Assembly (NCBI GenBank): GCA_031274595.1
Contig: JAISPX010000087.1
Location: forward strand, 1-32,124
Direction: 5' to 3'
From: Prevotellaceae bacterium
GTDB taxonomy: Bacteria > Bacteroidota > Bacteroidia > Bacteroidales > UBA932
Length of the DNA stretch: 32,124 bases
Shown: positions 1 to 32,124 of the stretch, in pieces
Position numbering within the stretch: the stretch's first letter is position 1
How the letters are laid out: the number at the start of each line of letters is the position of its first letter
Position numbers and translations under genes: made by a program
Notes under the pieces: generated by a model
Told to the model about the DNA's origin: nothing
Database searches by the model: none
Seen by the model: the letters and a program-made list of their open reading frames with translations, nothing else

Positions 1-714
1 GTCCTGTTGCAGCGCCCGGCTTTCCGTGAGCTTCTGCGCCGCATAAAAATCGTAATTGCCGCCGTAAACCCTTATCCCGTGCCGGCTTAATTCGCAGACC
101 GTGTGGAGCAGGTTCAGCAGTTTGCGGTCGTGGCTGACCACCAACAGCGTGGCGGAGCAGGACTGAATAAAATCGTAAAGCAATTGTCTGCCTGCTGTGT
201 CCAAATGGTTGGTAGGCTCGTCCAGCATCACAAATTCGGGACGGTGGACGGCAATGCCGGCAAGAAACACTTTGGTTTTTTCTCCGCCGCTGAGCGTATC
301 CATTTTCTGCTGCAAGTCCGGCGCGTCTAATTTCCAATCATCCAATGCTTCGCGGCAACGCTCTTCGATATTCCAGTCGTCGTTGAGCAGGGCGAGGTTG
401 GCTTCCGTTACTTTCCCGTCAAGGATTTCTTTCAGTGCGTGCAGCTTGTCCGCGATTTGTAAAGCTTCGGCAATGGTCAAATGATTGTACTGACCGAAAA
501 TCTGAGGCACATAATAAGGCGCAGCTTCCCGGCTAACCGTCCCTTCCGACGGTTGCTTCAAGTCCGCGATGATTTGCAGCAGGGTGGTTTTTCCCGCGCC
601 GTTGTTGCCGATCAAAGCCGCTTTGTCGCCACGGCTGACGACAAGATGGATATGGCTGAACAGCATGTCTTTATTGGGGTGTATATAAGTAATATTTTGT
701 AAAATAAGCATCAT
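1..714 (-). CDS. ABC-F family ATP-binding protein, N-terminal part (gene runs off window start)
   Basis: Reverse complement from 714 reads MMLILQNITYIHPNKDMLFSHIHLVVSRGDKAALIGNNGAGKTTLLQIIADLKQ..., with Walker A GNNGAGKTT, signature LSGGEKTKVFLAG and Walker B FVMLDEPTNHLD. Confidence 0.93.
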   Translation of the reverse strand, partial: MMLILQNITYIHPNKDMLFSHIHLVVSRGDKAALIGNNGAGKTTLLQIIADLKQPSEGTVSREAAPYYVPQIFGQYNHLTIAEALQIADKLHALKEILDGKVTEANLALLNDDWNIEERCREALDDWKLDAPDLQQKMDTLSGGEKTKVFLAGIAVHRPEFVMLDEPTNHLDTAGRQLLYDFIQSCSATLLVVSHDRKLLNLLHTVCELSRHGIRVYGGNYDFYAAQKLTESRALQQD

Positions 715-950
715 TTCTTTCTTTAAAAAGTGAATAAAAATAGCCAGTCGTTGTACGACTTAGCCGATTGATTTTGTTTTTGAAAGAAATTATATTTTCA
801 TTGGTATGCTTATTTTAATTTATTTGCGATGCAAAGATAGCATTAAATTTTCAATTGTCAACTATTTATTTTGCGTAGGAATGAAAAATTAATAACTTAT
901 AACTGTATCGTTTGCAGGTTAATTGTCCAGAAAGGACAGATTTTCGTTGC

Positions 951-971
951 CCGCAGGTCGTTGACCTGCGG
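951..971. repeat. Perfect palindromic hairpin CCGCAGGTC-gtt-GACCTGCGG (REP-like)
   Basis: 9-bp stem, 3-nt loop; followed by a second small palindrome AGCCC-ttc-GGGCT at 984-996. Confidence 0.7.
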
Positions 972-1062
972 TTATGAAAATCAAGCCCTTCGGGCTAAAC
1001 CGGCATACTTTATTTATTCCACGTTCCTTAAAAATAGGCTATTCACTGATTATCTTCTCAAA

Positions 1063-1131
1063 ACCGAAAGGTTTCCGACCTCTTTACCGAAAGGTTTCCG
1101 ACCTTTTCACCGAAAGGTTTCCGACCTTTTA
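1063..1131. repeat. Three tandem 23-bp units ACCGAAAGGTTTCCGACCTYTTT
   Basis: Units begin at 1063, 1086 and 1109; the 19-bp core accgaaaggtttccgacct is identical in all three. Confidence 0.9.
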
Positions 1132-1214
1132 GGGAAAACGACTAAATATAGCTAATGCATAAAAAACAAATAACATATAGTAACTCATATTACGCAGTCT
1201 CCGGTTTTTAGTTT

Positions 1215-1354
1215 GAGGCTGCCTCCTGAAAAATCGCATGTGATAATTAGGAGATTCTTGGCAAGCCAAGCGAACAAGTTCGATAAGCGGGAATGCTGAA
1301 CTTGATTCAGTACCGCAATGACAATCGCTTTTTTGAGGCTTTTAGGACAGCCTC
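1215..1354. repeat. MITE-like dispersed intergenic repeat, copy 1
   Basis: gaggctgcctcctgaaaaatcgcatgtgataatt..ggagatt...aatgacaatcgctttttt-gaggcttttaggacagcctc; terminal inverted ends and shared blocks with copy 2 at 26150-26278. Confidence 0.75.
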
Positions 1355-1409
1355 ATTTATCATTTACCATTATATCATTAACCACTAACTTACAAATCAA
1401 CAAACAAAC

Positions 1410-1433
1410 AACTCAACAACTCAACAACTCAAC
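1410..1433. repeat. Three tandem 8-bp units AACTCAAC
   Basis: aactcaac aactcaac aactcaac read directly. Confidence 0.85.
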
Positions 1434-1450
1434 AAAAAATGTAATTACAT

Positions 1451-1476
1451 AAAAAACCCGACACAAAAGTATCGGG
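1451..1476 (-). terminator. Intrinsic terminator of hicAB operon
   Basis: Minus strand CCCGATAC-TTTT-GTGTCGGG followed by TTTTTT, just downstream of the hicB stop at 1508. Confidence 0.8.
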
Positions 1477-1507
1477 CAAACAAGTAAAACATTATTAATT
1501 TGTAATC

Positions 1508-1921
1508 TTAAACAATATGTACTTGTTTTAAATCATCTGCCAGCGAATACAACGCCTGTTCTATTTTTTGTTTTTTATCTTTACGCGGATTTCTAAAACC
1601 TGAAATATAATGTGAAAACTGAACCCTGTTAATACCCGTAAGCCTTTCCAGCGCCGATTTTGTAAATATTCCCGAATATGTTTGCAATAAGGTAGGAATG
1701 TCCATTCTATATTCAATTTCATAGTCAGCCTTTAGTATTTCAGGAATGTTTTCTTCCTTATTATATTCTTTCAATAGCCTTATAGCTTCCAAAAAATCCT
1801 TTTTTGCTTCGTAAGGAGTATTACCTGCCGCATATAATCCCTCTGCATTTTCAGCATAAGCCGCATAATGATTTTTACTTTTTTCAATTTTTACAATAAG
1901 TTTTTTCATATTATTTCTCAT
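1508..1921 (-). CDS. hicB: HicB-family antitoxin (HicB-like N-terminal fold plus C-terminal HTH)
   Basis: MKKLIVKIEKSKNHYAAYAENAEGLYAAGNTPYEAKKDFLEAI... then LTGINRVQFSHYISGFRNPRKDKKQKIEQAL HTH; adjacent to hicA. Start may be internal Met at 1909. Confidence 0.85.
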   Translation of the reverse strand: MRNNMKKLIVKIEKSKNHYAAYAENAEGLYAAGNTPYEAKKDFLEAIRLLKEYNKEENIPEILKADYEIEYRMDIPTLLQTYSGIFTKSALERLTGINRVQFSHYISGFRNPRKDKKQKIEQALYSLADDLKQVHIV

Positions 1922-1923
1922 TT

Positions 1924-2106
1924 TTATAAATTCATTTCTTTTTCAATTTTTTTCCTTAATCCCTCCGGCATTTCTTTTGCTCCATGATAAGGTACAGGAT
2001 AACGTTTGCCATTTTTATTTTCGTAAATATAATGGCTTCCTTGTGCTTCAACATATTGCCATTTTTTACTTTTCCGAATAAATCGGTGAAATTCTGAATA
2101 CTTCAT
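1924..2106 (-). CDS. hicA: HicA-family toxin (mRNA interferase)
   Basis: 60 aa, KKWQYVEAQGSHYIYENKNGKRYPVPYHGAKEMPEGLRKKIEKEM with GSHY catalytic-His motif; 2 nt upstream of hicB. Confidence 0.88.
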   Translation of the reverse strand: MKYSEFHRFIRKSKKWQYVEAQGSHYIYENKNGKRYPVPYHGAKEMPEGLRKKIEKEMNL

Positions 2107-2132
2107 TATACATTTCGTTTAAGATTACAACA

Positions 2133-2164
2133 CAAAGATAACGCTTTGTTTATCATTATCCAAA
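2133..2164 (-). promoter_or_regulatory. Bacteroidetes-type promoter for hicAB
   Basis: Minus strand TTTG (2161-2164) - N20 - TAtcTTTG (2133-2140), matching the -33/-7 consensus. Confidence 0.75.
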
Positions 2165-2292
2165 TATTTTAATATATTTATTGGTTAAATAATCTTAAAA
2201 AATAAAATAATCTTTTGTTTTGAAATTTACAATCAATTCCGTAAATTATGAAACAAATTAAACAACGAAGCTCGAAAGAGCATGAAGCATAA

Positions 2293-2322
2293 TTTGACCT
2301 TTTCAGGTCAAATCTTTTTTTG
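2293..2322 (+). terminator. Intrinsic terminator on plus strand with no annotated plus-strand gene upstream
   Basis: TTTGACCT-tttc-AGGTCAAA followed by TCTTTTTTTG. Confidence 0.7.
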
Positions 2323-2324
2323 TC

Positions 2325-2354
2325 AAAAAAAAAGCGCACAAATACATTTGTGCG
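2325..2354 (-). terminator. Intrinsic terminator, minus strand, likely end of phage-element operon
   Basis: Minus strand CGCACAAAT-gt-ATTTGTGCG followed by CTTTTTTTTT; downstream of the 2539 stop. Confidence 0.7.
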
Positions 2355-2538
2355 AATTGCGGAATACCTTTTTAAAGCGGCACGGAAAACAAAGTTCCGT
2401 GCGTTCTGCATCATACAGGAATAACATAATAACTGTACAGTTGGTTAATCTTCAAAACAAATTTAGCCATATCATCATAATTACTAAATTCTTCCGTCCT
2501 TACAAGGCGTTTGCCTGCATACAATAACACAATATACA

Positions 2539-2883
2539 TTATTTTGCCCCCCTGTCAACAACCTGTTTATTTGAAAAAACATAACAAACAGGCCAAAAAT
2601 CAAACTCGTCCAATTCTTCGGCTATATCCTCTTTCGGCTTTTGCACTTTTCTCGGCTGTCCCCAAAGCAGTAAAGCCTTTTCGCCCTTTTTCACAATCTT
2701 ACCCATCTCGTTCCACTGCCGCAAGGTATTCAATCTAAAATGCCCCTCGCTCTGGTAAATCTTCTTCAAACCCTCGTTAATAGTTTCAATCTGTCCTTCG
2801 TCAATTAACTTGCGTAACGGTTTGCTTAATCCTTTCAATTCTGCACGTTTCTCGTTTAATTTGCTTTCTTTAAAATTTTTCAT
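2539..2883 (-). CDS. ArdC N-terminal-like (ssDNA-binding-like) small phage protein
   Basis: HFRLNTLRQWNEMGKIVKKGEKALLLWGQPRK resembles the ArdC N-terminal pattern. Confidence 0.6.
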   Translation of the reverse strand: MKNFKESKLNEKRAELKGLSKPLRKLIDEGQIETINEGLKKIYQSEGHFRLNTLRQWNEMGKIVKKGEKALLLWGQPRKVQKPKEDIAEELDEFDFWPVCYVFSNKQVVDRGAK

Positions 2884-2975
2884 AACTTTGCCCTCTCGTA
2901 ATTAAATTTTACTCATAAAATTTGATTGAAAACAGGCGGGCGTCTGACCATAGTCCCGCCTGTTGTCATTTTCTC

Positions 2976-3407
2976 TCAAAATACAATTTCCGCTTCTATT
3001 TCTTCAACTTTCACTTTTATCTCGCTTCTCAGAAACTCAATAAACTTAAAAATCAAAGTAACATTTGAAATAGAAAAAAGGTCTTCGTTTCTGTAACCGT
3101 TTTTCATTCCCTGAAAAATGATTCTGGAATTTGAAGTTTCAAAAACTCCTGTTTTTTCTTCGCTCTTCAACTCTTTTTGCAGTTCCCGCAAACTTGCATC
3201 TACATGCAAAAACTTTTCCCGATTGTCAGCAAGTTTTTTCTTGTAGTTCAATTCCTGCAAGCGTTCTGCAAGTTCCTTCTGCAAATCTGTAATTGATTTT
3301 TTTTCAACCGATTTTTGTTCGGTTTTGTTTTCCGCCTGTGCGGAATTTTTTGTTTGTGCGCCTTGCGCCTGTGATGTAACATTTACATCTTTTTCATTTT
3401 TACTCAT
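2976..3407 (-). CDS. Hypothetical phage-element protein (charged, coiled-coil-like)
   Basis: Intact 143-aa ORF with its own consensus promoter 65 nt upstream. Confidence 0.7.
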   Translation of the reverse strand: MSKNEKDVNVTSQAQGAQTKNSAQAENKTEQKSVEKKSITDLQKELAERLQELNYKKKLADNREKFLHVDASLRELQKELKSEEKTGVFETSNSRIIFQGMKNGYRNEDLFSISNVTLIFKFIEFLRSEIKVKVEEIEAEIVF

Positions 3408-3471
3408 AATTTTAACTTTTTTTATTTAATTAATAAATTGTATCTCGATGTCTGACTACCTCAATACACTA

Positions 3472-3503
3472 CAAAGTTACAAAATACATTTCACACTACC
3501 AAA
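3472..3503 (-). promoter_or_regulatory. Bacteroidetes-type promoter for the 2976-3407 gene
   Basis: Minus strand TTTG (3500-3503) - N20 - TAacTTTG (3472-3479). Confidence 0.7.
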
Positions 3504-3643
3504 TTTATAATCAATTATTTGCACACGCTTAACAAAGTTTAACTATATGCAATTAACTAATTATCAATACAATACAAGGGAAATATTTTTAAATTCCCAT
3601 AATAAAAATCATAAAATATTGATATGATTTTATTTAAGAGTTC

Positions 3644-3670
3644 AAAAGGGAAATAAATTTCCCTTTTTTT
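3644..3670. terminator. Bidirectional terminator-like hairpin downstream of terL
   Basis: AAAAGGGAAAT-aa-ATTTCCCTTTT followed by TTT; A/T tracts on both sides. Confidence 0.65.
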
Positions 3671-3702
3671 GTCGAAAGACCCCGCACCGCCCTGAAATTT
3701 TT

Positions 3703-3917
3703 TGTAATTACATTTGATTTTTTTTGTACGGAATATGCTAACTATATTTTTTAGTTTCAGCCGCTCCGTTCAAAAACCAAAATTCCTATTTTTTGCGTTA
3801 GGGATTGCAGCGGCTACCCCACAGCGAAGCGAGGAGTAATAGCGTAAAGCCCGCCTGTACTCCGTTAAACAACAGACATAGAGTTTTGTAATTACAAGCG
3901 TAGCGATGTAATTACAT
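3703..3917. repeat. TGTAATTACA palindromes (3703-3712, 3887-3896, 3907-3916)
   Basis: Three identical 10-bp palindromes; the last two are spaced exactly 20 bp. A fourth copy lies at 1440-1449. Confidence 0.7.
3766..3875 (+). ncRNA. Candidate structured RNA (resembles a recurring Bacteroidetes intergenic motif, possibly Flavo-1-like)
   Basis: aattcctattttttgcgttagggattgcagcggctacc...gaGGAGTAatagcgtaaagcccgcctgTACTCC; resemblance is from memory and unverified. Confidence 0.4.
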
Positions 3918-4023
3918 ATCTCTATACCTATTTGTGCGTAACAATGTCATAATAACAAGCGAAGCGTAAAGTTAGATATGACTTTGTAAAGCATATAAAG
4001 TAAGGAGTACAGGAACGCCCAAA

Positions 4024-5643
4024 TTATTTAATTATTCCTGAACCTAAAATAAACTGTGTTGATTGTTGTGGATATAAATTCATACCTATAAGTAATGTAT
4101 CGAAAGCATCTGTACCATCTGTACGGTACTCTAATTTATCCTCTTCTGATTCTGCAAGTTTTTCGCCTGATTTATCCTTTGAAAAGCCATTGCTGTTAAC
4201 AACTACTCCTGTATGTCCTAATGCAAGCAGCAGGGCATCGTTATTATCTTTGTTGAATTGCGGAAATAAATACTTTTGACCTTTCAGGGCTTGGTCAATC
4301 ATAATGTATTTTTCACGATGTTTCAATGGGTTACCTATGTGTACGCGCTGAATAGTCCATCCATTTTTAAAAAATTGGTCGCAAATAACAGATGCGAAAT
4401 CATCATCATTTACAGCGTAATTACTTCCGAGAGCTGTGTTATCATAGTAATAAATTACTTCACGTGTTGGATGATAGATATAATATTCGCAGAAGTCATT
4501 AACAATCTCACGTAATTTGCGCTCATACTTCACATAGAAAGATTTAATAACTTTCATTTGGCTGCCTTGCTGTTGTGCCGCAACCAGCCAATTAATATTT
4601 GCGTTATAATCAAAAGCAATACATATAGGTTTGTTCGGGGCAATATCACCATCCTGACGGCAATCGGATTTTGCAATCTTTGATAAATTATATTCTAAAC
4701 TTTGTAAGTAGTTGTTATTAAAAGCAGTATAGGTATGTATATCTTCATTGTAGGAAGGATAAAAACCATCGAGTAAGCGAGTGATGCGCCTGCATAATAT
4801 TGAGGTTTGAAATACAAGCGGCGAAAGGTCGCGTTTCATTTGGCGGATATATTTTTCGCCCAGAATTTGAATGTTCTCTATTGTTGAAAATTCGCGATAA
4901 TAAGTAGCGATTGAACGGAATTCAGACAGTATTTGATTGTATTCACAAAGTACTCTATTGCGATGTTCGGTTTTAGGTTCTTGTTTAAGCCGCCAGATTT
5001 CGTACACTAATCCATGAATTGCATCAATCAGTTCGGTGTCCATGAATTCACGGTAACGGAAAAACCACGAGCCTTTTTTTGTTGTCGGCATATCTGAAAG
5101 TATAAGTAACCCATGATGCCACGGACAATTACCAAAATATTTTTTTATTGCTCCGTTTGCCGGCAGTGTTTCATCTTTCAGTTTTTCGTGGTCTATAAAT
5201 TTTGCTTCATCTATGGAAATATAATCAAGAGTTAATGAATTTGACGAACCTTTTACATCTTGAGAAATTATATGCTGAATTGCTCCATTATACCAACTTA
5301 TCACATAGTCATACCGCATAGGTTTGATTATTGGTTCGGCAAAGCCCATACTTTTTGATGGACGATGCCCGACTACATAATGAACATCGCGCACCCAACC
5401 CATTTCGCGCAAAGCCGCAAAAGTTGCCGGCAATGTTCTGGTTAATGCCTGTTGAAATGTAGCGGCGACAAATGCGCCTGCGCTTCGCGGCATGGCATGA
5501 ATATTGCGAAGCAAACGAGGCGCGGCAATTCCGTGCGATTTGCCAAACCTGCGCCCGGCAATAATCACTTCTGTATTTGCGCCTGTGTACATTGCCTCAA
5601 GTTGTGCATCGTTAAAATACAATAGTTTATTCGGCTCGCTCAT
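4024..5643 (-). CDS. terL: Phage terminase large subunit
   Basis: Walker A AGRRFGKSHG, Walker B YISIDEAKF, C-terminal nuclease-like acidic motifs (IAFDYNANINW, TDGTDAFDTLL). Confidence 0.9.
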   Translation of the reverse strand: MSEPNKLLYFNDAQLEAMYTGANTEVIIAGRRFGKSHGIAAPRLLRNIHAMPRSAGAFVAATFQQALTRTLPATFAALREMGWVRDVHYVVGHRPSKSMGFAEPIIKPMRYDYVISWYNGAIQHIISQDVKGSSNSLTLDYISIDEAKFIDHEKLKDETLPANGAIKKYFGNCPWHHGLLILSDMPTTKKGSWFFRYREFMDTELIDAIHGLVYEIWRLKQEPKTEHRNRVLCEYNQILSEFRSIATYYREFSTIENIQILGEKYIRQMKRDLSPLVFQTSILCRRITRLLDGFYPSYNEDIHTYTAFNNNYLQSLEYNLSKIAKSDCRQDGDIAPNKPICIAFDYNANINWLVAAQQQGSQMKVIKSFYVKYERKLREIVNDFCEYYIYHPTREVIYYYDNTALGSNYAVNDDDFASVICDQFFKNGWTIQRVHIGNPLKHREKYIMIDQALKGQKYLFPQFNKDNNDALLLALGHTGVVVNSNGFSKDKSGEKLAESEEDKLEYRTDGTDAFDTLLIGMNLYPQQSTQFILGSGIIK

Positions 5644-6205
5644 CGTCTATTTCGTATTCAATATTTTGTATTTCTATTTCGCCGATATATTTCTTTTTTA
5701 AGGTCTCAATTTTTTCGCGTAGATTTTCAACAGGTTTAAGTCCGATTGTCGTTGGATCGGAACTTGGTTCAAATGTTGGCGGAACAATTTCGTCGAACGG
5801 TAATTGTTCGCCATCTTCAATATCGAGTTTATTATTTTTTATAAATGCCATTGCTATTTTTGACAGCGCTGTTGCCTCTTTGGTTTGTCCATCTATTGCC
5901 ATTTTCGCCGCTTTTTCAAGCAAATAATTCACGCGATGCCTGTGCCATTCTTTACCTGCATTACGCACATTTCCAAGCAATAATTTTATATTGATTATAT
6001 CGCGATAAGCCTGCGATTTTTCTATCTGATAATTATTAATCAGATAATCGCGAATTTCAGCATCGCTTGATAAAGGATTTTCGAGCCAGTAAGTAAATGC
6101 AGCTCGATAACGTATTAACATGGCTTTTTCATGTTCCGATACTGTTGCCGGAATTGCATCAAACAGCATTATGTTCATTTTATCAATGATATTTTGTTTA
6201 GCCAT
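5627..6205 (-). CDS. Terminase small subunit-like protein
   Basis: Directly upstream of and overlapping terL; MAKQNIIDKMNIML...; the ORF track starts further upstream at 6277. Confidence 0.6.
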   Translation of the reverse strand: MAKQNIIDKMNIMLFDAIPATVSEHEKAMLIRYRAAFTYWLENPLSSDAEIRDYLINNYQIEKSQAYRDIINIKLLLGNVRNAGKEWHRHRVNYLLEKAAKMAIDGQTKEATALSKIAMAFIKNNKLDIEDGEQLPFDEIVPPTFEPSSDPTTIGLKPVENLREKIETLKKKYIGEIEIQNIEYEIDDERAE

Positions 6206-6470
6206 GTTCCGATTGAGTTTGTTTTTTAAGAAAATCGAGCATGGCAGTTTCGGCTTGCGGCGAGCCTTTTTGCGCAAACTGTAAAGTTTGCTTGCGCAAT
6301 TCTATTTGGGTTTTAAGTTTACCTTTCCAATACGCTTTTGCCGATTCGGATTTGTTCGCTTTTATTTCTCTGCGAAAATCTTGTATATCCTTATCAAGCA
6401 TCATTGCAATTTCGTCAACGGTAAAAAACAATGAGGCGTATTCTTCTATTAGTTCAATGTCTGATTGCAT
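6198..6470 (-). CDS. Small HTH-like protein in terminase operon
   Basis: 90 aa, IELIEEYASLFFTVDEIAMMLDKDIQDF HTH-like; translationally coupled to neighbours. Confidence 0.6.
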   Translation of the reverse strand: MQSDIELIEEYASLFFTVDEIAMMLDKDIQDFRREIKANKSESAKAYWKGKLKTQIELRKQTLQFAQKGSPQAETAMLDFLKKQTQSEHG

Positions 6471-6888
6471 TTTGTTTCATATTGTTTAAATCATTAATAA
6501 CAGTATCAATAAGATTTTTTTCATAAGAAATAAATCCACATTCATATCTCAGGTTCATGGTAGCGTTTGCGCTCATAACCGCAACACCTGACACATCAGG
6601 GCTTTCAAGCAATACAAGTTTTGCGTGCGTATTACAAAGATAAATTTCGTCTGCAACCTGTTCAAGAAATAATAAATTACTTCTGTGTCGTTTTGCGATG
6701 GTAAAATCAAGCATCAATGTAAGATGTTTGATTTTGCTCCGTTCTCGAAGCAATTTGCGTGCAAAGGCTTCAGCCACAGCAAAAGAGCAGATAGTTAATT
6801 TATCTGCTCTTTCAACTTTACTGATTAAAGTGTTAACTATCGTCCATGCATCAGTCTTTCGGAGAAATATTTTCTGTTGTAAATCCAA
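6454..6888 (-). CDS. Phospholipase D-like domain protein (single HKD motif)
   Basis: NTHAKLVLLESPDVSGVAVMSANATMNLRYECGFI matches the HxK...SxN layout of the PLD superfamily. Confidence 0.65.
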   Translation of the reverse strand: MDLQQKIFLRKTDAWTIVNTLISKVERADKLTICSFAVAEAFARKLLRERSKIKHLTLMLDFTIAKRHRSNLLFLEQVADEIYLCNTHAKLVLLESPDVSGVAVMSANATMNLRYECGFISYEKNLIDTVINDLNNMKQNAIRH

Positions 6889-7582
6889 GTTCCTTTAATT
6901 TCGCTATTGTTTCATCATCGAAATTTTGTTGATTTGCAAGCATGGCATTAATACGCTCCTGTATTTTTTCACGTTTTTTATCGTCGATTTTTTCAGGTTC
7001 GGCGAGCGAGCGTGAAATATAGGTCCTAATAGCGTTCACCTGTTGCGGAGTTAAGTCGGCATTTTCACCTTCGAGAGTAATATCAATATTATCATCTTCG
7101 GACGCTTTACCTTCGGCAACCCATTTGTCAATAATATCCCAGTTTTTAGCGATAGCATCATCGAGTTCGGCTATTTGTTTGCGTAATTTTTGCCTTTTGG
7201 TTTTGCCTTTTACTGCTTTCATCTCGGCATGAGCGCCACGTAAAATCTTGTATTTTTCCGTATTTTTATCATACAGAATTTTCAAGTTATCAGGCAAATC
7301 TTCATATTTTATTTTGCCTTCAATGTCAATGATTGCACGTTCCGCCTTTGGCTGTTGATCTATTTTGGGAGGATGTTTTTCATCGAGTACGATTGTCTGT
7401 TTTTTGACAATCGATTTCGATCCGCTTGCTATCTTATCAAGTTCATAACGGAGTTTGCTCATTACTACCTTTCTATTAAGATAGTGCAATATCGCTTTGT
7501 TTTTTGAATATTTGGAAAGAAGTGAAATACCGGCGTAATAGTCCGGTGTTTCACTTTCAAGCCATTTTTTTATATCATTCAT
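6851..7582 (-). CDS. Hypothetical phage structural-module protein
   Basis: Intact 243-aa ORF between capsid and terminase genes. Confidence 0.65.
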   Translation of the reverse strand: MNDIKKWLESETPDYYAGISLLSKYSKNKAILHYLNRKVVMSKLRYELDKIASGSKSIVKKQTIVLDEKHPPKIDQQPKAERAIIDIEGKIKYEDLPDNLKILYDKNTEKYKILRGAHAEMKAVKGKTKRQKLRKQIAELDDAIAKNWDIIDKWVAEGKASEDDNIDITLEGENADLTPQQVNAIRTYISRSLAEPEKIDDKKREKIQERINAMLANQQNFDDETIAKLKELGFTTENISPKD

Positions 7583-7591
7583 AGAACCAAA

Positions 7592-8179
7592 TTAAATACC
7601 GCCATCGTCATCTGTAGGAGTGAATACTCCTGTTTCGCAATCAAGCGAACCATCAGCCAATAACAATTCGCCTTTGTATCCCGGCAGCGGAGTTACGTCC
7701 GGAGCGGTAATTTCAATCGTTATACCTTTTGCGCTTCCGGGAGCATCGCCAGTATCGCCGGTAATGGTTGCTTCAACATCGTAATCATCACTGCCGATAA
7801 CAACAAATCTGTTAAGCGGCAACGGAATGATGAAAATGCACGATGCGTTTATTGTTGCCTTAACAAGATTTTTTGCTTCGTCTGTTATGTCGGGATAAGA
7901 GAGCGTACATTTGTTGTTAAACATTTTGCAATCCTTTTCGCCGATACCTTCAAACGTTGCCTTGCCTTTACCTTGTGTAGTATAGACCGAAAACCAGTGT
8001 TTATCCTCTTTAAGAACAAAATCACCTGCGTAGTTCACAGCTGCGGTTATTGTTACTGCATCTTCGTTTTGAATGGTTGGAAATGCCGCTATGTGCGACT
8101 TGGGTATCCAATAACCTATTCGTTTGATGCCCGAAGGATTTACTTTACCTTCAGGCCAGTTTAATGAGTCGAATATCAT
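7592..8179 (-). CDS. Hypothetical phage structural protein
   Basis: 195 aa directly downstream of the capsid gene; GIKRIGYWIPKSHIAAFPTIQ..., beta-rich composition. Confidence 0.65.
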   Translation of the reverse strand: MIFDSLNWPEGKVNPSGIKRIGYWIPKSHIAAFPTIQNEDAVTITAAVNYAGDFVLKEDKHWFSVYTTQGKGKATFEGIGEKDCKMFNNKCTLSYPDITDEAKNLVKATINASCIFIIPLPLNRFVVIGSDDYDVEATITGDTGDAPGSAKGITIEITAPDVTPLPGYKGELLLADGSLDCETGVFTPTDDDGGI

Positions 8180-8209
8180 ATTTTATTTTTTTTATAATTC
8201 AACATTTAA

Positions 8210-9193
8210 TTAACCCACATCTCCGCCGGTATTTTCATCTTCAATAGCGAATTTTATACCGCACATATATTCCGGCATAAGAGTTTCAAATCCAACACCA
8301 AAATGTGTTTTCATGAACAACTGAACAACTTTTGGATTGTCGGGACGGCGTATTTCTACCTGTTCCTTATCGCTTTCGCGGTCGAAACCTATGTTCATGT
8401 TTTCCTTTACAGTAATAAACATGTAATCCTGTCCTTCCATATTGTCCAATTCTACAAATTGCAATTTACCGCGCGAACTGTGCAATTCTTTTTGTTGATA
8501 ACCTGCGTTCCAAGGAACGTGTCCAAATTCAATCTGATACCATTTTTCGTATAAATCCACGATAGTCGGCGGACAATACAAATTAAGTTTTTTCCCGCGT
8601 TTGAGCATTCTGTTCAGCGAACGGAAGGTATCCGTCAAAGCATCTCCTACATTATCGGCAGATATTGGAGTGGCGCTAATGTCGATGTAGTTGCCCTTTG
8701 CGACAGATGCTTTTCCTGCGGTTACCGCATCTGCAAAAAGCGTGCTGAAACCATTAAATAAATCTGTCGTTGTGTTTCCTGCTGCATCACGAACAGCGAT
8801 AAACAGATTGTCGTATAATGCTTCGCCTGCTTTCAATGCAACTTCCAAAGCAATACGTTTTGCAATAGCCATTTGGTCGGGTTTTGTTGCTGTTGGTTCT
8901 GTATAAAGCGAACCTAACACAGCATTAGGATCAAATTCCTTCACCATATCGGCAAGGTAAACTTCCCATTCCTCCGGAATGATAGAAAAGTTGCCATCGG
9001 CATCTTTTGCTGTTCTGTAAGGACGAAATTGAGCGGCAACAGTGAGAATACCGCCAATGATTTTACCTTGTAAACCGCTTCTTATTGTGAAGTAAGGTTT
9101 TACTTCCTCAAAAGCGACAACAGGCGCGGTCAAAATTTCCTTTTTGTATTTAATTCCCGCCTGTATCAGAGCATCGTTAATTGTTAAAGCCAT
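8210..9193 (-). CDS. Phage major capsid protein
   Basis: 327 aa immediately after the S49 protease; LNRMLKRGKKLNLYCPPTIVDLYEKWYQ, IGFDRESDKEQVEIRRPDNPKVVQLFMKTHFGVGFETLMPEYMCG typical of capsid proteins. Confidence 0.8.
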   Translation of the reverse strand: MALTINDALIQAGIKYKKEILTAPVVAFEEVKPYFTIRSGLQGKIIGGILTVAAQFRPYRTAKDADGNFSIIPEEWEVYLADMVKEFDPNAVLGSLYTEPTATKPDQMAIAKRIALEVALKAGEALYDNLFIAVRDAAGNTTTDLFNGFSTLFADAVTAGKASVAKGNYIDISATPISADNVGDALTDTFRSLNRMLKRGKKLNLYCPPTIVDLYEKWYQIEFGHVPWNAGYQQKELHSSRGKLQFVELDNMEGQDYMFITVKENMNIGFDRESDKEQVEIRRPDNPKVVQLFMKTHFGVGFETLMPEYMCGIKFAIEDENTGGDVG

Positions 9194-10402
9194 TTATTTT
9201 CTTTTTAAAGTATTTAATACATCATCGTAAATACTAACGGTTGGTGTTGAATTACCGTCGGTTTCCTTATTAACAGAAGCCGTGTTGTCTCCCGGCTTCT
9301 TTTCCATTTCTGCAATTTTTTGTTGCAGAGTGGCAATAGTAGCATCGCGTTCGGCGAGCGTAGCATTAACTTGCTGCAAATTTGTATTTGCCGTGGCAAG
9401 TTCGGTTTGCGCCCTGTTACCTGCTTCAAGGGCTTCGTTAATCGCTTCGAGTTGTTCCTCGTTAAACGATGTGTTTCCATCTTCGCAAGCAAGTTCGGTA
9501 ACTGCAAGTACAGCAAGCAAAGCGGCAATGTTTAATTGTCTTTCCATATTTATAGGATTATGATTTTTATTTTTATCGTGAAGTTGCCAAACAGCATCAA
9601 CTGCTGTTTGAAAATCTCCGATAGCGTCGATAAGTATTCCAACAACCTCCGAAGCAAAAAATGTTTTACCTTTCAAATGTTCGTCCTTTGCGTTCGGGCG
9701 GTTGGTTTTAATATCATTAATGAATTGCACGCAGGCAGGATTAAGTATTCTTTCTTTAACAAGTTTAAAGTCGCCTGTAAGAGCGGCTTCATACTCATCA
9801 TTTTTTTCTTCGCTTCCATCTGCATAAATACGCACTGATGTGTATCCGTCAGGCATTTTATTGAATTTCGGAAATCCTCCGAGTTCAATCATTACGCCTA
9901 TACATCCTACGTTATCGGTTTCGCGTGATGCTATTATTTGCTGGCAATAAGAACCAATATACATTGCAGCCGAACACATCAGACCATCAACCCAAGCAAC
10001 AACAGGTTTTTTGCATTTTTGAATTGCATCGGTCAATTCAGGAACGGCTGCCGTTTGACCGCCTCCGGATTCAAAAACTAAAATATGCCCTATAACAGAT
10101 TTATTTTTTTCGGCTGTTAGAAGTCGTTCTGCCATTAGGCGAGTTCCTATTGTTCCCGATTCGGTTGTATTTTTCATTAGTATGCCGCGAACAGGCTGCA
10201 CAAAAACACATTCTTCGTTTTCATTTACAACGTTAACGCCACTTCTATTAACACAAAAAGGCATATACTTTTCATCAGGATTCTCTCTTTCAAATTGTAA
10301 TCCGTTAAAAACGCCACGCAATACAGGTGCATAAATTTGCATCGTTATTGCATTAATAGCCCAACTTGATTCTATCAGTTCCTTTATAAATGAAAATTGC
10401 AT
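9194..10402 (-). CDS. S49/ClpP-like prohead protease with C-terminal coiled-coil (scaffold-like) domain
   Basis: HILVFESGGGQ..., KKPVVAWVDGLMCSAAMYIGSYCQQIIAS, DNVGCIGVM SppA-type motifs; C-terminal heptad-like region. Confidence 0.85.
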   Translation of the reverse strand: MQFSFIKELIESSWAINAITMQIYAPVLRGVFNGLQFERENPDEKYMPFCVNRSGVNVVNENEECVFVQPVRGILMKNTTESGTIGTRLMAERLLTAEKNKSVIGHILVFESGGGQTAAVPELTDAIQKCKKPVVAWVDGLMCSAAMYIGSYCQQIIASRETDNVGCIGVMIELGGFPKFNKMPDGYTSVRIYADGSEEKNDEYEAALTGDFKLVKERILNPACVQFINDIKTNRPNAKDEHLKGKTFFASEVVGILIDAIGDFQTAVDAVWQLHDKNKNHNPINMERQLNIAALLAVLAVTELACEDGNTSFNEEQLEAINEALEAGNRAQTELATANTNLQQVNATLAERDATIATLQQKIAEMEKKPGDNTASVNKETDGNSTPTVSIYDDVLNTLKRK

Positions 10403-10461
10403 ATTGCGTTTTGTATTAAAGTTGCAATATTACACATATATATACGTGAACAAAAGGACTA

Positions 10462-10842
10462 TTAAATGTTTGGCGTTATTCCGTCAGGGCTTTTGTATGT
10501 TATATTCACAGTATAGCCGTTTACTTTAAGGCTTCCTATTGTTCGCGAAAATAAGAATACAGGTATATAATCTTCGTTACCGATTATATACTGTTTATCG
10601 TTCATGTCGGTAACGCGGTATTGATAATACCTGTCTTTCAAGTGTCGTAAAATTTTATCGCCGGCTTGGTTACTGTTGCGGATTTCGCATTTGACAGTTA
10701 CCGTACTTATTTTTCCTGCCGGATCTTCGCTCCATTCTTCCGACAGCGTTGCCGAAAGGCTCACGTTTTTCAACTGCGCCCAAGCCGATTCGTCTGAACC
10801 AAGCGGACGGTATTCGATTTTTTTTATTCCTAATTTTGTCAT
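10462..10842 (-). CDS. Hypothetical phage protein
   Basis: Intact 126-aa ORF, in operon order. Confidence 0.65.
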   Translation of the reverse strand: MTKLGIKKIEYRPLGSDESAWAQLKNVSLSATLSEEWSEDPAGKISTVTVKCEIRNSNQAGDKILRHLKDRYYQYRVTDMNDKQYIIGNEDYIPVFLFSRTIGSLKVNGYTVNITYKSPDGITPNI

Positions 10843-10861
10843 TTTAATATGTTTTTATTGA

Positions 10862-11347
10862 TTAAAGTAAAAGGGACATCACAGGGACAAATCCTGACGA
10901 CTTTTTTTTATTTTTTTTCTGCCGATACCTGTAATAAGATTTCTTCAGAGATTCGTAATTTATATTTTCAAATGAAATATTGTAAGAGTAGCAGTAATCA
11001 TAAATTGCCTCTTTGATTTCTTTATTCATTCTCTGTAAAATATTGTCTAAATGAATGTACATGTGAGTTAAGAATATTTCATTAAGCATTATTGATATAT
11101 ATTTTTCTCCTTTTGGAGAGATGTAAAAATTATATTCCGTGTTTTTGTTTTCGTAATTTGGAAGTTCAAAAACAAATATATCTTTGCCTTCCGGTATAAT
11201 AACATTATGATTTTTCGGCGGCAAAGTCAGCCATGGCTTGATAAGTTTGCCGAAAGTATCGCCTGCCGAAACGTTATGTGTTCCGTGCAGGTAAGCACAC
11301 ACAACAAATTCCTGAAGCGCCGGTTTAAGATGTATGTAAGTTGTCAT
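10862..11347 (-). CDS. Hypothetical phage protein
   Basis: Intact 161-aa ORF between primase/iteron region and head genes. Confidence 0.65.
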   Translation of the reverse strand: MTTYIHLKPALQEFVVCAYLHGTHNVSAGDTFGKLIKPWLTLPPKNHNVIIPEGKDIFVFELPNYENKNTEYNFYISPKGEKYISIMLNEIFLTHMYIHLDNILQRMNKEIKEAIYDYCYSYNISFENINYESLKKSYYRYRQKKNKKKSSGFVPVMSLLL

Positions 11348-11419
11348 TTTTTATTCAAAATTAAAGTCTAATTTTTCGCGTTGAAAGGATTTTTTTTTAT
11401 TTTTTTGAAACGGCTTTTT

Positions 11420-11682
11420 TGCGTTCCAACGTTCCAACGTTCCAACAAAAAAATATAATTTATTGAAAATCAGATAAAAATAATTTTCGTTTAAAGTTGG
11501 AACAAAATAATTGCTGTTCCAACTAAAAAATAAGTAAAAAAATGGTGTTCCAACAAAACACAAGGTGTTCCAACAAGTACCAACAAACGGCTTTATATAT
11601 ATATTATTAATTTTCAATATATTATTATAGATAAACCTTGCTGAAAAGCGTTTTTGTTGGAACGTTGGAACGTTGGAACGCA
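11420..11682. repeat. Iteron-like array of GTTCCAAC / GTTGGAAC with 32-bp terminal inverted repeat; candidate replication origin
   Basis: Perfect copies at 11423, 11431, 11439, 11516, 11547, 11567 (+) and 11496, 11656, 11664, 11672 (-); degenerate GTACCAAC at 11577; outer arms TGCGTTCCAACGTTCCAACGTTCCAACAAAAA are perfect inverted copies. Confidence 0.85.
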
Positions 11683-11724
11683 TTTTTGCCGTAAATTTTT
11701 TTATCTGTTTATTTCCTTTTTTTA

Positions 11725-14700
11725 TCATTGGGGGGTAACAGGGGGAAAAATAGTTTCTTCAGTGTCATCATCTTTGTCAAGATTGATATTCGTCAATTCT
11801 TTTAACAATAAATAATCTAATGCTATTGCGCTTGTATTTTGCTGGTTTATGCGCTCTGTTTTTCTTACATAGTATTCCATTGCGCCCTTGTCTTCAACGT
11901 ATTCTTTCCATGAAAATCTTGTGCTTTTTACATTACCAATATATGCGGGATGGTCTTTCAGATACATTAATAAATTCTGCACTTTGAGAGTTTCGCTGCC
12001 TCTTATCTTTTGATACAGCGGATGAATTAGTCCAATTCTCAGGAACAAAACCCTTGTTTCTTTTGCAAGAATTTGTTCTACTGTCGTTTTTCTATCTATT
12101 TGTAAAACAAGTTTGTTTTGCCATTCAATTTTAAAATCTCGCCCGTATATTAGTCCATCATGCTGCTTATTTAGCAACACTTCAAGCGTTTCAAAGAATA
12201 CGCTTAATCTGTTAGTGCTGCTTATAGTTTCGCTTTGCGAAATAACTTTTGCTCGCGCTATATTGTAAAAATGTTTGTATGTAAACGGCAATCTAAGTTG
12301 TGGCACATATTGTTCCCATAGTTTGCAAATAGATAAAAATAATGATACAGTATTGAGTAACCGAGTTTGATGTATGTCGCCGTTTGCAGACAAATCTTGT
12401 TTCAATTCTTTATATACATTATTAAGCGTGTCGGCAAAATGTGCTTTAACCGTTTCTCTCTGTTTTAATATTTGAAGCAACACGCCGCTTAACCCATTCT
12501 TTTGTCTTGCTTTGAGATTATCAAATATTTCGCGTTCATGTTCTGTCCAGTCGTCTTTTTTAGGAACGTGCAATAAAATACAACGGTTGGCAAGCGAACC
12601 ATCGTCCCGCTCCGGCGCTTCCTGTCCAAGTAAAATTACAGCGCAATTTATTTTACTTATATCTAAATCTTTGCTTGTGGCATCTTTCTTTTTCTGCTTG
12701 CCTTCACCGTCATATACTGCTGCTTTAAGCCCTTGAAATTTTATATCGGAAATTTGATAATCGTTGTACTCTTCAAAAACCATAGCAACATCGCGGTAAC
12801 GTTCCAAACTGCTGAAAAATGCAGCATCTGTTCCTGAATTTAAGTTGAATAGTGGAGCATCGGGATGCATGAATATAGAACGTATGCTTACCGCAATTTG
12901 TGTTTTTCCTGACTCGGTAGGACCAATAAAAAACGGTGCGGTAAATAGCCTGTTTATAGAAAAAATATCACTGCGAAATGCAGACAATAACGCATAAAGC
13001 ACAGCCCAATATCCGTTATCGTTTTGTTTGTAAACTTCAACCATCAGTTGTACCCACGTGGCAAAATCGGTATCGTTATTTTCGCGAAATATAAACCACC
13101 TGTCGTTTCCATATTTGTCATTACTGCTGCGTAAATCTGAATATATTTTACTAAATGCCGGAGAATAATAAGTTTTATTGCCATGTTGCACAAGTCCGAG
13201 TTCATCGGTATATTTAATTTCTCCATCTGAATAAATTGCATTTGCAAAGGCGTAAAAATCTTCATCTTGCTGCCCGAACTCATTAATTTCCCAACACTTT
13301 GGAAATTGATTTGCAATACTTGCCAGTATTGCTTCATGATGGCTTGCTTTTCCTCTTGTAAAAACATTGCCACCCTCGTTGAACAATACTTTTTTAAATT
13401 GTCCGAAATCAACTAATTTTTCGGATACAAATTCGGTGTAAAAAGTCATTCCTGACTCAGCATTATTGATTCGGACAATACGCTTGTTTCGTGCTGCTTC
13501 TGTATCGAAAACGTGAAAAAGCGGTTCTATATAAAAATTCCCTACCATCTGCAAGCCGCCTTCTTGGGTGCGAAATACATAAAATATTTTTCTGCCTTTT
13601 TCATCTTGTGCAGGGAAATATCCATGTCGGTAGAAAAATTCTTTATCAACATATTCCGGAAGATTATTAATATCAAAATCGTAACGTTTACCGCCAACGT
13701 TGCTTGCTTCGCGTTTGAGTACACTTTTGGTTTTCTTTGCCGAAATGTGCGGCTTCAGTATTTTATTTAATGCTGCAGATGTAAGATTTAATCCGTCGCA
13801 AAATTTATTAAAACAAACTGTAAGCGTTGTTTCATCAAGTTTTGCAAGAATATTGCAACATTGGTCAATAAGGCGTTTGTGTATAATTGCATCTCCACTG
13901 TTTTCAGAAATAATAAAACTACAATACGATGAATATGCCGATAAAAAATTTTCAGGAACAGTATTTTCTTCGTCAAATGAAGATTTCTTTTGAACAATTA
14001 TATCAAACTTAAAATCTAACATCCAAATACAAATGTTTGATATTTGTGTATTTGCGCCCAAGTTATCAAGGAAATCAGTATCGTTGTTTACAAATTCAAT
14101 TCGCTGAGTAAGTCCGTTTAGTTCCTGTACATTGGCGTAAAGAATATTGCCTGAACTTAGTATTGTATTTTCTTTCCCGTTGGCGTGATATGTAACAAGC
14201 ATTTCCATTGTGTCAACAATGTAGCATTTGTTTTTTGACACGATTGATTCTTTGGCAAGTTCCAAACCAATCCAGCCATCATCTTTTTGCTCGATTGGCT
14301 TTACTGCCGATTTTTTGACAGCATCAATAATGCTTTTTTTATTGATGTCAAACATTTTTGCAACATTATTGATGTACATTTCGCGTGTTACGGATTCGGG
14401 AATAAGCGCAATGGTACGTTCAAGTTCTTTGACGGCTGCTGCTAACTGTATAGGATCATTTTGTCCGGCTTGCTTCATTACTTCGTATTTAAACGAAACA
14501 AAATCTTTCTTTTCTGACAGTAATTTTTTTACCAAATCTGCACCAACCGACAGCCCGAAACTGTCGGGATCATGTCCTGATGGAAGCGAAACAATGCGCA
14601 CATTCATACCTTCGGACAATAATAGTTCTGCGTTGCGGAATGTCGCTTTTGTTCCGGCAGAATCGCCATCGTAGCACATTAAAACATTTGATGTAAATCG

Positions 14701-15576
14701 GCGAATAAGCGCAATTTGTTCTTTTGTCAACGCTGTTCCGCAGGCGGCAACTGAGTTTGTAAACCCAAGTTCGTGAAATCGCATTACATCAAAGTTGCCT
14801 TCAAGCAAAATACATTCATCCTCTTTTATTATTGATTTTTTTGCAAGATGAATACCGTACAAACATTTGCCTTTTGAAAATAATTCGGAATCTCTGCTGT
14901 TAAGATATTTTACTTGCTCATTTCCTGAAATTGATCTTCCTGTAAAACCCACAACATTACCTATAATGTCGCAGATAGGAAATATAATCCTGTTGCGAAA
15001 ATAATCGTAAGTTCCTTTATCGCCTTCGCCCATGAGCGAGGCATCTGCTAAAATATCCGATTTGAAGCCGGCTTTTTGAGCCGACTCGCTTAACTTATGC
15101 CAGTCATCTGATGCATAACCAAGCCTGAACATTTGTATCGTTGAGGGTTTAAATTTTCTTTGAAGTAAATAAGTATGATAAGGTTTGTCGTGGTTTTCCC
15201 AAAAAAATATTTCCGCAAATCGTGTTACAACTTTGAGGCTTTCGCGCCGGGCATATTTCGCCTGTTCTTCGGCTGATGGCTTATAATCATCCTCAATTAC
15301 TATACTAGCCCGAACAGCAAGTAATTTTACCGCTTCAGGAAAAGATACCTGTTCCTGTTCCTGAATAAACTTAATCACATTACCGGCACAGCCACAACCA
15401 AAACATTTAAAAATCCCTTTCGCCGGCGAAACAACAAAAGATGCAGTTTTTTCATCATGAAAAGGACAACAACCAACATAATTAGCGCCTTGTTTCCTTA
15501 ATTTTACATAGTCGCCTACAATGTCTGCAATATTTATCTTTGATAATATTTTATCTATTGTTTCCTGTTGTATCAT
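11725..15576 (-). CDS. DnaG-type primase (CHC2 zinc finger + TOPRIM) fused to a C-terminal P-loop ATPase/helicase-like domain
   Basis: CPFHDEKTASFVVSPAKGIFKCFGCGCAGN zinc finger; CILLEGNFDVMRFHELGFTNSVAACGTALT and MCYDGDSAGTKA TOPRIM; GPTESGKTQIAVSI Walker A and MVFEEYND acidic motif. Confidence 0.88.
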   Translation of the reverse strand: MIQQETIDKILSKINIADIVGDYVKLRKQGANYVGCCPFHDEKTASFVVSPAKGIFKCFGCGCAGNVIKFIQEQEQVSFPEAVKLLAVRASIVIEDDYKPSAEEQAKYARRESLKVVTRFAEIFFWENHDKPYHTYLLQRKFKPSTIQMFRLGYASDDWHKLSESAQKAGFKSDILADASLMGEGDKGTYDYFRNRIIFPICDIIGNVVGFTGRSISGNEQVKYLNSRDSELFSKGKCLYGIHLAKKSIIKEDECILLEGNFDVMRFHELGFTNSVAACGTALTKEQIALIRRFTSNVLMCYDGDSAGTKATFRNAELLLSEGMNVRIVSLPSGHDPDSFGLSVGADLVKKLLSEKKDFVSFKYEVMKQAGQNDPIQLAAAVKELERTIALIPESVTREMYINNVAKMFDINKKSIIDAVKKSAVKPIEQKDDGWIGLELAKESIVSKNKCYIVDTMEMLVTYHANGKENTILSSGNILYANVQELNGLTQRIEFVNNDTDFLDNLGANTQISNICIWMLDFKFDIIVQKKSSFDEENTVPENFLSAYSSYCSFIISENSGDAIIHKRLIDQCCNILAKLDETTLTVCFNKFCDGLNLTSAALNKILKPHISAKKTKSVLKREASNVGGKRYDFDINNLPEYVDKEFFYRHGYFPAQDEKGRKIFYVFRTQEGGLQMVGNFYIEPLFHVFDTEAARNKRIVRINNAESGMTFYTEFVSEKLVDFGQFKKVLFNEGGNVFTRGKASHHEAILASIANQFPKCWEINEFGQQDEDFYAFANAIYSDGEIKYTDELGLVQHGNKTYYSPAFSKIYSDLRSSNDKYGNDRWFIFRENNDTDFATWVQLMVEVYKQNDNGYWAVLYALLSAFRSDIFSINRLFTAPFFIGPTESGKTQIAVSIRSIFMHPDAPLFNLNSGTDAAFFSSLERYRDVAMVFEEYNDYQISDIKFQGLKAAVYDGEGKQKKKDATSKDLDISKINCAVILLGQEAPERDDGSLANRCILLHVPKKDDWTEHEREIFDNLKARQKNGLSGVLLQILKQRETVKAHFADTLNNVYKELKQDLSANGDIHQTRLLNTVSLFLSICKLWEQYVPQLRLPFTYKHFYNIARAKVISQSETISSTNRLSVFFETLEVLLNKQHDGLIYGRDFKIEWQNKLVLQIDRKTTVEQILAKETRVLFLRIGLIHPLYQKIRGSETLKVQNLLMYLKDHPAYIGNVKSTRFSWKEYVEDKGAMEYYVRKTERINQQNTSAIALDYLLLKELTNINLDKDDDTEETIFPPVTPQ

Positions 15577-15845
15577 TCCTCTTCATGCATTGAAAAAACA
15601 GTAAAATCGCCACAATTGGTTCTTATGAACAAACTTGTTTGTTTGAACCACGGTTCTTCTTTTTTCGAGTGATATGACAATCCTATCCTGTATTGTTTTT
15701 TGTCATTACCTAAAATCTCATGAAGAGCAAAATATATGCGTTTCAAATCATAATTACCCGTATCAGCTAATTCTATTGCTTTTTCTATCATTTTTTTCTG
15801 CGTTGCAAGCACTGTTTTTCTGTGCTGCTCGTAAGTTATTTTCAT
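15573..15845 (-). CDS. Hypothetical phage early protein
   Basis: 90-aa ORF overlapping the primase start by 4 nt. Confidence 0.65.
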   Translation of the reverse strand: MKITYEQHRKTVLATQKKMIEKAIELADTGNYDLKRIYFALHEILGNDKKQYRIGLSYHSKKEEPWFKQTSLFIRTNCGDFTVFSMHEEE

Positions 15846-15847
15846 AA

Positions 15848-16426
15848 TTATAATTTTTCAATTAATTTAAAAACTTCGTCTGTCAGTACACTTCGGCAGA
15901 TGTCGGCTGTTTCTTGTTGGTTTTTTGTTTTAGCATAAGCAGCATAAGCAGCAGCAGCAGCAGCATTAGCATTAGCATAAGCATTAGCAGCAGCAGCAGC
16001 AGCATAAGCATTAGCATAAGCATTAGCAGCAGCAGCAGCAGCATAAGCAGCATTAGCAGCAGCATCAGCATAAGCAGCATAAGCAGCATAAGCAGCAGCA
16101 GCAGCAGCATTAGCATAAGCAGCATAAGCAGCATAAGCAGCATCAGCAAACTCATTTAATTTATCTCTGCTGATTTTGCCATCGGCATAATCCAGAGCGG
16201 CATCAATGGCTGCCGTGCAGCGCTCATCTTTCATTAAGTGCCTTACAGTAGCGCACATCGCTTTTGCTCGTGTTAAAATCCTGTCGTCAACTCCTAATTT
16301 TGCCGCTATCCACAGCATCCAATCACCTCTTGGGCAGTCGTTCCACGCTTGCTCAAAACTTTCTTTTTCTTTGTAATAATTCAAACCTTCGCTGCACGGA
16401 TTGAATTTTGAAATGTCTATTTTCAT
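15848..16426 (-). CDS. Imm-5-like/putative immunity-type protein with Ala-Tyr/Asn/Asp repeat
   Basis: CPRGDWMLWIAAKLG...TVRHLMKDERCTAAIDAALDYADGKISRDKL followed by (A)nY/N/D repeats and NQQETADICRSVL tail. Confidence 0.65.
   Translation of the reverse strand: MKIDISKFNPCSEGLNYYKEKESFEQAWNDCPRGDWMLWIAAKLGVDDRILTRAKAMCATVRHLMKDERCTAAIDAALDYADGKISRDKLNEFADAAYAAYAAYANAAAAAAYAAYAAYADAAANAAYAAAAAANAYANAYAAAAAANAYANANAAAAAAYAAYAKTKNQQETADICRSVLTDEVFKLIEKL
15937..16149. repeat. Trinucleotide-based repeat (minus-strand codons GCT and NAT) inside CDS
   Basis: agcagcataagcagcattagcagcatcagc...; nearly pure GCT with TAT/AAT/GAT interspersed. Confidence 0.9.
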
Positions 16427-16646
16427 GATTTTTTATTTGATTTTTATTTGATAAATTAGTAAATTTATATAGAATATGTACATTAATTATATTATTTATA
16501 GGTAATTACAAACATATTCCTTATTTGATTGTTATTTTATTTGAAAATATGCCCGAACAGTGCGCTGTCTCAGGTAGCAGCGCACATTGTCGGACACCTG
16601 ATACAATGGTTTTCCAGAGCCTGTATTTCGTTTATTTTCGTAATTT

Positions 16647-16862
16647 TTAATTTTCATTATTGAGTATCTGTTCAGGATATTCTTCGCCATAAATGCGCAA
16701 ATAGTGGAACACTTCGTCAAACTGCACATCAGAGATATAGTGTTCTGCCGCTGTAACCTGCCACCAGACAGGTTCGCCATACTTTGACCACGCTCCTGCG
16801 TATTCTACTTGCGCATCATCAGGTACGTTGCGCAGGATTTTTTTCAATTCTTTTACCGTCAT
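16647..16862 (-). CDS. Hypothetical phage early protein
   Basis: 71 aa MTVKELKKILRNVPDDAQVEYAG...; overlaps the next ORF by ATGA-style coupling. Confidence 0.65.
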   Translation of the reverse strand: MTVKELKKILRNVPDDAQVEYAGAWSKYGEPVWWQVTAAEHYISDVQFDEVFHYLRIYGEEYPEQILNNEN

Positions 16863-17062
16863 TTTACCGCCTCATTCAACATCTCTATTATTGCCATTAT
16901 TTCACGTTTATTGACGTCAATATAAACTTCATCAGGAAAGTCTTCCATATGTACTTCCAACTGTATCTGGCTGCAATTTCTTTGCACTCGGAACTGAAAC
17001 GTTCCCCTTGCGTCTTCTGACTGTAATATCAATTGATATTGGGTATCTGCTCTTTTCATCAC
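16859..17062 (-). CDS. Hypothetical phage early protein
   Basis: 67 aa, coupled to neighbours. Confidence 0.55.
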   Translation of the reverse strand: MMKRADTQYQLILQSEDARGTFQFRVQRNCSQIQLEVHMEDFPDEVYIDVNKREIMAIIEMLNEAVK

Positions 17063-17319
17063 TCAAATAATTTTAGTTGCCGTTCAAAAGTTTCTGCCGT
17101 GAATGTTACGTTCAGCGTATGGCACAATCGTTTCAGTTCGTCGATTGTGATTGAGATTTCGCCGCGCACGAGTTTTGCCCAGCGCCGGCAGTTGATTCCC
17201 GTTGCGATATAAAACCGCTTTGTCGGTTTAAAATTCTCGTGCGAACCCTGTATGCTGTCAAGCAAATTAAACAGAGCATCGCGCGAAACGATTGCGTTGT
17301 TATTTTCTTCTTTTTTCAT
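17059..17319 (-). CDS. HTH (XRE-like) small protein
   Basis: FYIATGINCRRWAKLVRGEISITIDELKRLCHTLNVTF helix-turn-helix pattern. Confidence 0.6.
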   Translation of the reverse strand: MKKEENNNAIVSRDALFNLLDSIQGSHENFKPTKRFYIATGINCRRWAKLVRGEISITIDELKRLCHTLNVTFTAETFERQLKLFE

Positions 17320-17322
17320 AAT

Positions 17323-17502
17323 TTATTTTTTTGTATGTTTATAAATTTCAATAAAATACTGGCATGCGCCTTTTTCTTCATCAAACGTAAATGTCGCCCA
17401 CGATTGATTAAATTCGTTTGTCGGAGTCATGTGCCGCTTGCAGTCGTAGCAAAGCGGACAATCTTCATTGTTGCATTTTGTTATGTCGTTTATATTAATC
17501 AT
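17323..17502 (-). CDS. Small Cys-rich protein, 59 aa (below ORF-track cutoff)
   Basis: Reverse complement reads MININD ITKCNNEDCPLCYDCKRHMTPTNEFNQSWATFTFDEEKGACQYFIEIYKHTKK*; fills an otherwise empty gap in the operon. Confidence 0.6.
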   Translation of the reverse strand: MININDITKCNNEDCPLCYDCKRHMTPTNEFNQSWATFTFDEEKGACQYFIEIYKHTKK

Positions 17503-17695
17503 AAATCATCCAATGATCCAGTTCAAGTAACGTTTTAAAAAGTCGGTCGCGCTCCGCTTTTGTTTCAAATTTTTGCATAGTCGCCCATTCCTGGTGGATT
17601 TTGTTTTTTATTTTTATTCGCGGTGTCGGATAGTCATCGCAACGGATAATTGTAAATCCGGCAGCGATTACTTTTTTTTGTGAATTTACGTCCAT
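17495..17695 (-). CDS. Hypothetical phage early protein
   Basis: 66 aa, in operon. Confidence 0.55.
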   Translation of the reverse strand: MDVNSQKKVIAAGFTIIRCDDYPTPRIKIKNKIHQEWATMQKFETKAERDRLFKTLLELDHWMIYD

Positions 17696-17697
17696 TG

Positions 17698-17958
17698 TTA
17701 TTCTTCCTCCTTGCCTAATTTTTCACCGCAATACGGGCAATAAAGCGGAATAAAACTAATTTCCCATTTTCTTACCCGATTGCCAATTTTATACTTTCCT
17801 AATACCGGATTTTTCAAAAAAACACTTATTCCTTTTTCATCATTAAACAGGAACATTGTATTTTGAAAACTAACAGGTTCTTCGACTTCTGCTCCCGGAT
17901 TGTCGTTAAGCATTTTTTCCGTGAGCAATTTTTCTAATCTTTCAATACAATCACACAT
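17698..17958 (-). CDS. Hypothetical protein with CPYCG zinc-knuckle
   Basis: 86 aa; N-terminal MCDC and C-terminal YCPYCGEKLG. Confidence 0.6.
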   Translation of the reverse strand: MCDCIERLEKLLTEKMLNDNPGAEVEEPVSFQNTMFLFNDEKGISVFLKNPVLGKYKIGNRVRKWEISFIPLYCPYCGEKLGKEEE

Positions 17959-17962
17959 AATT

Positions 17963-18397
17963 TTATTTTTTTTTGATTTCGTAAAGCGCTTCGATAATAT
18001 CGTCTATTGACGCTATATTGTTCAATCCCAGCAAATGTTTTATAACGCCCAGTCGCGCGGCTTCATCAGTGTACTCACATATATATTCGGCTATTTCCGA
18101 ATAATCCAAATTCAGTTGCCATAAAACATCGAATGTTGACGCTGTTTCTTTCAATCCAAGCAAAATTTTTACGATGTCCAATAGATTGTCTTCATCAATT
18201 CGCTCATGCATGTATTCGGCTAATTCAGTATCGTCCAATTCCAGTTTATCTAAAACGTCGTCATTTGACGACATTTCATCCAATCCCAGCAAAATTTTTA
18301 CCATGTCCAATCGCTCGGCAGAAGTTCGCGTATGCATATATTCGACTATTTCCGAATCTTCCATACTATTTAACAGTTCAATTTTATCTTTTTCCAT
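17963..18397 (-). CDS. Protein of three tandem ~43-aa helical repeats
   Basis: EDSEIVEYMH..MVKILLGLDEMSSNDDVLDKLEL / DDTELAEYMH..IVKILLGLKETASTFDVLWQLNL / DYSEIAEYIC..VIKHLLGLNNIASIDDIIEALYE. Confidence 0.7.
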   Translation of the reverse strand: MEKDKIELLNSMEDSEIVEYMHTRTSAERLDMVKILLGLDEMSSNDDVLDKLELDDTELAEYMHERIDEDNLLDIVKILLGLKETASTFDVLWQLNLDYSEIAEYICEYTDEAARLGVIKHLLGLNNIASIDDIIEALYEIKKK

Positions 18398-18409
18398 AAT
18401 TTTATTTTT

Positions 18410-18559
18410 TTATTGTTTATTTTCTCTTATTTTTATTAATACTTCAAAATTGCTGATAAGTAATTTTACTCTATTAGTAACGACTTTGCTGTCGTTTTCC
18501 GGCATCTGCATCAATGCCGTCAGTATGATTTGCAAGTCTAATAATGATAGATTTTCCAT
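18410..18559 (-). CDS. Small 49-aa hypothetical protein (below ORF-track cutoff)
   Basis: MENLSLLDLQIILTALMQMPENDSKVVTNRVKLLISNFEVLIKIRENKQ*; fits the gap in the early operon. Confidence 0.45.
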   Translation of the reverse strand: MENLSLLDLQIILTALMQMPENDSKVVTNRVKLLISNFEVLIKIRENKQ

Positions 18560-18562
18560 GAT

Positions 18563-18772
18563 TTAATTCTCATTTAAAATTTCATTTTCTTTAATTCCAA
18601 GACCTTCGGCAATAATTTTCAAAGCCAAAGTTTTAGTTAGGTCGCCGTTTACGGGATTTTCACGCAAATTGCGATACAAAGTAGCTTCGCTCCACTCCAT
18701 TCGGTAGAGCAATTCACGACGTAGCGATTGGTTTTCGCGTATCATTTCGATAATTTCATTTTTTACTTTCAT
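18563..18772 (-). CDS. Small DNA-binding (Cro/early regulator-like) protein, first gene of leftward operon
   Basis: 69 aa; RRELLYRMEWSEATLYRNLRENPVNGDLTKTLALKIIAEGLGI HTH pattern; divergent from XRE gene. Confidence 0.65.
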   Translation of the reverse strand: MKVKNEIIEMIRENQSLRRELLYRMEWSEATLYRNLRENPVNGDLTKTLALKIIAEGLGIKENEILNEN

Positions 18773-18796
18773 TTTTTATTGTCATTTTTGAACGCA

Positions 18797-18827
18797 CAAA
18801 GATAAGTCTTTTATCGACTAATGCAAA
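18797..18827 (-). promoter_or_regulatory. Leftward early promoter of the phage element
   Basis: Minus strand TTTG (18824-18827) - N19 - TAtcTTTG (18797-18804). Confidence 0.75.
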
Positions 18828-18849
18828 ATTTTTTAGTCAAAAAACGACT
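18805..18849. promoter_or_regulatory. Two repressor-type operators AGTC-N7-GACT (18805-18819 and 18835-18849)
   Basis: agtcttttatcgact and agtcaaaaaacgact; centres 30 bp apart in the divergent intergenic region. Confidence 0.75.
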
Positions 18850-18904
18850 TATTTTATAAACAAATAGAATAACAATTTGAGTATTAATTAAATAATTTTG
18901 CAAA

Positions 18905-19243
18905 ATGAAAGTTAATGTAAAAGAAATTAGGGAAAAACTTGGTTTTAGCCAAGAAATGATGGCAGAAAAAATGAATATTAGTCAGTCTGCTTATGCGAGA
19001 TTTGAGTTGCAAAAAACAAAAATAGACTTAGCGCGTCTTACTGTTTTTGCAAACTCGGTCGGTATGAATTTTATAGATGTTTTAACGTTTCCTGAACGTT
19101 ACATCAATGTTCGTGATATTGGTAAAGAAATAGGAAGCAATTCACCAGAAATTTTTATACACATAAAAATTAAAGAAAAAAAACGAACTGATATTATGAA
19201 GTTGCTTTTTGGAGATAATAACATAGATATATTAAATGAATAA
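18905..19243 (+). CDS. XRE-family transcriptional regulator (candidate phage repressor)
   Basis: VKEIREKLGFSQEMMAEKMNISQSAYARFELQKTKIDLARLTVFANSVGM HTH; divergent from the early operon. Confidence 0.85.
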   Translation: MKVNVKEIREKLGFSQEMMAEKMNISQSAYARFELQKTKIDLARLTVFANSVGMNFIDVLTFPERYINVRDIGKEIGSNSPEIFIHIKIKEKKRTDIMKLLFGDNNIDILNE

Positions 19244-19251
19244 TAAAAAAC

Positions 19252-19563
19252 ATGGCATATACTATTATATATTACAGCCTTTTTCCTTATGATTTTTATA
19301 GGGAAAAAAAACAGATAGCATGGTTAAGCGTTTCGGAAGAATTTATAAAGAAATTACAATTAAAATATCCTAAAATAATATTAAAAGAAATAAGAGTCCC
19401 ATTTAAAGATGCTTATGTAATATATGATAAAAATATATCTGATATTCCATATGAATCTTTGATACAAATGTTATATGCTTGGGCAGGAGGCAATGATGGA
19501 ATAAAAAAAGTTGTAAATAAAGATGAATTTGAAAAAGAACTTGAGCGATTAAGTAATTATTAA
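19252..19563 (+). CDS. Hypothetical protein co-transcribed with repressor
   Basis: 103 aa ORF starting 8 nt after the XRE stop. Confidence 0.7.
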   Translation: MAYTIIYYSLFPYDFYREKKQIAWLSVSEEFIKKLQLKYPKIILKEIRVPFKDAYVIYDKNISDIPYESLIQMLYAWAGGNDGIKKVVNKDEFEKELERLSNY

Positions 19564-19688
19564 AAAGTTAAATACAATCAAATACAATAAATACAATTAT
19601 AAATAAAAGAAGATAAATGCGTAGCAGGGGAGGGGAAATTCTTTTCACCCCGACTTTTTTAACAATAAACTGTTTAAGTGGATTTACG

Positions 19689-21044
19689 ATGTTAATATTT
19701 CCTGATATATTTTTACAAAGAACAAAAAACATTCTTGGTAACGAGTTCGCAGATTTTATTACTGCTCTAAACCAAGAACCTGTTGTGAGTTTGCGCAAAA
19801 ATCCCAATAAATTTACAAATATAAACGGTTGTGGAAATGTTGAATGGTGCGACAACGGAATTTATTTGCATCAACGAACAAAATTTACTCTTGACCCTGA
19901 TTTTCACGCAGGAGCATATTATACGCAAGAAGCAAGTTCAATGTTTTTGGAACAGGTTGTTAAACAATATATTCAAAATGAAAATAAAATTATTGCATTG
20001 GATTTATGCGCGGCTCCCGGAGGAAAATCAACTCATTTACTTTCGCTTTTGCCTGAAAATTCGCTGCTTGTGGCAAATGATGTTATTTGCAGTCGCTCAA
20101 AAATTTTGTATGAAAATATTATAAAATGGGGAAATCCTAATGTTATTATCACAAACAACGACCCAAAAGATTTTTCATCTTTGAATAATTTTTTTGATTT
20201 GATTTTGGTTGATGCTCCGTGTTCGGGCGAAGGAATGTTTCGCAAGGATAATAATATTGTGAAAGAATGGTCGGTTGATAATGTTAAACTTTGCGCCGAA
20301 CGTCAGCGCCGAATATTGGCAGACATTTGGGATGCGCTGAAACCTAACGGCTTGTTGATTTATTGCACCTGCACTTACAACAACGAAGAAAACGAAGAAA
20401 ATGTTAAATGGCTGATTGATAATTTTGCAGCAAAAAGTTTACGCATAAATATTCAACGCGAATGGGGCATTTTTGAAAATTCGATTTCCGATATTTTTTC
20501 TTACCGCTTTTATCCGCATAAAGCAAAAGGCGAAGGTTTTTGTTTGAACATATTAGAAAAAAACGGCGACAATACTCATTTTTACGAAAGAAAAAAATAT
20601 CAAAATCAAAAAAATATTCCTAAAAATTTAGATTTTGTACGCACATATTTATCGGATATTGAAAAATATAATTTTGTTGCCGATAATTATATTGTAAAAG
20701 CCATTCCCAAAGCAATTACAAACGAAATAAATATTTTATCAAAACGTTTGCACTGCTTGTCTTCGGGCATTACGTTGGGAGCAATTAAAGGTAAGGATTT
20801 TGTTCCTTCACATTCGCTTGCGTTATCAATAAATTTAAATTCCAAAGCATTTCCAAAAATCAATCTTGACAAACATTCCGCTCTCGGATTTTTGCATAAA
20901 GATAATATCCGTTTTGATTGCCAAGATATTGGATATAACCTTGTTTGCCATAACAACAATGCATTGGGATGGATAAAAAATATCGGAAATCGCGTAAACA
21001 ATCTGTATCCGCAGGAATGGAGAATACTTATGGATATACAATAA
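19689..21044 (+). CDS. rRNA (cytosine-C5) methyltransferase, NOL1/NOP2/Sun (RsmF-like)
   Basis: DLCAAPGGKSTHLLSLL, VDAPCSGEGMFRK, IYCTCTYNNEENE motifs. Track ORF begins at 19617; Met at 19689 fits better. Confidence 0.9.
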   Translation: MLIFPDIFLQRTKNILGNEFADFITALNQEPVVSLRKNPNKFTNINGCGNVEWCDNGIYLHQRTKFTLDPDFHAGAYYTQEASSMFLEQVVKQYIQNENKIIALDLCAAPGGKSTHLLSLLPENSLLVANDVICSRSKILYENIIKWGNPNVIITNNDPKDFSSLNNFFDLILVDAPCSGEGMFRKDNNIVKEWSVDNVKLCAERQRRILADIWDALKPNGLLIYCTCTYNNEENEENVKWLIDNFAAKSLRINIQREWGIFENSISDIFSYRFYPHKAKGEGFCLNILEKNGDNTHFYERKKYQNQKNIPKNLDFVRTYLSDIEKYNFVADNYIVKAIPKAITNEINILSKRLHCLSSGITLGAIKGKDFVPSHSLALSINLNSKAFPKINLDKHSALGFLHKDNIRFDCQDIGYNLVCHNNNALGWIKNIGNRVNNLYPQEWRILMDIQ

Positions 21045-21052
21045 AATCTGTT

Positions 21053-21682
21053 TTACCTTTGAATATAAATCACTTGTTTTGTTTCAAAAAAATCTTCATC
21101 AAAAAAGTTTTTAATTTCGTAAATGGAAATTTGTTTTTTCGAAATTTTTGTAGCTTTTATCTCATCGCGTAAGTCGCCGCCTTTGAGATAAATAATTCCA
21201 TTAGGCAAAGCGTTGTTGCCGTTAGGATTTATTCTGTTCCAAACCCACGAAACAAAAGTCGGCATATCGGTAACGGCGCGACTTATGATAAAGTCATATT
21301 TTGTTTTCAGTTCTTCGGCGCGAATTTGCATTGCACACGCATTTTTTAGTTCCAAATTTTCGGCGACAGCATTCACAACTTTTATTTTTTTGTTTACGGA
21401 ATCAACCAAAGTGAACTGTGAGTCAGGAAACATTATGGCAAGTGGAATTCCGGGAAAACCGCCGCCTGTGCCTACATCAAGAATTTTGGTGTTTGCCTTG
21501 AACGAAATTATTTTTGCAATAGCGAGCGAATGTAAAATGTGATGAGTGTAAATATTTTCTATATCTTTTCGCGAAACAACATTTATTTGCGAATTCCAAA
21601 ATCTGTACAAATCTCCAAGTTGTTCGTATTGTGCTATTTGTTGAGCAGTTAAATTCGTAAAATATTTTAAAATTTCGTTCAT
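21053..21682 (-). CDS. rsmG: 16S rRNA (guanine-N7) methyltransferase RsmG/GidB
   Basis: KILDVGTGGGFPGIPLAIMFPDSQFTLVDSVNKKIKVV, FIISRAV. Confidence 0.93.
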   Translation of the reverse strand: MNEILKYFTNLTAQQIAQYEQLGDLYRFWNSQINVVSRKDIENIYTHHILHSLAIAKIISFKANTKILDVGTGGGFPGIPLAIMFPDSQFTLVDSVNKKIKVVNAVAENLELKNACAMQIRAEELKTKYDFIISRAVTDMPTFVSWVWNRINPNGNNALPNGIIYLKGGDLRDEIKATKISKKQISIYEIKNFFDEDFFETKQVIYIQR

Positions 21683-21696
21683 TATTTTTTATGTTT

Positions 21697-22272
21697 TTAT
21701 TGTGTAATCAATTTGCCAAGCGCCGATTTTGCCCGATGCAACAAGGTTTTCACCGTTCCGATAGGAATTTTTAATTCGTCTGCAATTTCTTCGTATGAGT
21801 AATCTTTAAAATAGCGCAAATTTATAAGATTTTTATACTTGGGTTTAAGTTGGTCGAGTAAATTTTGTACAAGTATAATTTGCTGTTCGCGAATCATAAC
21901 TTCTTCGGGATTAAGAACTGACGATTGAATTGAATCTTCGCCGATAGTAAATTCCATGTCATCATCGTTGTTGCTTTCGATAGTAAAATGATTGTTTTTG
22001 CGTTTGCGCAAGAAATCAATACATGTGTTTTCGGCTATGCGAAACAACCAAGTGCTGAAAGCAAACTTAAAATTATATTGTGATATATTTCTAAGAACCT
22101 TGTCAAATGTTTCGTATGTCAAATCTTCCGCATCATCTTTATTTATAACCATTTTAAGAGCCAAAAAATATATTGCATCTTTATATCTGGTGAACAATTT
22201 TGCATAGGCTTTTGTATTGCCTTTTAAAACTTGTTTAACTAATTTTTGGTCTTCATCTATTCGCGACAACAT
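21697..22272 (-). CDS. ECF RNA polymerase sigma factor
   Basis: Region 2 DAEDLTYETFDKVLRNISQYNFKFAFSTWLFRIAENTCIDFLRK; region 4 YSYEEIADELKIPIGTVKTLLHRAKSAL. Confidence 0.93.
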   Translation of the reverse strand: MLSRIDEDQKLVKQVLKGNTKAYAKLFTRYKDAIYFLALKMVINKDDAEDLTYETFDKVLRNISQYNFKFAFSTWLFRIAENTCIDFLRKRKNNHFTIESNNDDDMEFTIGEDSIQSSVLNPEEVMIREQQIILVQNLLDQLKPKYKNLINLRYFKDYSYEEIADELKIPIGTVKTLLHRAKSALGKLITQ

Positions 22273-22325
22273 TTTAGATTTGCTTTAATGGTTTTTGCGT
22301 ATTAATTCCTATAAAGGATTGTTAT

Positions 22326-23441
22326 TTAGTTTCTTGCTTTCATGTTTTCAAAAAACTCCACAAATTTTTTATGGTCGATTGAAACACAAACGCGCGAATA
22401 TTTTGCCGCTTCCTCTTTGCGCGATAATGTAAATTTCGAGAGAGATACGCTTCCTATTCTGTTTTCGAGTAATTTGTCTTCGCTTACATTCACAATCGCA
22501 AAAATTCCTACAGGCACAGATTCATTATAAAATTCATTTGCAATAAATCCTGCATCTTTAAGGTATTTTATATTTTTTGTGATTTCGGTTATTGTTGCTG
22601 TTTTGAAATCGGTTACGGCTTTTTTGCCGACATCTGTAGAAAGTAATCTTTCGACAAGTATTTGGGCAAAAGCATTAGTTCCATTTGTGGCAAAAGCAAG
22701 TCGCACAGCCATTTCGTGATTAAATTCGGCATTCTTGCTGTGAACAAATCCCAAACGTTGTCCGCTAAGACCCAAAGATTTGCTGAAACTATCAAGTATT
22801 ATGACATTATCAATATCTAAAAGTCGTTGATAAAAATTATCGCTTTTGTCATAAAAAACTCGTCTGTACGGGCTGTCGTAAAATACAACCGTTCCGTTGT
22901 CGCTGAGTTTTTTTATCATTGCAAACATTTCATCGTTATCATATTTATTCCCAAAAGGATTTCCAGGATCGCCCAATACTACTGCACAATCTTTAATATC
23001 GGGAATTATTTTTTTCAGATAATCAAATGAATCGTATTCTTCATATTCGAGTTTGCGAATTTTCATTGCATTGTGATAATTTCCCCAATGATAAACAGGC
23101 AAATAAATTTTTCTCACATCTACAATTTGAAAAGCGTTATCGATTCCGGGCATTCCGCCGCCGCAAATCGAGATACATGAAATGTCGGTTTTTGCGCCGA
23201 AATATTCGTTATTTATAGCCTCGCGCAATTCAAAACGACCTTGACTCGGCGGATAAGTTTGTATTTCTTTGCTGTTGAAATCAATATTTTTAACAACTTC
23301 ACTCAAATCAATATTTACAACCGAATTAATTCCGCGTTGTAAAAATAAATATTCTTGTCCTGTTTCTATACTTAATTGCTGTATTTTCTTTCCCATTTCG
23401 TGGATTGCGGGAAGCGCCACATCTGTTTTTTTAATTTTCAT
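22326..23441 (-). CDS. PLP-dependent aminotransferase class I/II
   Basis: Fold-I layout with YDSPYRRVFY and ILDSFSKSLGLSGQRLGFV (PLP lysine). Start placed at Met 23441. Confidence 0.85.
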   Translation of the reverse strand: MKIKKTDVALPAIHEMGKKIQQLSIETGQEYLFLQRGINSVVNIDLSEVVKNIDFNSKEIQTYPPSQGRFELREAINNEYFGAKTDISCISICGGGMPGIDNAFQIVDVRKIYLPVYHWGNYHNAMKIRKLEYEEYDSFDYLKKIIPDIKDCAVVLGDPGNPFGNKYDNDEMFAMIKKLSDNGTVVFYDSPYRRVFYDKSDNFYQRLLDIDNVIILDSFSKSLGLSGQRLGFVHSKNAEFNHEMAVRLAFATNGTNAFAQILVERLLSTDVGKKAVTDFKTATITEITKNIKYLKDAGFIANEFYNESVPVGIFAIVNVSEDKLLENRIGSVSLSKFTLSRKEEAAKYSRVCVSIDHKKFVEFFENMKARN

Positions 23442-23537
23442 AATCATAAAGATTTTAATTTTGTACAAAATTACTATTTTTGTGGGAAATTATCGGTAAA
23501 TAATTTGATTTTTTACAAATGTCCAAAACAATTAATT

Positions 23538-24959
23538 ATGGTAGAGCGTGAAAATCCGTTGAATAAAAACATATTCAAAATAATAGGCGAAGTTGCAAAA
23601 AGCGAGCAGCAGCGCGTTTTTGTCATTGGCGGATTTGTTCGCGATTATTTTTTACAACGACCGTCTAATGATATTGATGTTGTTGTTGAAGGAAACGGAA
23701 TAGCCTTTGCAAAAAAAGTTGCTCAAAAAACTAACAGTAAAAAAATTTCGGTTTTCAAAAATTTTGGCACGGCAATGTTGCGCTATGAAGAAATTGAGTT
23801 GGAATTTGTCGGCGCACGCAAAGAATCCTACAACAGAGATTCACGCAAACCTGTTGTCGAAAACGGAACTCTCGAAGACGACCAAAATCGGCGTGATTTT
23901 ACAATAAACGCTTTGGCATTTAGTTTAAACGAAGAAGATTTTGGAATGTTAATAGACCCGTTTGGCGGAATACAGGATTTGCACGACAAAATTATCCGCA
24001 CGCCTCTTGACCCTGGCGTTACTTTTTCAGACGACCCGCTACGAATGATTCGCGCAATCAGATTTGCCACGCAATTACAATTTACGATTGTTGACAAAGT
24101 TTTTGATGCAATACGAAACAACAGACATCGACTGAAAATTGTGTCGATGGAGCGCATAAGCGCCGAATTACATAAAATATTGATGTCGCCAAAACCATCA
24201 ATAGGATTTAAATTGCTCGACAAAGCCGGAATTTTAAGTATGATTTTGCCTCAGGTTACCGACCTGAAAGGTATTGAAACTGTTGACGGAAAACATCACA
24301 AAGATAATTTTCAGCACACGCTCGAAGTTGTTGATAACATTTGCAAAACAACTGATAATCTTTGGTTGCGCTGGGCTGCATTGCTGCACGATATTGCAAA
24401 ATATCAGACAAAACGCTACGAACCCGAACATGGTTGGACTTTTCACGGACACGAATATCTTGGAAGCAAAATGATTCCTTCGGTTTTTGCCAGACTTAAA
24501 TTGCCGTTGAACGAAAAAATGAAATATGTGCAAAAACTTGTTTCATTGCATTTGCGTCCCATTGTTCTTTCGCTCGATGAAGTTACCGATTCGGCTGTTC
24601 GCAGATTGCTGTTTGATGCAGGCGATGATATTGACGATTTGATGCTGCTTTGCGAAGCCGATATAACATCCAAAAATGAACAAACACAAAAACGTCATCT
24701 TTCAAATTTTCAAATAGTACGCACAAAACTCAAAGAGATTGAAGAAAAAGACAAAATCAGAAATTTTCAGCCTCCAATATCAGGCGAACTTATTATGGAA
24801 ACTTACGGATTGCAGCCTTGCCGCGAAATCGGAATTATTAAAAACGCAATAAAAGATGCTATATTGGATGGCGTTATAAAAAACGATTATGACGAAGCCT
24901 ACAAATTTATGCAAAAAAAAGCAGAAGAATTAAAATTGATTACACAAATTAAAAAATGA
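23538..24959 (+). CDS. CCA tRNA nucleotidyltransferase / HD-domain protein
   Basis: VIGGFVRDYFLQRPSNDIDVVVEG, RRDFTINALAF, HD domain LHDIAKYQTKR. Start placed at 23538. Confidence 0.92.
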   Translation: MVERENPLNKNIFKIIGEVAKSEQQRVFVIGGFVRDYFLQRPSNDIDVVVEGNGIAFAKKVAQKTNSKKISVFKNFGTAMLRYEEIELEFVGARKESYNRDSRKPVVENGTLEDDQNRRDFTINALAFSLNEEDFGMLIDPFGGIQDLHDKIIRTPLDPGVTFSDDPLRMIRAIRFATQLQFTIVDKVFDAIRNNRHRLKIVSMERISAELHKILMSPKPSIGFKLLDKAGILSMILPQVTDLKGIETVDGKHHKDNFQHTLEVVDNICKTTDNLWLRWAALLHDIAKYQTKRYEPEHGWTFHGHEYLGSKMIPSVFARLKLPLNEKMKYVQKLVSLHLRPIVLSLDEVTDSAVRRLLFDAGDDIDDLMLLCEADITSKNEQTQKRHLSNFQIVRTKLKEIEEKDKIRNFQPPISGELIMETYGLQPCREIGIIKNAIKDAILDGVIKNDYDEAYKFMQKKAEELKLITQIKK

Positions 24960-26086
24960 AAAATATTATGTTTAGAATAATTATTTTGACAATATTTGTC
25001 CTCGTTAACGCCTTTGCCTACTTCAAAATAAAAGGTATTTTGCCTGATATATTTTGGATAAAATTAACATACAATCTGTTTTTTTTAATAATTATCATAA
25101 TTTTTTCGATAAGCATTTTTTTCAGAACGCATTTATCATTGCAGATGAACGCAATCATAAACAATTATTCGCTAACGTGGACGGCTGCGCTTTTTTATTT
25201 CATACTGATTATGTTAATTGTCGGACTGATAAATATTTTGAACAAATATTTTCATTTTTTGCCTTTCAATCCTAATCTCGTAGAAGCAAAGCGAATAATA
25301 ATATTTTCGGCGCTTGCGCTGATTGCATCGGCGATAATTTGGGGACAATATAATTTCAATAATATAAAAATTGAAAAATTTGATATAAATATCAACAAAA
25401 CCGCAAAAGTTGAAACGCTGAAAATTGTTGCAGCAAGCGACCTGCATTTGGGATATTCGATAAATAAAAAATATCTGAAAAAATTTGTTGATTTAATAAA
25501 CTCGCGAAAACCTGATATAATCTTACTTGTAGGCGATATTGCAGATTCTGATTCGGAGCCTGTTATAAGACAAAATATGAAAGAAGAATTTTTGCAATTG
25601 CAAGCTCCGCTTGGCGTTTATGGAGTTATCGGAAATCACGAATGTTATGGAGATATGGAAAACACTGTAAATTATTTGAAATCGGCAGGAATAGTAATGT
25701 TGCGGGATAGTTCGGTTTTGCTTGATAATGACATTTATATTGCAGGACGCAACGATAAAACTATAAAAAACCGCAAAAAACTTGACGAACTTTTAAAAAA
25801 TATTGACAGGCAAAAACCTGTAATTTTGCTTGACCATCAACCGTTTAATCTTGAACAGGCTTGTGAAAACGGAATAGATTTGCAACTTTCAGGACATACG
25901 CACGGAGGACAAATATTTCCGCTTACGTTAATCACAAAATCAATATACGAAAGTCAACACGGATACCTCAAAAAAGGCGATACGCATTATTACATAAGTT
26001 CAGGAATCGGCGGCTGGGGACCAAAATTGAGAATTGGCAGTCAGTCGGAAATTGTTGAAATAACACTACATTTTGGTCATGAATAA
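24956..26086 (+). CDS. Membrane metallophosphoesterase
   Basis: N-terminal TM helices; AASDLHLGY, LVGDIADS, GNHECYGD, LSGHTHGGQIFP. Confidence 0.9.
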   Translation: MKNIMFRIIILTIFVLVNAFAYFKIKGILPDIFWIKLTYNLFFLIIIIIFSISIFFRTHLSLQMNAIINNYSLTWTAALFYFILIMLIVGLINILNKYFHFLPFNPNLVEAKRIIIFSALALIASAIIWGQYNFNNIKIEKFDININKTAKVETLKIVAASDLHLGYSINKKYLKKFVDLINSRKPDIILLVGDIADSDSEPVIRQNMKEEFLQLQAPLGVYGVIGNHECYGDMENTVNYLKSAGIVMLRDSSVLLDNDIYIAGRNDKTIKNRKKLDELLKNIDRQKPVILLDHQPFNLEQACENGIDLQLSGHTHGGQIFPLTLITKSIYESQHGYLKKGDTHYYISSGIGGWGPKLRIGSQSEIVEITLHFGHE

Positions 26087-26149
26087 TATTGTGGATTTAT
26101 TTATTTTTTCGGTTTGATTTGCTTTGTATAAAAAATCAGATTTCATAAA

Positions 26150-26278
26150 AGGCTGTTTCAAAAGCCCGTCATACCGTGCTTGACACGGTATCTCCCGAAA
26201 AATCGCATGTGATAATTCGGAGATTGCAGGTCAAGCCCGCAATGACAATCGCTTTTTTTGAGGCTTTTAAGACAGCCT
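26150..26278. repeat. MITE-like dispersed intergenic repeat, copy 2
   Basis: Terminal inverted repeats aggctgtttcaaaagcc / ggcttttaagacagcct; shares gaaaaatcgcatgtgataatt, ggagatt, aatgacaatcgctttttt with copy 1. Confidence 0.8.
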
Positions 26279-26292
26279 ATCTTTCATCGTTT

Positions 26293-26817
26293 TTAATTCA
26301 TTCTGAAGCCTAATGTACCATAAAGAATCATACGATTTTCCATATCTCTGTGAGCATTGTAGTAACGCAAGCCAAGTCCTATATTCCAGCGAATTTTTGT
26401 TTTACCTGATGCCCAATTTACGCCAAAATCGTGGTACATGTATTTCCAATCGTATTTGCCGCCTACGGTATTTCCTGACGAAACATTAATCTCGACTAAA
26501 TCTTCGGATGTATTTATTGCGTTAAATCCTACACACAAACCAAGAGTTGAATTTACTGCGTGGTCTCTCACATCATCTTTTTCAAGCAATGCTACTTCTA
26601 TACCCATAGGTATTCGTGCAGAAAGATATTTGTTGAAATTGTATCCCACAGATACTACCCAATCATACGATTTAAAATCTTTGCCTTTAAGATTTGTAAA
26701 ACCACCAGCACTGCCTCTATACTCAAACGTTCCCATAAATTTAATCGGTTTTTCTGTTTGAGCAAATGTATTTGTTGTAAATAAACAAATTAGTAAATAA
26801 AATACTGTTTTTTTCAT
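26293..26817 (-). CDS. Secreted/outer-membrane beta-barrel-like protein
   Basis: Signal peptide MKKTVFYLLICLFTTNTFAQ; alternating beta pattern. Confidence 0.65.
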   Translation of the reverse strand: MKKTVFYLLICLFTTNTFAQTEKPIKFMGTFEYRGSAGGFTNLKGKDFKSYDWVVSVGYNFNKYLSARIPMGIEVALLEKDDVRDHAVNSTLGLCVGFNAINTSEDLVEINVSSGNTVGGKYDWKYMYHDFGVNWASGKTKIRWNIGLGLRYYNAHRDMENRMILYGTLGFRMN

Positions 26818-27314
26818 ATATATTACTTTTTAATATTTATAAATTTTCTTTCAAAGGTTGTTCCTGTTCACGTTCCACAATTTTGTTCATGCAGTTTGTG
26901 TAATATTTGTATGGTGAAAATATAAATATCTAAATTTCTGCATCGGCTATTTTTAACCTTGTTAATTTCGCTGAAAAAATAAACATGTTCACTCGCCCCG
27001 AAAGGCTAATAATAATTGGTTTTAGCGTAATTACAGAATATTCTTTTCATACGCAAACAATATATCGTTATCGTAAATCTTTTTAAAATTAATTGTAGTT
27101 TTACCCCCCCCCAGCATTGATAATCAATGAATTATGGCGGCGGCTATTGGGTTTGAATAAAAACAAAAAACTCCTGTGTTGCATAATTTGCCACAAACAG
27201 AAAATTTCAAGAATACTATTTATATACTTCTTCATTGTATTTTTAGCATTATTAGACGCAAATGTAATAAAATAATTTAATCTGCAAAAATATCTTTATT
27301 ATTTTCAAAAAATA

Positions 27315-27338
27315 CAGAGGCGCAATTTCACGCCTCTG
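27315..27338. terminator. Strong hairpin CAGAGGCG-caatttca-CGCCTCTG with flanking A/T tracts
   Basis: 8-bp perfect stem, between divergently transcribed genes. Confidence 0.4.
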
Positions 27339-27468
27339 AAAATTTTCTATTATTTCTCGTTAGAAAATGGAGTGAAAATAATTTTACCATTCAGGTAATT
27401 TTAATTTCATACTGTGGCAGTCTAAAAGGCTTATTTGTATTATCTGAAAATAGTAATAAAGTTTCTTT

Positions 27469-27500
27469 TTTGAGGTAACGGAGAAAAATTATTATCTTTG
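27469..27500 (+). promoter_or_regulatory. Bacteroidetes-type promoter for HAD gene
   Basis: TTTG (27469-27472) - N20 - TAtcTTTG (27493-27500). Confidence 0.75.
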
Positions 27501-27556
27501 CAAAAAAAAATTAGCCTTGATTTATTTCAAAATTATTAGCGAAAATTATTTTTACG

Positions 27557-28252
27557 ATGAAGTACAAACACATTCTTTTCGATTTAGACCGCACACTTTG
27601 GGATTTTGATACAGACACACACGATACGATAAAAGAAATTTTTAATGACTGCGGACTTGATAAAATTATCGGCAATTTTGAAGAATGGTATCGTGTGTAT
27701 AAAACTCATAATATCAGGTTATGGGAAGATTATGCATTGGGGAAAATTAAGAAAACCGTATTGCGCTATACGCGATTTTATTTGACATTCAAAGATTTTG
27801 GAATTGACGATGAAAAATTAGGAATGGATTTTAGCGACAAATTTATTGAACAAAGTCCAAACAGAACAACGCTTTTTCCCAATACTCACGAGGTATTGAC
27901 GTATTTGCTAAATAAAAATTATCAATTGCATGTTGTAACAAACGGATTCAACGAAATTCAGTTCAAAAAATTGGAAGCGACAGATATTAAAAAATATTTT
28001 ACGAAAATTTTTACTTGCGAGAATATAGGTTACAACAAACCTCATGTCAAATTTTTTCAACATGTAATAAGTTCGTTACATTCGTCAAAAAAAGATGCAA
28101 TAATTGTTGGCGATGATTTTGTAAATGATATTTTAGGCGCAAAAAAAATCGGAATCGACCAAATTTATTTTAAACCGAAAGATGCGCCTGAACCGCCCGA
28201 AAAACCTACGTTTTTGATAAATTCGCTTATAGAACTGAAAAGCATATTATAA
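27557..28252 (+). CDS. HAD-superfamily hydrolase (YjjG-like nucleotidase)
   Basis: HILFDLDRTLWDFD, VVTNGFNEIQFKKLE, IIVGDDFVNDILGAKKIGI. Confidence 0.88.
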   Translation: MKYKHILFDLDRTLWDFDTDTHDTIKEIFNDCGLDKIIGNFEEWYRVYKTHNIRLWEDYALGKIKKTVLRYTRFYLTFKDFGIDDEKLGMDFSDKFIEQSPNRTTLFPNTHEVLTYLLNKNYQLHVVTNGFNEIQFKKLEATDIKKYFTKIFTCENIGYNKPHVKFFQHVISSLHSSKKDAIIVGDDFVNDILGAKKIGIDQIYFKPKDAPEPPEKPTFLINSLIELKSIL

Positions 28253-28426
28253 TTTTGCTTACAATTTTTTCTAATGTTTACAAGGCTTTGACAGCGACAA
28301 TTAAAATTTTAACAAAAGATTGCTATTTTAAGCATATTTATTTTTACTGATTTATGATAAAAAACAAATAAACTCGTAAAAAACTATATATTTAACGTTT
28401 TTTTTGAAATATTTTCCCAAAAACTC

Positions 28427-28456
28427 TTGACAAACGAAAAAAAAGAATTACCTTTG
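28427..28456 (+). promoter_or_regulatory. Promoter of orphan intergenic transcript
   Basis: cTTG (TTG 28427-28429) - N19 - TAccTTTG (28449-28456). Confidence 0.65.
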
Positions 28457-28461
28457 TATCG

Positions 28462-28578
28462 GTTTTACATAGGTGATGTTGTTATGACAATTTTGCACAA
28501 AAGCCTATTACCCAAAATAGATACTTTGTGCAAATGTCATTAAAAAAAATAAAGGGTACACAGCCCTTTATTTTGCTT
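28462..28578 (+). ncRNA. Candidate small RNA, ~115 nt
   Basis: Between convergent genes; own promoter, stem GACAATTTTGCACAAA/TTTGTGCAAATGTC, and terminal hairpin. Confidence 0.55.
28547..28578. terminator. Terminator hairpin AAATAAAGGG-tacacag-CCCTTTATTT
   Basis: 10-bp perfect stem, followed by TGCTTTT on plus strand; A-rich on the other side. Confidence 0.75.
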
Positions 28579-28615
28579 TTAAAGCGTTTATGTAATGCAT
28601 TTTATAAAAACAGTA

Positions 28616-29689
28616 TTATTTCTGCTTTTTCACAATTTTTATTTCAAAAAGTTTTGTCCAGCGTTTACCTGTTATAAAAATACGATTGTTCTTTAAGTCG
28701 TATGCAATTCCATTCAGACAATTTTCCTGATTTGCATCGTGATATATTCCGCTTAAATCAATTTCGCCGACAACTGCGCCGCTTTCGGGATTTATCATTA
28801 CAATTGTATTTGATTGCCAAACGTTAGCCCAAATCAATCCGTCAATAAATTCAAGTTCGTTGAGTTGACTTACATTTCCTTTGTTGTTGCAAACTTCAAT
28901 ACGGCGGATTTCCGCAAAATTTTCAGGATTTACAAAACTTATAATCGCTGAGCCATTGCTCACTGCCAGCAAATTATCTACTGTCGTAATTCCCCATCCT
29001 TCATTTGAATACGACAATGTTGAAAGTTTGTCAAAACTGTTTTTATCATATACAAAACATTGACGTTCATGCCACGAAAGTTGATAAATTTTCTCGCCTA
29101 AAAGCGTAATTCCTTCGCCGAAAAAATCATTGCTTAGATTTATTGATTTTATAACATTTCCCGTTGCAAGTTCCATTTGTAGCAATGCCGAGCTGCCGTA
29201 TTGTCCTGTGCCTTCATATAAAAATCCTTCATCAAAAAATAAACCTTGTGTGAAAAATTTGGAGTTGTGCGGATATTGCTTCACAATAGAATAAGTGTAA
29301 TATTGAGGCGATTGAGGGAAATATTTTAATACGCACGAAGCATTTGCAACTTCAATTCCTTTGTTTCTCATGCTCAAACGCAAAGATTGAGTTCCTGTGC
29401 GTTTTTCGTTCATCGTCCATTTATAATTTGTTCCCGAAAACCGCACAATTTCACGGTTATTTACAAACAAAACGGTAGTATCAATATTCAGACTGTCGCT
29501 TTTTATTTCGTATGCAATATCAATTATGTCGTTTTGTTTTACTTGTTGCCCGTTTTGAGGAGAAATAAGCGCAACATTGTTTTTCTTTATATTTTTCAGC
29601 GCTTCTGTATTGGTCTTATCTGCCTGACGACCGTTCTTACAAGCACAAATATTCATAAATAATAAATATAATAATAAATATCTCAACAT
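28616..29689 (-). CDS. Glutamine cyclotransferase (glutaminyl-peptide cyclotransferase), lipoprotein-like
   Basis: YPHNSKFFTQGLFFDEGFLYEGTGQYGSS, LNGIAYDLKNNRIFITGKRWTKLFEI. Start set to Met 29689 because the promoter lies at 29708-29738. Confidence 0.88.
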   Translation of the reverse strand: MLRYLLLYLLFMNICACKNGRQADKTNTEALKNIKKNNVALISPQNGQQVKQNDIIDIAYEIKSDSLNIDTTVLFVNNREIVRFSGTNYKWTMNEKRTGTQSLRLSMRNKGIEVANASCVLKYFPQSPQYYTYSIVKQYPHNSKFFTQGLFFDEGFLYEGTGQYGSSALLQMELATGNVIKSINLSNDFFGEGITLLGEKIYQLSWHERQCFVYDKNSFDKLSTLSYSNEGWGITTVDNLLAVSNGSAIISFVNPENFAEIRRIEVCNNKGNVSQLNELEFIDGLIWANVWQSNTIVMINPESGAVVGEIDLSGIYHDANQENCLNGIAYDLKNNRIFITGKRWTKLFEIKIVKKQK

Positions 29690-29707
29690 ATTTTTGTAGT
29701 TTTGCGG

Positions 29708-29738
29708 CAAATTTACATGAAATATTTTGAACGGCAAA
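29708..29738 (-). promoter_or_regulatory. Bacteroidetes-type promoter for glutamine cyclotransferase
   Basis: Minus strand TTTG (29735-29738) - N19 - TAaaTTTG (29708-29715). Confidence 0.7.
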
Positions 29739-29807
29739 AAGCCTCAACGAAGTTAAATTACTGACAGTCGAATAAAAAAATGTTTTTCATGTATAAAAAT
29801 TAATAAA

Positions 29808-30536
29808 ATGTGGACAATGACAAAAAAAATAATTCCAAATACATTAACGTCACTTAACTTATTATCAGGTTGTTTGGCATTAGTGTTTGTTTTTCGTAAT
29901 GAATTTGAGATAGTAGCATATTTTTTGTTTTTTGCGGTACTTTTTGATTTTTGCGACGGATTATCTGCGCGTGCTCTAAAAGCTTATTCTGCATTAGGCG
30001 TACAGTTGGATTCACTGGCTGATATGGTAAGTTTCGGCGTTGTTCCTGCGGCAATGTTACATCAGTTGTTAATTAAATTGGATCCGAATTTGCTTTCCAT
30101 TCCGATTTTGGGAATACCATTGTATGGAATTCCGTTTATAGTTGCTATTTTTTCGGCTCTGCGCCTTGCAAAATTCAATATCGACACACGCCAGCATGAT
30201 TCGTTTTTAGGATTACCGACACCGGCAAATGCAATATTTATAGTATCAACGATACTCGCAGCAAAGGATTACAAATTTATCGAATATATTTTATCATCGG
30301 ATATTTTAATAATAATATTATGCATAGTAATGTCGGCATTAATGGTTTGCGAAATTCCAATGTTTTCGCTGAAAATAAATTTCAACGAAAATCAAATAAT
30401 CAAAAAACACATTGCACAAATAATATTTTTGGCGCTATCGATAATTTTGATTGTATTTTTCGGCTTTGCAGGTATAAGTTTATCAATAGTTTTATATATT
30501 TTCTACTCTGTGATAAAAGCGATTTTAGAAACATAA
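29808..30536 (+). CDS. pssA: CDP-diacylglycerol--serine O-phosphatidyltransferase
   Basis: DFCDGLSARALKAYSALGVQLDSLADMVSFGVVPA CDP-alcohol phosphotransferase motif. Confidence 0.92.
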   Translation: MWTMTKKIIPNTLTSLNLLSGCLALVFVFRNEFEIVAYFLFFAVLFDFCDGLSARALKAYSALGVQLDSLADMVSFGVVPAAMLHQLLIKLDPNLLSIPILGIPLYGIPFIVAIFSALRLAKFNIDTRQHDSFLGLPTPANAIFIVSTILAAKDYKFIEYILSSDILIIILCIVMSALMVCEIPMFSLKINFNENQIIKKHIAQIIFLALSIILIVFFGFAGISLSIVLYIFYSVIKAILET

Positions 30537-30618
30537 AATTTAAGAATAATATGCAAAATGCTATTTTTTCATCAGATATTTTGTAGCAATAAATTTAATA
30601 CATAAAATAAATAAAAAC

Positions 30619-30870
30619 ATGAAATTCATATCCGAAATTGATGTAATGCCTCTTAAGGCTCTTTTGAATCCTCAGGGAAAAGCCGTAACAATGACGTTGC
30701 ATAACAATGGTTATGCCGAAATTGAAAATGTACGCATAGGCAAACATATAACACTCGAAGTTGAAGCGGAATCGAAAGATGCGGCAAAAAAACGAGTAGA
30801 AGAAATTTGTATAAAACTTTTACACAATCCGATTATGGAAGGTTATCAATTTACAATTAATGAATTATAA
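30619..30870 (+). CDS. purS: Phosphoribosylformylglycinamidine synthase subunit PurS
   Basis: 83 aa; ALLNPQGKAVTMTLHNNGYAEIENVRIGKHITLEVE, LLHNPIMEGYQFTI. Confidence 0.88.
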   Translation: MKFISEIDVMPLKALLNPQGKAVTMTLHNNGYAEIENVRIGKHITLEVEAESKDAAKKRVEEICIKLLHNPIMEGYQFTINEL

Positions 30871-30911
30871 TCCGTAACCATAAAAAACAAACTCACATAA
30901 TACAAAATACG

Positions 30912-31886
30912 ATGGAAAATACATACAAAAAAATTCATCAATCAGCCATAGTTGTTGATTTACATAATGATTACATGGAAGAACGAGTTCATCATTCCGA
31001 ACATCGTTTGTATGCCAACAATAAACATCATACAGATGTTGCCCGATTGAAAGAAGGCGGCGTAAATGTTCAGTTTTTTGTGATATGGACACGTCCTGAC
31101 GAACATGACGACCATTTTTCGCGCTCGCTTGAACTTATTGATATTCTCGAAGCGGATATTGCCGAGTGCAAAGGCGAAATAGAAATTGCAAAAAATTATA
31201 ATGATATTATTAAAATTGTAGATAAAGAAAAAATCGCAGCCGTATTGTGCCTCGAAGGCGGGCAATTGATTGGTAATGATATCGAAAACATAAACAAACT
31301 TTACCAGCGAGGAATGCGTTATCTTACACTTGCATGGAATTATGGAACAGACTGGTGCGGCGGAGCAAATGACAATGAAAACAAAGGTTTGGCAGAGTTT
31401 GGCAAACAAGTTATTGATTGTTTAAATCAACTTGGAGTGATGATAGATGTTTCGCATGTGAATAAAAAATCGCTTGAAGATGTTCTTAATTACACCGATG
31501 CGACAGTAATTGCAACACATTCTGGCGCTTATGGCGCAAACAACAGCAAACGCAATTTAAACGATGAACACATAAAAGAAATTGCGCGGCGCGGTGGAGT
31601 CATAGGCTCTGTTTTTTATCCTTATTTTTTGAATAATACCGACAAAGCAACAATAAAAGATGTGATGAATCATATTAATTACATTCGTAATCTCACAGGC
31701 AATGTTGATTGTATTGCGCTTGGCTCCGATTTTGATGGAATTGATATTACACCTGTGGGATTAGAAAATGTTTCAAAATTCCCGAACCTCACAAAAGCCT
31801 TGTTTGACGAAGGTTACACAATAGATGAGATAACAAAAATACTCGGAACAAACGCTTTAAGAGTTTTTAAAAATATTTGCGGCTGA
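30912..31886 (+). CDS. Membrane dipeptidase family M19
   Basis: VVDLHNDYMEE, LCLEGGQLIGNDIENINKLYQRGMRYLTLAWN, VMIDVSHVN, IATHSGAYG, IALGSDFDGI. Confidence 0.93.
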   Translation: MENTYKKIHQSAIVVDLHNDYMEERVHHSEHRLYANNKHHTDVARLKEGGVNVQFFVIWTRPDEHDDHFSRSLELIDILEADIAECKGEIEIAKNYNDIIKIVDKEKIAAVLCLEGGQLIGNDIENINKLYQRGMRYLTLAWNYGTDWCGGANDNENKGLAEFGKQVIDCLNQLGVMIDVSHVNKKSLEDVLNYTDATVIATHSGAYGANNSKRNLNDEHIKEIARRGGVIGSVFYPYFLNNTDKATIKDVMNHINYIRNLTGNVDCIALGSDFDGIDITPVGLENVSKFPNLTKALFDEGYTIDEITKILGTNALRVFKNICG

Positions 31887-32124
31887 CAAAAAATAATCTA
31901 ATAGTAAATAATAAAATAAATAACCGCTGCGCTTTAATTGCTCCTACTTGTAGGTTCTCAATGACGACAAATCACTTTCAACTTTACAAACTTTATAAAA
32001 AATAAAAATGATTACCGTATATGATACCTAAAATGATTTTTATATGAAACAGCAGCAATTAACAACCTGTCAAACTGTTTTTCACCGAAGTATCGCCGGT
32101 TAAACTTATAACAAAATTCATTGA

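Follow-up and report, generated by a model that had tools for sequence, protein, structure and literature searches.

A candidate phage replication origin of inverted iterons downstream of a primase-helicase gene in a Bacteroidales prophage

Introduction

Short repeats gathered directly behind a primase gene raise the question of what they do there: whether DNA replication begins at them, whether they serve some other process of the element, or whether they are simply repeats. Such a locus is present in the window, i.e., the whole stretch of 32,124 nucleotides of Prevotellaceae DNA that was analysed, and a first-pass annotation had considered for it a replication origin, an initiator-binding array and a mobile repeat. 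An origin or initiator-binding array is the best-supported reading, as the array and the primase-helicase travel together in relatives. It is highly likely that a tailed prophage uses the array as its replication origin, with the adjoining primase-helicase probably binding the repeat unit, GTTCCAAC, via its C-terminal domain.

Results

Anatomy of the array and its place in the prophage

The window contains a prophage at its left, with the main genes on the minus strand, and host-like genes rightward from about 19.6 kb. Along the direction of transcription, the HTH gene is followed by the primase-ATPase, the array, two small genes and the head maturation protease, and then by the probable capsid gene and the terminase large subunit (Table 1). 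Upstream of the primase, the ORF at 15848-16426 encodes an alanine/tyrosine-rich low-complexity product (AAYAAYADAA...) and is made of short GC-rich tandem repeats (AGCAGCA, GCATAAGC).

Table 1. Coordinates of the array, the primase-helicase and the neighbouring prophage genes in the window
Feature	Position	Strand	Basis or remark
HTH gene	17059-17319		
Primase-helicase fusion, 1283 aa, proposed initiator	11725-15576	-	
DnaG-type primase part, ~aa 1-416	14329-15576	-	Pfam: CHC2 zinc ribbon, DNAG_N, Toprim, DnaB_bind
AAA+ helicase part, ~aa 640-1110, Cch/DUF927-like	12247-13659	-	profile match to PDB 5dgk
C-terminal domain, ~aa 1114-1274, proposed iteron reader	11755-12237	-	varies between coresident elements with different iterons
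Iteron array, candidate phage replication origin	11420-11682		repeat mapping and same-position arrays in relatives
Primase-proximal arm	11651-11682	-	3 head-to-tail GTTCCAAC, 8-bp period; other half of 32-bp inverted repeat
AT-rich stretch, proposed unwinding element	~11594-11631		adjoins primase-proximal arm
Exact GTTCCAAC, + strand	11423, 11431, 11439, 11516, 11547, 11567	+	
Exact GTTCCAAC, - strand	11496, 11656, 11664, 11672	-	
Interior sites (11496-11584)	11496-11503 (-), 11516-11523 (+), 11547-11554 (+), 11567-11574 (+)		
Degenerate interior copy GTACCAAC	11577-11584	+	
Primase-distal arm	11420-11451	+	3 head-to-tail GTTCCAAC; half of 32-bp inverted repeat
First gene past array, start of late (head) module	10862-11347	-	
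Head maturation protease	9194-10402		
Probable capsid gene	8210-9193		gene order alone
Terminase large subunit	4024-5643		

The array fills part of a 377-bp gap between the primase stop codon (11725-11727) and the next gene, and it begins about 40 bp past that stop, in agreement with the annotated position directly downstream of the primase-ATPase. Site mapping likewise reproduced the ten perfect copies of the 8-mer (span 11423-11679) and the single degenerate one, the three tandem copies at each end in opposite orientations, the AT-rich interior and the perfect inverted repeat, whose arms are 32 nt each, 100% complementary and 199 bp apart. All ten exact copies in the window lie inside the array, while shuffled versions of the window contained on average 0.73 copies and 4 at most. 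When the locus is cut into windows of equal size, the one with the array also holds the peak 40-bp AT value. The triple tandem of GTTCCAAC has no second place in the 2.46-Mb genome and is absent from 397 other genomes of the phylum, and a search of the literature for the repeat word brought up nothing but primers and markers with no connection to it. A 125-aa ORF crossing the array (11351-11728) was considered and is not a likely gene, being merely a reading frame through the repeats.

The primase-helicase

When a profile built from 51 sequences of the helicase half was compared with solved structures, the one good match was to the helicase Cch from SCCmec (5dgk, E=4.6e-8). The Walker A motif of the primase-helicase reads GPTESGKT. 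DUF927 is matched by 13 of these 51 family members, and the model of the P4-family primase C-terminus by only one, which indicates that the helicase type differs from that of P4. Single-sequence structure prediction of the helicase half, including the C-terminal domain, gave no usable structure (pLDDT 34).

Arrays in close relatives and in other phages

Homologs of the primase-helicase were found in the genomes G405 (71%), G421 (56%) and G404 (62%, a C-terminal fragment); the C-terminal half of the primase is 77% and 64% identical in the first two relatives, with the third represented by that 62% fragment. In all three, an array lies between the primase-helicase stop codon and the next gene, and this next gene is itself homologous by sequence to the gene after the array in the window. 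The unit is GTTCCAAC in G421 and G404, while in G405 it is CCCAACAA, altered in nearly every copy, and the G405 array nevertheless keeps the two inverted triple arms and the AT-rich tract. In G404 (L036:7000-7420, contig C25), the array and the last ~120 aa of the primase are fused directly to an HTH-like gene (cf. 17059-17319); either the body of the primase has been deleted here, or the assembly has joined the two pieces.

Phages of Porphyromonas gingivalis, Cellulophaga, Flavobacterium and Microcystis also encode homologs of the helicase half. In each of the 15 P. gingivalis phages examined, an array of 296-389 bp separates the replication module from the head module. It lies 1.1-3.5 kb past the primase stop, and cargo genes occupy the interval; the core is mainly CCAACA in 11 phages and mainly CCTACA in 4 (CCTAC at 13-14 of 14 sites). 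On the late side, two hypothetical genes, the prohead protease and the capsid follow, and a related P. gingivalis phage encodes a full head-tail set. In Flavobacterium phage laban, the primase is followed by a gap that holds a TCTCAACA array. Tiny hypothetical ORFs annotated over the P. gingivalis phage arrays (e.g., L041:8966-9331) are probably not genes. No description of the origins of P. gingivalis and related phages was found in the literature searched, and the main text of the P. gingivalis phage paper mentions neither primase, origin nor iteron. The check by GC skew suggested in the first-pass annotation was uninformative on the origin, as in a P. gingivalis phage the cumulative curve largely tracks the orientation of the genes.

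Survey across the order

A helicase homolog is carried by 34 of the 394 genomes of the same order, and a motif-blind scan showed that an array is the main repeat cluster near most of these helicases, with words such as TTCCACA, GTGCCAA, CGGTACA, CGTCACA, CGGAACA, CAACTAC, ACCTAAC, CAAGACA and GCCTACA. Tandem copies recur every 7-10 bp across arrays (usually every 8 bp in the close group), an AT-rich tract stands in the same place as that of the window in many relatives, and in most cases the peak local AT content of the locus is inside the array. With an array defined as at least 5 copies of one 7-mer no more than 600 bp from the stop, arrays were found at 27 of 52 homolog loci vs. 4 of 361 control windows from the same loci (Fisher p=7e-24); the loci being related, these counts are not fully independent. 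None of 23 housekeeping dnaG genes had such an array. At some homologous loci the array is located beyond 600 bp from the stop, and about a dozen more distant homologs have no array by the detector used. Arrays also follow the helicase ORFs L088, L089 and L099, near which no DnaG-type primase could be detected, so it is the helicase half that the array goes with.

The first-pass annotation had also stated that similar runs occur in intergenic DNA of Bacteroidetes, which is only partly right. One-directional 8-bp tandems do occur elsewhere, but in a reverse search with the CCAAC triple pattern, which matched 31 of 394 genomes, 5 of the 30 loci examined carried three or more sites per orientation, and every one of these 5 belongs to a helicase-bearing element; a sixth helicase locus had 7 and 2 sites per orientation, while the other 24 were one-directional, or nearly so, with no helicase match. 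One genome (G585, contigs C1, C6 and C12; L138 and others) has several dispersed one-directional 8-bp CCAACTGT tandem arrays, with no helicase match at the locus checked.

Possible co-diversification of the iteron and the C-terminal domain

The repeat word is lineage-specific and is altered in nearly all copies together. In four genomes that have at least two closely related array-bearing elements, the iterons differ within each genome: GTCCAACA and GGTTCGC in G625; CGGTACA, CGTCACA and CGGAACA in G738; CGGTACA and CGGAACA in G454; TCCAACA and TCCTACA in G712. Between these coresident elements the ATPase core is 79-91% identical, whereas the C-terminal domain is only 51-63% identical; conversely, elements of different genomes with the same iteron (L091/L092, L038/L098) are 93-96% identical in the C-terminal region. 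This coresident-pair pattern fits a C-terminal domain that would read the iteron but is not proof of it, and the C-terminal region is more variable in general. The window and L034 have one unit in common at a C-terminal identity of 43%, so C-terminal identity is no simple predictor of the unit. When iteron similarity was correlated with the identity of four protein regions, rho was 0.21-0.29 and the C-terminal domain was not singled out; the paralog pairs, rather than this correlation, are the informative comparison for iteron recognition.

Discussion

Alternatives to an origin

As the array stands on the transcribed strand where the replication module gives way to the head module, it could act in early/late control of transcription, i.e., as a repressor or activator array, or as a terminator timing the head genes. 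It seems unlikely, since a promoter and terminator scan of the region gave nothing above chance, inverted triple arms around AT-rich DNA would not be expected there, and the array is tied to the helicase and to no regulator, still following the helicase ORF in L088, L089 and L099. That the array serves partition as a parS-like centromere, or packaging as a pac/cos site, is very improbable: short-repeat arrays also serve partition systems, and one P. gingivalis phage has an annotated ParB-like gene upstream of the primase, but in the remaining annotated phages no partition gene was seen beside the arrays, and ~6 kb or more lies between the array and the gene for the large terminase subunit.

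One-directional 8-bp CCAAC tandem repeats elsewhere in these genomes might suggest that the array is a functionless mobile or simple tandem repeat, which we find scarcely credible, because it is present at a single genomic locus, and not as the multiple dispersed copies of a MITE-like element, because its position is fixed in homologous phages, and because its units are lineage-specific and change in concert; moreover, the inverted layout is confined to helicase loci among the CCAAC matches examined.

The proposed origin and proposed initiator

We read the array as an origin because arrays of the same architecture are found downstream of homologous primase-helicases in relatives; it is very probably where phage DNA replication starts, and it is probably recognised by the C-terminal end of the neighbouring protein. 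The primase-helicase, encoded immediately upstream on the same strand, would bind the GTTCCAAC iterons through its C-terminal domain, and two oppositely facing helicase assemblies, presumably hexamers, would load, one at each inverted triple-site arm, open the AT-rich tract between the arms and unwind outwards from the array, with the DnaG-type domain of the same protein priming synthesis.

The closest parallel is the rep-ori of PICI/SaPI elements such as SaPIbov1, in which a self-loading AAA+ helicase initiator has its origin 3' of its own gene (PMC6092414, PMC7581432). PICI origins are described as an AT-rich region 3' of rep with a set of iterons on either side, a layout said to be shared by no other known bacterial replicon (PMC6092414); the array of the window has this layout, and those of its relatives are similar. 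SaPI Rep reads the iterons directly downstream of its own gene via its C-terminal domain, and Cch, a DUF927 protein, is a relative of SaPIbov1 Rep (PMC7581432); the helicase of the window, DUF927/Cch-related, is linked to SaPI Rep by way of Cch. Unlike the PICI satellites, which depend on structural genes of a helper, the window type is found in full tailed phages with their own head genes (here head protease and terminase), and the iterons have a 7-10-bp period, triple-site arms and extra interior sites. The primases of SaPIbov1 and SaPI5 are of AEP type (PMC7581432), whereas here a bacterial DnaG-type primase is fused to the helicase. On these likenesses, we conclude that the array and primase-helicase would be a PICI/SaPI-like rep-ori variant, in full tailed phages and with a DnaG-type primase.

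Other systems are similar in part. SCCmec Cch is the sole significant solved-structure relative of the helicase half, but SCCmec is not a phage and the 603-residue Cch chain has no DnaG-type primase part; the short iterons that Cch2 binds with its C-terminal domain lie downstream of the cch2 gene (PMC7581432), but Cch2 comes from a different helicase family and its iterons are three in number and 5 nt long. The alpha protein of phage P4 likewise combines primase and helicase in one initiator and has a cognate origin on which it acts (PMC7145576, PMC6092414), but its helicase is of a different type; this comparison is of the proteins. The crenarchaeal plasmid pRN1 has its origin immediately 3' of the primase-helicase gene (PMC4234260), but this origin is a 100-nt stem-loop with no iterons, and the primase is archaeo-eukaryotic.

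The findings thus indicate that a rep-ori organisation also exists outside the PICIs, in full tailed phages that infect other bacteria and use a different primase, and for the phages of P. gingivalis and their relatives an origin position can now be proposed. With so many variants of the unit, some of them paired within one genome, the initiator-iteron recognition rule becomes directly testable, and these variants could supply orthogonal replicons for Bacteroidales genetics. To hypothesise further, we would give about even chances to the idea that the phages of this bacterial group carry many related primase-helicases, each matched to its own origin, and that a change in the C-terminal domain goes with a change in every iteron of the array. 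If true, the iteron type would serve as an incompatibility group, so that a single cell could harbour several related prophages, and each cognate pair would be a ready-made orthogonal replicon.

Further motifs in the arrays

Exact IHF consensus sites (WATCAANNNNTTR) were found in 13 of 36 arrays (e.g., L033, L040, L047) vs. 1.8 expected from shuffles, an enrichment of ~7-fold that is only suggestive because the loci are related. A TTGATTATC-like box is present in 12 of the 36 arrays, where about 4 would be expected.

Follow-up and report, generated by a model that had tools for sequence, protein, structure and literature searches.

Prophage organization and gene content

The window, that is, the whole stretch of 32,124 nucleotides analysed here, comprises one entire contig (JAISPX010000087.1) of the 2.46-Mb draft genome of a Prevotellaceae bacterium (GCA_031274595.1), whose promoters and relatives mark it as Bacteroidota. 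The left part of the window is a prophage that is read leftwards from 18.8 kb. The leftward genes (4024-18772, minus strand) include small early genes, a primase of the DnaG type that is extended by a long additional C-terminal part (11725-15576), a head protease of the S49 type (9194-10402), a protein (8210-9193) that is termed capsid-like because of its place beside the protease, and a terminase (4024-5643). The first gene of this operon (18563-18772, minus strand) encodes a 69-aa HTH-like protein that is conserved in the related loci described below. Divergent from the lytic operon is the gene of a 112-aa XRE-family (HTH_3) repressor (18905-19243, plus strand), which scores above the Pfam cut-off, and just after it lies the gene of a 103-aa protein with no family match (19252-19563, plus strand); these two rightward-pointing genes lie at the right end of the prophage and are followed by the host gene rsmF. 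Pfam gives HTH matches only for the repressor, in which an S24-type self-cleavage domain is not seen, and AlphaFold without an alignment returned an unusable model (pLDDT 47). The C-terminal motif of the repressor (..KEKK..IMKLLFGDNNIDILNE) is common to the distant Bacteroidota XRE regulators L005-L008 (..KKEKKEQVLKLVFGENNLEILNK) and probably serves as a small tail for dimerisation or interaction.

In positions 1-4000, left of the terminase and before unrelated genes begin, no gene for a portal or a tail was recognised, part of this stretch having been searched against families; this could mean that the prophage is truncated, defective or satellite-like. A 49-aa ORF (MENLSLLDLQIILTALMQMPEND..; 18410-18559) comes after the 69-aa gene and has a 61-aa counterpart in a related prophage of genome G083, while a 192-aa protein (15848-16426) contains an Ala/Tyr/Asn-rich low-complexity repeat (AAYAAYANAAAAAAYAAY..) and matches a PHROG of unassigned function. 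In addition, the segment 1508-2106 resembles a HicB/HicA toxin-antitoxin pair, as judged by the sequences only, and neither RNA families nor tRNA genes were found in the window. At the right boundary, sister-species homologs of rsmF align only from about residue 9-24, mostly 24 (stretch concerned, 19617-19688), and the ATG at 19617 is probably not the true start of rsmF; a comparison with the corresponding upstream DNA of sister species did not locate the end of the prophage.

Promoters and paired dyads between the divergent genes

Bacteroidota primary-sigma promoters carry a TTTG box about 19-21 bp before TAnnTTTG (PMC7366714), and the leftward lytic or early promoter (18797-18827, minus strand) matches this pattern as TTTG-N19-TATCTTTG, with the -33 box read as CAAA at 18824-18827, the -7 box as CAAAGATA at 18797-18804, and a 19-bp spacer at 18805-18823. 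Two dyads of the form AGTC-N7-GACT occupy this region, and on rechecking their sequences and coordinates proved exact to the base, in full agreement with the sequence-only reading. The core of the first spans 18805-18819 (AGTCTTTTATCGACT; centre 18812) and that of the second 18835-18849 (AGTCAAAAAACGACT; centre 18842), so that the centres are 30 bp apart, or about 2.9 turns. All four half-sites (TAAGTC/TTAGTC in the first dyad, TTAGTC/TAAGTC in the second) fit T(A/T)AGTC, as had been claimed, and within one dyad the centres of the AGTC cores are separated by 11 bp, or about one helical turn, which is the spacing expected for HTH_3 dimers.

With their flanks included, the dyads define predicted operator 1, TAAGTC-TTTTATC-GACTAA (18803-18821), and predicted operator 2, TTAGTC-AAAAAAC-GACTTA (18833-18851). 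The placement originally described for both was likewise borne out: the core of operator 1 falls within the spacer of the leftward promoter, the outermost 2 bp of the full operator touching the -7 box, and the core of operator 2 starts 7 bp beyond the -33 box on its upstream side. Each operator is nearly the inverted copy of the other, and the four half-sites therefore form one symmetric cluster centred at about 18827, at the edge of the -33 box, in which the inner half-sites alone make a perfect GACTAA-N11-TTAGTC dyad (18816-18838). A third exact AGTC-N7-GACT in the window, at 746-760, has a longer symmetry (AGTCGT-N3-ACGACT); being 18 kb away from the switch and fitting T(A/T)AGTC on one side only, it was set aside as probably unrelated.

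On the rightward side, a candidate -7 box of the repressor gene, TAATTTTG (18893-18900, plus strand), lies 5 bp before the ATG, and a TTTG -33 box is absent at 17-21 bp from it. The dyads are located about 40-90 bp away from this box, in the promoter of the opposite operon. The description of the locus as a complete phage switch was therefore too strong, because the repressor's promoter lacks a properly spaced -33 box and nothing shows autoregulation.

Rarity of the dyads

The extended motif TWAGTCN7GACTWA occurs at three sites in the 2.46-Mb genome, two of which are the dyads described here; the third sits inside an unrelated coding gene and was not retained as an operator. The 132-bp intergenic region was subjected to 5000 dinucleotide shuffles: a repeated identical dyad with 4-bp arms of any composition and the same gap arose in 29% of shuffles, AT-only repeats being common, a pair of dyads with 6-bp arms (at most one mismatch) arose in 8%, and a repeated identical dyad with at least two G/C per arm arose in none. 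The in-spacer dyad of the window is not significant by itself, since one of equal strength appeared in 22% of spacer shuffles (P 0.22); significance comes from the dyad pair together with the four homologous loci described below.

Dyad placement and repressor identity in related prophages

Relatives were gathered by homology to the 69-aa protein, a sampling that selects for no dyad. Strong homologs define four loci, namely the window and loci in genomes G083 (L025/L027), G102 (L028/L040) and G051 (L029/L041); in two of the four, the contig begins at the switch or close to it. Between the window and the other three, the 69-aa protein is 68-81% identical over residues 1-47 and 68-82% identical over its HTH-like stretch, and in every locus a single TTTG-N19/20-TAnnTTTG promoter is directed towards the 69-aa gene, with an additional match in the opposite orientation in L029. 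The G102 prophage belongs to the same phage group, its capsid being 76%, its protease 59% and two more proteins 68% and 48% identical, and its head genes follow the same 69-aa gene.

The divergent HTH repressors, of 112 aa in the window, 108 in G083, 240 in G102 and 134 in G051, differ from locus to locus and are unrelated or very distant, the window protein matching that of L025 at 24% at best (blastp E 0.02) and those of L028 and L029 sharing 28%. Each locus nevertheless has a dyad within the promoter spacer, centred 8 bp upstream of the -7 box in the window (TAAGTC-N7-GACTAA; P 0.22), 6 bp in L025 (TGTAAATA-N3-TATTTACA; P 0.06), 8 bp in L028 (TAGGGAA-N-TTCCCTA; P 0.001) and 7 bp in L029 (TACATA-N5-TATGTA; P 0.09), where each P derives from shuffling the spacer only and the combined P is 0.00066 (Fisher, four loci). 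In a composition-weighted scan, the in-spacer dyad is the strongest intergenic dyad of L025, L028 and L029, and in the window the highest score goes to the dyad made by the inner half-sites of the two operators, which themselves share second place. An extra half-site is present 20 bp upstream in L025 and 22 bp upstream in L029, where the window has a full second site at 30 bp and L028 has none. The dyad of the window was not found in the other three loci, and across the four the operator sequence co-varies with the repressor. The conservation of the dyads in related prophages, which had been suggested as a check, thus extends to their placement, 6-8 bp upstream of the -7 box, but not to their sequence.

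Beyond these four loci, the distant relative L023 has a divergent HTH gene, a small gene and a dyad (TTTAGAA-ACA-TTCTAAA, about 6351-6367) that lies nearer the HTH gene and outside any promoter spacer, which, like the small number of loci, counts against the interpretation given below. When relatives of the 69-aa protein were sought across the order, a single distant locus (L038) was recovered, in which no clear promoter was seen, and no 69-aa relative was confirmed in viral contigs. Only distant XRE relatives were found among viral contigs, annotated phages, genome contigs and 200 genomes of the family, and those examined included no clear case divergent from a 69-aa-type gene. Four viral contigs with capsid relatives showed no switch in the parts examined and no detectable 69-aa relative in their records.

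Boundaries of a probably exchanged segment

Between the window and the G083 prophage (L025), DNA homology (81%) covers the 69-aa gene together with its leader and ends at 18800, inside the -7 box. It starts again at 19176, among the final 22 codons of the XRE gene, and extends through the 103-aa gene (74%). The intervening segment (18801-19175), which holds the spacer, the operators and most of the repressor gene, is non-homologous, and it is read as an exchanged immunity cassette because homology stops in the -7 box and resumes in the last codons of the repressor. The 103-aa protein is kept in G083 (67% identical) despite the different repressor. Furthermore, the part of G083 that matches the 3' end of the XRE gene consists of frameshifted debris similar to the end of the window-type gene, and it outscores all 1000 shuffles. 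The most economical interpretation is that a window-type repressor gene was formerly present in the G083 lineage and was replaced, together with its operator, by another, a direction of replacement that we infer.

Interpretation and alternative explanations

The two dyads are most probably operators of the divergent 112-aa XRE repressor, because related prophages change repressor and dyad together and keep the place of the dyad, and occlusion of the leftward lytic promoter is proposed because operator 1 sits in its spacer. On this model, RNA polymerase would be kept off the promoter in the lysogen by a repressor dimer that occupies operator 1 between the -33 and -7 boxes. Binding of another dimer to operator 2, at a distance of 30 bp and immediately upstream of the -33 box, would reinforce the block, perhaps cooperatively, and both the 69-aa gene and the early genes that follow it would be silenced. 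The 30-bp spacing makes cooperative binding plausible, as do the additional half-sites that two of the other three loci (L025 and L029) carry 20-22 bp upstream. Operator and repressor would together constitute a specificity unit, or immunity cassette, that related prophages exchange while the dyad centre stays 6-8 bp upstream of the -7 box. This proposal draws on the sequence, the promoter match, the rarity of the dyads, their conserved placement with changed sequence and the cassette boundaries, from which we infer repressor binding, occlusion, cooperativity and immunity.

The sequence-only reading had predicted direct occlusion by the XRE protein and had named the 69-aa regulator as a second possible player; dyad placement and co-variation with the repressor favour the former, and the latter loses ground, as the 69-aa protein is conserved while the dyads differ. 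A Cro-like role, in which this protein would be the main or joint dyad binder and would shut its own promoter or compete with XRE, is suggested by the classical cro position of its gene, first in the controlled operon, and by the HTH-like stretch in its sequence (ELLYRMEWSEATLYRNLREN). It is improbable all the same, for that stretch is conserved across loci whose dyads share no sequence, and the gene does not co-vary with the operators; the protein has no family match in Pfam, PHROGs or NCBIfam, and otherwise only a weak HipB hit (E 0.4). The 69-aa protein is thus unlikely to read these operators and might instead have regulatory targets elsewhere, in the phage or in the host. AlphaFold without an alignment predicts it as helical with no resolved HTH.

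Two further explanations appear still less probable. That the XRE and 103-aa genes form a toxin-antitoxin-like pair, the dyads being only autoregulatory sites, would suit their adjacency (8 bp apart on the same strand) and the weak NCBIfam matches of the XRE protein to antitoxin HTH models, all far below cut-off, but G083 keeps the 103-aa gene with another repressor and an extra ORF between them, and the dyads lie in the opposite operon's promoter, well away from the XRE -7 box. The equally improbable view that the dyads are palindromes arisen by chance in an AT-rich intergenic region would be compatible with the frequency of any-arm repeats in the shuffles and with the spacer P of the window, yet it accounts poorly for the absence of G/C-containing repeats from all 5000 shuffles, for the concentration of two of the three genomic copies at this locus, and for a placement common to four loci with different dyad sequences.

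Returning to the XRE repressor as the operator-binding protein, a more specific and more tentative extension can be formulated, which we regard as possible but somewhat less likely than its converse: a plug-in immunity cassette with a fixed joint. As one exchange boundary falls in the lytic -7 box, each incoming repressor would bring its own operator placed 6-8 bp upstream, while the conserved 69-aa HTH-like protein would not be a Cro for these operators and would have another early job.

Comparison with known systems and significance

Hardly any descriptions seem to exist of repressor operators in temperate phages of Bacteroidota, and none was found in the open-access literature that was searched. 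If true, the present reading would provide defined operators for a Bacteroidota promoter type, make superinfection immunity groups predictable from sequence, and offer a case, open to testing, in which repressor and operator are exchanged while their geometry is conserved. The proposed mode of action would be that of a textbook phage switch, and heteroimmunity by cassette exchange is already known.

Passages of PMC12135933 describe RepC of the Bacteroides hankyphage as a CI-like master repressor whose silencing turns on most phage genes; the repC gene lies at one prophage end, as does the repressor gene of the window, the hankyphage is transposable, and those passages give no operator for RepC. 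In the window, no transposase of the Mu type stood out among the genes. For Cluster A mycobacteriophages, passages of PMC6550527 state that repressor and operator specificity jointly define homo- and heteroimmunity, and passages of PMC9283540 that the repressors also bind many asymmetric stoperators across the genome, whereas the window has two symmetric sites only.

Close parallels are also found in the lambdoid immunity regions (lambda, 434 and P22, with CI/Cro and operators within PR/PL), which likewise combine a divergent HTH repressor beside an early or lytic operon with repeated, two-fold symmetric operators overlapping the early promoter. In lambdoid phages, the specificity cassette is exchanged between relatives (heteroimmunity). 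Unlike these systems, which have three operators per control region, the window has two exact sites, no Cro that tracks the operator and, in place of CI, a 112-aa repressor without a visible self-cleavage domain, and its promoter is of the Bacteroidota type, with -33 and -7 boxes.
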